In this document: one piece after another, positions 1 through 64,000 of the stretch | Numbering within the stretch: the stretch's first letter is position 1 | Layout: each line of letters opens with the position of its first letter | NCBI GenBank assembly: GCA_014871385.1 | Contig: CM026422.1 | Coordinates: 12,512,831-12,576,830 of the forward strand | Source: Ceratodon purpureus | Taxonomy: Eukaryota; Streptophyta; Bryopsida; Pseudoditrichales; Ditrichaceae | DNA length: 64,000 nt | Direction: 5' to 3' | The notes under the pieces: generated by a model | What the model was told of the DNA's origin: nothing | Seen by the model: the letters and a program-made list of their open reading frames with translations, nothing else | Databases searched by the model: none | Translations under genes and position numbers: made by a program

Positions 1-3000
1 TTGGTCTTCGGAAGGCAGTGCCGTATTGAGGTGATCCGGCGAACGGATGGGCTCGGGAGGAGGCTGGTCCGGTTCGTCCGAGGCGGAGGACTCGTCGGAC
101 GAGCTGCAAACCACAACTGGGGGTTGCCTTGGTGGAGCAAGGGCTCTGCCGGCTGTGAAAGGAAGTTCTGAGTCAGAGGAAGGGGCTGCGTACCGAGTGA
201 GTGGTGTGCGAGATCGCAGGGGGTATCGGCAGGAGGGTGATACGCCTGTCGCCGCAGCATCAGGGGAGGATAATGGGCGTTGTATAGGGGGCAGTTCCAC
301 CGGCGTAGCCTGCTGACAGAGTGGGCGCAATCGCTTCCGTGGCCGACCAACATCGGAGGAGCCTTCATGGGAGCGGGTCGAAATAGGTGTGGTCGGCTGC
401 GGGTCTACTGAATCGGTGATGGTCGCTGCAAGTGCATCGCCACTAGTTTGAGCGCGTAGAGCAGAGCCAACAACGGCTGGGGTGCTATCGGGGGGGCCTT
501 CGTGGCTGCCGTCGGCTGTGTCAAAACTCGAAGAAACCTGGCGGGGTTCAGTGACCTGCTCACGCTCTGGAAACCAGTAAGAGAGGATAGCATCCATTAC
601 AGGTGCTCCGCGGAGGCGGCGCGTGCCCGGAGCTTGCGAGTGGATATACACTAAATGGCGTCGGAGGTTGGTGAGGACGAACTGGGACCAATCGAATCTC
701 CTCCCTTGGTCGCCAGCAGACTCGGCCGCACAGATGTGGTCCATGAGGTCATTGCTGACAAACAGCAAGCGCTGTTTAAATCCAATGGCGTCGCCAATAG
801 CCTGGGTCCGCACCTGATAAGCGGGCAGGAGGGCTGTAACTCTGTTGCCGTCGTGCTGCCAGTCTGCCTCAGCTAGACCGTATCGGCGGTACCGCTGTTG
901 GTATCCCGTCACCTGCTTTCGACCAGCCATATCCACTCCAGCCTCAAAGCCCAATGCAGCACGAATAACGTAGGCAGTGATTTCAACGGGCTTACCTCGC
1001 ACCATGGAACGGATAGGTCCTCCTAGCTCGCTTGCAGGTCGTCTTTTTCCCTTGGGCGGCTGTGTATACTCGAACCCCTCAACAAAATCAAGCAGCAGCT
1101 CTGTCCGAGGCTTCGGCCACTGAAAATGATAAAACACTTCCAAACTGACCTGAGCCGCCCAATCCTCGTCTCCCATAGTGATCCAAGGAGTCCACTGTGT
1201 GTAAGGTTCGAAGACAAAGTCCCACCGACGGTTAGGGTTGCGAGGAACCTGAATGCATTTCGGAACGCGGCCGTCTACGGGGGTGAGCTTGCGTTTGGTG
1301 CCCCGGCGCTGATCCTGGCTGGGAGGCGGGGACGCATCTGTCGGTAATCGTTGAGCGATGGTCGCCACAGGGCTGAGCAGCGTCTCTGGCTGTGCGGCCA
1401 GACTGGGTGGTGTAGCCAGAGTCGGGGAAGGCTGGCTGGGACCAGGATCCTCCATTGACTCGATGCTGGCGGAAAGGGGGAGAACCCCTCGAGAGAAATA
1501 CCGTTCGAGTGTCCCAAATCGGCCTCGTCTGCGTCTGCGGCGCTGGTTTTGATGTCGAGCACGGACCGGTGCAGCAGCGCTGGTGCTGAAGCCGCAGCGG
1601 GAGGAGTAAACCTGCGAACAATGCACTGGAAAGTCGAGCGGGTCTGATGGACTACTCCCCGACGTTGAAGTTGAGATTGGCTCTGAACCGTGAGCCCTAT
1701 TGGTAATACACTGTTGGTGATCAACAAGCTCGGGGGTAGGGAAAGTAAATGAGTCTGAAGGGTGGGCTACTGGCCGACAAACCCTATCACTATGCTGAGA
1801 CCGAAAGTCGGCCGGAGTGGTGATTACCGGAAGAGAAGAAACAACGCCAGGCCCCGCCTCACTAGCTACAAATTCCGATTTAACAGCAGCTAACAGGCCC
1901 GACCAGGAAGAGGGAAAGACAGTCGCACCACCAGGGGTCGGGCAAGAACTCGGGGTGTGCAAAGGACGAAAAACATGGACATCTAATGGGGAGCACGGGG
2001 GAGGAAGGAATTGAAAACCTTGATGTACCAGCTGATCCGAAGGGTGTGGGGGAGTCGGTGACTGCAGTCGGGGGAAAGCTGAGCGCGGTTGATCAGCACT
2101 GGGTGCAGCTACTAACGGTGTCGCGTGAGTGTTGACACGGCCCACCAAACCTAAATGGAAGCTGTCAGCGGGCGCGGCTACTGCAATGGGACGGGAGACA
2201 CCAACAGCGGAAGTTGGGATGCTGAAACCCCGAGTGCGGCGGCTATGTGGTTGAGTCGGCGATTTCTCCAAGTCCTTGGGTGCCGCGCCACAGCGTAATC
2301 CGGAGTCTCTAATAGGCGAGGTCGGGCGCAAAAAATTCCACTGCGATACCGGAGAACCAGGCTGCGAGGGCTGAGCGAAAGAAAACTCGACAAGAGAAGG
2401 GGGAATCGACACTGTTGGAGAGGGAGGGATGGTGACTGAGAGAGGTGAGCTGTGGGGTAGGCAAGAGAGAGGTAGGGTTTGGGGGGAAAGGGAAGAGGAA
2501 GCTGGTGCAGAAATGTCGATTGGCTGCACTGAAAAACACCCGACTGTGGGAACAGTGGGTAGGCAGGAGAGTAGATCATTATTGTCGGGAAGAGTGGGTG
2601 CGGTACTAATGGTATAGCCGTGAGTAGAGGCAGTGGAACACGCAGAAGCCTCCATGGTAGGGCTGGAAGAATGTTTAGAGCTGACTGACTGATCTTCGAT
2701 GGGTTCGGTGTCGTGTAACTGTGGGGTGTCGGGAGTCGTTGGTACGGGCGGCTGCACATTAGGGTTTGTGGAGATACCACGTGGCAGCTGCTTGGGGCCG
2801 ATAGTGATCAACTGCTCTTCCGAATAAAACCTGTAAGGCTTCAACTTATTAATGTTGACAATGATGGGGTTGGGCTCAAAATGCTCCTCAGTCACTAACA
2901 AAGCTGTGTTGTTAGGTAACCGGTACTGAACGCGATATGGCCCGAACCACCTGCTCTTAAATTTCCCGGCATGTTCCTTTTCGCCCTTGGGGTACCAGAG

Positions 3001-6000
3001 GACATGGTCCCCCACTTGAAAATCCTTCTGTCGGTAGTGTTGTTGGCTCCACAAAGATCTGTTCCACTGCCGACTACCGGACTGGTCCTGCGCTGCCAAC
3101 CTGTGACTGTCCAGTTGCTCCAAGTCGGCTGTGCGAGCCTGTAGGACTCGAGTTGGAGTAAAATCAATCTCGCCGTCGGTTCTGCGGGTAGGAATAGTGT
3201 ACTCTGTAGGCATAAGTGGATGGAGCCCGTAAACTAGCTGGAAAGGGGTATACCCAGTACTAACCTTAAAGGCGGTCCTGTAAGAGAATAAGGCAGTTGG
3301 TAAATGCTCATCCCAGTCGGTCCTGTTGTCACTGACCAGTTTGGTAAGTATCCGCCCTAGAACCTTGTTGGTCGATTCTGCTTGTCCATTGCCCTGTGGA
3401 TAGTAAGTGGTGGATGTCCGATGTTGCAGGAGAAAGTGTTGTACCAAGTACTCGATGGCTTCGTTGATGAAGTGAGTGCCCTGGTCACTGACCAGGGTTA
3501 GAGGACAGCCGTAGCGGGTCAGGATATTCTCATACAGAAACTTGGCAGTGACAGCCGCGGTATTCGTGCGGAGAGCCTTAGCCTCCACCCATTTAGTCGC
3601 ATAGTCTGTTGCAACTAGAATGTACCTGTTACCTGTCCTGGCTGCTGCTGGCTTGATGGGTCCCACAAAATCCAAGCCCCACTTCATGAACGGCTCTGCA
3701 GGTAAGCTGGTGACTAACTGGGCGAGTCCTGTGTTGGCCAATCCCCCGACCCGTTGGCACTTATCACAGGCCCTGCAATACTCTGAAACGTCCTTATGGA
3801 GGGTCGGCCACCAGTACCCAGCGTCCAGAATCTTCCTGGAGGTGATATCCTGGGAGAAGTGGCCACCTGCGCAGCCATCGTGCATCTCCCTCATAACTGT
3901 GTCGGCTTGGACAGGGTCTAAAACCTGTCTTAGTACTAAATCCTGCCCCTTCTTATATAACAATCCATCCAGTAAAGTGTAAGGAAGGGCCCGTAACAGT
4001 AACTTCCGCTTGTCATCCTTGGGCATAGTGGCAGGAGGCTCTCCAATACGCAAGTAATCTCGGATGTCTTGCAACCACTCAGGGGATACGTAGAATAAGC
4101 CAGCGTCAGGAAGCTGGTCAGGGACTCCAGTAGGCGGCTCGCCATTAGGAAGTCGGCTAAGTAAGTCGGCTGCGCCATGCGTCTTGCCGGGCTTGTACAC
4201 CACTGTGAAATCATACTCCTGAAATAGCAAAAGCCATCTGGCAATCCGCCCAGACACTTGAGGCTTATTAACTAAATACACCAGAGCCATATGATCCACA
4301 TAAAAAACCACCTTGTTCCCCAAAAGATAATGACGATATTTCGTAAGGGCATAAACCATAGCCAGAGCTTCTTTTTCTGTGGTGGTATAATTCTTTTCAG
4401 CAGAATTAAGCAATCTAGAAGCATAAGAGATCGGCTGGTCACACTTCCCTGTCTGGTTCTGTGCCAGCATAGCCCCGACGGCTATGTCAGAGGCATCGGT
4501 GTGGACATGAAACTCCAAATCCCAGCGGGGGGCAACCAGGATTGGTGCCTTGGTATATCTGTCCTTGATCTCCAACCACGCAGCTTCACACTTGTCCATC
4601 CACACAAACTCTTCGGATTTTCGCATCAGTTTGGTTATGGGCTCCATAATGTGAGCATAGAATTTAATGTAAATTCTGTTGAACTGTGCAAATCCATTGA
4701 AAACCTGTACGTCGGCTCCGTGCTGTGGTCGGGGCATCTCCTGAATAACTTCAATCTTCTTAGGGTCTGGCATCTTGCCTACCTTAGAAACCACATGGCC
4801 TAGTATAATGCCAGAGGTGACCAGAAAGGCACACTTCTCTGGATTTAAACTGATGCCATACTGCCTGCACTTCTCGAAACATAGGCGCAGTTTCTGTAAA
4901 TGGTCGGCTAGGTCGCTGTACACTGTGAAGTCATCTAGGAACAGCTTCATAAATCGCCCCAAGTATTCCTTAAACGCTTTGTTCACAGCCCTCTGATAAG
5001 TCGGCGGTGCATTAGTCAGGCCGAAAGGCATGACCACCCAGACAAAGGCGCCCCATTCCGTGATGAAGGCAGTCTTATGCCGATCCTCAGGAGCAATCGA
5101 AATCTGATAGTAACCAGACCGACCATCCAGGAAGGAGTACATCTCATAACCTGCCACAGCATCTAACACCTCTTCAGTAAACGGTAGAGGGTAAGGGTCC
5201 TTTTTAGTAGCAGCATTTAATTTTCTGTAGTCAATACAAATCCTTAATTGACCATTTTTTTTAGGAACAACAACAATGGGTGAGAGCCAGGTTGCTTCCT
5301 CGACTGGTATGATGAACCCTGCTGCCAACAGTTTGTCAATATCCTGTTTGACAATGCTGGCATAGTTCGGATTCATCCTGTAACGGGCCTGATGGATAGG
5401 CGGAATGTCTTTCTCCAGCACAATCCGGTGCTGAGCTACCGATGGAGGTATGCCCTTCAAATCCTTGTATGTCCAAGCAAACACATCTGTATATTCCCTC
5501 AAGAGGTCCTCAGCTGCCTTGGCCATGGCTGGCTCCAATTGAGCGCCGATCTTCAAGATCTTGGGAGACTCCTCAGAGCCAACATTGATCTTGCGTAACT
5601 GCTCCTCTTCAGTCAGGTTCCAGGCTGCCACCTTCATATCCCCTAGCTTGTCTCTTACAGGTGTTTCATCCACCGGCATGTCACCCTCCGTGAAGGTATA
5701 AAAGTGTTCCGGGTAAGTGGCAGAATCCGGAACTGGGGTAGGTACCTTCGCTGAGTCGGCGGTGCCCAAGTCGGCTCTTATGTCGGCTGTGGTACAGTCG
5801 GCTCTGCGAAGGTCGGCTGGGGGTCGGTGAATCCCGTTGTTAAGTGGAAAACTCAAACCCTCCGGTAGTGTAATAGTCCCCACTGCGAATATATCCTCTT
5901 CTGTCCTCAAAAAACGATCCTCCTCCTCGTCCGTCAGCCCTTCAGCTAAATTGTAACATACCAGTACTTCTGGCAGCTTGGGCAGAGGACCTTTTCGTTG

Positions 6001-9000
6001 GTTGATAGATATCGTCTTGACCGTGCCGTTACCCCGAATAGTAACCAGTTTGTTTCCCCAGTCATGAGTAACCTTTGCATCTATGAGCCAAGGGCGGCCC
6101 AGTAGCATGCTGTAGGCTTCGTTGACCTCCTTGTTCCTGATAACAGTCAGACTGATGTTGTACGGAATACCATGGATATGAATCCGGACATTCCTTATCA
6201 ACCCCACTGGCTCCACCACGGCCTGATCAGCCATACGCAATCGATAAGGTGCTGGTGACGGCTCCTTCAACCCCAACCGAATTCGCTCCTCCTCAGTGAT
6301 TAGGTTGACACCCGACCCTCCATCTAGGAGTACGTTGTCCAATGTTAACTGCCCCACCTGCACAGAAATGACCGGAAGGCCTCGATCAATATCTACTGCA
6401 CCAACAACCAGGTTGGGGTGTACCGATGATCCCTGGGGATTCTGGATATCCACTGGTGTTGTTGTAGGCTGTGTCTTCATTGAAGTCTGCTGATGCTGAA
6501 TCGGCTCAAATGACAATCTATGCTGTCTCTGAGTATTAGGAAATACTTTCGCTCTGACATACTCAGTAAGGTTGGGGGCCACTTCGAGCAGTTCCCCCAA
6601 AGACACAGTAATAGGTGTCTGTAAAATCTGTCTGCTCACAGTCTTAACGGCTGTTGAAGGCTGGGAAGTAGTCGGCTCTGTCGAAGTCCCAGTCGGCACC
6701 AGCTTGGGTGTCTCCTGCAAGCAGTCCGCATCAGGAAACCCTGCCCAGTCACTATCCAGTACTGGTCCATCTGTAACTGTGGATGTAGTGTTGTCCACAT
6801 TTGCTTTTTGAAGCTCCTCTTCCTTCTGCTGTGCCAGCTCATTCTCCCGATTAATCTCCTCAGTTAAAGCAATGAATTCCTTCCGGAGCCGTTCCTCCTT
6901 CTCCCAGTCTGCCTGAGTCTTTGGCAGTCGGGGTTCTGGCTCTTTCAGTTCCTTATCTTCCAGTGGAATTCCAGCTCGCACCCTAGCCGCCCTGGTTAGT
7001 ATAGTGGCCACTTCAGGGTTATCCAACTCCTGCAACTCCACACTGTTGACACCCACAGAGTTAGTTCCTAGCTTTTCAGCAGCCAACATTTGCTGAAACT
7101 TTAGACGTAAATGGCAATTACGCATCTGATGGTCAGTGCCCAAACACAAGAAGCACCCATCAATCCTGCCAGCTCCGCTGTTTTGATATCCTCCAGGTCG
7201 GCTGTTGAACTGTCTTCCTGAGCCACTAGTCGGCTGTGTAGCCGATACTTCGTGAACTCCTACTGTCGGCTTCCCATCTGCCCTGGGTAACCTGTTGTTT
7301 GGGTTATCTGGGTTCACGAAGCAGTATTTGTCTTCGTGCCCAAATTTCTTGCATACCGTGCAGAACCTGCGGTTGACTGTCTCCACCTGATCTGCCTGGG
7401 CATTTGTAGTACTGGCCCGACTATTAGTCGGCTCTGTCCTCTTGGCCTGAAAGTATAACTTCTTCCCCGAAGCGTCAGTACAATTAGTCTCACAACGCCT
7501 AGCCAACTCCTTCAGTTCGGTAAGAGTGTTTGCTGTGGACCCACTGGTAGTCACCTTCAAGTAATCAAGCAGACCTGCCCTGAAATATGTAAGCTTGAAC
7601 CCTTCTCCCACTTCTGTCTGCAGGCACTTGATCAGCTTCATAAAACGTTCATAGTAATCTTGTACCTTCTCTCCCTCACCCTGTTTGAAGGTCCTGAGAG
7701 TCATGTAAACCTGCTCATCTGAATCCTGTTCTCGATATCGCAGTTTGAAAGCTTCCTTAGCCTCCTCCCATGTGCAGTAAAGATGGTGATCCAGCCAATC
7801 ATCAAACCATCTCTGGGCTTTATCCACCAGAGTTGTCCCGAACAGTGTGATAATCACTTGTTCATCAGTTTCCCCATTGAACCAGGCACATTTATCAAAG
7901 TAGCGGAGATGGGCATCTGGATCACTACCTTCCTTGTAGGCTCTGTACGGCAACTGCTTTCGTTGAGTACTGACTGGGGGTCGAGGAGGTGCAGAGGTGA
8001 AGTCGGTTGTGCGGGCTGTGGGCACAGCAGGGGGTCGCACGACTGATGTCACTGTGGAATGCCTCGGAGGTTGTGGAGGAGGTGCAGCAGTGTGAGAGCC
8101 TCCGGGGACAGCAGCTGGGCTGTAGCCCACTGGGGCAGAGGATGAGGTGTGAACTGTAGGTCTCCCCCCATAAATCACTTCAGGGACGGATTCCCCAAAA
8201 GTGGGCTCTGCTATTCTGACAGGGATTTCTGTATGCTGAGTCGGCTGGGCAGAGTGATAGGTGTCGCCTGTAAGGTGATCCACATACGCAAGCGGTCGAT
8301 GGACTGCCGAGGGAGCTGCAGTTGGAAGGGATCCAGGTGCCTTTCTATCCTCTGGCACCTCCGGAGTTGGGTCGGCTAAGTAGGGGGTCCTGACCGGAAT
8401 CCCTTCAGTCTGTTCCTGTTCGCGCTCCCGTCTCTGTTCCTCCCATAAATCGTGCAGCTGCGCTAGCTCCTGCCTTTCCCTTTCCATCCTTTGTTGCTCT
8501 CGTTGCTGTGCCGCTAAATGCTGGGTGGCTAACCTCTGAGCTGTCTCCTGGACCCGTCGGTTGAACTCAAGCTCCCATGCAGTCTGAGACGGTTCTGGCG
8601 GCCACTGTGGCTCAGTATGCCAGTGATGCAACGACGCCTCGCCCGAGGGTGCAGCCTGCTGTAAAGCCTCCAATTGCTGGAGGTATTTACCTGGATCAGG
8701 CCTGCTGTGAGTGTGGGTCGTAGAAATCTGTCTGGCCCTCTCTCTTCTAGCTTGTAAGTCGGCTTTGAATGCTTCCACAGCTCGCCTGTCCTCCTCTTCT
8801 TGCTCCCACTCAGCCCGGAGTCTGAATTCGTCCAAAAAATGAACATTCCTGCTGGGTCCACCTTCTGTGGGATTTGCAAGTCCCTGTTCCTGGACTGATC
8901 GACTCTTGGTCTCTTCCAGCTTCTGCTTCAAACTCTGAAAAGCAGCAGGTAAGGTTTCTGGGGTTTGTGGCAGGTGTCTAGGAGAGACTGGTCGGCTGCG

Positions 9001-9471
9001 CCCCCGAGTGGGCTCTGTGCCCGCGTCGGCTCTGCCAGTGACTGTACTGGGCCACTGGGTTGGTTCTGCGAAGACCTCCTGCGTCTGCCTGCGTTCTTCT
9101 CTGAAAGTGTTGTAATCATCTGCAGCAGTGGAAAAATCCCTCCTGAATGATGATGTCCTCTTCATGTCTTGATACTTCCAGGGTGTACTAGTTGGGTCAG
9201 GCTGGCGGCTCAGCCTATCCCCTTTTTCGAACTGTGTCTCCCCTCCAAATCTGCTCTCTCTGGTTCGGCCATCTGATGATGACAGGTCGTTTTCCACCTC
9301 CATGTCAATGAGTTCTCCTACCTGCTTAGCCGCACTGCCCTGTGAGCTAAGTCGGCCATGTCCTTCCGCTGGAGTTGGCTCTGTCGCCCGTTCATCCCGT
9401 TGCATGTAGCGTCTGAATCGTTCCCTGGCCTGCCTTTCTGCTCGCAGGTCATTTTGGTCCCCCTCCTCCAT
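1..9471 (-). CDS. gag-pol polyprotein of element Z with long C-terminal extension
   Basis: A frame starting at the ATG at 9471 (an in-frame stop lies ~85 nt upstream) and reading leftward stays open to position 1, at least 3,157 codons. Seen in order, with approximate residues: acidic/Gln-rich gag; two CCHC-type knuckles near 700 ([14 protein letters not shown]) and 770; aspartic protease near 1050 ([10 protein letters not shown]); RT with FLDDF near 1515; RNase H (HTDAS) near 1658; integrase with HHCC zinc site near 1868-1910 and DDE motifs (LDFVGPI, SDQGTHF, GQAES) to about 2026; a GPYRV motif near 2181. Then comes a Pro/Ser/Thr-rich linker (about 2230-2735), followed by a folded-looking region (about 2735-3000) with a VRGKPVEI motif that resembles the 'putative plant transposon protein' domain (PF20167 type). 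No chromodomain was recognised. The extension makes the polyprotein about twice the usual length. Confidence 0.8.
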
Positions 9472-10497
9472 GGATGTTGGTTGTTGACTGTTGAGTTGTT
9501 CTGCTGCTTGTATGGTGCTACTTGCCTCTGCTGTTGACTGATTGCACTTCTCCCTTCACAGTCAGTCGACTGTTCACTGTCCTGAGTCTTCCTGCCAATA
9601 CAACACTCACAGACCGCAGCCCCCTAGCTGTGTGGCCCGGTTAGTAGTACCATCTTTTTCCTTACTGAAAATTTTTACTGAACATGTTCTGGGGTATACT
9701 TCCCAGCTGTTTGCTATCCCCTTTTTCGCAGTGTATTAACTCCTACAGATTTTTAATCCTGTGGTTAACTGTCCTTACAGTTTTACCTAAAACCCAATTC
9801 AATTGCAGACTCAAGTACTCCACACTATCCTACAGTCTGTCCAGATCCCAACTTGAGATCCGCAAGGCTGACTGAGGTGCCAATCGATATACCCAAATTC
9901 AAAATTCAAATTCCTTAACAGCAATTTTTCTGGATCTGTAACTTTGAATCTAAAATACTAGGGTTACAGTGACTTACCTTCACCTCCTCTCCCGTGATGA
10001 GGTTGCAGATCAGCCTGTATCCCCTTTTTCGATCTGTGAACTGCCCTCAGTTTACTGTGGTGGGTGATTAAAATTCTGCCTCTCACAAAATGTCACAGCA
10101 CCTACGCCCTCCAGTCTGCAACAGATCCGCTCTGCTGTCACTGCTCTCTGGACGTGTGCTGGTCTGCCTCTGTAACTGCACCAGTGCCTCCACCTTGGAA
10201 ACACCTGAGTACTTGTTGTCCTCTGTCTACTGCCCCAGTGATGTTGAGTGAAACACCAAAGATTCTGCCAGTGCTGATGGTGCAGCCTGCCCCCAATGCA
10301 GACACTTGCAGTGACTCCCAACACCCAATCAAAAACTGTGCAGTCTGTGAACTGAGAATGAACAACAATCAGCACTACTAGGAGGTCGTAACAGCTCCTG
10401 CTGCACCCCTGCAGCCCTAATGAGTGTACTTTCTAACCCTTCTAGTGTGTGGACAGCCCCCAAACAGCAGGAGATTCACATGGAACGAACTAGAGCA
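9472..10497 (-). other. leader of element Z between primer site and gag
   Basis: About 1 kb without a convincing coding frame, between the probable primer site and the gag ATG. It holds two copies of a purine-run word (GAAAAAGGGGATA on the element's strand) at 9714-9728 and 10018-10032; a third lies in gag at 9216-9230. Short frames on either strand here have no recognisable content. Confidence 0.55.
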
Positions 10498-10506
10498 TGG
10501 TCGCCA
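10498..10506 (-). promoter_or_regulatory. candidate primer-binding site of element Z (tRNA-Arg type)
   Basis: On the minus strand the sequence reads TGGCGACCA followed by TGCTC. From memory, plant tRNA-Arg species ending in TGGTCG plus CCA would pair with the first nine bases; the match then weakens. The position, between a presumed LTR and the leader, is right for a PBS. The tRNA assignment is tentative. Confidence 0.45.
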
Positions 10507-10507
10507 A

Positions 10508-10930
10508 TGGTAAAGGGAGGATTTCCCATAAAACCCTAACCTTCACAACCCATCAAAACCCTACAAAAACCCAACTAACAATGGTGCTGAAACACTCATA
10601 CAATGCTGGAAACACTCAAAAGAAGTGGAAAAGTGAGTCAAAACTGTATAAAGAGGGTCAAATCTGCCCCAAAATCATGGTACAGTAGCTCATAAAGACT
10701 CCTCAGTCTCTCCTAACTCTGAGTGCACTAGTGAGGAATGATCCAAGAAACCCTAAAACTTGCCTTAAGAACCTAGCAGAAAACATCCAGTCGGCTACGA
10801 CAGAGTTCATCCAGTCGGCTGTGACAGAGTTCATCCAGCCGACTGGATGACTGTCGGAGCCAGGGATGAAAAACTGCGAAAAAGGCTACTGAAACTGAGA
10901 GAGGGAAGATTAAGAAATCTCCGGTTAACA
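10508..10930 (-). repeat. probable 5' LTR of element Z
   Basis: Starts TGGTAAAG next to the primer site and may end at ...GGTTAACA, giving a TG...CA pair of roughly 420 bp. It contains the densest cluster of the AGCCGAC word (10,784-10,850), arranged as 24-bp tandem units. No partner LTR is inside the window, so the right boundary is uncertain. Confidence 0.35.
10784..10850. repeat. 24-bp tandem units carrying GTCGGCT, ending in an inverted unit
   Basis: CATCCAGTCGGCT starts at 10,784 and 10,808 in two units of 24 bp that differ at two bases. The third unit, from 10,832, reads CATCCAGCCGACTGGATG, which has inverted 7-base arms CATCCAG/CTGGATG around CCGA. Each unit carries one AGCCGAC/GTCGGCT word. 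The site lies in the presumed U3 of Z, so it could be a cis-regulatory cluster. Confidence 0.7.
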
Positions 10931-12328
10931 ATGACTAAGTCTCATGTTCTAATCTAGGTATTAGGATTGCACATTCCACATGTGCTAACGACTTTGTGAT
11001 CATACAAAGTCTTTGTACAAAGAGTATCTGGAATCAAGTGAATAGATTGCATGTACGCATGGTACCGGCTATGAAGTCACTAGATTGCATGTACGTTCAG
11101 ATTTCGGGCAATTAATCCTAGCCCTGTGCAGCGGTACTAGCTAGTTCAGTACTCATCAGTAGTTAGTACTGCTTCTGTTTAGGACTCCCATACTTCCAAT
11201 TCAATCACCTCCGACGCATGCAAGAGTGTTTTCACGCAAATGAGAGATATGCAATGCCAGTACAATATCCATCAAGGGAAAACCGGTAGGTCCTCCATGA
11301 GGTCGCCTTTTTCAGTACTGAATTCGACAGCCACATCTCCTTCCTTCCAACTCTTGTAATGAGAGGGTCTTACCTATGATCGGGGTGTGCAAAAACATCT
11401 GACTCCTCCCTTCCTCGCACTCCATAGAGGCCGTTTTTTTTATCTCAGACACTATTGGCATTCTGTCCTCCTTGCTCCGAGCTTAGCGTCCTGTGCTTCT
11501 GCTAAGAAATGGACAAGCATGTTTTTTTTAGTTGGTTGGCCGAGGTTCATTTGCGAAAGCAAACAGAAGGCATTGAGCTCCCGAATCTTCCAGCCCTTGC
11601 GTCGTTTGTTACATTTTCTAACGAATTCTGTTGAAGTGATCCTTGTTACCAGGAGGTGGAGTCACTGGGAAAGGCGACCGGCATCCATTTCGTAGACTTC
11701 TTACAGCAGTATCATGACTCCAAGACTACCCGCGGATCAGCACCTGCACATCCAATTCTCCTGGACAATGTCACCGAAGACACCGGAGAATCGAAGCCCT
11801 GGTCGTACTCATTCAGAACCTCCGACTGTTCTTCTCTGGAGACCCACTTGGACGCTGCCACCTCTGTTTACCTGAGTGCCAGCGAGTGTTCTTCTCTGGA
11901 GACCCACTTGGACGCTACCACCTCTGTTTTCTTGAGTGCCAGCGAGGGATCAGTTACCGCACTGAACTAGGTGTCAGATGCTAGTGGCGCACGATGTAGC
12001 ACTGTATAGAGGATCAGACCTTGGTGATATTTTACTACACATTGGCTTTAGTTTCTCAGACTCCTGGACAACCCCGCCCTGAATTGACATTCTGTTGCGT
12101 TTTTTGGGTCAGAGATGTGTTTTCACTTCATCTTAGTCCCTTGTGTTGACGTTCTGGGATTTGCCCTCTATAGCTAGCAAACTTAGGCATAGACAGATAT
12201 ATCAGTTATTCAGTAAACATATTTCACCGACTTCCGGCTTAATATGAATATGGCTTCATCTAATTTTTTGCGTCAGAGTTCATGAGAAATTCATTCACCT
12301 GTTTTTGCTTGTTTATCACTGTGTTGTA
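10931..12328. other. unassigned stretch between elements Z and A
   Basis: No recognisable gene. A short direct repeat (TAGATTGCATGTACG) occurs near 11,045 and 11,083. An open stretch at about 11,656-11,970 contains a 60-bp tandem duplication (separate entry). The last ~80 bp before element A resemble 53,411-53,490 on the far side of A, so A landed inside an older repeat family. Confidence 0.5.
11829..11948 (+). repeat. 60-bp direct tandem duplication, in frame
   Basis: Two adjacent 60-bp copies starting TGTTCTTCTCTGGAGACC with only a few differences. In the plus frame of 11,656-11,970 this gives two 20-residue repeats (SSLETHLDA core). The surrounding frame has no recognised domain; it may be an exon remnant or chance. 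Confidence 0.65.
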
Positions 12329-12333
12329 CAACT
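12329..12333. repeat. target site duplication of element A, left copy (CAACT)
   Basis: CAACT immediately precedes the 5' LTR of A and recurs at 52,788-52,792 after its 3' LTR. Five bases is the normal TSD length for Ty3/gypsy elements. The match pairs the two far-apart ends as one insertion. Confidence 0.85.
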
Positions 12334-12714
12334 TCTGGAAAGTGATTTCCACGGTTGACACACCGGAATACTAATTCCGGTAGGAAAATGATAAAAAAAA
12401 TTAAAAATTTTATGTTAGAAATACGGAAGTACTAAGCCAATAAGTGAAACAACCGGTTAAGCCGGTCGGCTGAATAAATAAGAGACCGGAAGGCCAGCCG
12501 GGTGAGATCCGGTCGTCTGCGGTGGAGGAGAGACGGGTACAGTCCATATGACAGAGCCCTGACCCGGCAGACTTAAGGATAACCACCAAAAGGTACAACG
12601 CACACGGGGATAATGGCTGCAACCATTAAAACGCCGCCGGTCGCGACCGTCCAATGATGAGGGGCTACGACCGTCCGTCATGATGAGCTACGAACGGGTG
12701 GGCGCGAGGGTAGG

Positions 12715-12722
12715 TATAAAAG
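12715..12722 (+). promoter_or_regulatory. TATA box in the A 5' LTR
   Basis: TATAAAAG about 380 bp into the LTR and ~200 bp upstream of the LTR ORF. The same word sits at the equivalent place in all four LTRs (32,910; 42,291; 49,653), which fits a retroelement promoter whose transcript would carry the LTR ORF in its leader. Confidence 0.7.
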
Positions 12723-12923
12723 GAGGAAGAACCGCCATGCTCCTCCTTTCTCTTTGTCATTTTGTGGCACTACGGGTCCTTGCGCTCTAAGGCGGAGGGC
12801 GCAGTTAGGGTTAGACGGTAGGAGAGAGACGGTGAGACGGAAGTGTTTCCGTTAGGCGAGAGATTGTGGTGAGGATCGTGCGTGCAGGTGTTACCGGAGT
12901 GACGGAGGGGAGGACTTAGCAGA

Positions 12924-14789
12924 ATGGGTAGGAAAGGGAAGGAACCGGCGGCGGAAGGACAGTCGTTCAGGGTACAACGGGTAATGCCGTTGATGCCGGC
13001 CGGCGAGAAGGAGAAGGAGCTCCTCCGGACCGCCTTAGAGTCTATGAATTGTGAGGTCCTACTGGACAAGGCATGGGGTTGGAAGCTTGCCCTTCCGGCC
13101 CAGGAGATCCTCGTCAAGAATCCCGAGAATCGAGGAACCATCCGGGGAGAGCCGGATAAGTGGACGGCACAACTCTGGAGGGAGACGTATGGTTTCAAGA
13201 ACTCCGGCGAGGTCTCGACACCGGAGACCCGGGACTTCGTACACCGGTATCTCAAGGGGGCCGGAGACCCGAGAGAAGGATGGGAGCTGGATGACATTGC
13301 GGATCCGAAGGCCCGGAGAGTCGTAGGGTTTATGAACCCTATTTTCCATCCGGAAAAGCCCAAACGGATCACCATCAAGTGGGCGTCCGTTTTCATTGGG
13401 GCCATGATCGGTGAATTCACGGTGGACTGGGGTGTCATGATGAAGACGATAATCGACCGACAGGTGGCCAATCTCCGGAAGACCAAGAAGCAGGCCACCT
13501 GCCTTCCGTCTTTCCTCATTCACCTCTACCGTACTAAGGGGCTGTTGAGTACTGAGGAGGTCCGGGAGTACGATGAGCTCTTAAGCTATCAGCAGTTCGC
13601 TGAGCCGGAAGAAGTGTCCGACCAGGACGACGATGATGATGTTATCGAGGTCTCCCCCACGCCGGCTAAGAGACCCCGTCCCAGCCCGGAAAAGGGACAG
13701 CCATCCGGATCACCTCGGACTCCCATACCGGCCAAGCGAACCCTAAACACGGAGATCCAACAACCCACCGGACCACCGGAGCACACCGGAGATCCGTATC
13801 AGGACTTAGTTAACCTATCGGAACAGGCGACGACGTATGCCCGGTTCTTACAGTCGACTAGGCAGGTGGAGGGCCGGTTGGCTAGGGAAGTAATGATCCT
13901 TACGGGTTCGGACCGGGTGGAGGATTGCCTGAGTATTCTTCGCAAGCACCGGGATTTGGCCAGTCTCCAGGACAAGCACATGGACCGGCTGGCGAAGTAC
14001 CGGGAGACGAATCGGAAGCTCGAGGAGGAGGTGCGTGATGCCCGGAAAGATTTCAATGACGCCCGTGACCGGTCAGTCGAGGCCATCCGGTCGGTCGCCG
14101 AGATCAAGGCCACTTTAGCTCTTCCGATAGATGTGGCCAATCAGTGCGCCGTTTACCAGGCCTTCCTGACCCGTCAACCGGATCCGACTATGAAGAATAT
14201 TATAAAGTTCATGCACGACCGGACGCAGGTGATGAAGGACACTTGGATGCAGATGAAGAACCTGGTGGAAGTCCTCGGTTACGCAGAGGCCGGTCCGTCA
14301 TCAGGGCCACCGGCAGATCGAGAGGATCCCAGACCACCGTCCCCAACCAGGGAACCGGCACCGGTGCCACCTCCAGCCTCTCCGATATGGTCGGCCATCC
14401 GGCCAGCCCAACAGGAGGTAGGACACCCGCTGGAGGATCCTATTCCGGATACCTTGAGCAGTCTGCACACTCTACCCAACTTGGATGGAGTCGAGACTGT
14501 TAACCCCGGAAACATTCCTTTGGGACCGGACCAGAGACCACCACCGGTAGATTTTATGCCGGTACAGGGATCTCCGGAAACGCTCCAGGTGGATCTCAGC
14601 GCAGTTCCGGTGGCGGCACGATCTCCATCCCCGGCAGTTCAAGTAGACCGATCCCGGAAGTCCAGCGAACCGTCAGCATCTGAGGCTCCGGAAGAAGGTC
14701 CCTCGTTGAAGAAACTGAAGCGGCCACAGAAGAAGGAACGGTTGGACGGAACCCGGCACAGTCCCCGGCTCGATAAGCACAAGGAGTAG
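12924..14789 (+). CDS. LTR-encoded accessory protein (A, 5' copy)
   Basis: 621 codons from an ATG (MGRKGKEPAAEG) to TAG, wholly inside the LTR. Visible parts: a basic N-terminus; a region around residues 125-215 whose pattern (FIGAMIGEFTVDWG then LPSFLIHLYRTKG) resembles the second half of the plant-transposon-protein domain (PF20167 type); an acidic/Pro-rich linker with a basic KRPRPSPEK near 250; a charged coiled coil about 338-405; a long Pro-rich stretch; and a basic C-terminus (LKKLKRPQKKERLDG) that looks like a nuclear signal. No enzyme motif was seen. Antisense frames over it are shadows. Its role is unknown; nuclear DNA or RNA binding is my inference. Confidence 0.75.
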   Translation: MGRKGKEPAAEGQSFRVQRVMPLMPAGEKEKELLRTALESMNCEVLLDKAWGWKLALPAQEILVKNPENRGTIRGEPDKWTAQLWRETYGFKNSGEVSTPETRDFVHRYLKGAGDPREGWELDDIADPKARRVVGFMNPIFHPEKPKRITIKWASVFIGAMIGEFTVDWGVMMKTIIDRQVANLRKTKKQATCLPSFLIHLYRTKGLLSTEEVREYDELLSYQQFAEPEEVSDQDDDDDVIEVSPTPAKRPRPSPEKGQPSGSPRTPIPAKRTLNTEIQQPTGPPEHTGDPYQDLVNLSEQATTYARFLQSTRQVEGRLAREVMILTGSDRVEDCLSILRKHRDLASLQDKHMDRLAKYRETNRKLEEEVRDARKDFNDARDRSVEAIRSVAEIKATLALPIDVANQCAVYQAFLTRQPDPTMKNIIKFMHDRTQVMKDTWMQMKNLVEVLGYAEAGPSSGPPADREDPRPPSPTREPAPVPPPASPIWSAIRPAQQEVGHPLEDPIPDTLSSLHTLPNLDGVETVNPGNIPLGPDQRPPPVDFMPVQGSPETLQVDLSAVPVAARSPSPAVQVDRSRKSSEPSASEAPEEGPSLKKLKRPQKKERLDGTRHSPRLDKHKE

Positions 14790-15855
14790 GGTTTAGGATA
14801 AGGACCGGATAAAATGGCAGCGACTAACGATGGGGCTCCAGTGCACTCGGCTGCCAATCCGGATAGATAGCGGCAGTAACTAGGAATAGAAGGCGGCCAC
14901 CGGTCCGGGATTCCCGGATCCGAGATCCGGAATTTCTGGATCTCGGTGGGCCACTTGGTCGCTTTAGGAACCGATAGGTTTTAGTATTTAAGTTAGACAT
15001 TTTCCCAAGGCCGGGGCCTTGTTTTTGTACGCCGTTTTGTTGTTGCAATTGAGAATATACTTTTGGATTTGTTGTGTCAACCGGCTGCTGACGGGTCCGT
15101 TGCCGTATGGTTTGTGGTACTATTGTCTTCAGTAGTGTTCCGGAGGAGTGTTGAACAGTAGGAAGGTCAGGAGAGCGCCCGGAGAGACTGGGGAGGTGTC
15201 AAGCGCCGAGTGTTGACGGTTTCCAGTCCCGGAAGGAGCCCGTAGGGAAGGAGAGACGTATTGCAGCAGGGTTGGTAGTCTCAAGAACACGGAGAGCCGT
15301 GTGTACACTGGGATCCGGAAACGGACCGGTCGCTTCCTGTAGATGGGATAAAAGCCGGATGCCCTACTGCGAACCAATCCGGAAGGAAGATAGTATGGTA
15401 GAATACCGTGCAGCCGTAAGGTGATGTCATTGTAGTATGATTTCCGTATCAGTAACCGGTACTGAGTAGTTATCCGGACCGGTCCATAGCCGTACGGAAG
15501 GATTATTACTCCACTTCTCGGGTGGTAGATAGGAACAGTGGGGTGTCCAGCCACTATAAGTCACAGGACGGTGGAAAATCCAGCCACTTGAAAGGATAGA
15601 CGGATCAGTGGGAACCGGCCACTAGTCTAAAAAGCCGGAAAATAGGAACGAGGCAAAAACTACCGGATATGTCCAACCGTCAGTAAGACGGTGTACGGTC
15701 GGACACGGGAGGTGATTTCCGTTAAAATCTAAAAGGAAGAAAACTATAGGTCTTCGTGGGAACGAACACGGAGTGGTTTACTTTGGAGGGTAATTAGTGT
15801 CAATTAAGTGCCTTCCAGAGGAATACTGATACCACGTCGTGCTACATGTGATTTT

Positions 15856-15873
15856 TGGCGCCGCTGCCGGGGA
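15856..15873 (+). promoter_or_regulatory. primer-binding site of element A (tRNA-Asp type)
   Basis: TGGCGCCGCTGCCGGGGA lies nine bases after the LTR end. It pairs with the 3' end of plant tRNA-Asp(GTC) as I remember it, with one mismatch. A tRNA-Asp primer is typical of Athila-like Ty3/gypsy elements. Confidence 0.85.
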
Positions 15874-15940
15874 TCTATATGATTTTCTTTCTCCGGATTT
15901 CTACGGTTGTCACTAACCCAAGTCAGGTTGTAGAAAACGC

Positions 15941-17506
15941 ATGAATCCGAATTCTGAGCCGGAAGGAGTACGGAGGTCTAGTAGAAAGAAGAAGGGTGAT
16001 CAGGAGACGGAAGCCAGACCATTCGTCACTACTAGAGCAGAATTTATTGAAGACACAGATCAAGAGATAGCCGGGACTTCCGGATCCGGAGGTCAGGGTG
16101 GGACAGTATCACCCGGGCCGGTGGCCGGAGGACCGGTAGCGGGTCTTCCTATGGCCCGGACGTTCTCCAGACTGAAGTATCGGAAGTTCAGGGGCGATGG
16201 CCGGGAGGACGTGGACGAATGGCTAAGCGAGTTCAACGCCACGGCTGCTGCCAACCAAGAGGACGAAGCAATCAAGTTACGGTTGTTCCAGGGATTACTC
16301 AAGAAGGAGGCGCTCCAGTGGTACCAAGAGGAACCGGACAACGTGCGAAGAAGTTGGGGTTTGCTATCCGATGCCTTCCGGAGGGCCTTCCGGGAGGTAG
16401 GAGGAGAAGCCCGCACATTGGGAAAACTTAGTAAAATCCGGATGGAGCCGGAGGAGTCAGTCCGCCGGTACGGACAGAGGATTAGGAGTTTAATTCATAA
16501 ACTAAGTCCCGGAATTGCAAATAGTATCCAGGTAGAATGGTACGTCGCTGGGTTACCCGACCGGATGGGGTTCCAAGTAAGGCAGACCCGGCCACAGACT
16601 TTACCGGAGGCCATGGAGGCCGCCCAGAACTATGAGAACTCCAAGCAGTCCATACGGCAGTACCGTAAGGCAGGGAAGACCTCTAGACGTCTTCGAAAGG
16701 TCCGGAGGAACCGGGATTCTAGTTCAGAATCCAGTGGATCCAGCTCCGAAGATAGCTCGGAAACCGGAAGCAGCAGCAGCGAAGAGGATCGCTCACGACG
16801 GAAGGCGTCAGGTAGCAAGGGCTACCGGAAGGACAAAGAACGGACGATAGTCCGAGTAAAGGAGGAATACCCATCGGAGAAACGGATGATCAAAGATCTG
16901 GTGAACAGCATTGAAGAACTTAAAGTCCAGATGGCGGAAGAGAAGAAAGCACGGAAGGCGCTGCCCACCGTCCGGAACAACGTGTGGTGCACCAACTGCG
17001 GAAAGCCGGGACATTACAACCGGGAATGCCCACACGGAGCGCCCAAGAGAGTGCAGTTTGTGGATGAAGAGGGGTCAGTATTCTTTGCGGAATCTGCTTA
17101 TGAAGAGGAGGAAGTGGAGATGCTACCGGTTTACCAGGTAAACCCGGCCTATGGCCGTGGACGGATGATACAGCCGGTTATCAGACCTCGACCCGGAATG
17201 GGCTATCCATCCGGTGGACATCCGGCTCCGCCGGCACGACCACCTGTCTCAGTGGAACGGCAGTTTGGATGCTGTTATATTTGTGGAGAAGCCGGTCATT
17301 ATGCTAACAATTGTCCACACCGAGGAGGTCAAGGCGCACCGTTGGAACTTCCGTGTCAAAACTGTGGTCAGTACGGCCATAAGTCACCCCAATGCCAACA
17401 ACCGGTTAGACCTAGGGCTATCTATAAGCAAGTGGAAGAACCTCCCCGGGAGCGTACCGGGCTTAACTACGGTCACAAAGACGGGGTAGAGAATCCGCCA
17501 AGTTGA
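15941..17506 (+). CDS. gag: gag of element A
   Basis: 521 codons. Residues about 70-235 form a Ty3-type capsid region (YRKFRGDGREDVDEWL, then ALQWYQEEPDNV). A Ser/Glu-rich stretch follows near 255-290, then a Lys/Glu-rich part and three CCHC zinc knuckles near 349, 442 and 472 (CTNCGKPGHYNREC, CYICGEAGHYANNC, CQNCGQYGHKSPQC). It packages the element RNA. The stop is followed in the same frame by pol; UGA followed by CGG is a context known to be leaky in viruses, so read-through expression is likely. Nearly identical to the gag of B. Confidence 0.92.
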   Translation: MNPNSEPEGVRRSSRKKKGDQETEARPFVTTRAEFIEDTDQEIAGTSGSGGQGGTVSPGPVAGGPVAGLPMARTFSRLKYRKFRGDGREDVDEWLSEFNATAAANQEDEAIKLRLFQGLLKKEALQWYQEEPDNVRRSWGLLSDAFRRAFREVGGEARTLGKLSKIRMEPEESVRRYGQRIRSLIHKLSPGIANSIQVEWYVAGLPDRMGFQVRQTRPQTLPEAMEAAQNYENSKQSIRQYRKAGKTSRRLRKVRRNRDSSSESSGSSSEDSSETGSSSSEEDRSRRKASGSKGYRKDKERTIVRVKEEYPSEKRMIKDLVNSIEELKVQMAEEKKARKALPTVRNNVWCTNCGKPGHYNRECPHGAPKRVQFVDEEGSVFFAESAYEEEEVEMLPVYQVNPAYGRGRMIQPVIRPRPGMGYPSGGHPAPPARPPVSVERQFGCCYICGEAGHYANNCPHRGGQGAPLELPCQNCGQYGHKSPQCQQPVRPRAIYKQVEEPPRERTGLNYGHKDGVENPPS

Positions 17507-17515
17507 CGGTTACCG

Positions 17516-19984
17516 GTGGAACCACGAGGAGAGACCGGCGTGGGTATCCATCAGGTCAGTTCGCGTAGTTCCACCCGGAGACAGGATTCAGAAAAGAAGA
17601 AGAGGAAGTCTGGTGTTCGGACCAGGTCACAGAGGAAAGAGAGTAGCCGACCGGAATCTTCAGAAACTTCCGGGGAATCAGAGAAGGAGGTGCCCCCGGA
17701 GACGGTCCCGGTTGAAAAAGGGGTCAAGACCCTACCAACTATGCCGGACATTGGACCGGAGGTAATTGCTGGGTTACCTCAAGTACAGGAGGGCCGGAAG
17801 GTGACATTCAGCGAGATTCCGGAAATTATCCAACCGGAGGTCCGGGCGAAAGCCGACAGGTACGACATCCTCCAGGATATTCAAGCCCAGCCGGCCAATG
17901 TCACCATAGGACAACTGTTACATGATAATCCTAATTATCAGAAGCAGGTTAAGTCAGGCTTAATCCGGACCCGGAAACGGAAGATTAAGCTGCCTTCCGT
18001 CGCAGTTAATTTTGCCGAGATGGAGGATTTCGGGGCTCCGGAAATAGTTGTGGAGATCGACGGATGTATTATCCAGAAGGTACCGGTAGATGGAGGATCC
18101 GGAGTAAATCTACTACTGGAGAGTACGGCCAATGATTTAGGGTACACTGTCTTTGAGCCTACCAATCAGACCTTACGGATGGCAGACCAGTCTCGAGTAG
18201 TACCAGTGGGAAAACTGTCGGCAGTACCGACAAAGATTTCCGGACTCACTTACCCGCTCAACTATTTGGTTATCCGGGTGGAGGAAGGAAATCCGTTTCC
18301 ACTGTTACTCGGACGGCCGTGGCTATATCTAGCCGGAGTCAAGGTAAATTGGGCGAAGAAGGCTTTTACTTTCGGGGATCCGGCTGTTTTGTTATCGTGG
18401 AAACCGGAGCTCCATCTGCGGGAAACAAGTGAGACGGATGGTTACACTTCCGATTGGACAGGGTCAGAAAACTCGGATACCCTGCAGTCGTATCATGTTC
18501 AAGAATTCCGGGAGGTATCAGAAGAAGATCTGGGATTCCGTAACCCGGTACCTGAATAGAAGCCGGATGGAACCGAAGTACCGAACCGACCGCCGGAAGG
18601 CAGGAAGGAAGATGACAGGGCCTTAGGAGAAGCAAGCGTTCCATTGACCTCCGAATGGATTAGAGGACAGTTCGCAGATGGGATAATCAAAACAGGGATA
18701 TCCGGGTCAAGGACTAGTGACTTACCCTGGTCAGCCCTTCCGGGGTCCGTAGGAACGGATGCTACCGAACCGGTCAAGAATGTGGTAGCACCGGAGGATT
18801 ACGAAGCAGTGAAGACGGAAGCCGGTAGGACTTTCTATTTGGGAAAAGGACTGACGGACCGGGAGCGGGCACAGTATTTGGAACTGCTTACGGAATACGA
18901 TGACGTCTTCGCTTGGCTCCCATCGGATCTGGTGGGTATACCGCCGGAATTGGGCGAACACCACATCGACCTAATGGAGGGAGCGGTTCCGGTTCGCCAA
19001 AGGCAGTACCGGCTCAACCCAAAGTACTCCATGATGGTGAAGGAGGAACTAGATAAACTGCTGGAAGCCGGTTTTATTTATCCAGTGAATAACTCCGAGT
19101 GGGTGTCACCGATTGTGGTAGTACCAAAGAAAACGGGTCCGGATGGTAAAGTCAAAATCCGGGTATGTCAGGACTTCCGGAAGCTGAATGCAGCCACGAA
19201 GAAGGATCATTTCCCTTTACCCTTCATCGACATGGTGCTCGATCACGTGGCCGGTCAGGAATGCTTCAGTTTTCTAGATGGGTTTTCCGGATACAATCAG
19301 GTGTCCATCCGGAAGGAGGACCAACTGAAAACTACTTTCACCACCAATTGGGGTACCTACGCTTTCAACCGGATGCCTTTCGGATTGTGCAATGCTCCCG
19401 GAACGTTTCAACGGTTGATGATGGACATATTTCAGGATTTCTTAAAACATTTCCTGGAAGTTTTCATTGACGACTTCGCGGTGTTCAGCCGGTGGATGGA
19501 ACATCTGGACTATCTCCGGAAAACGTTCCAGCGATGCCGGGAGACTAAACTCAAGCTCCATCCGGGCAAGTGTTTTTTTGGTATGTTAGCCGGACTATTG
19601 CTCGGACACATAGTCAGCCGGAAGGGAATAGCAGTGGATGTAGCAAAAGTGATAGTCATGTTGGCCCTTCTTGCTCCCACCAACCTCCGGGAACTCAGAG
19701 GATTTCTGGGGCGTGTGGGATACTACCGGAGGTTCATTGAGAATTATGCCCGGTTGGCAATGCCACTAACGGAGCTGCTCAAGAAGGAAGAAGAGTACCT
19801 CTGGACGGAAATCCGTCAACAGGCTTTTGAAGAACTGAAGAGACGGTTGGTCACAGCCCCTATACTAGCACCACCGGACTGGTCGAAATCTTTTCATGTC
19901 ACTTTGGATGCATCCGGTTGGTGTGTGGGAGCTATCCTATGGCAATTGGATGACGAGGGCCGGGAACGACCCATCTATTATGCC
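17516..19984 (+). CDS. pol: pol of element A, left part (broken)
   Basis: Same frame as gag. Contains the aspartic protease ([12 protein letters not shown]) and the reverse transcriptase with its FIDDF active site, and runs up to the start of RNase H, where T1 is inserted. The rest of pol continues at 47,545. The copy is broken and is described as a fossil only. Confidence 0.9.
19975..19984. repeat. target site duplication of MULE T1, left copy
   Basis: CTATTATGCC here and at 47,535-47,544. Element B carries the undisrupted target (CTATTATGCCAGCCGG) at the same place in pol. Depending on where the terminal base is assigned the duplication is 9 or 10 bp, the usual range for MULEs. Confidence 0.92.
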
Positions 19985-20110
19985 GGGGAAAGTTCGTACG
20001 TGAGCGGAGAGCGTAGAGCGGAGAGCGGTGAGCGCAGAATGGAGAGCACAGAATTGACAATTAGCCAAATTTTCAAAAGCAAAGTAGACCCTATAACCGT
20101 GAAAAATTAC
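19985..20110 (+). repeat. T1 left terminal inverted repeat
   Basis: GGGGAAAGTTCGTACGTGAGC followed by short purine-rich units (AGAGCGG/AGAGCGT/AGAGCA) and then the inner match GACCCTATAACCGTG. The inverse sits at 47,319-47,534. The same layout begins T2 at 56,864. The AGAGCGG units are a sub-terminal micro-repeat, a possible transposase-binding array. Confidence 0.88.
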
Positions 20111-20532
20111 TAAATTAAGGCTTAATTTTGACACTTTTTTTAGAAAAAGAGTATATTACCGTGGAATTTAGGGTTATCTCTGGTAAGAATTTATTACGTT
20201 TGTTCTCAAAGATACAAATTAGGGCTGATGTCATGATGACGTCATGCATACATTCCTTTAGATTTATCATGGGTTTGGGCAAGATACAATGATCAGGCGT
20301 TGAGTTTTAGATCAAACAAATAATTCTTTCATAGGATTATGTAAATGCACAAGGAAAAAAACAACTTTCACAGAACCTAAAGGGTTTAGGCATACACGAG
20401 TATAAACTGGAAATGAGAATCATGAATACTTTAGTGCTTTGCAATAGAGTAGACGATGCAGTATGTAATCAACTCCACTGAAATCAAATCAAATTAAATG
20501 GAAACAATGATAGAGCGAGGCCTCTTTCAAAC
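20111..20532. other. T1 left subterminal region
   Basis: AT-rich, noncoding. It includes the palindrome ATGTCATGATGACGTCAT near 20,228, which is also present in T2 (near 57,107). It lies downstream of the stop codon of the leftward gene, so it probably acts as its 3' UTR and terminator region. No gene seen. Confidence 0.5.
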
Positions 20533-23500
20533 TTAGAAGATGCTACAGTCGCTACTTCCACTCTCAGAACCCGATGACTCAGACTCTCCTTCTACAGCCT
20601 CTTCATCGACAAAAAGAAGGGCCCTGGGATCGAAATTAGTGGGCCGACTAGGAACATATCTAAGTGCACCACATTGAAGCGCTTGTGCTAAGCCCTCTGC
20701 GTAGTCCGGAAGAATAAAAGGCTGAACCGGGCTGGAATTAAGACGCCACGATGGAGTGAACACGGCTCTATGCCTACTTGGCGGTGTTGTCACAACTACT
20801 CTGCAATAGAAAGCCAGAAGTGGTTAGAACGAATAGGTAAATTTGCGTACAGAAATAATACTAGATGCATTGCACGAAACCTACAAATTCTAGAGTAAGA
20901 CTTACAATACTTAGTGGGTCTTTGTTTCTTTGCTGGTGCTTCCTCTGCTGCTGCCGGTCTAGGATGCTTAGGGGGGCCCATGGGAGATTTTGCTGCCATA
21001 TACGGTTTGAGAAGGGCGTCGAATATGGCTTCGTCATCCTCAAAAGCTATAACATGACGACCAATAGCCTGGCAAGCCTTGACAGAGGCCCCTGCAACTC
21101 AAAGCAAGGTGAAGACGTGAGAAACTGAGAAAGGAATCAGAGAAATAATTCTGTAGAAACATGTAAGAACGGTTACCTGTTCCTGCCTTCCAGTCCAGGA
21201 CTATGTCGCCGGGCTTCGAGAGCTCTCCAATTATGTTCTGCATCATCCCAGGGGATTTTTCCCTTGGCCCTCTCCATGGAACATCCCCATTCATTTGCTG
21301 AGAATCAACGTCGATAAAGTTGAAAATCGCATCACTCTCGGTAATGTTGAGGTCGCCATGTATGACATGGGATTTCTTCGTCTGAAAGGAGAACTTAGAT
21401 GGCGGCTCGCCACCACGAACGAAGACACGGATCCAGAACCGATTAGTCTGCAATCAACCAAATTATGTCAGAATTAATAAACGGAAGGGATAGTACTAAG
21501 TAAACTGAAGGAAAGGAAAGGATGAAATTACCAGGTTTCCGGGGTTCGTAGGAGAAGTGAGGCTGAGCTCATTGAAGCCCCACCAGTCTTTGTAAAGGAC
21601 GAACTTAGTGGCGCTAGCTTCTTCAAGAATCTCCGTTGCCAACGCTTGATCATTGTTGTAGATGATGCACAGAGCGCCATCATTTTGCAAGTAAAGACTT
21701 GCGAAATAGAAAATGTCGTACACATAATCCTTTTCACGGGAGTTCCAAGGAGGAATCACTGTAGGGGGATCGGAAATGAGAGGGACAGGAAGATTCTCAG
21801 GGATGTCTACAATGATCAAGTCGACTCCAAGATGATTCTCAACCTCGCACCGCTCAGGAACTTGGTTATGCCGCCCACGTCCAAACTGGAGAAACAACGC
21901 TATACGGTTAGACTATATGAAATTAATTGAAGTGTACGTAATATTAATTATTGAAGAAGAGAATCATACCTTGCGCACGAACTCTAGAGTTTTCACCCAA
22001 TCCGGATGGCCACCCTTGTCTTTGAGCTCCGAGTTACGAACCAGTAACGGGGTCACGGATGAGTTGATGATAGAAACACCAGTGGAATGGGGAGTTCCTG
22101 CGGAGGAGGTGCTTGCCGGGAGAAGTCTGGCCTTCCTTTGCTCGAGAAGACCTCTGGTGATAGCAGATGCACTGACCGATGAAGGCGCAGGAGTAGGGGA
22201 CGGATTGGGAACGACAATCACAGGAGATGGAACGGCAGCGCCCTTCTCCGGGGCGGAGGACTCTGCACCAGTCTCCTGAGAGCCCTGGGACGTAGCACCC
22301 AGCTTTCGCAGTCGCCGCCCCCGCCCTTTCTTCCGTGGAGGTGCAGATGATTGATCCTGGAGGCCTTCGGCCTCATCAGAACCGTCTCCAGAATCGTCGA
22401 TGGCTATTGATCCCGCGTCAAGCTCAGCTTTGAGCTCCGCTTCAGACTCAATAACGAATCCTCAAATGCAATCGAGGTACCAACACCCAGCGGCTAGGTG
22501 GGGCGAGCTGTACCTCTTCAGCTGCAGAGGAGTATAAATACACTGATCAGAGCCTCTCTGAATCCAGGACGCGAAGTATGAAGGGAACTTCTCAGGGTCA
22601 ATTGCACCTTTTGGAACCAGCTCTCTCTTGAAGTACCTAATAAAATTCAACTGCCATGTATCAGAAACATATTATTGACAATGAAGAAATGCGAAAAGGA
22701 AATACAATACAAAGTCGAAGTTCATAAATGTCCTACCGGTATGTCACACGCTTGACAACATCTGTTGCTCCCGGAAAAGTGGAGAAGTCTGACTTCTTAT
22801 CAAAAGGCTTTTCTGCGCGGGTACTAATAAATGCGGGGAAGGCCTTTTCCCAAAGGAGAATACGCCAGCTCTCCACATATGCGTCTGGCCGCAACAGTCC
22901 CGGGAAGGACTTCCACTTGATGACAAGGTTCTCGGTCTTACAGATGTCATCAAACTCCCGAGTAACAGCATCCTCCAACTGCCACAGAAAGGTAATGTCG
23001 TTGAGGTAAACATGGACATTAAACAAAAAAGAAGAGGTTTTAGAGATTGTTAAGAAGTTTGAAGAGTTCTACCGCAGCCCAGAATGTGGCCTTGTTCAAC
23101 CAGGGCTCCAACTCGGTCTCCTTAAAGTCTTGGGGCAGAAATCTGTAAGATTGTCGTGCACTTGGTGAAGAGTTCCACCACTTTAGCCAACGGGCTTTGA
23201 ATCTGGCATCAACATTTGCGGGAACAATCCTCTGAAGCTTATCCACTGTCATCTCGGGCTTGGAAAAATCACTGTAATGCCGATTGATCTGGGAAGAGAA
23301 CAATACATGATAGGGAAGATTAGATTTGAAAATAATTATAGGAAAGTAAAGTAGAAATGTCAAGGGTCGAAACTCACCTCCGCCAGGAAGTCATCACCGT
23401 TTTTGGGATTGGCAATGGTCAGGTACTTGGTGAAGTCCTTCTTCTTAATGTAGTTGATCATGTCGGACGAAGCAGCAGACATAGCATCCCAAACCCCTGC

Positions 23501-24536
23501 GGCAGTTTGCTCTGTAATGGGTGTCTTCTCCTTGTAGGTCCTGGCTGCTTCGTCTGAAGCAGCCACGATTTCTCTCTGGAAAATAAACATTATCAACTTC
23601 TTAGTGTACAGAGCACGGCAATTGATGACATTTAGAATCGTAAGGGGGGGTGGGGAAGAAGTGCTTACACGATAAAGAAATGCGATGAAGATTTTGGTTG
23701 GCAAAGTAAACCATCTTGGAATCGATGGTTTGTGATTCAAACATAATTGATACTCTGCTGGTGAGAGCAGATCCTTGAATTCCTCCAATTTCATCACACC
23801 AAAAGAGCGAATACGAAAGAGTTTTGCAGGAAGATTACTCTTCACATGATCATTTTCTGTAGACCTGCTCGAAGATATGGTAGTTAGTTAAAGCCCTGAA
23901 GTACAACCAGCTTTCAAGAAGTGGGGACAAAAAGTAGGGAAACAATTCTTACCAGTTGATGTCGTGCATGACATGAAGAAGGTTTCCCACATGACCGCGG
24001 GGGTCAAGAACAATGCAATGCACGGAGATGTGCCACGCTGGATCATCATAGTGATGGTTGTTGATATGTCTGTACCAAGCGGCAAGGCGATGGTTTCCTT
24101 CCCAGACATAGAACATCTTCCCAGAGAACTCCTTCCAGTCCGGGTCGGCCAAGAGCTCATCTTCGAAAGCATCATTGACTTTTTGCCAACAAGGGCTCCA
24201 GTCAGCCTTGATCTCCGGAGTGACTTCGGCTGTCTTCTCTTCGTGTTTGTACATGGAAATGTACATGACCCGGTCCCCATCTCTATATCCATTGACAAAC
24301 TCGCGCTCCAAATGTTGAACTCCCATTTCGCCTACCGGTCGCACTCTTGCCATTGACTGCATCCTGCAGAGGGGTACAAGCATACGGGACTTCGCCTTTG
24401 GGAGTATTCGGAGATCGTTGATAACGGTTGTGGAGTCCAATTTGAAATGTTTCCTGTGTTCCAATTCACTGTCCACTGCATTTGTCAAATCAGTGGGACA
24501 AGATGGCGCTGGCAACTGATCCTGTGTTTGAGTTAC
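20533..24536 (-). CDS. ParB-like / permuted amino-methyltransferase-like protein gene (T1 copy)
   Basis: Ten exons with GT-AG borders: 24536-23953, 23864-23669, 23575-23378, 23288-23073, 22978-22737, 22636-21970, 21885-21532, 21447-21177, 21091-20906, 20798-20533; about 1,059 codons. Exon 1 has a ParB/sulfiredoxin-like pattern ending YVWEGNHRLAAWYRHI, then IVLDPRG. Exons 2-5 are helical with no known domain. Exon 6 begins with an ordered stretch (GCWYLDC) and ends Ser/Pro-rich. Exon 7 has DLIIVDIPENLPVP at the place of methyltransferase motif IV. Exons 8-9 hold a SAM-type motif I (WKAGTG, then KACQAIGRHVIAFEDDE). Motif IV before motif I is the beta order of DNA amino-methyltransferases; DPPY is replaced by DIPE. 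Exon 6 has one in-frame stop relative to T2, so this copy is probably damaged. No ATG opens exon 1: upstream exons must supply the start. Confidence 0.72.
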
Positions 24537-24690
24537 CTGTCAAAGGTCATACGTACTTAGAGTTGATTCGAAGTCAATGAACTTAATCAAATCAAAAACA
24601 ATAAAGTAGAATAAAAGAAATACTTCTCAGACTGGTACATCTTTTTAAGAACACAATCAGCTGCAGCAGAAATAAGTAGAGCTTAGGCCA

Positions 24691-25101
24691 CTATGTGCGT
24701 CGTGCACGACTATAATACTCCCTAGCCTGTCTACAGTTCCAGTGACGGCGCCTCTTCCAAAATCGCTTGGTTTGCTGGACAGGGCATGGCAATATCGCTG
24801 GCAGGGCGAAGACAACATGAGCTGGCCTCCTGACTCTAATAGGCGAGGATGGAGAAGGTGGAGACATAGGCGGGGTCCCAAGTCTTGGAGAGGTAGGCAT
24901 GTAGCCCGGGGATGTAGGCTCATAGACAGGAGACGTAGGCATGTACTGAGGAGAGTGGACCTCAAGAGGTCCACTACCTAAACCTACGGGGTTGCCCAGA
25001 TCACACCTACATAAATGGGGCTGATCAAATGAATCCGAGAGGTCGAAGACATTGATCACTGAGATCGGCGAACTGATGGACAAGGGTGCATCTGAGAATA
25101 C
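24691..25101 (-). CDS. terminal exon with RNA polymerase II CTD-like heptads (T1)
   Basis: Acceptor CTCTAG at 25,102; 136 codons to a stop at 24,691. It starts VFSDAPLSISSPISVINV and has three heptads at 24,945-24,883 (YMPTSPV, YEPTSPG, YMPTSPR), then a Ser/Pro-rich part and a basic tail (RRRRHWNC region). The heptad copies Y1, P3, T4, S5 and P6 of the Pol II CTD consensus YSPTSPS, with Ser2 replaced. T2 has the matching exon with six heptads. The stop falls at the same place in both copies and no phase-compatible donor was seen near it, so this looks like a genuine last exon. Confidence 0.68.
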   Translation of the reverse strand, partial: VFSDAPLSISSPISVINVFDLSDSFDQPHLCRCDLGNPVGLGSGPLEVHSPQYMPTSPVYEPTSPGYMPTSPRLGTPPMSPPSPSSPIRVRRPAHVVFALPAILPCPVQQTKRFWKRRRHWNCRQAREYYSRARRT

Positions 25102-25227
25102 CTAGAGAAAAAGAACAAAAACATTGTCATATTCCCAACTAAGTATTCAGAAGAAAATTAGAGATGACTATGGAAGTTCAATAAATCAGGCTATGTTTAA
25201 ATCCGGAAACAAATGAAAACAGATTAC

Positions 25228-28200
25228 CTCAGTTTCTGCTAGTGTTGGGCCATCAAAGTCACTTGCGGTGAATTGCTCAGTGAGCTCCTACAACACAAAG
25301 GGTATGCATCTTATGAGATTTATATACAGAGCATAAAAAAGATAGAATATAACAAAGTATTGCAAATTATACAAATCAATTTCCCAATATTTAGATTAAG
25401 TTTTAATTTCCCAATCATCACACCCCCCCACATTCTCCCCCTCCTCGTGGGGGGGTTTCGGATCCGAATGCGCCCTTGCGAGGGCTCCTCCCCCCGGGGC
25501 CGCATCACCCAATGGAGCCTCCACTGCTGCAAGCAATGCCGCAAGGGCCGCGGCCATGGCAGTAGCTCCAATGCTCAACCCACCAACTCTCTCCCCCCCC
25601 ACATTCTCCCCCTCCTCGTGGGGGGGTTTCGGATCCGAATGCGCCCTTGCAAGGGCTCCTCCCCCCGGGGCCGCATCACCCAATGGAGCCTCCACTGCTG
25701 CAAGCAATGCCCCAAGGGCCGCGGCCATGGCAGTAGCTCCAATGCTCAACCCACCAAAACACTCCCCCCCCACATTCTCCCCCTCCTCGTGGGGGGGTTT
25801 CGGATCCGAATGCGCCCTTGCGAGGGCTCCTCCCCCCGGGGCCGCATCACCAAATGGAGCCTCCACTGCTGCAAGCAATGCCGCAAGGGCCGCGGCCATG
25901 GCAGTAGCTCCAATGCTCAACCCACCAAAACTCTCCCCCCCCACATTCTCCCCCTCCTCGTGGGGGGGTTTCGGATCCGAATGCGCCCTTGCGAGGGCTC
26001 CTCCCCCCGGGGCCGCATCACCCAATGGAGCCTCCACTCCTCCAAGCAATGCCCCAAGGGCCGCGGCCATGGCAGTAGCTCCAATGCTCAACCCACCAAA
26101 ACACTCCCCCCCCACATTCTCCCCCTCCTCGTGGGGGGGTTTCGGATCCGAATGCGCCCTTGCGAGGGCTCCTCCCCCCGGGGCCGCATCACCCAATGGA
26201 GCCTCCACTGCTGCAAGCAATGCCGCAAGGGCCGCGGCCATGGCAGTAGCTCCAATGCTCAACCCACCAAAATTCTCCCCCCCCACATTCTCCCCCTCCT
26301 CGTGGGGGGGTTTCGGATCCGAATGCGCCCTTGCGAGGGCTCCTCCCCCCGGGGCCGCATCACCAAATGGAGCTTCCACTGCTGCAGGCAATGCCGCAAG
26401 GGCCGCGGCCATGGCAGTAGCTCCAATGCTCAACCCACCAAAACACTCCCCCCCCACATTCTCCCCCTCCTCGTGGGGGGGTTTCGGATCCGAATGCGCC
26501 CTTGCGAGGGCTCCTCCCCCCGGGGCCGCATCACCAAATGGAGCCTCCACTGCTGCAAGCAATGACGCAAGGGCCGCGGCCATGGCAGTAGCTCCAATGT
26601 TCAACCCACCAAAACTCTCCCCCCCCCACATTCTCCCCCTCCTCGTGGGGGGGTTTCGGATCCGAATGCGCCCTTGCGAGGGCTCCTCCCCCCGGGGCCG
26701 CATCACCAAATGGAGCCTCCACTGCTGCAAGCAATGCCGCAAGGGCCGCAGCCATGGCAGTAGCTCCAATGCTCAACCCACCAAAACACTCCCCCCCCAC
26801 ATTCTCCCCCTCCTCGTGGGGGGGTTTCGGATCCGAATGCGCCCTTGCGAGGGCTCCTCCCCCCGGGGCCGCATCACCCAATGGAGCCTCCACTGCTGCA
26901 AGCAATGCCGCAAGGGCCGCGGCCATGGCAGTAGCTCCAATGCTCAACCCACCAAAACTCTCCCCCCCCACATTCTCCCCCTCCTCGTGGGGGGGTTTCG
27001 GATCCGAATGCGCCCTTGCGAGGGCTCCTCCCCCCGGGGCCGCATCATTCAATGGAGCCTCCACTGCTGCAAGCAATGCCGCAAGGGCCGCGGCCATGGC
27101 AGTAGCTCCAATGCTCAACCCACCAACTCTCTCCCCCCCCACATTCTCCCCCTCCTCGTGGGGGGGTTTCGGATCCGAATGCGCCCTTGCGAGGGCTCCT
27201 TCCCCCGGGGCCGCATCACCAAATGGAGCTTCCACTGCTGCAAGCAATGCCGCAAGGGCCGCGGCCATGGCAGTAGCTCCAATGCTCAACCCACCAACTC
27301 TATCTACCCAAGTTCCAATGAACCCCAACAACATTTGAAGTATGCTCACCTGATCAGTAGCCGGGCCGAGGTCCGTGCCACCTCCCTCACTTGCCATCTC
27401 TTGTTCTTCACGCTCCTCTCCTCGCCCCTCCATCTCCTTCTCGATCTCCTCTCTGGCCGCGGGTGTGTGAAGCAATGGGGCTTGCAAAGGGCCTTTCCCC
27501 CTCCCACCTCGACCCTTACCCCTCCCAGGACCCCTCACCTCACCCCTTCGACCTCTCCCTCGGGCCGACCCCTCATCCATGTCCTCTTCTCCCGGACCTA
27601 CAGCAATGTCGAGCGAATCACTATCCTCTCCACTAGTTTCAGTAGGACTTCCAGGGTGCCCTCGCCCCGCTCGTATAGCAGCAACTGCTTCCCCACCTTC
27701 GCCCGCCTCCATAATTTGGCGTCTCGCTCTCCTAGCGACTTTTCTCAACGTCTCATGATCTGACTCTTCGCCCGTATCCACTTCTGGCGTCTTCTCCTCT
27801 AAAACATCTTGCTCAATCCTAATGCAGTCGCCAGTCTGCGCAAATGTTTACGACTAAGACGAGAATTACTACTCCACTATTATTTTATACAACCGTTCAG
27901 TTTAATGCAGCTTCACTATTCTAAACAGTAAAACAACGAACCCGCAGCAAAGACATTAATTCTCACCAAATATAACTCTACCAAAATACATAATTTACAT
28001 TTAGCATTTTCAAATTTGTGGATTATGAAACTTACTCCATCCGTATGAGCATGGTCACTTGACTGAGAATCCGTCCCTCTTGTTGAACACTCCTTGAATC
28101 CGAAAGAAGGTTGCGGTGTCTCCAAAGTCGGACTGCAATTGAACCCTAGCTCTTCCGTCATCTCCAGATGTTTCTCTCCGCTCCTTATTACTTCATGCTC

Positions 28201-28476
28201 CTCATGCTCAACTGCGGTATCCTCTAAAACCTCATCTTCCGCCTCTACAATGGACTCTAGAATGAGTTTACGGATGCTACAAAATTTAATTGCCACAGGC
28301 AGCCCAGCTCCTCGAACCTTTAGAGGTGCACTCAAGAGGTTGCCTTTCGACTTTGACTTCCTACGTAATTCTCTCCTCTTCCTCGATCTCCTGTTAGTAA
28401 AATCTGTACCACCTGGTTTTCTTCTACGCCTAGGAGTGACATAAGTGGAGTGATCTGACCCTCCACTCTCCTTCAT
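25228..28476 (-). CDS. upstream exons of the T1 leftward gene
   Basis: Exons 28476-28036 (147 codons, ATG at 28,476), 27835-27350 (162 codons) and 25287-25228 (20 codons), all phase 0 with good GT/AG borders. The first is basic (TPRRRRKPGGTDFTNRRSRK, a probable nuclear signal) and then acidic. The second is Arg/Gly/Glu-rich and disordered. The third matches T2 62,322-62,263 exactly in length and ends AETE. All phases agree with both the CTD-like exon and the methyltransferase exon 1, so these exons may feed two alternative products of about 465 and 1,388 residues. That model is inferred, not shown. Confidence 0.55.
25421..27300. repeat. 171-bp GC-rich minisatellite, about 11 units, in a T1 intron
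   Basis: The word ATGGCAGTAGCTCC recurs every 171 bp from 25,556 to 27,268. Units differ by only a few bases and by the length of C runs. The array lies between a donor at 27,349 and an acceptor at 25,288, so it is best read as intronic. Because 171 is divisible by three and the units lack stops in several frames, long open frames appear on both strands (735, 457 and 416 codons); these are by-products. Confidence 0.9.
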
Positions 28477-29273
28477 ATGTCTAACTAACGAGAGAAGTCT
28501 CCTCACAATATAGCTCTCCTCCTAACTTCCCTCTAACTTATGTATCCCAACCCTGCAACCCCCCTGACTCAGCCCTCAATACTTCCCATACTCTAAACCT
28601 ACTTGAATTAATGAAAACTATAAATAAATTGCAATTTGAATTAAAGCTGATGAGATCAATCTATATTGGAAGAGAATAAACAAAGCCCACATAATATTAG
28701 AAGATTAGAATTAAGCACAGAAATACTTGTATCAAATATGGATGCAAGTGACGGCTCACTCTAATCTCACTCACAGTCTGTCTGTCCTGTAATTTATTAT
28801 GAAAATTGAGGAACTCTAACACTGAATAAAATATAGAATTTGAATAAATCATATGCTTGCATTAGTCTTATAAATATATAACTAATGCATGAATTTGATT
28901 AATTCAAATTCTATATATTTATTGTTTTAAATGGAGAAGGAATAGACGGCTCTTTTTAATCCAATCACACCCCATAAAAAAAAGAATCTGCTCCACCATT
29001 CAAATACGCGAAGCAATATTCTAAAAATCTTACTACATATTTATGGGCCTGCAAAAAGCAACATCATAATTAGTTAGCGCCGTCTCTCTTTAATCATACA
29101 TTCGTTACGTAGTAGAATGAATCATTACCTAGTCGTCCACATGGACATTCCAATTTGAATAAAATGATCAACAGCGATGCATCATTCCTCTCACTTCGCT
29201 CTCGCGATACTGCTTTGCTAGTACACTCACTCTTCTTCCTTCTTCCTCTAGTATATTTGAGTTGCCTGCGAAT
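28477..29273. promoter_or_regulatory. divergent intergenic region of T1 with an inverted repeat
   Basis: About 0.8 kb of AT-rich DNA between the leftward gene start (28,476) and the transposase ATG (29,274), the only place for both promoters. It holds an imperfect ~39-bp inverted repeat, arms 28,828-28,866 and 28,881-28,920, with a 14-bp AT loop (CTTATAAATATATA). No coding frame seen. Confidence 0.55.
28828..28920. repeat. imperfect inverted repeat in the T1 divergent promoter
   Basis: The left arm contains ATATAGAATTTGAAT and GCATTAGT; the right arm contains ACTAATGC and ATTCAAATTCTATAT in inverse order. It could be a hairpin, a small MITE remnant or a dimeric regulatory site. Confidence 0.6.
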
Positions 29274-32200
29274 ATGGGGATGGTCTGTCTGTACGCCCAA
29301 GGCATGGGCATCCCTCTTAGGTTTCGCGTAGATGACGACGGTCTAGCTACGGTGTCCTCTCTTCGCCTCAGTCTCAGATTCCATTTTCGTGAGGATTCCA
29401 TCAGTATAGAGGAGGAGATCTTTGATGACGTTACTGCCGAGGTTACCCACACCCTCGGGCAACCTTCAGTGAGAGATGAGAACAACATGTTGCAGTGGAG
29501 ACTCCTCCCTGGATCCTATAGAGTCTATGGTCTTACTGATTCTCTTATGGCTGCATCCACTGAGATCCTCACCCCCCGTCGCTCTTCTACTTGCACAATT
29601 CAGACTCCCTTACCTCGTGATGTCAGGGTCAAAGTCGAGCCTGGTACCGAGACTTCAGATGTAGAGAAACCTCCTCCGACCGTCATATCTCTCTCTTCTG
29701 ACGACGAAGTCAGTCCCGTCAAGTTGGTGCCTAAGGTCCACGCAGATGCTCCTCCTTCCAACGTCTCTCCTTCATTGTCCCAGGTCACAATCAGCATTGT
29801 TCCGCTCCTTAAAGAGATTGCTAAGACGCGTGGGTCCAAAAACATTTTGAAGAAGATAGACTATTCTACTATTAGACACGAGAGAGTAGAGTACTTGCCT
29901 GCGAAGTTTGATGGTCCGGTTCTTTTTGAGTTGCCCCCAGCTGCTGCAGGTTCCTCTAAGCTCGCCGCCAAGTCAATGCAGGGAATGGACAAACGATACG
30001 ACGGACACTTGTGGACCAAGACCATCACAACAAACATCAAGAACGACTTCGGACTCTCTTTTCGAAGTTCCACTTGCGTCGGATGGCTCCGCTGCACAAA
30101 CGAGGAGTGTGACTTCCTGAAGCGTGTTCCGAAGATCTTCGAGGTTAACGAGACTGAGTTCGAAGGCTGTACCCTGCAAGCTTTTGTCATGGACCAGCCT
30201 CCTCCATCTGAGTCCACGCTAGTGTGCAAGGTATGTAAAGAACCTCCATCATGTGTAGCTACATGCGAGGCTAAGATTTATTATGTTGTGGGCAAACCGA
30301 CTCAGACTAGAGCTTGTATTCACATAGGAACACATGATCATCCAGTGAAAGTAGGAGACTACAGAGACTCTAAAGCAGAGATTAGTAGCTTAATAGAAGA
30401 GCAGGTAGAGATGAACAACAAAGCAACAAAGAGCGCCGTTGTCTTGGAGGCGAGCAAACTCCTCATCGGGAGCTACCTTCTACAGCCCGAGGATGCACCA
30501 CCGAGGAAACTGACGATGGAGGAGCTGGTTCCTGTTCTGGATCGATGCAAAGACATGGCGTCGCCCAACATCCGCAACAAAGTCGCCACCTTCAAAAAAT
30601 TCGTAAGGTACGGAATCATGGACGGTATCACCAAGCTTCGTGGTAACAGTCTCTGGGCGTATGTCCAGGAGAATAGGTTTCCTGGTCAGGGATCGATGCG
30701 TGACAAAGTCTTTGTCTTCAAGATGTCGGAAGTCGGGCCGGGCAGTGGTGTCGACTTGGTCAGCCGTATGCAAGCTGGTGGCGATTTGGAGAACGCATGG
30801 ATCATGTTCGACCATGTCAAACGCGTCAAAGATTGGTCGACGATGGCGTGCCATGTGTACGACGCCACCTACTGCCGCGTGATGACAATCGCCACTTGCG
30901 ACATGCAGTCCGAGGACACGGACGCCCAGCTCGTCTTCTAGAAAAACCTGAACCTGGTCATGGAGATCAATGGCGTTGCAGCGCCGAACTTCAAGGGGTT
31001 CATGGCGGATAACGCACAGGCCAATTGGAATGCAGTGCGGACCCTTTACGGCAATGGCAACAAAGAGGACCCAATGGAGGACCGGGAGCGGTCGTGCTTG
31101 TTCCAGTGGACTCAGAACATGGTGGCGTATACGCAGAAGCACTTCCCCGAAGAACTCTGGGAACAGCACAAGAAGATGTGCACTCAGTACAAGAATGCGA
31201 CCAGCATGGCAGAGGCGGAAACTCTGTACCACGCGTTGCGAGCATGGTGGGCATCCACCGGGGTCGTTGGCGAGAGCGGGCTCATCAAACTCGATCAGTG
31301 GCTGTCATTCTGGCACCACCGCTTCCGCCAGTGGGGGGGATTCATGACCGAGGTATGATCTCTGCACTCTATTTTGATGTTTTTGATACTGGTTTCCTAG
31401 CCCTAACCTACAAAACTCTAATCCGTGAATCTAACGGCACCTACTGTCAAATCTACAGAAATTCACGGAAGAAGAACTCACAGAGATGCCGACCTGTAAC
31501 CTCGCCGAAACAGTTCACAACAAGTGGCTCCAGGCTTCTGGAAACAACGGGAACGACCTCTACGTTGCTACCGTGGACGATTTCGTTCGGGCATTTCTAC
31601 AGGTTGTCAACTACTACCAATTCCTCAAAGGTGACGTCGGCGGAACAGGACCATCCAAGAAGGAACTCAGGCTTCGGATGGCTGAACGCAACGCGAAGAA
31701 ATGGGGAAATCCTACACTGCTCGACAAGCCCATGCTCGATATGCCAGGCGCGGATGAGTTCTGCACCCGTCAGCCTATCATGCCAGGAGCGGAAGTCTTC
31801 GGTTCACAGAAGCGAAAAGCCGACGTCCTTATCGGAGCTGACGAAGAGTCTCATCGCCCGGATAAGACCAACTTCTCACGCCCAAGAGGCCCAAGACGTG
31901 CCGTCAGGGCTCGCCCTATGCAGATGCCCGTCATTGTGGAAGACGACTCCGAACACGACACCGACGTACAATGTACCCAACCTCCTTCCCAGGAAGTTGA
32001 TTCCCCTTTACCTTCACCTGTGAACAAGGGCGGCATTCGCCATGTCAACGCGGTTGAAGAAACCAAGGTGGACGTGAAGGAGTGGCACATTTCGAGACTT
32101 CACAAACTTTCTGCGAAGTGCTGCTGGGCCCAAAGAGCTGAAACGAAGAAGAAGTGCACTGAGAGAATCGTCAGGGGGCCCCATTGCACAGCTGCACCGA

Positions 32201-35200
32201 CCTACACTGGGCTCTGGACTAACTATCGCAGGAACCTAGTGGAGAAGACTGAGTTCTTCTTCTGCTCCGACGATATTGAACGCTGCGTGAAAGGCTCTAA
32301 GCGCAAGTGGGTAGCACACTACTCAAAGGACCAGGAATTCCCCTCCATTCCAGAGGTGTGGCCAGTGAAACTAGGTACTAACCTAAAACTTACTGAGATT
32401 CTTGCCCTCGAAGCAGCGGGCTTTCAACTTCCGCAGAAGAAACCGGTCTCCCCAAGACGCCTCTTCTCCTCTGCCCCGCCCCCTGCAAATCTCAGCTCGC
32501 TGCCAGTCCCTGCAGACGCTGACCGCTACTGTGGAAAGTGATTTCCACGGTTGACACGCCGGAATACTAATTCCGGTAGGAAAATGATAAAAAAATTAAA
32601 AATTTTATGTTAGAAATACGGAAGTCCTAAGCCTATAAGTAAAACAACCGGTTAAGCCGGTCGGCTGAACAAATAAGTGACCGGAAGGCCAGCCGGGTGA
32701 GATCCGGTCGTCTGCGGTGGAGGAGAGACGGGTACAGTCCATATGACAGAGCCCTGACCCGGCAGACTTAAGGATAGCCGCCAAACGGTACAACGCACAC
32801 GGGGATAATGGCTGCAACCATTAAAGCGCCGCCGGTCGCGACCGTCCAATGATGAGGGGCTACGACCGTCCGTCATGATGAGCTACGAACGGGTAGGCGC
32901 GAGGGCAGGTATAAAAGGAGGAAGGACCGCCATGCTCTTCCTTTCTCTTTGTCATTTTGTGGCACGACGGGTCCTTGCGCTCTAAGGCGGTGGGCGCAGT
33001 TAGGGTTAGACGGTAGGAGAGAGACGGTGAGACGGAAGTGTTTCCGTTAGGCGAGAGATTGTGGTGAGGATCGTGCGTGCAGGTGTTACCGGAGTGACGG
33101 AGAGGAGGATTTAGCAGGATGGGTAGGAAAGGGAAAGAACCGGCGGCGGAAGGACAGTCGTTCAGGGTACAACGGGTGATGCCGTTGATACCGGCCGGAG
33201 AAAAGGAGAAGGAGCTCCTCCGGACCGCCTTAGAGTCTATGGGTTGTGAGGTCCTACTGGACAAGGCATGGGGTTGGAAGTTTGCCCTTCCGGCCCAGGA
33301 GATCCTCGTCAAGGATCCTGAGAATCGAGGAACCATCCGGGGAGAGCCGGATAAGTGGTCGGCCCAGCTCTGGAGGGAGACGTATGGTTTCAAGAACTCC
33401 GGCGGCGAGGTCTCGACGCCGGAGCCCCGGGACTTCGTACATCAGTATCTCAAGGGGACCGGAGACCCGAGAGAAGGATGGGTGGTGGATGACATTGCGG
33501 ATCCGGAGGCCCGGAGAGTAGTAGGGTTTATGAACCCTATCTTCCATCCGGAAAAGCCCAAACGGATCACCAACAAGTGGGCGTCCGTTTTCATTGGGGC
33601 CATGATCGGTGAATTCACGGTGGACTGGGGGGTCATGATGAAGACGATAGTCGACCGACAGGTGGCCAATCTCCGGAAGACCAAGAAGCAGGCCACCTGC
33701 CTTCCGTCTTTCCTCATCCACCTCTACCGTACTAAGGGACTGTTGACTGCTGAAGAGGTCCGGGAGTACGATATGCTCTTAAGCTATCAGCAGTTCACTG
33801 AGCCGGAAGAAGTGTCCGACCAGGACGACGAGGATGATGTTATTGAGGTCTCCCCCACGCCGGCCAAGAGACCCCGTCCTAGCCCGGAGAAAGGACAGCC
33901 ATCCGGATCACCTCGGACTCCCGCACCGGCCAAGCGAACCCTGAACACGGAGGTCCAACAGCCCACCGGACCACCGGAGCACACCGGAGATCCGTACCAG
34001 GACTTAGTTAACCTATCGGAGCAGGCAACGACATATGCCCGGTTCTTACAGTCGACTAGGAAGGCCGAGGGCCGGTTGGCTAGGGAGGTAATGATCCTTA
34101 CGGGTTCGGACCGGTTGGAGGATTGCCTGAACATTCTTCGCAAGCAGCGGGACTTGGCCGGTCTCCAGGAGAAGCACATGGACCGGCTGGCGAAGTACCG
34201 GGAGACGAATCGGAAGCTCGAGGAGGAGGTGCGTGATGCCCGGAAGGATTTCAATGACGCCCGTGAGCGGGCAGTCGAGGCCATCCGGTCGGTCGCCGAG
34301 ATCAAGGCCACTTTAGCTCTTCCGGTAGATGTGGCCAATCAGTGCGCCGTTTACCAAGCTTTCCTGACCCGTCAACCGGATCCGACTACGAAGAATATTA
34401 TAAAGTTCATGCACGACCGGACGCAGGTGATGAGGGACACATGGACGATGATGAAGAACCTGGTGGAAATCCTCGGTTATGCAGAGGCCGGTCCGTCATC
34501 AGGGCCACCGGCAAACCAAGAGGATCCCAGACCACCGTCCCCAACCAGGGAACCGGCACCGGTGCCACCTCCAGCCTCTCCGATACGGTCGGCCATCCGG
34601 CCCGCCCAACAGGAGATAGGACACCCGCTGGAGGATCCTATTCCGGACACCTTGAGCAGTCTGCACACTCTACCCAACTTGGATGGAGTCGAGACTGTTA
34701 ACCCCGGAAACATTCCCTTGGAACCGGACCAGAGACCGCCACCGGAAGATTTTATACCGGTACAGGGATCTCCGGAAACGCTCCAGGTGGATCTCAGCGC
34801 AGTTCCGGTGGCGGCACGATCTCCATCCCCGGCAGCTCAAGCAGAACGATCCCGGAAGTCCAGTGAACCGTCAGCATCTGCGGCTCCGGAAGAAGACCCC
34901 CCGTTGAAGAAACTGAAGCGGGTACAGAGGAAGGAACGGTTGGACGGAACCCGGCACAGTCCCCGGCTCGATAAGCACAAGGAGTAGGGTTTAGGATAAG
35001 GACCGGATAAAATGGCAGCGACTAACGATGGGGCTCCAGTGCACCCGGCTGCCAATCCGGATAGATAACGGCAGTAACTAGGAATAGAAGGCGGCCACCG
35101 GTCCGGGATTCCCGGATCCAAGATCCGGAATTTTTGGATCTCGGTGGGCCACTTGGTCGCTTTAGGAACCGATAGGTTTTAGTATTTAAGATAGACGTTT

Positions 35201-38200
35201 TCCCAAGGCCGGGGCCTTGTTTTTGTACGCCGTTTTGTTGTTGCAATTTAGAATATACTTTTGGATTTGTTGTGTCAACCGGCTGCTGACGGGTCCGTTG
35301 CCGTATGGTTTGTGGTTCTATTGTCTTCAGTAGTGTTCCGGAGGAGTGTTGAACAGTAGGAAGGTCAGGAGAGCGCCCGGAGAGACTGGGGAGGTGTCAA
35401 GCGTCGAGTGTTGACGGTTTCCAGTCCCGGAAGGAGCCCGTAGGGAAGGAGAGACGTATTGCAGCAGGGCTGGTAGTCTCAAGGACACGGAGAGTCGTGT
35501 GTACACCGGGATCCGGAAACGGACCGGTCGCTTCCTGTAGATGGGATAAAAGCCGGATGTCCTACTGCGAACCAATCCGGAAGGGAGATAGTATAGTAGA
35601 ATACTGCGCAGCCGTAAGGTGATGTCATTGTAGTATGATTTCCGTATCCGTAACCGGCACTGAGTAGTTATCCGGACCGGTCCCTAGCCGTACGGAAGGA
35701 TTATTACTCCACTTCTCGGGTGGTAGATAGGAACAGTGGGGTGTCCAGCCACTATAAGTTACGGGACGGTGGAAAATCCAGCCACTTGAAAGGATAGACG
35801 GATCAGTGGGAACCGGCCACTAGTCTAAAAAGCCGGAAAATAGGAACGAGGCAAAAACTACCGGATTTGTCCAACCGTCTGTAAGACGGTGTACGGTCGG
35901 ACACTGGTGGTGATTTCCGTTAAAGTCTAAAAGAAAGAAAACTATAGGTCTTCGTGGGAACGAACACGGAGTGGTTCACTTTGGAGGGTGTTTAGTGTCA
36001 ATTAAGTGCCTTCCGGAGGAATACGTATACCACGTCGTGCTACATGTGATTTTTGGCGCCGCTGCCGGGGATCTATATGATTTTCTTTCTCCGGATTTCT
36101 ACGGTTGTCACTAACCCAAGTCAGGTTGTAGAAAACGCATGAATCCGAATTCTGAGCCGGAAGGAGTACGGAGGTCTAGTAGAAAGAAGAAGGGTGATCA
36201 GGAGACGGAAGCCAGGCCATTCGTCACTACTAGAGCAGAATCCATTGAAGACACAGATCAAGAGATAGCCGGGACTTCCGGATCCGGAGGTCAGGGTGGG
36301 ACAGTACCACCCGGACCGGTGACCGGGGGACCGGTAGCGGGTCTTCCTATGGCCCGGACGTTCTCCAGACTGAAGTATCGGAAGTTCAGGGGCGATGGCC
36401 GGGAGGACGTGGACGAATGGCTAAGCGAGTTCAACGCCACGGCTGCTGCCAACCAAGAGGACGAAGCAATCAAGTTACGGTTGTTCCAGGGATTACTCAA
36501 GAAGGAGGCACTCCAGTGGTACCAAGAGGAACCGGACAACGTGCGAAGGAGTTGGGGTTTGCTATCTGATGCCTTCCGGAGGGCCTTCCGGGAGGTAGGA
36601 GGAGAAGCCCGCACATTGGGAAAACTTAGTAAAATCCGGATGGAGCCGGAAGAGTCGGTCCGCCGGTACGGACAGAGGGTTAGGAGTTTAATTCATAAAC
36701 TAAGTCCCGGAATTGCAAACAGTATCCAGGTAGAATGGTACGTTGCTGGGTTACCCGACCGGATGGGGTTCCAAGTAAGGCAGACCAGGCCACAGACTTT
36801 ACCGGAGGCCATGGAGGCCGCCCAGAACTATGAAAACTCCAAGCAGTCCATACGGCAGTACCGTAAGGCAGGGAAGAGCTCTAGACGTCTCCGAAAGGTC
36901 CGGAGGAGCCGGGATTCTAGTTCAGAATCCAGTGGATCCAGCTCCGAAGATAGCTCGGAAACCGGAAGCAGCAGCAGTGAGGAGGACCGCTCACGACGGA
37001 AGGCGTCAGGTAGCAAGGGCTACCGGAAGGACAAAGAACGGACGATAGTCCGAGTAAAGGAGGAATACCCATCGGAGAAACGGATGATCAAAGATCTGGT
37101 GAACAGCATTGAAGAACTCAAAGTCCAGATGGCGGAAGAGAAGAAAGCACGGAAAGCGCTGCCCACCGTCCGGAACAATGTGTGGTGCACCAACTGCGGA
37201 AAGCCGGGACATTACAACCGGGAATGCCCACACGGAGCACCCAAGAGAGTGCAGTTTGTGGATGAAGAGGGGTCAGTATTCTTTGCGGAACCTGCTTATG
37301 AAGAGGAGGAAGTGGAGATGCTACCGGTTTACCAGGTAAACCCGGCCTATGGCCGTGGACGGATGATGCAGCCGGTTATCAGACCGCGACCCGGAATGGG
37401 CTATCCATCCGGTGGACATCCGGCCCCGCCAGTACGACCACCCGTCTCGGTGGAACGGCAGTTTGGATGCTGTTATATTTGTGGAGAAGCCGGTCATTAT
37501 GCTAACAATTGTCCACACCGAGGAGGTCAAGGCGCACCGTTGGAACTTCCGTGTCAAAACTGTGGTCAGTACGGCCATAAGTCACCCCAATGCCAACAAC
37601 CGGTTAGACCTAGGGCTATCTATAAGCAAGTGGAAGAACCTCCCCGGGAGCGTACCGGGCTCAACTACGGTCACAAAGACGGGATAGAGAATCCGCCAAA
37701 TTGACGGTTACCGGTGGAACCACGAGGAGAGACCGGCGTGGGTATCCATCAGGTCAGTTCGCGTAGTTCCACCCGGAGACAGGATTCAGAAAAGAAGAAG
37801 AGGAAGTCTGGTGTTCGGACCAGGTCACAGAGGAAAGAGAGTAGCCGACCGGAACCTTCAGAAACTTCCGGGGAATCAGAGAAGGAGGTGCCCCCGGAGA
37901 CGGTCCCGGTTGAAAAAGGGGTCAAGACCCTACCAACTATGCCGGATATTGGACCGGAGGTAATTGCTGGGTTACCTCAAGTACAGGAGGGCCGGAAGGT
38001 GACATTCAGCGAGATTCCGGAAATTATCCAACCGGAGGTCCGGGCGAAAGCCGACAGGTACGACATCCTCCAGGATATTCAGGCCCAGCCGGCCAATGTC
38101 ACCATAGGACAACTGTTACATGATAATCCTAATTATCAGAAGCAGGTTAAGTCCGGTTTAATCCGGACCCGTAAACGGAAGATTAAGCTGCCTTCCGTCG

Positions 38201-41200
38201 CAGTTAATTTTGCCGAGATGGAGGATTTCGGGGCTCCGGAACTAGCTGTGGAGATCGACGGATGCCTTATCCAGAAGGTACCGGTAGATGGAGGATCCGG
38301 AGTAAATCTACTACTGGAGAGTACGGCCAATGATTTAGGGTACACTGTCTTTGAGCCTACCAATCAGACTCTACGGATGGCAGACCAGTCTCGAGTAGTA
38401 CCAGTGGGAAAACTGTCGGCAGTACCGACAAAGATTTCCGGACTCACATACCCGCTCAACTATTTGGTTATCCGGGTGGAGGAAGGAAATCCGTTTCCAC
38501 TGTTACTCGGACGGCCGTGGCTATATCTAGCCGGCGTCAAGGTAAATTGGGCGAAGAAGGCTTTTACTTTCGGGGATCCGGCTGTTTTGCTATCGTGGAA
38601 ACCGGAGCTCCATCTGGGGGAAACAAGTGAGACTGATGGTTACACTTCCGATTGGACAAGTTCAGAAAACTCGGATTCCCTGCAGTCATATCATGTACAA
38701 GAATTCCGGGAGGTATCAGAAGAAGATCTGGGATTCCGTAACCCGGTACCTGAACAGAAGCCGGATGGAACCGAAGTACCAAACCGACCACCGGAAGGCA
38801 GGAAGGACGATGACCGGGCCTTAGGAGAAGCAAGCGTTCCGTTGACCTCCGAATGGATTAAAGGACAGTTCGCAGATGGGATAATCAAAACAGGGATATC
38901 CGGGTCGAGGACCAGTGATTTACCCTGGTCAGCCCTTCCGGGGTCCGTAGAAACGGATGCTAGCGAACCGGTCAAGAATGTGGTAGCACCGGAAGATTAC
39001 GAAGCAGTGAAGACGGAAACCGGTAGGACTTTCTATTTGGGAAAAGGACTGACGGACCGGGAGCGGGCACAGTATTTGGAACTGCTTACGGAATATGATG
39101 ATGTCTTCGCCTGGCTTCCATCGGATCTGGTGGGTATACCGCCGGAATTGGGCGAACATCACATCGACCTAATGGAGGGAGCGGTTCCGGTTCGCCAAAG
39201 GCAGTACCGGCTCAACCCAAAGTACTCCATGATGGTGAAGGAGGAACTAGATAAACTGCTGGAAGCCGGTTTTATTTATCCAGTGAATAACTCCGAGTGG
39301 GTGTCACCGATTGTAGTAGTACCAAAGAAAACGGGTCCGGATGGTAAAGTCAAAATCCGGGTATGTCAGGATTTCCGGAAGTTGAATGCAGCCACGAAGA
39401 AGGATCATTTCCCTTTACCCTTCATCGACATGGTGCTCGATCACGTGGCCGGTCAGGAATGCTTCAGTTTTCTAGATGGGTTTTCCGGATACAATCAGGT
39501 GTCCATCCGGAAGGAGGACCAACTGAAAACTACTTTTACCACCGATTGGGGTACCTACGCTTTCAACCGGATGCCTTTCGGATTGTGCAATGCTCCCGGA
39601 ACGTTTCAACGGTTGATGATGGACATATTTCAGGATTTCTTAAAACATTTCCTGGAAGTTTTCATTGACGACTTCGCGGTGTTCAGCCGGTGGGTGGAAC
39701 ATCTGGACTACCTCCGGAAAACGTTCCAGCGATGCCGGGAGACTAAACTCAAGCTCCATCCGGGCAAGTGTTTTTTCGGTATGTTAGCCGGACTATTGCT
39801 CGGACACATAGTCAGCCGGAAGGGAATAGCAGTGGATGTAGCAAAAGTAATAGTCATGTTGGCCCTTCTTGCCCCCACCAACCTCCGAGAACTCAGAGGA
39901 TTTCTGGGGTGTGTGGGATACTACCGGAGGTTCATTGAGAATTATGCCCGGTTGGCAATGCCACTAACGGAGCTGCTCAAGAAGGAAGAAGAGTACCTCT
40001 GGACGGAAATCCGTCAACAGGCTTTTGAAGAACTGAAGAGACGGTTGGTCACAGCCCCTATACTAGCCCCACCGGACTGGTCGAAATCTTTTCATGTCAC
40101 TTTGGATGCATCCGGTTGGTGTGTGGGAGCTATCCTATGGCAATTGGATGACGAGGGCCGGGAGCGACCCATCTATTATGCCAGCCGGCAGATGAATCCG
40201 GCCGAGAAGAATTACACGACAACCGAACGGGAGGCTCTAGCCGTCATTTATGCGTGCAAGAAATTTCGCCATTACCTATTGGGGTACAAAGTCATCTTCC
40301 ATACGGATCATGACTCGCTGAAGTATCTAGTCAACAAACCGGATCTGTCCGGAAGGCTGGCCCGGTGGATATTACTTCTTCAGGAGTTCAACTACGAAGT
40401 TATTGTCAAATCCGGGAAGTCTAACCTCAATGCAGATTATTTGTCACGACAACGGGGGAAGGAGAGCAAGGAGGAGATATCTTCAGAGTTCCCGGATGAA
40501 TTCCCGGAAGAATACCCGGTTGGTACCAGTATACAGGATATACCGGACCCCCGCGACCTTCCGGTCGTAGGAGGTACGTCTTCCGTCTACCGAATTCAGG
40601 AGGACGAAGGGGAGGACCAGGATCTTCAGCGAATTAAGAACTATCTCCAGACTCAGAGGTATCCGGAAGGACTGAGTAGGGAGGAGAAGAGTGTGTTTCA
40701 GCACCGGGTGGCACCGTACTTCCTCGTCGGAGAATTGCTTTTCAAACTAGGGGCGGATGAAAAACTCCGACGCTGCCTAGAACCCATCTATCGCCGGAAG
40801 GTCATCCGGGCTCTGCACGATGGACCGGCCGGAGGACACTATGCATCCGTCATCACCGTACAGAAGATTCGCGAGGCCGGATACTGGTGGCCACACCTTC
40901 ACCGGGATGTTCATCAATTTATAAAAGAATGCGATCCCTGCCAACGGATAGGAGCTCCGGCCGTACGGCATCACTGGCCGTTAACTCCCATTGTTCCCCT
41001 AGCACCGTTTGAAAAATGGGGAGTGGATTTTATTGGGCCAATTCAACCGGTAGGCACTCAGAGGCACCGGTACATCATTTTGGCGACGGACTACGCCACG
41101 AAGTGGGTAGAAGCCAGAGCCACCCGGAAGAATGATGCTGAAACATCCGCCCGGTTCATATTCGAAAGGATAATGATGCGATTTGGCCATCCGTTGGAGA

Positions 41201-44200
41201 TAGTGAGCGACCGGGGAACACATTTCCTGAACGAAGTGGTGACCGGTCTGACCAACCAGTACGAGGTCAAACACCGGAAGACCACACCGTACAATCCTAA
41301 GGCGAACGGATTGACGGAACGTGCCAACGGAATAATCTGTAAGATTCTGACCAAGGTGGTGACCTCACATAAGACGGACTGGGACCGGAAACTGACATCG
41401 GCGGTCTATGCGTACAACACGGCACACAAGAGTACAACCGGACGGACTCCGTATTATCTGGTATACGGACAGGAGGTACTTCAGTCCATCGAGACGGAAG
41501 TAGAGACGTTGAGGGTACTCGCAGCCAACCACGGAGATAAAACGGATGCACTCGACGACCGTCTACAGGTCATCGACCGGATGGAGGAAGACCGGATGGA
41601 GGCATTGGAACGGACAAAGGAGGTCCAAGCCAAAAGGAAGGAAGTGTATGACAAGCGAATCACAACGGATAAAGGAATCGAAGAAGGAGGATTGGTTCTA
41701 GTCTATGACAGCCGGTACAAGAATTTTCCGGGTAAGTTACATACTCGCTGGATGGGACCGTTCCGGGTTGATAAGATTTATTCCAATGGGTCATTACAAC
41801 TTTCAGACCTAGAAGGATATCCAATGGATACTAGGGTGAATGGATCCCGGGTCAAACTGTACAGACCGGATGACGTTCGCGAGGACGCTCACGGGTGAAA
41901 AAGGGGTAATGTGGAAAGTGATTTCCACGGTTGACACACCGGAATACTAATTCCGGTAGGAAAATGATAAAAAAAATTAAAAATTTTATGTTAGAAATAC
42001 GGAAGTCCTAAGCCTATAAGTAAAACAACCGGTTAAGCCGGTCGGCTGAACAAATAAGTGACCGGAAGGCCAGCCGGGTGAGATCCGGTCGTCTGCGGTG
42101 GAGGAGAGACGGGTACAGTCCATATGACAGAGCCCTGACCCGGCAGACTTAAGGATAGCCGCCAAACGGTACAACGCACACGGGGATAATGGCTGCAACC
42201 ATTAAAGCGCCGCCGGTCGCGACCGTCCAATGATGAGGGGCTACGACCGTCCGTCATGATGAGCTACGAACGGGTAGGCGCGAGGGCAGGTATAAAAGGA
42301 GGAAGGACCGCCATGCTCTTCCTTTCTCTTTGTCATTTTGTGGCACGACGGGTCCTTGCGCTCTAAGGCGGTGGGCGCAGTTAGGGTTAGACGGTAGGAG
42401 AGAGACGGTGAGACGGAAGTGTTTCCGTTAGGCGAGAGATTGTGGTGAGGATCGTGCGTGCAGGTGTTACCGGAGTGACGGAGAGGAGGATTTAGCAGGA
42501 TGGGTAGGAAAGGGAAAGAACCGGCGGCGGAAGGACAGTCGTTCAGGGTACAACGGGTGATGCCGTTGATACCGGCCGGAGAAAAGGAGAAGGAGCTCCT
42601 CCGGACCGCCTTAGAGTCTATGGGTTGTGAGGTCCTACTGGACAAGGCATGGGGTTGGAAGTTTGCCCTTCCGGCCCAGGAGATCCTCGTCAAGGATCCT
42701 GAGAATCGAGGAACCATCCGGGGAGAGCCGGATAAGTGGTCGGCCCAGCTCTGGAGGGAGACGTATGGTTTCAAGAACTCCGGCGGCGAGGTCTCGACGC
42801 CGGAGCCCCGGGACTTCGTACATCAGTATCTCAAGGGGACCGGAGACCCGAGAGAAGGATGGGTGGTGGATGACATTGCGGATCCGGAGGCCCGGAGAGT
42901 AGTAGGGTTTATGAACCCTATCTTCCATCCGGAAAAGCCCAAACGGATCACCAACAAGTGGGCGTCCGTTTTCATTGGGGCCATGATCGGTGAATTCACG
43001 GTGGACTGGGGGGTCATGATGAAGACGATAGTCGACCGACAGGTGGCCAATCTCCGGAAGACCAAGAAGCAGGCCACCTGCCTTCCGTCTTTCCTCATCC
43101 ACCTCTACCGTACTAAGGGACTGTTGACTGCTGAAGAGGTCCGGGAGTACGATATGCTCTTAAGCTATCAGCAGTTCGCTGAGCCGGAAGAAGTGTCCGA
43201 CCAGGACGACGAGGATGATGTTATTGAGGTCTCCCCCACGCCGGCCAAGAGACCCCGTCCTAGCCCGGAGAAAGGACAGCCATCCGGATCACCTCGGACT
43301 CCCGCACCGGCCAAGCGAACCCTGAACACGGAGGTCCAACAGCCCACCGGACCACCGGAGCACACCGGAGATCCGTACCAGGACTTAGTTAACCTATCGG
43401 AGCAGGCAACGACATATGCCCGGTTCTTACAGTCGACTAGGAAGGCCGAGGGCCGGTTGGCTAGGGAGGTAATGATCCTTACGGGTTCGGACCGGTTGGA
43501 GGATTGCCTGAACATTCTTCGCAAGCAGCGGGACTTGGCCGGTCTCCAGGAGAAGCACATGGACCGGCTGGCGAAGTACCGGGAGACGAATCGGAAGCTC
43601 GAGGAGGAGGTGCGTGATGCCCGGAAGGATTTCAATGACGCCCGTGAGCGGGCAGTCGAGGCCATCCGGTCGGTCGCCGAGATCAAGGCCACTTTAGCTC
43701 TTCCGGTAGATGTGGCCAATCAGTGCGCCGTTTACCAAGCTTTCCTGACCCGTCAACCGGATCCGACTACGAAGAATATTATAAAGTTCATGCACGACCG
43801 GACGCAGGTGATGAGGGACACATGGACGATGATGAAGAACCTGGTGGAAATCCTCGGTTATGCAGAGGCCGGTCCGTCATCAGGGCCACCGGCAAACCAA
43901 GAGGATCCCAGACCACCGTCCCCAACCAGGGAACCGGCACCGGTGCCACCTCCAGCCTCTCCGATACGGTCGGCCATCCGGCCCGCCCAACAGGAGATAG
44001 GACACCCGCTGGAGGATCCTATTCCGGACACCTTGAGCAGTCTGCACACTCTACCCAACTTGGATGGAGTCGAGACTGTTAACCCCGGAAACATTCCCTT
44101 GGAACCGGACCAGAGACCGCCACCGGAAGATTTTATACCGGTACAGGGATCTCCGGAAACGCTCCAGGTGGATCTCAGCGCAGTTCCGGTGGCGGCACGA

Positions 44201-45853
44201 TCTCCATCCCCGGCAGCTCAAGCAGAACGATCCCGGAAGTCCAGTGAACCGTCAGCATCTGCGGCTCCGGAAGAAGACCCCCCGTTGAAGAAACTGAAGC
44301 GGGTACAGAGGAAGGAACGGTTGGACGGAACCCGGCACAGTCCCCGGCTCGATAAGCACAAGGAGTAGGGTTTAGGATAAGGACCGGATAAAATGGCAGC
44401 GACTAACGATGGGGCTCCAGTGCACCCGGCTGCCAATCCGGATAGATAACGGCAGTAACTAGGAATAGAAGGCGGCCACCGGTCCGGGATTCCCGGATCC
44501 AAGATCCGGAATTTTTGGATCTCGGTGGGCCACTTGGTCGCTTTAGGAACCGATAGGTTTTAGTATTTAAGATAGACGTTTTCCCAAGGCCGGGGCCTTG
44601 TTTTTGTACGCCGTTTTGTTGTTGCAATTTAGAATATACTTTTGGATTTGTTGTGTCAACCGGCTGCTGACGGGTCCGTTGCCGTATGGTTTGTGGTTCT
44701 ATTGTCTTCAGTAGTGTTCCGGAGGAGTGTTGAACAGTAGGAAGGTCAGGAGAGCGCCCGGAGAGACTGGGGAGGTGTCAAGCGTCGAGTGTTGACGGTT
44801 TCCAGTCCCGGAAGGAGCCCGTAGGGAAGGAGAGACGTATTGCAGCAGGGCTGGTAGTCTCAAGGACACGGAGAGTCGTGTGTACACCGGGATCCGGAAA
44901 CGGACCGGTCGCTTCCTGTAGATGGGATAAAAGCCGGATGTCCTACTGCGAACCAATCCGGAAGGGAGATAGTATAGTAGAATACTGCGCAGCCGTAAGG
45001 TGATGTCATTGTAGTATGATTTCCGTATCCGTAACCGGCACTGAGTAGTTATCCGGACCGGTCCCTAGCCGTACGGAAGGATTATTACTCCACTTCTCGG
45101 GTGGTAGATAGGAACAGTGGGGTGTCCAGCCACTATAAGTTACGGGACGGTGGAAAATCCAGCCACTTGAAAGGATAGACGGATCAGTGGGAACCGGCCA
45201 CTAGTCTAAAAAGCCGGAAAATAGGAACGAGGCAAAAACTACCGGATTTGTCCAACCGTCTGTAAGACGGTGTACGGTCGGACACTGGTGGTGATTTCCG
45301 TTAAAGTCTAAAAGAAAGAAAACTATAGGTCTTCGTGGGAACGAACACGGAGTGGTTCACTTTGGAGGGTGTTTAGTGTCAATTAAGTGCCTTCCGGAGG
45401 AATACGTATACCACGTCGTGCTACAGCTACCCAGGGAAGAGAGACGGCAAGATGGTGAAGCGCACTGCCACTCGTCCCAATCAAGCGCAGCGACTCTCCA
45501 TGGGCTCCTCCGAATCTCTTAAAGCGCGCCTCCGTTCCGTCACCATGATACCTGAGCCGGGCCACGGTTGCATCATTGGGCTGGATTCGGGCGTCGCTCC
45601 ACACATCACACGGTACCAGATTACCATCAGTTCTTACCCTGGTTGCACTTGCCCAGCATTCAAGAAGACAATGACTACGTTCCGTGGGAAGACTCAGTTC
45701 ACGTATTGTAAGCACCTATACTACATATTCTTGAAGGTCTGCAACCGTGATCCCGAAGCGGAGCTTTTCATCCATGCGCCTACCTTCAGCTTCAACGAGG
45801 TCAAGCTACTCTTAGAGAGTGGAATCTTACGTCACCCCTTGGCGAAGAAGTAG
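29274..45853 (+). CDS. MULE transposase of T1, interrupted by element B
   Basis: Exon 1 29,274-31,352 (693 codons, phase 0), intron 31,353-31,458, exon 2 31,459-32,529, continued in frame at 45,431-45,853 beyond nested element B; about 1,190 residues. Seen: an acidic linker (SLSSDDEV); a WRKY/GCM1-type zinc site (WLRCTNEECDF ... HIGTHDHPV) near residues 265-350; the transposase core with YDATYCRVMTIATCD near 530 and GFMADNAQANWNAV near 577; a second Cys-rich stretch in exon 2; and a C-terminal SWIM finger (CTCPAFKKT ... YCKHLYYIF). This zinc finger-DDE-SWIM order is that of MULE/FAR1-type transposases. One in-frame stop (30,939-30,941) replaces a probable Trp codon, so the copy is inactive even apart from B. 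Confidence 0.82.
32525..32529. repeat. target site duplication of element B, left copy (GCTAC)
   Basis: GCTAC before the 5' LTR, repeated at 45,426-45,430 after the 3' LTR. Removing B plus one copy leaves the transposase reading frame continuous, which confirms the insertion. Confidence 0.95.
32530..36044 (+). repeat. 5' LTR of element B
   Basis: 3,515 bp, TGTGGAAAG...GTGCTACA, with TATAAAAG at 32,910-32,917 and the accessory ORF at 33,119-34,987. Almost identical to 41,910-45,425. About 1.06 kb follows the ORF inside the LTR; part of it is T-rich (around 35,215-35,275) and may hold RNA-processing signals. Confidence 0.96.
33119..34987 (+). CDS. LTR-encoded accessory protein (B, 5' copy)
   Basis: 622 codons, same architecture as the copy at 12,924: plant-transposon-protein-like region about 128-215, NLS-like KRPRPSPEK near 251, coiled coil about 338-405, Pro-rich part, basic C-terminus (LKKLKRVQRKERLDG near 597). 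It differs from the A-type protein at scattered sites but keeps full length. Its TATA box lies ~200 bp upstream. In a full-length transcript it would precede gag by about 1.1 kb. Confidence 0.78.
   Translation: MGRKGKEPAAEGQSFRVQRVMPLIPAGEKEKELLRTALESMGCEVLLDKAWGWKFALPAQEILVKDPENRGTIRGEPDKWSAQLWRETYGFKNSGGEVSTPEPRDFVHQYLKGTGDPREGWVVDDIADPEARRVVGFMNPIFHPEKPKRITNKWASVFIGAMIGEFTVDWGVMMKTIVDRQVANLRKTKKQATCLPSFLIHLYRTKGLLTAEEVREYDMLLSYQQFTEPEEVSDQDDEDDVIEVSPTPAKRPRPSPEKGQPSGSPRTPAPAKRTLNTEVQQPTGPPEHTGDPYQDLVNLSEQATTYARFLQSTRKAEGRLAREVMILTGSDRLEDCLNILRKQRDLAGLQEKHMDRLAKYRETNRKLEEEVRDARKDFNDARERAVEAIRSVAEIKATLALPVDVANQCAVYQAFLTRQPDPTTKNIIKFMHDRTQVMRDTWTMMKNLVEILGYAEAGPSSGPPANQEDPRPPSPTREPAPVPPPASPIRSAIRPAQQEIGHPLEDPIPDTLSSLHTLPNLDGVETVNPGNIPLEPDQRPPPEDFIPVQGSPETLQVDLSAVPVAARSPSPAAQAERSRKSSEPSASAAPEEDPPLKKLKRVQRKERLDGTRHSPRLDKHKE
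36054..36071 (+). promoter_or_regulatory. primer-binding site of element B (tRNA-Asp type)
   Basis: Same 18-base site as in A, nine bases past the LTR end. Confidence 0.85.
36139..37704 (+). CDS. gag: gag of element B
   Basis: 521 codons with capsid region, Ser/Glu-rich linker and three CCHC knuckles as in A. pol lies in the same frame directly after the stop; the stop context (UGA CGG) matches a known viral read-through context and is the same in A. Read-through would give the gag-pol fusion. Confidence 0.93.
   Translation: MNPNSEPEGVRRSSRKKKGDQETEARPFVTTRAESIEDTDQEIAGTSGSGGQGGTVPPGPVTGGPVAGLPMARTFSRLKYRKFRGDGREDVDEWLSEFNATAAANQEDEAIKLRLFQGLLKKEALQWYQEEPDNVRRSWGLLSDAFRRAFREVGGEARTLGKLSKIRMEPEESVRRYGQRVRSLIHKLSPGIANSIQVEWYVAGLPDRMGFQVRQTRPQTLPEAMEAAQNYENSKQSIRQYRKAGKSSRRLRKVRRSRDSSSESSGSSSEDSSETGSSSSEEDRSRRKASGSKGYRKDKERTIVRVKEEYPSEKRMIKDLVNSIEELKVQMAEEKKARKALPTVRNNVWCTNCGKPGHYNRECPHGAPKRVQFVDEEGSVFFAEPAYEEEEVEMLPVYQVNPAYGRGRMMQPVIRPRPGMGYPSGGHPAPPVRPPVSVERQFGCCYICGEAGHYANNCPHRGGQGAPLELPCQNCGQYGHKSPQCQQPVRPRAIYKQVEEPPRERTGLNYGHKDGIENPPN
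37714..41898 (+). CDS. pol: pol of element B: protease, RT, RNase H, integrase
   Basis: 1,394 codons in frame with gag and without a nearby ATG of its own, which fits expression as a gag-pol read-through product. Approximate residues: protease [12 protein letters not shown] near 190; RT 500-670 with FIDDF near 649; RNase H LDASGWCVG near 796; integrase zinc site (HDGPAGGHY ... CDPCQRIG) 1035-1075; DDE motifs WGVDFIGPI near 1101, SDRGTHF near 1164, LTERANG near 1200; GPFRVDKI near 1348. No chromodomain seen at the C-terminus. The order RT-RNase H-integrase places it in Ty3/gypsy. Confidence 0.96.
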   Translation: MEPRGETGVGIHQVSSRSSTRRQDSEKKKRKSGVRTRSQRKESSRPEPSETSGESEKEVPPETVPVEKGVKTLPTMPDIGPEVIAGLPQVQEGRKVTFSEIPEIIQPEVRAKADRYDILQDIQAQPANVTIGQLLHDNPNYQKQVKSGLIRTRKRKIKLPSVAVNFAEMEDFGAPELAVEIDGCLIQKVPVDGGSGVNLLLESTANDLGYTVFEPTNQTLRMADQSRVVPVGKLSAVPTKISGLTYPLNYLVIRVEEGNPFPLLLGRPWLYLAGVKVNWAKKAFTFGDPAVLLSWKPELHLGETSETDGYTSDWTSSENSDSLQSYHVQEFREVSEEDLGFRNPVPEQKPDGTEVPNRPPEGRKDDDRALGEASVPLTSEWIKGQFADGIIKTGISGSRTSDLPWSALPGSVETDASEPVKNVVAPEDYEAVKTETGRTFYLGKGLTDRERAQYLELLTEYDDVFAWLPSDLVGIPPELGEHHIDLMEGAVPVRQRQYRLNPKYSMMVKEELDKLLEAGFIYPVNNSEWVSPIVVVPKKTGPDGKVKIRVCQDFRKLNAATKKDHFPLPFIDMVLDHVAGQECFSFLDGFSGYNQVSIRKEDQLKTTFTTDWGTYAFNRMPFGLCNAPGTFQRLMMDIFQDFLKHFLEVFIDDFAVFSRWVEHLDYLRKTFQRCRETKLKLHPGKCFFGMLAGLLLGHIVSRKGIAVDVAKVIVMLALLAPTNLRELRGFLGCVGYYRRFIENYARLAMPLTELLKKEEEYLWTEIRQQAFEELKRRLVTAPILAPPDWSKSFHVTLDASGWCVGAILWQLDDEGRERPIYYASRQMNPAEKNYTTTEREALAVIYACKKFRHYLLGYKVIFHTDHDSLKYLVNKPDLSGRLARWILLLQEFNYEVIVKSGKSNLNADYLSRQRGKESKEEISSEFPDEFPEEYPVGTSIQDIPDPRDLPVVGGTSSVYRIQEDEGEDQDLQRIKNYLQTQRYPEGLSREEKSVFQHRVAPYFLVGELLFKLGADEKLRRCLEPIYRRKVIRALHDGPAGGHYASVITVQKIREAGYWWPHLHRDVHQFIKECDPCQRIGAPAVRHHWPLTPIVPLAPFEKWGVDFIGPIQPVGTQRHRYIILATDYATKWVEARATRKNDAETSARFIFERIMMRFGHPLEIVSDRGTHFLNEVVTGLTNQYEVKHRKTTPYNPKANGLTERANGIICKILTKVVTSHKTDWDRKLTSAVYAYNTAHKSTTGRTPYYLVYGQEVLQSIETEVETLRVLAANHGDKTDALDDRLQVIDRMEEDRMEALERTKEVQAKRKEVYDKRITTDKGIEEGGLVLVYDSRYKNFPGKLHTRWMGPFRVDKIYSNGSLQLSDLEGYPMDTRVNGSRVKLYRPDDVREDAHG
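41896..41909 (+). promoter_or_regulatory. polypurine tract of element B
   Basis: TGAAAAAGGGGTAA immediately before the 3' LTR, where plus-strand priming is expected. The same tract occurs before the 3' LTR of A (49,258-49,271). Confidence 0.85.
41910..45425 (+). repeat. 3' LTR of element B
   Basis: 3,516 bp, nearly identical to the 5' LTR; TATAAAAG at 42,291. Contains the second copy of the accessory ORF. Confidence 0.96.
42500..44368 (+). CDS. LTR-encoded accessory protein (B, 3' copy)
   Basis: 622 codons; I found a single residue difference from the 5' copy (Thr/Ala around residue 226). Identity of the two copies reflects the recent insertion rather than independent constraint. Confidence 0.75.
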   Translation: MGRKGKEPAAEGQSFRVQRVMPLIPAGEKEKELLRTALESMGCEVLLDKAWGWKFALPAQEILVKDPENRGTIRGEPDKWSAQLWRETYGFKNSGGEVSTPEPRDFVHQYLKGTGDPREGWVVDDIADPEARRVVGFMNPIFHPEKPKRITNKWASVFIGAMIGEFTVDWGVMMKTIVDRQVANLRKTKKQATCLPSFLIHLYRTKGLLTAEEVREYDMLLSYQQFAEPEEVSDQDDEDDVIEVSPTPAKRPRPSPEKGQPSGSPRTPAPAKRTLNTEVQQPTGPPEHTGDPYQDLVNLSEQATTYARFLQSTRKAEGRLAREVMILTGSDRLEDCLNILRKQRDLAGLQEKHMDRLAKYRETNRKLEEEVRDARKDFNDARERAVEAIRSVAEIKATLALPVDVANQCAVYQAFLTRQPDPTTKNIIKFMHDRTQVMRDTWTMMKNLVEILGYAEAGPSSGPPANQEDPRPPSPTREPAPVPPPASPIRSAIRPAQQEIGHPLEDPIPDTLSSLHTLPNLDGVETVNPGNIPLEPDQRPPPEDFIPVQGSPETLQVDLSAVPVAARSPSPAAQAERSRKSSEPSASAAPEEDPPLKKLKRVQRKERLDGTRHSPRLDKHKE

Positions 45854-46107
45854 GTAGCCCTCCTACTTTAGAACTTCCATTTCCACAATGGCCATTTGTC
45901 ACGTAGTGAATGATTTTAGTAATACACCATGTACTAAGTCAGCTATTCAGAAGCTGTATTGACTTTTTCATTATATTAAAGGCTTTGGCGTTCGCATTGA
46001 TTGCTTTCTATTTCAATACATTGTATCTTGAAGAAGTGCACTATATACCTCGTATCCCCTGACATGTACCCTTTATTAAGGCAAACATATACTTGTTATT
46101 AGATGTC
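45854..46107. other. convergent 3' region between transposase and small gene
   Basis: About 250 bp of AT-rich noncoding DNA between two converging genes of T1; it probably holds both poly(A) regions. No gene seen. Confidence 0.45.
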
Positions 46108-46560
46108 CTAATCTTCGAACCTAACACGTTTAGGGTTGCCCACTACACTATCAGCAGGACTGCCAGCCGCTGACTGTACTACAGGAGAAACTACATTCGC
46201 ATTCACTTTCGTTCCCACACTTGGCAAATGTCCTTGGTATGATCGTTTCAGCAATGGCCCACCTCCCCGCCTCCGATTAACTGATTCCCTGGAATAGGTT
46301 CCCCTTGGGATCTTTCCAACCCTCGAGTATGCATGTGGTTGCAAAGGCACATCTGCGTCCTTCTCTAGCACTATGATTTCATCCGAATTTTCTGAACGTG
46401 GAGGGTCAGCTCTTACATCCGGTTGTACCGCAACATCCGATGTCGACGGACGCCCTTGGCTGTTGGCCATCACCTCTTCTTCGTCCTCCACCTCAACATA
46501 TGGTTGAAATGGACAAACATCGTCAGCGAGTGAAACAACAATATCTCTGACGTCTTCCAT
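46108..46560 (-). CDS. small acidic/basic protein of T1, unknown function
   Basis: 150 codons from an ATG at 46,560. N-terminus acidic (EVEDEEEVMANSQG), middle disordered with a SENSDEIIVLEKDADV stretch that resembles a SUMO-interacting motif, C-terminus basic with RRRGGGPLLKR and a final NPKRVRFED. No domain recognised. It lies inside T1, convergent to the transposase. Short and low-complexity, so it may be part of a longer spliced gene; the T2 equivalent is outside the window. Confidence 0.45.
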   Translation of the reverse strand: MEDVRDIVVSLADDVCPFQPYVEVEDEEEVMANSQGRPSTSDVAVQPDVRADPPRSENSDEIIVLEKDADVPLQPHAYSRVGKIPRGTYSRESVNRRRGGGPLLKRSYQGHLPSVGTKVNANVVSPVVQSAAGSPADSVVGNPKRVRFED

Positions 46561-47318
46561 AGCTGCTGTCCCGCACTACGGAAAAGAGCTTCATATAACA
46601 CCAATACAAAAGAGGCAGAGACATTCCCTACTCTTATCTTAAATATCCCTGAAGAAGATGCTTGGCGCCCTTGAAAATCGGCTATTCATTCATTTAAAAG
46701 TTGTCATCCTCCTAAACCGAATGGAAAAAGATGAAGGTTTAGCAGAGGTCATTTAGCATTTAAATCTTTCTTTAAAAATTAAAGAATGAAAAAAAAAAAA
46801 AAAAATTAAAAAAAAAAAAAAACATTTATATAAATTGAAATTAAAAAGATTAAAGAAAAGAATAGCAATATTTAAAATGAAGGTTGAAAATAATATGAAG
46901 GAGATCAACAAATTGAATGTGAAAATAAAATGATTGTGAAAATAAAATGAAGGAGAGAATCAAATGCAAGGAGGCTTTTGACCCCTCTAACAAGATAGAT
47001 AGAATAAAGAAAATTTTATATAAAATACAAAACAAATTTCAAAAAAATTTAAAAAAAAAAAAAAAAAAAGGAGAAAGGCATGTAGACTATAGTGGATGAA
47101 TTCTAGCAATGTTATGAAATTAAATGTTACTTGATCCCTGTTCAGAGGTTCAATACCAATACATTTTAAGTAGTAATTTGCATATAAATTTGAGGAGATA
47201 AGGGGAATTACTGTATGCCTGAACTAGTTAGAAGGAGCTGGAGCATAGTAATTGGTGCACGTTAAAAAATTAATCACCAAGAAAGGAGAATATGAACTAC
47301 AAATTCAATGAAAATACT
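46561..47318. other. AT-rich subterminal region of T1
   Basis: Long A runs near 46,788-46,822 and 47,049-47,069 and strongly A/T-biased sequence; no gene or clear repeat beyond these runs. Likely upstream of the small gene and subterminal to the right TIR. Confidence 0.5.
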
Positions 47319-47534
47319 GTAATTTGTCCACGGTTATAGGGTCAATTAAGTTACTAAAATTAGTAACTTTCCAAAAATATACTAAGTATATTCGAATCTT
47401 CTAATTTTATATTTTATTTTTAGTAAAAAAAGTGCTATTTTTAGGTTCTGTCCCCCATTCTGTGCTCTCCGCTCTCCAAATCTGCGCTCACCGCTCTCCG
47501 CTCTGCGCTCTCCGCTCACGTACAAGCTTCCCTC
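47319..47534 (-). repeat. T1 right terminal inverted repeat
   Basis: On the minus strand it begins GAGGGAAGCTTGTACGTGAG, followed by AGAGCGG-type units and, after a ~100-bp AT-rich insert absent from the left end, GACCCTATAACCGTG. Ends next to the TSD copy at 47,535. Confidence 0.87.
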
Positions 47535-47544
47535 CTATTATGCC
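47535..47544. repeat. target site duplication of MULE T1, right copy
   Basis: CTATTATGCC, identical to 19,975-19,984; element A resumes directly after it. Confidence 0.92.
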
Positions 47545-49260
47545 AGCCGGCAGATGAATCCGGCCGAGAAGAATTACACGACAACCGAACGGGAGGCTCT
47601 AGCCGTCATTTATGCGTGCAAAAAGTTTCGCCATTACCTATTGGGGTACAAAGTCATCTTCCATACGGATCATGACTCGCTGAAGTATCTAGTCAACAAA
47701 CCGGATCTGTCCGGAAGGTTGGCCCGGTGGATATTACTTCTTCAGGAGTTCAACTACGAAGTTATTGTCAAATCCGGGAAGTCTAACCTCAATGCGGATT
47801 ACTTGTCGCGACAATGGGGAAAAGAGAGCAAGGAGGAGATATCTTCAGAGTTTCCGGATGAATTTCCGGAGGAATACCCGGTTGGTACCAGTATACAGGA
47901 TATACCGGACCCCCGCGACCTTCCGGTCGTAGGAGGGACGTTTTCCGTCTACCGAATTCAGGAGGAAGAAGGGGAGGACCAGGATCTTCAGCGGATTAAG
48001 AACTATCTCCAGACTCAGAGGTATCCGGAAGGACTGAGTAGGGAGGAGAAGAGTGTGTTTCAGCACCGGGTGGCACCGTACTTCCTCGTCGGAGAATTGC
48101 TTTTCAAACTAGGGGCGGATGAAAAACTCCGACGCTGCCTAGAACCCATCTATCGCCGGAAGGTCATCCGGGCTCTGCACGATGGACCGGCCGGAGGACA
48201 CTATGCATCCGTCATCACCGTACAGAAGATCCGCGAGGCCGGATACTGGTGGCCACACCTTCACCGGGATGTTCATCAATTTATAAAAGAATGCGATCCC
48301 TGCCAACGGATAGGAGCTCCGGCCGTACGGCATCACTGGCCGTTAACTCCCATTGTTCCACTAGCACCGTTTGAAAAATGGGGAGTGGATTTTATTGGGC
48401 CAATTCAACCGTTAGGCACTCAGAGGCACCGGTACATCATTTTGGCGACGGACTACGCCACGAAGTGGGTAGAAGCCAGAGCCACCCGGAAGAATGATGC
48501 CGAGACATCCGCCCGGTTCATATTCGAAAGGATAATGATGCGATTTGGCCATCCGTTGGAGATAGTGAGCGACCGGGGAACACATTTCCTGAACGAAGTG
48601 GTGGCCGGTCTGACCAACCAGTACGAGGTCAAACACCGGAAGACCACACCGTACAATCCTAAGGCGAACGGATTGACGGAACGTGCCAACGGAATAATCT
48701 GTAAGATTCTGACCAAGGTGGTGACCTCACATAAGACGGACTGGGACCGGAAACTGACATCGGCGGTCTATGCGTACAACACGGCGCACAAGAGTACAAC
48801 CGGACGGACTCCGTATTATCTGGTATGCGGACAGGAGGTACTTCAGTCCATCGAGACGGAAGTAGAGACATTGAGGGTACTCGCAGCCAACCACGGGGAT
48901 AAAACGGATACACTCGACGACCGTCTACAGGTCATCGACCGGATGGAGGAAGACCGGATGGAGGCATTGGAACGGACAAAGGAGGTCCAAGCAAAAAGGA
49001 AGGAAGTGTATGACAAGCGAATCACAACGGATAAAGGAATCGAAGAAGGAGGATTGGTTCTAGTCTATGACAGCCGGTACAAGAATTTTCCGGGTAAGTT
49101 ACATACTCGCTGGATGGGACCGTTCCGGGTTGATAAGATTTATTCCAATGGGTCATTACAACTTTCAGATCTAGAAGGATATCCAATGGATACTAGGGTG
49201 AATGGATCCCGGGTCAAACTGAACAGACCGGATGACGTTCGCGAGGACGCTCACGGGTGA
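47545..49260 (+). CDS. pol: pol of element A, right part
   Basis: Continues RNase H (from AGCCGGCAGATGAATCC) and carries the whole integrase (HDGPAGGHY, CDPCQRIG, WGVDFIGPI, SDRGTHF, LTERANG) to the end of pol. Very similar to B. Separated from its left part by T1. Confidence 0.92.
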   Translation, partial: SRQMNPAEKNYTTTEREALAVIYACKKFRHYLLGYKVIFHTDHDSLKYLVNKPDLSGRLARWILLLQEFNYEVIVKSGKSNLNADYLSRQWGKESKEEISSEFPDEFPEEYPVGTSIQDIPDPRDLPVVGGTFSVYRIQEEEGEDQDLQRIKNYLQTQRYPEGLSREEKSVFQHRVAPYFLVGELLFKLGADEKLRRCLEPIYRRKVIRALHDGPAGGHYASVITVQKIREAGYWWPHLHRDVHQFIKECDPCQRIGAPAVRHHWPLTPIVPLAPFEKWGVDFIGPIQPLGTQRHRYIILATDYATKWVEARATRKNDAETSARFIFERIMMRFGHPLEIVSDRGTHFLNEVVAGLTNQYEVKHRKTTPYNPKANGLTERANGIICKILTKVVTSHKTDWDRKLTSAVYAYNTAHKSTTGRTPYYLVCGQEVLQSIETEVETLRVLAANHGDKTDTLDDRLQVIDRMEEDRMEALERTKEVQAKRKEVYDKRITTDKGIEEGGLVLVYDSRYKNFPGKLHTRWMGPFRVDKIYSNGSLQLSDLEGYPMDTRVNGSRVKLNRPDDVREDAHG

Positions 49261-49271
49261 AAAAGGGGTAA
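49258..49271 (+). promoter_or_regulatory. polypurine tract of element A
   Basis: TGAAAAAGGGGTAA directly before the 3' LTR, as in B. Confidence 0.85.
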
Positions 49272-52200
49272 TGTGGAAAGTGATTTCCACGGTTGACACA
49301 CCGGAATACTAATTCCGGTAGGAAAATGATAAAAAAAATTAAAAATTTTATGTTAGAAATACGGAAGTACTAAGCCAATAAGTGAAACAACCGGTTAAGC
49401 CGGTCGGCTGAATAAATAAGAGACCGGAAGGCCAGCCGGGTGAGATCCGGTCGTCTGCGGTGGAGGAGAGACGGGTACAGTCCATATGACAGAGCCCTGA
49501 CCCGGCAGACTTAAGGATAGCCGCCAAACGGTACAACGCACACGGGGATAATGGCTGCAACCATTAAAACGCCGCCGGTCGCGACCGTCCAATGATGAGG
49601 GGCTACGACCGTCCGTCATGATGAGCTACGAACGGGTGGGCGCGAGGGCAGGTATAAAAGGAGGAAGAACCGCCATGCTCCTCCTTTCTCTTTGTCATTT
49701 TGTGGCACGACGGGTCCTTGCGCTCTAAGGCGGAGGGCGCAGTTAGGGTTAGACGGTAGGAGAGAGACGGTGAGACGGAAGTGTTTCCGTTAGGCGAGAG
49801 ATTGTGGTGAGGATCGTGCGTGCAGGTGTTACCGGAGTGACGGAGGGGAGGACTTAGCAGAATGGGTAGGAAAGGGAAGGAACCGGCGGCGGAAGGACAG
49901 TCGTTCAGGGTACAACGGGTAATGCCGTTGATGCCGGCCGGCGAGAAGGAGAAGGAGCTCCTCCGGACCGCCTTAGAGTCTATGAATTGTGAGGTCCTAC
50001 TGGACAAGGCATGGGGTTGGAAGCTTGCCCTTCCGGCCCAGGAGATCCTCGTCAAGAATCCCGAGAATCGAGGAACCATCCGGGGAGAGCCGGATAAGTG
50101 GTCGGCCCAGCTCTGGAGGGAGACGTATGGTTTCAAGAACTCCGGCGGCGAGGTCTCGACGCCGGAGCCCCGGGACTTCGTACATCAGTATCTCAAGGGG
50201 ACCGGAGACCCGAGAGAAGGATGGGTGGTGGATGACATTGCGGATCCGGAGGCCCGGAGAGTAGTAGGGTTTATGAACCCTATCTTCCATCCGGAAAAGC
50301 CCAAACGGATCACCATCAAGTGGGCGTCCGTTTTCATTGGGGCCATGATCGGTGAATTCACGGTGGACTGGGGTGTCATGATGAAGACGATAATCGACCG
50401 ACAGGTGGCCAATCTCCGGAAGACCAAGAAGCAGGCCACCTGCCTTCCGTCTTTCCTCATTCACCTCTACCGTACTAAGGGGCTGTTGAGTACTGAGGAG
50501 GTCCGGGAGTACGATGAGCTCTTAAGCTATCAGCAGTTCGCTGAGCCGGAAGAAGTGTCCGACCAGGACGACGATGATGATGTTATCGAGGTCTCCCCCA
50601 CGCCGGCTAAGAGACCCCGTCCCAGCCCGGAAAAGGGACAGCCATCCGGATCACCTCGGACTCCCATACCGGCCAAGCGAACCCTAAACACGGAGATCCA
50701 ACAACCCACCGGACCACCGGAGCACACCGGAGATCCGTATCAGGACTTAGTTAACCTATCGGAACAGGCGACGACGTATGCCCGGTTCTTACAGTCGACT
50801 AGGCAGGTGGAGGGCCGGTTGGCTAGGGAAGTAATGATCCTTACGGGTTCGGACCGGGTGGAGGATTGCCTGAGCATTCTTCGCAAGCAGCGGGACTTGG
50901 CCGGTCTCCAGGAGAAGCACATGGACCGGCTGGCGAAGTACCGGGAGACGAATCGGAAGCTTGAAGAGGAGGTGCGTGATGCCCGGAAGGATTTCAATGA
51001 CGCCCGTGACCGGGCAGTCGAGGCCATCCGGTCGGTCGCCGAGATCAAGGCCACTTTAGCTCTTCCGGTAGATGTGGCCAATCAGTGCGCCGTTTACCAG
51101 GCCTTCCTGACCCGTCAACCGGATCCGACTATGAAGAATATTATAAAGTTCATGCACGACCGGACGCAGGTGATGAAGGACACATGGATGCAGATGAAGA
51201 ACCTGGTGGAAGTCCTCGGTTACGCAGAGGCCGGTCCGTCATCAGGGCCACCGGCAGATCGAGAGGATCCCAGACCACCGTCCCCAACCAGGGAACCGGC
51301 ACCGGTGCCACCTCCAGCCTCTCCGATACGGTCGGCCATCCGGCCAGCCCAACAGGAGGTAGGACACCCGCTGGAGGATCCTATTCCGGATACCTTGAGC
51401 AGTCTGCACACTCTACCCAACTTGGATGGAGTCGAGACTGTTAACCCCGGAAACATTCCTTTGGGACCGGACCAGAGACCACCACCGGTAGATTTTATGC
51501 CGGTACAGGGATCTCCGGAAACGCTCCAGGTGGATCTCAGCGCAGTTCCGGTGGCGGCACGATCTCCATCCCCGGCAGTTCAAGTAGACCGATCCCGGAA
51601 GTCCAGCGAACCGTCAGCATCTGAGGCTCCGGAAGAAGGTCCCTCGTTGAAGAAACTGAAGCGGCCACAGAAGAAGGAACGGTTGGACGGAACCCGGCAC
51701 AGTCCCCGGCTCGATAAGCACAAGGAGTAGGGTTTAGGATAAGGACCGGATAAAATGGCAGCGACTAACGATGGGGCTCCAGTGCACTCGGCTGCCAATC
51801 CGGATAGATAGCGGCAGTAACTAGGAATAGAAGGCGGCCACCGGTCCGGGATTCCCGGATCCGAGATCCGGAATTTCTGGATCTCGGTGGGCCACTTGGT
51901 CGCTTTAGGAACCGATAGGTTTTAGTATTTAAGTTAGACATTTTCCCAAGGCCGGGGCCTTGTTTTTGTACGCCGTTTTGTTGTTGCAATTGAGAATATA
52001 CTTTTGGATTTGTTGTGTCAACCGGCTGCTGACGGGTCGGTTGCCGTATGGTTTGTGGTACTATTGTCTTCAGTAGTGTTCCGGAGGAGTGTTGAACAGT
52101 AGGAAGGTCAGGAGAGCGCCCGGAGAGACTGGGGAGGTGTCAAGCGCCGAGTGTTGACGGTTTCCAGTCCCGGAAGGAGCCCGTAGGGAAGGAGAGACGT

Positions 52201-52787
52201 ATTGCAGCAGGGTTGGTAGTCTCAAGAACACGGAGAGCCGTGTGTACACTGGGATCCGGAAACGGACCGGTCGCTTCCTGTAGATGGGATAAAAGCCGGA
52301 TGCCCTACTGCGAACCAATCCGGAAGGAAGATAGTATGGTAGAATACCGTGCAGCCGTAAGGTGATGTCATTGTAGTATGATTTCCGTATCAGTAACCGG
52401 TACTGAGTAGTTATCCGGACCGGTCCATAGCCGTACGGAAGGATTATTACTCCACTTCTCGGGTGGTAGATAGGAACAGTGGGGTGTCCAGCCACTATAA
52501 GTCACAGGACGGTGGAAAATCCAGCCACTTGAAAGGATAGACGGATCAGTGGGAACCGGCCACTAGTCTAAAAAGCCGGAAAATAGGAACGAGGCAAAAA
52601 CTACCGGATATGTCCAACCGTCAGTAAGACGGTGTACGGTCGGACACGGGAGGTGATTTCCGTTAAAATCTAAAAGGAAGAAAACTATAGGTCTTCGTGG
52701 GAACGAACACGGAGTGGTTTACTTTGGAGGGTAATTAGTGTCAATTAAGTGCCTTCCGGAGGAATACTGATACCACGTCGTGCTACA
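49272..52787 (+). repeat. 3' LTR of element A
   Basis: 3,516 bp; TATAAAAG at 49,653. Mostly matches the A 5' LTR, but over about 50,100-50,310 and 50,870-51,075 it reads like the B type. Followed by CAACT (52,788-52,792), the right TSD copy. Confidence 0.95.
49862..51730 (+). CDS. LTR-encoded accessory protein (A, 3' copy)
   Basis: 622 codons, the fourth intact copy of the LTR ORF in the window. A mosaic of A-type and B-type segments at the protein level (for example the STPEPRDFVHQYLKGTGD part is B-type, the SMNCEVLLDKAWGWKLA part is A-type). Confidence 0.75.
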   Translation: MGRKGKEPAAEGQSFRVQRVMPLMPAGEKEKELLRTALESMNCEVLLDKAWGWKLALPAQEILVKNPENRGTIRGEPDKWSAQLWRETYGFKNSGGEVSTPEPRDFVHQYLKGTGDPREGWVVDDIADPEARRVVGFMNPIFHPEKPKRITIKWASVFIGAMIGEFTVDWGVMMKTIIDRQVANLRKTKKQATCLPSFLIHLYRTKGLLSTEEVREYDELLSYQQFAEPEEVSDQDDDDDVIEVSPTPAKRPRPSPEKGQPSGSPRTPIPAKRTLNTEIQQPTGPPEHTGDPYQDLVNLSEQATTYARFLQSTRQVEGRLAREVMILTGSDRVEDCLSILRKQRDLAGLQEKHMDRLAKYRETNRKLEEEVRDARKDFNDARDRAVEAIRSVAEIKATLALPVDVANQCAVYQAFLTRQPDPTMKNIIKFMHDRTQVMKDTWMQMKNLVEVLGYAEAGPSSGPPADREDPRPPSPTREPAPVPPPASPIRSAIRPAQQEVGHPLEDPIPDTLSSLHTLPNLDGVETVNPGNIPLGPDQRPPPVDFMPVQGSPETLQVDLSAVPVAARSPSPAVQVDRSRKSSEPSASEAPEEGPSLKKLKRPQKKERLDGTRHSPRLDKHKE

Positions 52788-55249
52788 CAACTACGTTACA
52801 TCGCGTTAATAGTGACGTCGAACAGGTGCCATCGCGTTAATAGTGACGGAACATCAGTCACCGTTGACAGTATGTCACGTTTAAGATGAGAAGCGAGTTA
52901 TAGTTAGAATACGTTTAAAAGGACGTTACAATACGCGAATAAAGTGATCAGTATGCCCGAACAGTCAGAGCGACAGTGTGATTGATGAAATGATAATTCT
53001 CACCTCTTTCGAAGCCTCTAGAAATAAATGTCGTCCATGTCCTACGTTCGTATCTCCGCAGCGACGTAGGAAATATATTCCAGTACGTAGACCACACAAT
53101 GCGAACGTCGTGATGGTTCAGTACGCAAACGATCTCTGCGTTATCTATGAAGTTGAAGTTGAGAATGCTTAGTGAATTTACTGTCGTAAACTTTAAAAGT
53201 ATCTTCACGTCACGTCTGCTCCTGCATTACAGTAAGAGTAATCAGTGTTTAGTTAGACGTTTTCTTTTGAAATTCTCTTCGGCAACCTTACATTCAGATA
53301 TCTTTGGCGTCAATTACATCGCTTCTAGAACTACTGTTTGAAAGCATAAACAGGCATTGAAAACAAAGAATTTCTGGGACTTCCTGTTTAATTTGAGTTC
53401 CGCTGAGGCTAATTTTTTTGCGTGAACCGTCTTGATTTTTTCACTCAAGCTGCTTTGCTCGTTTATCCCTTTGCTGTATACCTACCGAACCTCTCCATTA
53501 AATCATGCTCATAGAACGTCTTCCATGACAGACGACCACGTTCTGTGACGTTATTAATGACGTAACACCCATTAGGGTTGACTGTATGTCACGTTACAAA
53601 TGACATGCGAGTAACAGTTATATTCCGTTAAAAAAGGCAGTACTTGACGCTCTGTGTCATCAGTAACCGGGAACAGTCATAGCTTTCGTGAGAACAGTAG
53701 AATTTGCTACGATAATAGTAGTCATACTTCTGAGTATGATTCACTTTAACAGTGGCTACACCTTTTTCTCCGGCGCGTACCTCGCATGTTTGGTTAGGCA
53801 ACGTTCGTGTTCTTGATTTGCAGATTGTAGAGAAAGAGGGCTTCTTCCGCTTCTAGAACCTGCTAAACAATTTGAAAGTTAGAAGGCATGGTATAATCTC
53901 AACACACCTTAATATTGACCGTCTGTATAGAAGCAGCATGTCTAAAAGAATTCCATTAGAAGAACGTAGCTTGAGAGACATTTTCGAGTTTATGCTTGCA
54001 ATAACTGAAAGCAATCCGTGGTCAGTTGAAGATTCTCACCTCTATCAAAGCTTGATGAAATAAATAACGCGCAAAGACGCTCTAATTTCTTCCCTTCATA
54101 GCGACCCAGGAACTTATCCACGACATGGAGCAGCGTGCGTTAACATTAGGATCCTTCAACTCGTAAACAGGTGATGAGTTACCTACATCACGTCACCACT
54201 GACATAACATTGCGTCACAGCGGATAGTATATGACGTCACACGAAACATTACAACACGTCTTAAGTTACATTTCATCACGTTACATATGACATTGGATTA
54301 CATTGTATGACGTTAAAAATGACAGAAGATCACGTCTTCGTCGTTGAGCATTCCTGGATTTAAGCCCTCTCTCACCTCCTTCAATGTCTGACCATAGCCA
54401 CATCTCGTGCACGCTCTAATTTCTTCCCACCATAGCGACAGAGGTACATAGATACGATAAGGTGAACATGAGGATATCTAAATACTTGTACACCTCTTTC
54501 TTAAACTTTACATGCATTTTTATGGAACTTCTGCTCCTGCATTACTAACTACTCAGAGGCTGTTACCATGACCATGTCCATGAACTTACGTATGGAAAAT
54601 GTGACATCCTGAAAACATTAGAGGTAGTAAATTCGACATGCCTACTAGAATACCCTACTAATCCTCGTTATGAAAAGCCCCTGGATTATTGGACACGTAG
54701 GCGCAGGGCATTGGACGATAAAACATCTCCAAAACATTGTAACACTGAGCATGAACTTCAATCCGTTGAGGCAGAGTCGGGAAGCATTGACATTGACTAA
54801 CAATAGCGTAGTTACCTTTTTTCTAACCGATTACATTGACTAATTAATTAATTTTGGTTACTCACATGTAGGCTATGAAAAGCAAAAACTCTGTCCACAC
54901 AACAATTACCAGCCATTATCAAAGAGCTCCGGATATGTTAAATGGTACATGAACACCCGTCACAGATGACATTAAATCTCGTCACGAGTGACATTAAATT
55001 ATGACATAGTTGACATCATATCACATTGCAACACGTTAAAGATGACAAAATATTGTGTTAACATCCCGGTACAGCGGACAGTATCCCATGTTACAGATAA
55101 CAGGACTTCGCGTCTCTCTAGACAGTATACTCTGTTAGGAAAGACGTGTGAAAACATGAACACACAATCCATAGACAGCACGGAAGTAAGGGATAATTAC
55201 CCGATCACCGCCGGGTAGTTGGACATGCGCACGCCCTTAGGGTCAGCAA
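52788..55249. repeat. old degenerate repeats rich in CGTTAC/CGTCAC ... TGAC words
   Basis: No convincing gene. Four clusters (about 52,800-52,940, 53,530-53,680, 54,190-54,340, 54,950-55,100) repeat loosely the pattern CGTTAC or CGTCAC, 3-5 bases, then TGAC. Longer shared pieces: CTCTAATTTCTTCCC followed by CATAGCGAC near 54,077 and 54,414, and TCTGCTCCTGCATTAC near 53,216 and 54,528. This looks like an ancient tandem array. Part of it (53,411-53,490) resembles the left flank of element A. Short frames here (up to ~86 codons) look like chance. Confidence 0.6.
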
Positions 55250-56863
55250 TTGGAGATCACTTATGGCAGCCGGCGTAACAAACATCATGAAGGATCCATA
55301 CTCGAAATAGCGGCGGACAAGTTAACTCCTGCATACGAGGTCTTGCGTGATGCGATCGTGGACGCCAACAGGAGAGAGGTGGCGCTCCGATTGAAGAACG
55401 CAGGTTTTGACCCTGACTTCTGTGGAGACTTGGTGCCTTCGTGTGGATGCTCGTCAATCAGGTCGTCTGCTGCTCCAACCGCACCAGGAAATCGGAGTAG
55501 ACGCCGATCCTCCTCAGTGGAATCGGACTTCCAACCGAGGCGGAGCACGCGCCTACGCCGTCCTCTGTCGCACCGGGAGGAAGCGGAGGCAGCACTGACG
55601 AAGCCGACTGCACACGGAAAGACAGTGAGTAAACCCTAAACCCTATCTGCTGTTCAATCCGAGAGCGCACCATTTCATTTCCATCTTCTGTTAGAATAGA
55701 ATTGCGGTTTGTTAGTGTATGCTCACTTTGTGGATGGCAATTAACGCATTCTGTTGTTGAGGGTACACATTATGTTGTTGAGGGTATAATTCTTGTCAAG
55801 TTTTCTAGACAGGGCCGTCATTTCACATAGTTAGGTGGGCGGCTTTCACCAATTAAAGTTGCATTTCATTCGCATTTGTCAGAATCCGAAGGAGGGAGGC
55901 GAGGTTTTTGCAGAGTGGAGGCAGCGTGGTTCGAAGCTCGTTTCTCGAAGGAATACGCTGTCGGTGGCGGCTCTTCGATCGGCAATTGGAGGAGAATTCC
56001 ACTGGCTGTCGGAGATGGAAGACGACCACGATGATCCGAGAGGGAAGACCCGCGCCCGCAGCCGTAGCATCATCACCAAGCCCCGGCGCGTAAAGACGAA
56101 TTGGATGGACCGCGAGATTAGAGGATGCCCACCTCGGTCCAAGGCAGGGAGTGCAGGCGGTGGGAGGGCGTCTTCGGGGCCAGCTCACCGAAAACCCGCA
56201 GGAGTTCTGAAGAGAACCCGCGGCGTGGAGAGGGGAGCATCGCAAGACGCCGAGGAAGACCTAACTCCTCCAAGGCAATGGCGTCCTACGTCGGATATGT
56301 CCTCTCCTGTGGGGCGTTCCTCGGGCTCCCGCACCCCCCTTGCGTCGGGGAGGGTGGCCATGCGCACAACTCGGAGCGACTCCCACAGCTCGCATAGAGT
56401 TCAGTCCGAGGAGGCTGGATACGAAGACGACATGGAGGAGGAATTTGAGGAAGAAGACATGATGGAAGAGGAGGAAGACATGGAGGGGTACAAGGAGGAA
56501 GACGACGGGTCACCGAAGGAGCCGATGCAAATTAAATTGGATTGCTATGGCGTGCCAGTCGGATCCCACGAACCACTCCTTAATGCGGCCCTACAGAAGT
56601 TTGCACGCGCCCTGGATCCGACTGCAGCACCGGGTTGGAAGGGACAACAGAAGGCGGCTAAGGCGTCTTTGATCGAGCGAGTGAGGTCAGAGTTCGAATT
56701 CTACGGTGAGAGCACTGCACTAAGTGAGAAGTGGTTCAACCAGAGGATGTCCAGGGCAGTGACTCGGGTGAAGTTCGCTATCAACAAGCTGATCAGGTTT
56801 GGGCATTCAAAGCCACCGGACATCGCCACAGACCACTGGGATAAGCTGGTGGAGATGCGGGAT
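55250..56863 (+). CDS. En/Spm-type (Transposase_24-like) gene fragment, cut by T2
   Basis: Exon 55,250(or earlier)-55,624, GT-AG intron 55,625-55,882, exon 55,883-56,863, phase 0. Exon 1 is Arg/Ser-rich after a helical start; no in-frame ATG was found in it, so the true start is upstream. Exon 2 has a basic region, a long acidic run (EEEFEEEDMMEEEEDMEG) and then a domain with GVPVG, EKWFNQRMSRAVTRVKFAI and DHWDKLVEMRD. The order of these motifs recalls the plant Transposase_24 (Ptta/En/Spm) family. The frame stops within three codons of the T2 border, so the gene is truncated by T2 and its 3' part would lie beyond the window. Family assignment is from memory of the motif pattern. Confidence 0.5.
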
Positions 56864-56990
56864 GGGGAAAGTTAGCATGTGAGCGGAGAGCGGAGAGCGG
56901 AGAGCAGAGAGCAGAGAATGGAGAGCAGAGATTTGACATTTAGCCAAATTTTTTAAAGCAAAGTAAACCCTATAACCGTGGAAAAAAACT
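56864..56990 (+). repeat. T2 left terminal inverted repeat
   Basis: Same organisation as the T1 left TIR: GGGGAAAG start, GTGAGCGGAGAGCGG units, ATTTAGCCAAATTTT, CCCTATAACCGTG. The partner repeat is outside the window. Confidence 0.75.
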
Positions 56991-57536
56991 AAAAAAAGGT
57001 ATGGTTTTTTTACTTTTTTTAGTAAAGGAGCGTATTCCCGTGGAATTCAGGGTTATGTCTGGTAAAAATTTTTTTACGTTTTATTTTTTTGGTACAAATT
57101 AGGGCTGATGTCATGATGACGTCATCCATTCAATCCTTTAGATTTGGTCCCTTATTGGATCTAGATAGGAGTATTCCAACATCATGTTCTTAGATCACAA
57201 CATTAAATATTTAATAGAAAAGTAAAGGAAAAAAAAAAATCACAAAAGCTAAAGTTTATGGTCTGAAACCTTAAACTTTATGGTCTGAAAGCTAAAGTTT
57301 ATGGTCTGAAACACTAAATTTTGAGCATTTATTTTATAATATTTCACTCTTCGTGTTATATTTTGAGCTTTACAGTTGGCGTTTCATCCTTTACATAACC
57401 CGAGACGAATTGGAAATGAGAAACATAACTACTTTAAGATGTTTGGAGTAGAGTAGACGAAGGAATAGGCAATGAACTCCGATTCAATCAAATCAAATCA
57501 AATGCAAACAATGAAAGACCGAAGCCTCGTTCAAAC
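56991..57536. other. T2 left subterminal region
   Basis: AT-rich noncoding DNA. A short word (AAAGTTTATGGTCTGAAA) is repeated in tandem near 57,250-57,315. Shares the ATGATGACGTCAT palindrome with T1. No gene seen. Confidence 0.5.
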
Positions 57537-60500
57537 TCACAATATGCTAGAATCACTACTTCCACTGTCAGAACTAGATGACTCGGAATCTCCTTCTACC
57601 GCCTCGTCATCGACGAATATCAGAGCCCTAGGATCAAAAGTAGTTGGCCGACTAGGAACATATGTGAGGGCTCCAGATTGAAACGCCTGTGCTAAGTCCT
57701 CCGCGTAGTCCGGAAGTATAAAAGGCTGAATCGGGCTGGAATGAAGACGCCACGATGAAGTGGACACTGATGTTGGCCCACGTGGCGGTGTTGCCGAAAC
57801 TACTCTGCAATAGAAAACCGATTGTGGTTAGATTGAATACGTAGAGGTGCAAAGAGAAGAAATGCTTGGAGAATTTGAACAAAAAATAGAAGACTTACAC
57901 CACTTATCAGGTCTTCTTGCTCTCTTTGGAGGCGCTTCGTCTGCTGCTGCCGGCCTAGGATGTTTAGGAGGGCCCATGGCAGATGACGTAGCCATATACG
58001 GTTTGAGAAGGGCGTTGAAGATGGCTTCGTCCTCCTCACAAGCTATAATATGACGACCAATACTCTGGCAAGCCTTGAGGGAGGCACCTGAAAACACGTA
58101 GCATAGATAAGTAGTGAGTTCCTGTGGAGAAAATCAGAGGATTGGAAATGCAGAAACTGTTATTGGAGGATTACCTGTTCCCGCCGACCACTCGAAGACT
58201 ATGTCACCGGGCTTGGTCATCTCCTCAATGATGCCCTGCATCATCTCAGGGGCTTTCTCCCTCGGGCCTCTCCACGGCACCTCTCCATTCATGAGCTGCG
58301 AGTTTAGCTGGGTGAAGTTAAGAATGGCATCACTCTCGGTAATGTGGAGGTCGTTGTGAACGACATCGGATTTCTTCGTTTGAAAAGAAAACTTGGATGG
58401 GGGGGTACCACCACGAATGAAGACGCGCACCCAGAATCGAAGAGACTGCGAGAAACAACAATGTGTAAGTGCAATTAAGAAGATAACTTAGTAGAATTCA
58501 AAGACAAGCAAAGATTATGATGTACATACCAAGGAGCCGGGCATCGTTGGGTGAGCCAAGCCTAGTCCATTGAAGCCCCACCAGTCTCGGTGCTGCACGA
58601 AGCCATCCTCAGCAGCAACTTCGGAAATCTTCGAAGCGAGACGTTGGTCGTTGTTGTGGATGATGCAGAGAGCACCATCAAACTGCAAGAAATGTCTTGC
58701 GAATTCGAAGAGGTCTTCCAAATAATCCTTGCCGCATTTGTTCCAAGGCGGAGGGACGTAGGAGGGATTGGATATGGTGGGGACCGGAAGATTCTCAGGA
58801 ATGTCGGCAATGATCAAGTCGAATCCCAAGTGATTCTCCAGTTGGCATCTCTCAGGAACTCGGCTGTCGCGGCCTCCTCCAAACTTGAATAAACAAGAAA
58901 TCAGAGTTAGAAAATATAAGGATTACAGAATATCAGAATTTAAGGGAAAGAATGAAACAACGAATCATACCATTCGAATGATGTCTAGAGCCTTGTTCCA
59001 TTCGGGATCGCCACCAACGTCTTCAAGTTCCTTGTGTCGGGATAGAACCAAAGGCACAGAGGAGTTGATGACATAAACCTGAGAGGAATTGAGAGTTCCA
59101 GCCGAAGAGGTACTCTGTGGGAATTTCTTGGTTTTCCTCTGCTCGAGGAGACTTCTGGTGACCTCGGAAGCACTGATCGAGGAAGGAGCCGGCGAAGAAG
59201 CTGGAGTAGGCTTCGTAACGACAATACCTGGAGAGGGCTTTGGTTCCTTCTGTTTTGGCTGGGAAGACGCCGCACCGGTTTGCTGTGATGCCTCCGACTT
59301 AGAACGAACAGATTTCAGTCGCCTCCCTCTCCCTTTCTTTGGTGGAGGAGCGGAAGATTGATCCTCCTGTCCTTCGTCTTCGTCTGCACCATCGAAGGAG
59401 GCTTCCACCACCACCTCACCGGCATCGTGTAGCATCTTGACGTCCGCCTCCGAGTCAATAGTGAAACCACCAATACAATCAAGATACCAGCATCCAGCAT
59501 CCAGGTGAGCAGCTTTGTACCTTTTTATCTGCTGGGGAGAGTACATACATTGGTCCGATGTTGTCTGCGTCCAAAGCTTGAAGTACTTGGGGAGCTGCTG
59601 AACGCTGATGGCCCCCTTCAAAATAAGCTCTCGCTTGAAGTACCTAAGGGAAGACATATAAAGGTAAGTATTTGCAATGAAAATTATGAAATGGAAATGC
59701 GATTAAGTTACTTCACGTACCGGTAAGTAACCCGCTTCAAACTTCAGCGGTTCCAGGGAATTTTGCGAAGTCGGACTTCTTGTCGAAGTGGTTAACAGCC
59801 TTTTTTCCAATGAACGTAGGGAAGGCCTTGTCCCACAAGAGAATACGTGAACTCTCGACAAAATCGCCCGGCTGTTGGACATCAGGAAATGCCATCCAAT
59901 TGATGTCGAGGTTCTCCCTTTTGATTATGTCCTCGACTTCGTAAATGACGGCTTCCTCCAACTGTAATACAAAAATCATATAAGTTGCAACCAAGAAGGT
60001 ATACGTTAAAAAAACAAGGGAATAATGAATCGGAAAGGATTTCGTATGGAAATTACCCCAGCCCAGAATGAAGCTTTGTTCAACCATGGGTCCAGTTCGG
60101 TGTCCTTGAATTCAGATGGCAGAAATCTGTAAGACGTTCGAGCACTCGGGGATGAGTTCCACCACTTCAACCAACGAGCCTTGTATTTGGCCTCAACGGC
60201 CGCTGGAACAAACCTCTGAAGCTTTTCGAGCGACATCTCAGGCTTATTATTGAGACTGTAATGGCGATTGATCTGCAAGAAGCACCAAATTTTAAAAGGA
60301 TTAATACAGAAATTATTGAAGTCAAACGAAACAGTGAATCGAACAATGTCCAGTGAGTCACCTCATTGAGGAAGTCGTCACCATTCTTGGGATTTGCGAT
60401 AGCCAAGTACTTGGTAAAGTCCTTCTTCTTGATGGCTTCGACCATTCTATCCATTGCCTCATTCATGACATCCCAAACTGCACTTGCAGACTGCTCATTC

Positions 60501-61509
60501 TCGGGTGTCTTCTTGCGGTAGGCAGTGGCTGCTTCATCGGAGGCCGCAGCGAGTTCCCGCTATAGAAAGAGAAATAAGCCTTAGGAAATTCCATGGGTAT
60601 TGAAAAATAAGAAGCAAATAGAGAGAGGAGGTAGGACTTACTCGGTACAAAAATGCGATGAAAACTTTAGTTGTCAAGGGAAACCAGGAGGGATTAGGTG
60701 CCTTGTTCTTCAAACATGCGTCATACTCCTGAGGACTGAGGAGGTCTTTAAATTCCTCCAGCTTCATCATTCCGAAAGAGCGGATTCGAAATAGTTTTGC
60801 GGGGAGATTACTCTTCACGTAGTCATTCTCAGTCGACCTGAAAATAAACCAGAATACGTATGATGAATAATAGAGATGAGAGAATGTAACAAATGGAAAA
60901 ACAGGAAAAAGAAACAAGTACTTACCAGTTGATGTCATGCATTGCGTGAAGGAGATTGCCAACATGGCCACGGGGGTCAAGTACTATGCAGTGCACAGAT
61001 ATGTGCCAAGACGGGTCGTCTGGATGATGCTTGTTGATATGACGAAGCCATGCTGAGAGGCGATGGTTACCTTCCCAGACAAAAAACATCTTCCCCGAGA
61101 ATTGCGACCACTCCTCGTCACTTTGAAGCTCAAATTCAAAGGCATAATTCGCGTCCCTCCATAATGGGCTCCATCTAGCCATTACCTCATCCGTAACATC
61201 TCTTGTCTGCTCTTCGTTGTTGTACATAGAGATGTACATGACGCAGTCGCCATCTCTATACCCCTTAACGAACTCCCGCTCCAAATGCTGTACCCCCACT
61301 TCGCCAACTGGTCTAACCTTTGCCATTGGGATCATCCTGCACAGGGGCACTGACATTCGGGACTTCTGCGACGGCTTGATTCTGAGCTTGTTGATGACAG
61401 CGTTGGAGTCAATCTTGTACTGGGTTCGATGTTCCAATTCCCCTTCATTAGCAGTCTTCAAGTTCATCGGACAAGATGGTTTGACCAATACATCTTGTGT
61501 TTGCGTAAC
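57537..61509 (-). CDS. ParB-like / permuted amino-methyltransferase-like protein gene (T2 copy)
   Basis: Ten exons: 61509-60926, 60837-60642, 60559-60362, 60272-60057, 59961-59721, 59643-58971, 58883-58530, 58445-58175, 58087-57899, 57802-57537. Seven match T1 in length exactly (584, 196, 198, 216, 354, 271, 266), two differ by whole codons, and one is 241 against 242 nt, a one-base frameshift near the end of exon 5 that probably disables this copy. Motifs: FVWEGNHRLSAWLRHI and IVLDPRG (ParB-like); FDLIIADIPENLPVP (motif IV place, DIPE for DPPY); FEWSAGTG joined across an intron to KACQSIGRHIIACEEDE (motif I/II, SAM site). C-terminus acidic and Ser-rich. Family knowledge: ParB-methyltransferase fusions occur in bacteria and phages. 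Confidence 0.73.
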
Positions 61510-61654
61510 CTGCCAGAAGGTGCGCAAATTAGGAGAACAAGCACAAACGAAGAAAGTCATGCAAAGTAGACAAGTATGTAAAAGAAAGTAACAATATATC
61601 TTCATACTGTCATCTCTCTTTTAACAACTCAATCATCATCTGTGATTGATAAAA

Positions 61655-62322
61655 CTATCTACGTGAGGATCGACTATAGTACTCCTTAGACTGTCTACAG
61701 TTCCAGTGACGGCGCCTCCTCCAAAATCGCCTGGTCTGTTGGACAGGGCACGGCAGAATTGCCGGCAGAGCAAAGACAACATGGGCTGGCCTCCTGACTC
61801 TAATCGGCGAGGAAGGAGACGGTGGAGACATCGGCGGAGAGCCCTGTGGAGGAGACGTGGGCATGTAGCCCAGGGAGGTAGGCTCATAAACCGGGGATGT
61901 AGGCATGTACACTGGAGAGGTAGGCATGTACACTGGAGAGGTGGGCATGTACACTGGCGAGGTAGGCATGTACTGTGGAGAGTGGACCTCGAGAGGTTCA
62001 CTTTCCACACCTACAGGGTTGGCTACATCACAGGTACAGTAGTACTGATTAAATGAATCCGAAAGATCGGAAACATTGATCACAGAAATGGGGGAAGTAG
62101 CGAACATCTCAGGAGCATCGGAAGATACCTAGAGTAGAAGAAATGAAGTGAGGATTAACTTCAATTTCTAGAAGAGTAGGAAACAAAGATGGGTATAAGC
62201 CGAATAGAACTCAAATTCATAAACATCAGAAAACAATATAAATTGAAAATTGAATGAAATACCTCAGTTTCTGCTGGCGTCGGGTCTTGACGTTCGCTCC
62301 CCAGATGATCTCCATCAGAGTC
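61655..62322 (-). CDS. CTD-like heptad exon and preceding exon (T2)
   Basis: A 60-nt exon 62,322-62,263 (ends PTPAETE) is joined to exon 62,128-61,655. The latter begins VSSDAPEMFATSPISVINV and has six heptads at 61,972-61,847: YMPTSPV four times, YEPTSLG, YMPTSPP. A Ser/Pro-rich part and a basic tail end at the same stop position as in T1. The heptads are encoded by 21-bp tandem units. Heptad number differs (six against three in T1). Confidence 0.68.
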
Positions 62323-62462
62323 CTTAATCACAAACATCGTTATAATTATTAGAAGAAACAGCAAATATGAGAAAACAGACCACAAGCGCGACAAGGCTCC
62401 CATATAAACCTTAAAAAATCGTGAAAACTCATGAGATTCATAATATCTTTGTGAGCACAATC

Positions 62463-64000
62463 CGTTTTATTAAAAACAAAAATTCAAAGGAAAGAAAATA
62501 CGAAAACCAAAATTGCAGAAATCCCGAAATGGACCCCCAAACCAATACTGAAAAAGCATTAAAATACGGAAATAAATCGAAATAAATTCAAATTTGCATC
62601 CATCATTTTTCACCATAATCCCTTTTAATTAATTCACAAATTCAAAGAGAACCAAAAAAATAAAAAAACTCCCAAAATCCCCAGATCGACCCCCACCCTC
62701 GCGGCCTACTGTCGTTGACGACAGTAGGTCCGCGGGTAATTTTTTTTTTTTAATTATACTGAAAAAGCATTAAAATACGGAAATTAACCGAAATGAATTT
62801 AAATTTGCATCCATCATTTGTCACCAAATTCCCTTTTAATTAATACACAAAATCGAAGAAAACAAAAAAAATAAAAAAACTCCCAAAATCCCCAAACCGA
62901 CCCCCACCCTCGCGGCTTACTGTCGTTGACGACAGTAGGTCCGCGGGTAATTTTTTTTTTTTAATTATACTGAAAAAGCATTAAAATACGGAAATTAACC
63001 GAAATGAATTTAAATTTGCATCCATCATTTGTCACCAAATTCCCTTTTAATTAATACACAAAATCGAAGAAAACAAAAAAAATAAAAAAACTCCCAAAAT
63101 CCCCAAACCGACCCCCACCCTCGCGGCCTACTGTCGTTGACGACAGTAGGTCCGCGGGTAATTTTTTTTTTTTAATTATACTGAAAAAGCATTAAAATAC
63201 GAAAATTAACCGAAATGAATTTAAATTTGCATCCATCATTTGTCACCAAATTCCCTTTTAATTAATACACAAAATCGAAGAAAACAAAAAAAGTAAAAAA
63301 ACTCCCAAAATCCCCAAACCGACCCCCACCCTCGCGGCCTACTGTCGTTGACGACAGTAGGTCCGCGGGTAATTTTTTTTTTTAAATTATACTGAAAAAG
63401 CATTAAAATACGGAAATTAACCGAAATGAATTTAAATTTGCATCCATCATTTGTCACCAAATTCCCTTTTAATTAATACACAAAATCGAAGAAAACAAAA
63501 AAAATAAAAAATCTCCCAAAATCCCCAAACCGACCCCCACCCTTGCGGCCTACTGTCGTTGACGACAGTAGGTTTGCGGGCTTCTTATTTTTTCAATTTT
63601 TAAAAAAAAAACATTTAAATTCATAAACCAATTAAAAAAATTCACATTCGCATCAAGAATTTCTGAGGAAAAGCCCTTCAAGTTAACAGAAATATTCAAA
63701 GATGACCAAACAAATAATTTAATTCCCAAAATCCCCAAACCGACCCCCACCCTCCCGGCCTACTGTCGTTGACGACAGTAGGTTTGCGGATTTTTTATTT
63801 TTTCAATTTTACAAAAAAAATCATTTAAATTCATAAACGAATGAACAAAATTCACATTCGCATCAATAATTTGTGAAGAATAGCCCTTCAAGATAACAGA
63901 AATATTCAAAGGAAAAATAAAAAAGGAAAAAACCCCAAAATCCCCAAACCGACCCCCACCCTCCCGGCCTACTGTCGTTGACGACAGTAGGTTTGCGGGG
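62463..64000. repeat. ~211-bp tandem array with a perfect hairpin in each unit (T2)
   Basis: At least seven units, with the hairpin starting at 62,705, 62,916, 63,127, 63,338, 63,549, 63,769 and 63,968; spacing is 211 bp for the first five and 220/199 for the last two. Each unit is AT-rich apart from a core GACCCCCACCCTCGCGG, then the palindrome (arms CCTACTGTCGT and ACGACAGTAGG around TG), then TCCGCGGG. In the second unit one arm base differs. The array continues past the right edge and lies 5' of the T2 leftward gene. Confidence 0.93.

Follow-up and report, generated by a model that had tools for sequence, protein, structure and literature searches.

What is a ten-exon gene that appears to join a ParB-like region to a methyltransferase-like domain doing in the DNA of a moss? 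It was noticed in two diverged copies in the window, i.e., the whole analysed stretch of 64,000 nucleotides of Ceratodon purpureus, and the initial annotation placed both copies on Mutator-like elements (MULEs), T1 and T2. Each is indeed a genuine transposon that has inverted repeats and a perfect 10-bp duplication of its target site:

19985–47534, unstranded: T1, MULE-like element, ~14.6 kb without a nested LTR retroelement
19975–19984, unstranded: left target-site duplication of T1, CTATTATGCC, 10 bp, same as the right one
47535–47544, unstranded: right target-site duplication of T1, 10 bp, perfect match to the left one
56864–64000, unstranded: portion of T2 inside the window; by extension along the contig its right end is at 72402

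The terminal inverted repeats of T1 lie at 19986–20047 and 47532–47471. T1 is inserted into an LTR retroelement, the other copy of which shows the empty site. The 10-bp duplication of T2, GATGCGGGAT, is found at 56854–56863 and again beyond the right end of the element. Arrays of GAGAGCGGA are present in the inverted repeats. Target duplications of 8–11 bp outside the terminal inverted repeats are the range given for MULEs (PMC6446971), and the 10 bp of T1 and T2 fall within it. The MULE label is supported by target duplications and inverted repeats; the transposase gave no match to MULE or any other transposase family in Pfam.

The transposase gene of T1 is doubly damaged, by an in-frame stop and by the nested LTR retroelement that splits it. 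The other features of the element were as follows:

29277–32526, plus strand: 5' part of the T1 transposase gene, with an in-frame TAG ending at 30941
32527–45425, unstranded: nested LTR retroelement, which interrupts the transposase gene of T1
45431–45853, plus strand: 3' part of the T1 transposase, with a SWIM-like CxC..CxH
24691–25101, minus strand: upstream exon U2 of T1, with CTD-like YxPTSPx heptads, a conserved basic tail and a stop at its end
27916–28506, minus strand: U0, a further upstream ORF with counterparts in T2 and at loci C11 and C1a (58–63% identity)
46108–46560, minus strand: ORF of 150 aa antisense to the transposase, with counterparts in T2 and C1a

Reading by eye places an intron at 31353–31458 in the T1 transposase; the T2 homologue is open, has two exons and, read in the same way, contains conserved D-containing blocks and a CxxH. 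Pfam SWIM scores of the transposase are weak (11.9 bits for the T1 3' part, and 15.3 bits, against a cut-off of 19.6). U2 scores 20.0 bits with PF05001, for which the cut-off is 20.3.

The ten-exon gene of T1 occupies 24536–20533 on the minus strand, with GT..AG borders at its exons:

23953–24536, minus strand: exon 1, predicted ParB/Srx-fold domain with the GNHR box
23669–23864, minus strand: exon 2
23378–23575, minus strand: exon 3
23073–23288, minus strand: exon 4
22737–22978, minus strand: exon 5
21970–22636, minus strand: exon 6, mostly low-complexity linker, in-frame TGA at 22464–22462
21532–21885, minus strand: exon 7, methyltransferase-like, motif IV position DLIIVDIPENLPVP, aligned by hhalign to phage beta-class methyltransferases
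21177–21447, minus strand: exon 8, methyltransferase-like up to motif I, GDIVLDWKAGTG, Pfam N6_N4_Mtase 32.4 bits
20906–21091, minus strand: exon 9, remainder of motif I, then helix/strand, ACQAIGRHVIAFEDD
20533–20798, minus strand: exon 10, C-terminal tail and stop
57537–61509, minus strand: ten-exon gene of T2, a copy of the T1 gene

Exons 1–5 of T2 lie at 61509–60926, 60837–60642, 60559–60362, 60272–60057 and 59961–59721, and exons 6–10 at 59643–58971, 58883–58530, 58445–58175, 58087–57899 and 57802–57537. As had been claimed, exon lengths are conserved (584/196/198/216/242/667/354/271/186/266 in T1 and 584/196/198/216/241/673/354/271/189/266 in T2); the phases are identical, and the introns measure 77–107 bp in both. 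The initial annotation missed that both copies are broken, T1 by the TGA in exon 6 and T2 by the loss of 1 bp close to the 3' end of exon 5. The predicted protein has ~1,060 residues, with a putative start codon that hinges on how U1 is joined to exon 1. It consists of an N-terminal ParB-fold module, a middle part without known domains, a low-complexity linker and a C-terminal methyltransferase-like domain.

The GNHRL signature of ParB/sulfiredoxin type, noted at the outset, occupies residues 147–151 of exon 1. The AlphaFold model of this exon has a ParB/sulfiredoxin fold (pLDDT 87), and in a Foldseek comparison with the PDB ranks 1–35 all belonged to the ParB/sulfiredoxin superfamily, though the best E-value was only 0.07. 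Profile searches gave a divided answer for the two domains: exons 7–9 resemble N6_N4_Mtase, whereas none of the 59 members matched a ParB family in Pfam and no ParB match was obtained in PHROGs, NCBIfam or PDB sequences. We assign the module to ParB by its predicted fold only, and a canonical ParB partition protein, with HTH domain, parS binding and a ParA partner, is not claimed. The G of GNHR is found in 58 of the 59 members and its R in 54 of them, the box at C11 reading GNHC. This arginine may be equated with that of the P-motif (Box II), which is required for NTP binding (PMC12704722); the equation is ours.

For exons 7–9, hhalign aligned 192 columns with phage beta-class amino-methyltransferases (97.65%), while eight shuffled versions gave at most 0.63%. 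In this alignment DIPE stands over DPPY and REKSP over TQKP, both before motif I, which supports the proposed beta order of the motifs; the AGTG..AFEDDE motif follows the motif-IV-like strand, as first noted. Pfam N6_N4_Mtase (PF01555) scored 32.4 bits for T1 and 29.0 bits for T2 (curated cut-off 26.7), and 15.7, 14.5 and 18.3 bits, under the cut-off, for three Ceratodon proteins (P0001–P0003). Chance resemblance was rejected on the shuffled controls together with purifying selection on the gene; the Pfam scores of both copies and the exon-1 matches across the genome also speak against chance. It should be mentioned that an AF2 run on P0003, an 803-aa paralogue, with exon rows added, yielded no usable methyltransferase model (mean pLDDT 32.8), so the methyltransferase assignment derives from profile alignment.

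The position that corresponds to the DPPY of motif IV reads DIPE, a point missed in the initial annotation. All 14 sequences that have the region (T1, T2, C1c, C11, C1a, C2b, C9a, C9b, C1b, C4, C9c and P0001–P0003) carry D[I/V/A]PE and never [DNS]PP[YFW]; they amount to ~4 independent lineages since several are near-identical copies. Of the phage relatives, 115 of 117 (58/58 and 57/59) have the canonical pattern somewhere in the protein. On this sequence evidence methyl transfer in its ordinary form is doubtful. In the moss domain the SAM-binding motif I is largely kept, with a conserved T-G, and in motif IV not only D and P but the changed motif as a whole (D.PE.LPV) is conserved. Motif I is interrupted by an intron, by our reading in all three subfamilies, and the methyltransferase part of C11 contains a stop.

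Two rival explanations meet at this motif. The domain could be a dead methyltransferase that lost methylation, kept SAM or DNA binding and serves as a scaffold or anti-silencing factor, much as METTL14 is the degenerate partner in two-subunit methyltransferases. The uniform D-x-P-E and the weaker constraint on exons 7–9 than on the ParB exon make this a serious contender, to which we give slightly less than even chances: the conserved residues would fit altered chemistry as well, and five of 58 phage ParB-methylases contain D[IVA]PE at some point in the protein, beside the canonical motif. Alternatively, an amino-methyltransferase with an unusual active site might modify the element with 6mA, 4mC or some other methyl mark. 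Homology over the 192 columns, the Pfam match and the retained motif I and motif IV residues speak for such a writer, and other eukaryotic transposons carry methyltransferases (PMC5890265), but both the aromatic residue of DPPY and the P at its second position are gone in all 14 sequences, and we regard active writing as unlikely.

How widespread is the gene, and is it maintained? A search of the 362-Mb moss genome with exon 1 gave 150 scored matches, T1 included, all 84–100% identical, and 127 of them are free of stops; for this reason the gene is no chance passenger. Two subfamilies, whose genes are ~30–35% identical and whose transposases are ~41–46% identical, both have the gene adjoining a divergently transcribed transposase. 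At three of the 10 loci surveyed, T2 included, the stretch examined showed no transposase (C9a, C1c, C9c), and C1a has only a partial match directly upstream of the gene.

Between T1 and T2 dN/dS is 0.195 (bootstrap 0.154–0.237), i.e., not near 1, and the values among genome copies likewise indicate purifying selection (T2, L198 and L201 excluded, stop and gap codons dropped). For the exon alignment (A6), seven rows of a 17-row version with misplaced short exons were removed; alignment A7 includes 57 of 98 proteins that were found. MULEs tend to pick up host gene fragments (PMC6446971), and both window copies are broken, which would fit a captured host gene fragment that, as in Pack-MULEs, is useless to the element. 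Nevertheless, the gene is retained beside the transposase across subfamilies with diverged transposases, an intron in motif I was read in all three subfamilies and selection is purifying, which makes a passenger very unlikely.

Constraint differs along the protein: T1–T2 dN/dS is 0.10 for the ParB exon and 0.30 for the methyltransferase region, and 0.25–0.51 for the latter between T2, C1c and C11. The stronger selection on the ParB exon would also suit a module that nicks DNA or acts as an NTPase in transposition, with the methyltransferase-like part being structural. A DDE transposase is expected to manage without a ParB module. The ParB domain of a Bacillus cereus protein, a bacterial ParB–adenine methylase fusion, has been reported to nick DNA non-specifically (PMC5512222); even so, a nuclease or NTPase of this kind seems improbable.

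The best reading, in our opinion, is a MULE-encoded accessory factor that combines a ParB-fold module with a degenerate or altered methyltransferase domain. An accessory factor is favoured because the association with the transposase is lasting; of the initial proposal of an epigenetic or DNA-binding accessory factor this part stands, while an active epigenetic writer is disfavoured by DxPE in 14 of 14 sequences. The protein would be produced alongside the transposase, which is transcribed divergently from it. Its ParB-fold module, in which the GNHR arginine is mostly kept, would engage DNA under NTP control and load on the element, with the GAGAGCGGA arrays as a candidate loading site. The methyltransferase-like domain (motif I mostly kept, motif IV D-x-P-E) may then act on or bind DNA in a SAM-dependent manner, and the element could be marked or shielded from host silencing, or marked for transposition. 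DNA binding, NTP use, SAM use and benefit to the element are what we infer from these features. We consider it reasonably probable that the gene serves a high-copy family of Mutator-like DNA transposons as an accessory gene, that it joins a ParB-fold module to a domain derived from beta-class methyltransferases, and that it acts as proposed. A bolder version is a long shot: an NTP-gated DNA-marking or anti-silencing protein of ParB-clamp type, evolved by a land-plant DNA transposon, whose stable D-x-P-E-x-L-P-V active site would write an unexpected mark or act as a SAM-dependent switch and help to explain the at least 150 copies.

The closest known architecture is that of ParB–N6_N4 methyltransferase fusions of phages and prophages, which also lie on mobile elements and have a ParB N-terminus and a beta-class methyltransferase C-terminus; PF01555 fusions were surveyed in PMC12704722. 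For example, Acidithiobacillus phage AcaML1 gp25 (P0104) scores 32.5 with ParB_N (cut-off 26.3) and 99.4 with N6_N4_Mtase (cut-off 26.7). The moss gene differs in its ten exons, ~1,060 residues, long middle part and linker, and DxPE instead of DPPY. The hhalign comparison with the 58 phage ParB-methylases, a single narrow family, covered the methyltransferase part of 35 and the ParB part of 10; the moss protein aligned to the former over 59 columns (71%), and its exon-1 ParB part had no profile match to the latter (0.03%).

The suggested horizontal acquisition found no backing. An IMG/VR scan with P0001 gave three pattern matches and a genome-contig scan with the exon-1 alignment gave 28, none confirmed in either; because both scans depend on exact short patterns or recent similarity, they do not decide on a phage origin. 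A tblastn search of phages with P0001 returned 171 records, the best 20 of which were weak (E 0.01 to 0.9) and mostly annotated as methylases.

Other transposons offer partial parallels. VANC of the Arabidopsis VANDALs, which are MULEs (PMC6446971), is likewise an accessory protein encoded by a transposon. Its gene contains introns, its family has tandem repeats, and it removes methylation from target elements; its description names neither a ParB nor a methyltransferase domain (PMC5735166). The role comparable to VANC or MURB that was first proposed is an analogy. Dam-like methyltransferases of DIRS and DNMTs of Symbiodinium and Klebsormidium retrotransposons are transposon-encoded eukaryotic DNA methyltransferases as well, but of other families and on retrotransposons, with a ParB domain unmentioned in their account (PMC5890265). 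MuDR with mudrB and MULEs with OTU, SET, FAR1 or PMD have extra ORFs or domains beside the transposase, and the main text of that survey has 0 occurrences of 'methyltransferase' (PMC6446971). In the open PMC literature we found no paper combining MULE, transposon, adenine methyltransferase and ParB, and none combining Mutator-like, transposon and N6-adenine methyltransferase.

Three C. purpureus 'hypothetical proteins', M758_9G084500, M758_1G310400 and M758_6G158200, are relatives of the transposon gene, annotated without the ParB part. Factors by which transposons influence the marking of host DNA are rare but informative, as with VANC in VANDALs and DNMT or Dam in retrotransposons. Our data suggest that this transposon comes with a helper protein of its own that acts on DNA or chromatin. 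An architecture known from phages, carried by a eukaryotic cut-and-paste transposon, would be a second, structurally unrelated candidate for this kind of factor, and it is directly testable because the moss family is high-copy with many stop-free exon 1 copies. Its conserved non-canonical motif IV raises the question of whether a new chemistry was selected or a dead scaffold retained.

The ParB-methyltransferase-like gene of the window is carried by two MULE-like elements, T1 and T2, each of which also contains a divergently transcribed transposase. The following features were located:

19985-47534: MULE-like element T1, inserted in an LTR retroelement
56864-72402: element T2, of the same kind as T1, with its right end beyond the window and its own 10-bp duplication GATGCGGGAT
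19985-20050, 47470-47534 and 56864-56930: terminal inverted repeats of GAGAGCGGA-like units
25423-27297: 11 tandem repeat units of T1, each 171 bp, mostly open in frames of the minus strand
62545-63999: tandem repeats of T2, 6.9 units of 211 bp
25101-24691 (T1, minus strand) and about 62128-61660 (T2): CTD-like exon U2, upstream of exon 1

T1 is flanked by the 10-bp duplication CTATTATGCC, and its empty site is visible in a second copy of the host retroelement (32532-45425), which sits inside the transposase gene of T1. Since one retroelement was broken by T1 and the other is nested in it, the order of insertions is given. The two retroelements (12336-52787) are each about 12.9 kb long, have 3.5-kb LTRs and are about 97% identical. 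The inverted repeats of T1 and T2 are at least 55-62 bp long, and their units could serve as a recognition array for a DNA-binding protein encoded by the element.

In T1 the gene runs on the minus strand from 24536 to 20533 and is split into ten exons. The ten-exon structure described in the initial annotation holds for both elements, in which the exon phases agree and the lengths are almost identical. Two lesions had been missed: a TGA in exon 6 of T1 and a 1-bp deletion close to the end of exon 5 of T2. The T1 transposase also contains a stop; that of T2 reads without interruption through two exons, which span 743 and 505 codons from stop to stop. Antisense to the transposase lies a 150-aa ORF (46108-46560, minus strand) with matches in T2 (43%) and at the genome locus C1a (91%).

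Exons 7-9 encode the methyltransferase-like part. T1 and T2 passed the Pfam cut-off of N6_N4_Mtase, and none of the three Ceratodon proteins (P0001-P0003) reached it. Among sequences of solved structures, weak matches were obtained with DpnA (E 6e-4) and CcrM (E 0.03, profile positions 720-934). When the profile of nine moss sequences was compared with that of 59 phage beta-class methyltransferases, 192 columns aligned at 97.65%, while the controls gave 0.05-0.63% (eight column-shuffled profiles), 11.0% (reversed) and 0.40% (ParB alignment). The narrow family of phage AcaML1 gave 71% against the moss profile, with only 59 columns aligned. The profile alignment gives the motif order IV, X, I, in agreement with the initial placement of motif IV before motif I. 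At motif IV, all 14 sequences have D-[I/V/A]-P-E; they represent about four lineages and include several near-identical copies; [DNS]PP[YFW] is present in 115 of 117 phage relatives. We therefore do not class the moss domain as a functional amino-methyltransferase. Judged from its sequence, it belongs to that family as a derived branch whose chemistry is altered or lost. A further methyltransferase-like relative, about 30% identical and with PWRGPKE..AGTG, was noticed at the edge of locus C9a (L015:1-729), outside the three subfamilies described below.

The dN/dS between copies, named initially as a check, was 0.195 (0.154-0.237) for T1-T2, with 0.096 for exon 1 alone and 0.297 for exons 7-9. 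It was 0.11-0.28 for exons 1-5 among 28 close copies and 0.25-0.51 for exons 7-9 among T2 and the loci C1c and C11. Exon 7 of C11 contains a stop, and the ParB box of this locus reads GNHC. Synonymous divergence between T1 and T2 falls sharply toward the 3' end of the gene (20533-21897 vs 57537-58896), from dS above 2 in exons 1-2, where values above 1 are saturated, to only 0.3-0.4 in exons 9-10; this gradient is suggestive of gene conversion or recombination between subfamilies.

The genome (362.5 Mb, 151 contigs) was searched with exon 1, and 150 of 1,892 candidates were scored. All 150, T1 included, were 84-100% identical, 127 were free of stops, and several groups had identical scores. 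The T2 exon 1 (72% identical) was absent from the scored matches, and the family is therefore larger. Exons 1-5 were intact with GT/AG borders in 16 of the best 29 copies, T1 excluded. At least three subfamilies carry the gene. Subfamily B (C2b, C9a, C9b, C1b and C4) is 34-36% identical to T1 in the ParB exon and about 29% in exons 4-8; four of its five stretches also contain a transposase, about 41-46% identical to that of T1 in the main stretches and directed away from the gene, as in T2. The start of such a transposase lies at the stretch edge at C11; none was found within the stretches examined at C9a, C1c and C9c. At C1a, which is of the Ceratodon-protein type, a partial transposase match adjoins the gene on its upstream side, and a T1-type transposase (97%) lies farther away and may be part of an adjacent element. 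All three subfamilies show an intron within motif I, so both this intron and the methyltransferase-like domain are older than the subfamily split. P0001-P0003 (M758_9G084500, M758_1G310400, M758_6G158200), "hypothetical proteins" in the database, are relatives of the transposon gene, and identity between exons at C1 and a Ceratodon purpureus protein reaches 97%. The gene models of P0001-P0003 lack the ParB exon, which is present upstream at the related locus C1a.

U2 ends in RNA-polymerase-II-CTD-like heptads YxPTSPx (three YxPTSP matches in T1, five in T2) and a conserved basic tail, with its stop at the same place as read in the aligned copies other than L198 and L201. Since U2 and exon 1 both start in phase 0 after the donor of the upstream exon U1, U2 might serve as an alternative last exon to exon 1. 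The ParB-methylase-like protein may thus begin farther upstream.

Fusions of ParB with N6_N4 methyltransferases are known and frequent in phages (PMC12704722). One of them, P0104 of phage AcaML1, reached through a weak match of P0001, passed the Pfam cut-offs of both ParB_N and N6_N4_Mtase. The accessible text of that survey mentions no eukaryotic transposon ("transpos" and "plant" do not occur). A survey of 1,631 MULEs lists SET, OTU and FAR1 among extra motifs or ORFs, and "methyltransferase" does not occur in its main text (PMC6446971). Therefore, within the literature searched, the combination of a MULE-like element with a ParB-methyltransferase-like gene appears to be new; the kinds of parts combined are already known. 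As far as the accessible texts describe them, retrotransposons that carry a DNMT or Dam gene come closest in terms of cargo (PMC5890265), and VANC of VANDAL elements may be regarded as a functional analogue (PMC5735166). Most likely, the gene helps its element by acting on element DNA or chromatin: the predicted ParB-fold module would engage DNA, perhaps in an NTP-gated manner, and the putative SAM-fold domain would either write a mark or act as a scaffold.
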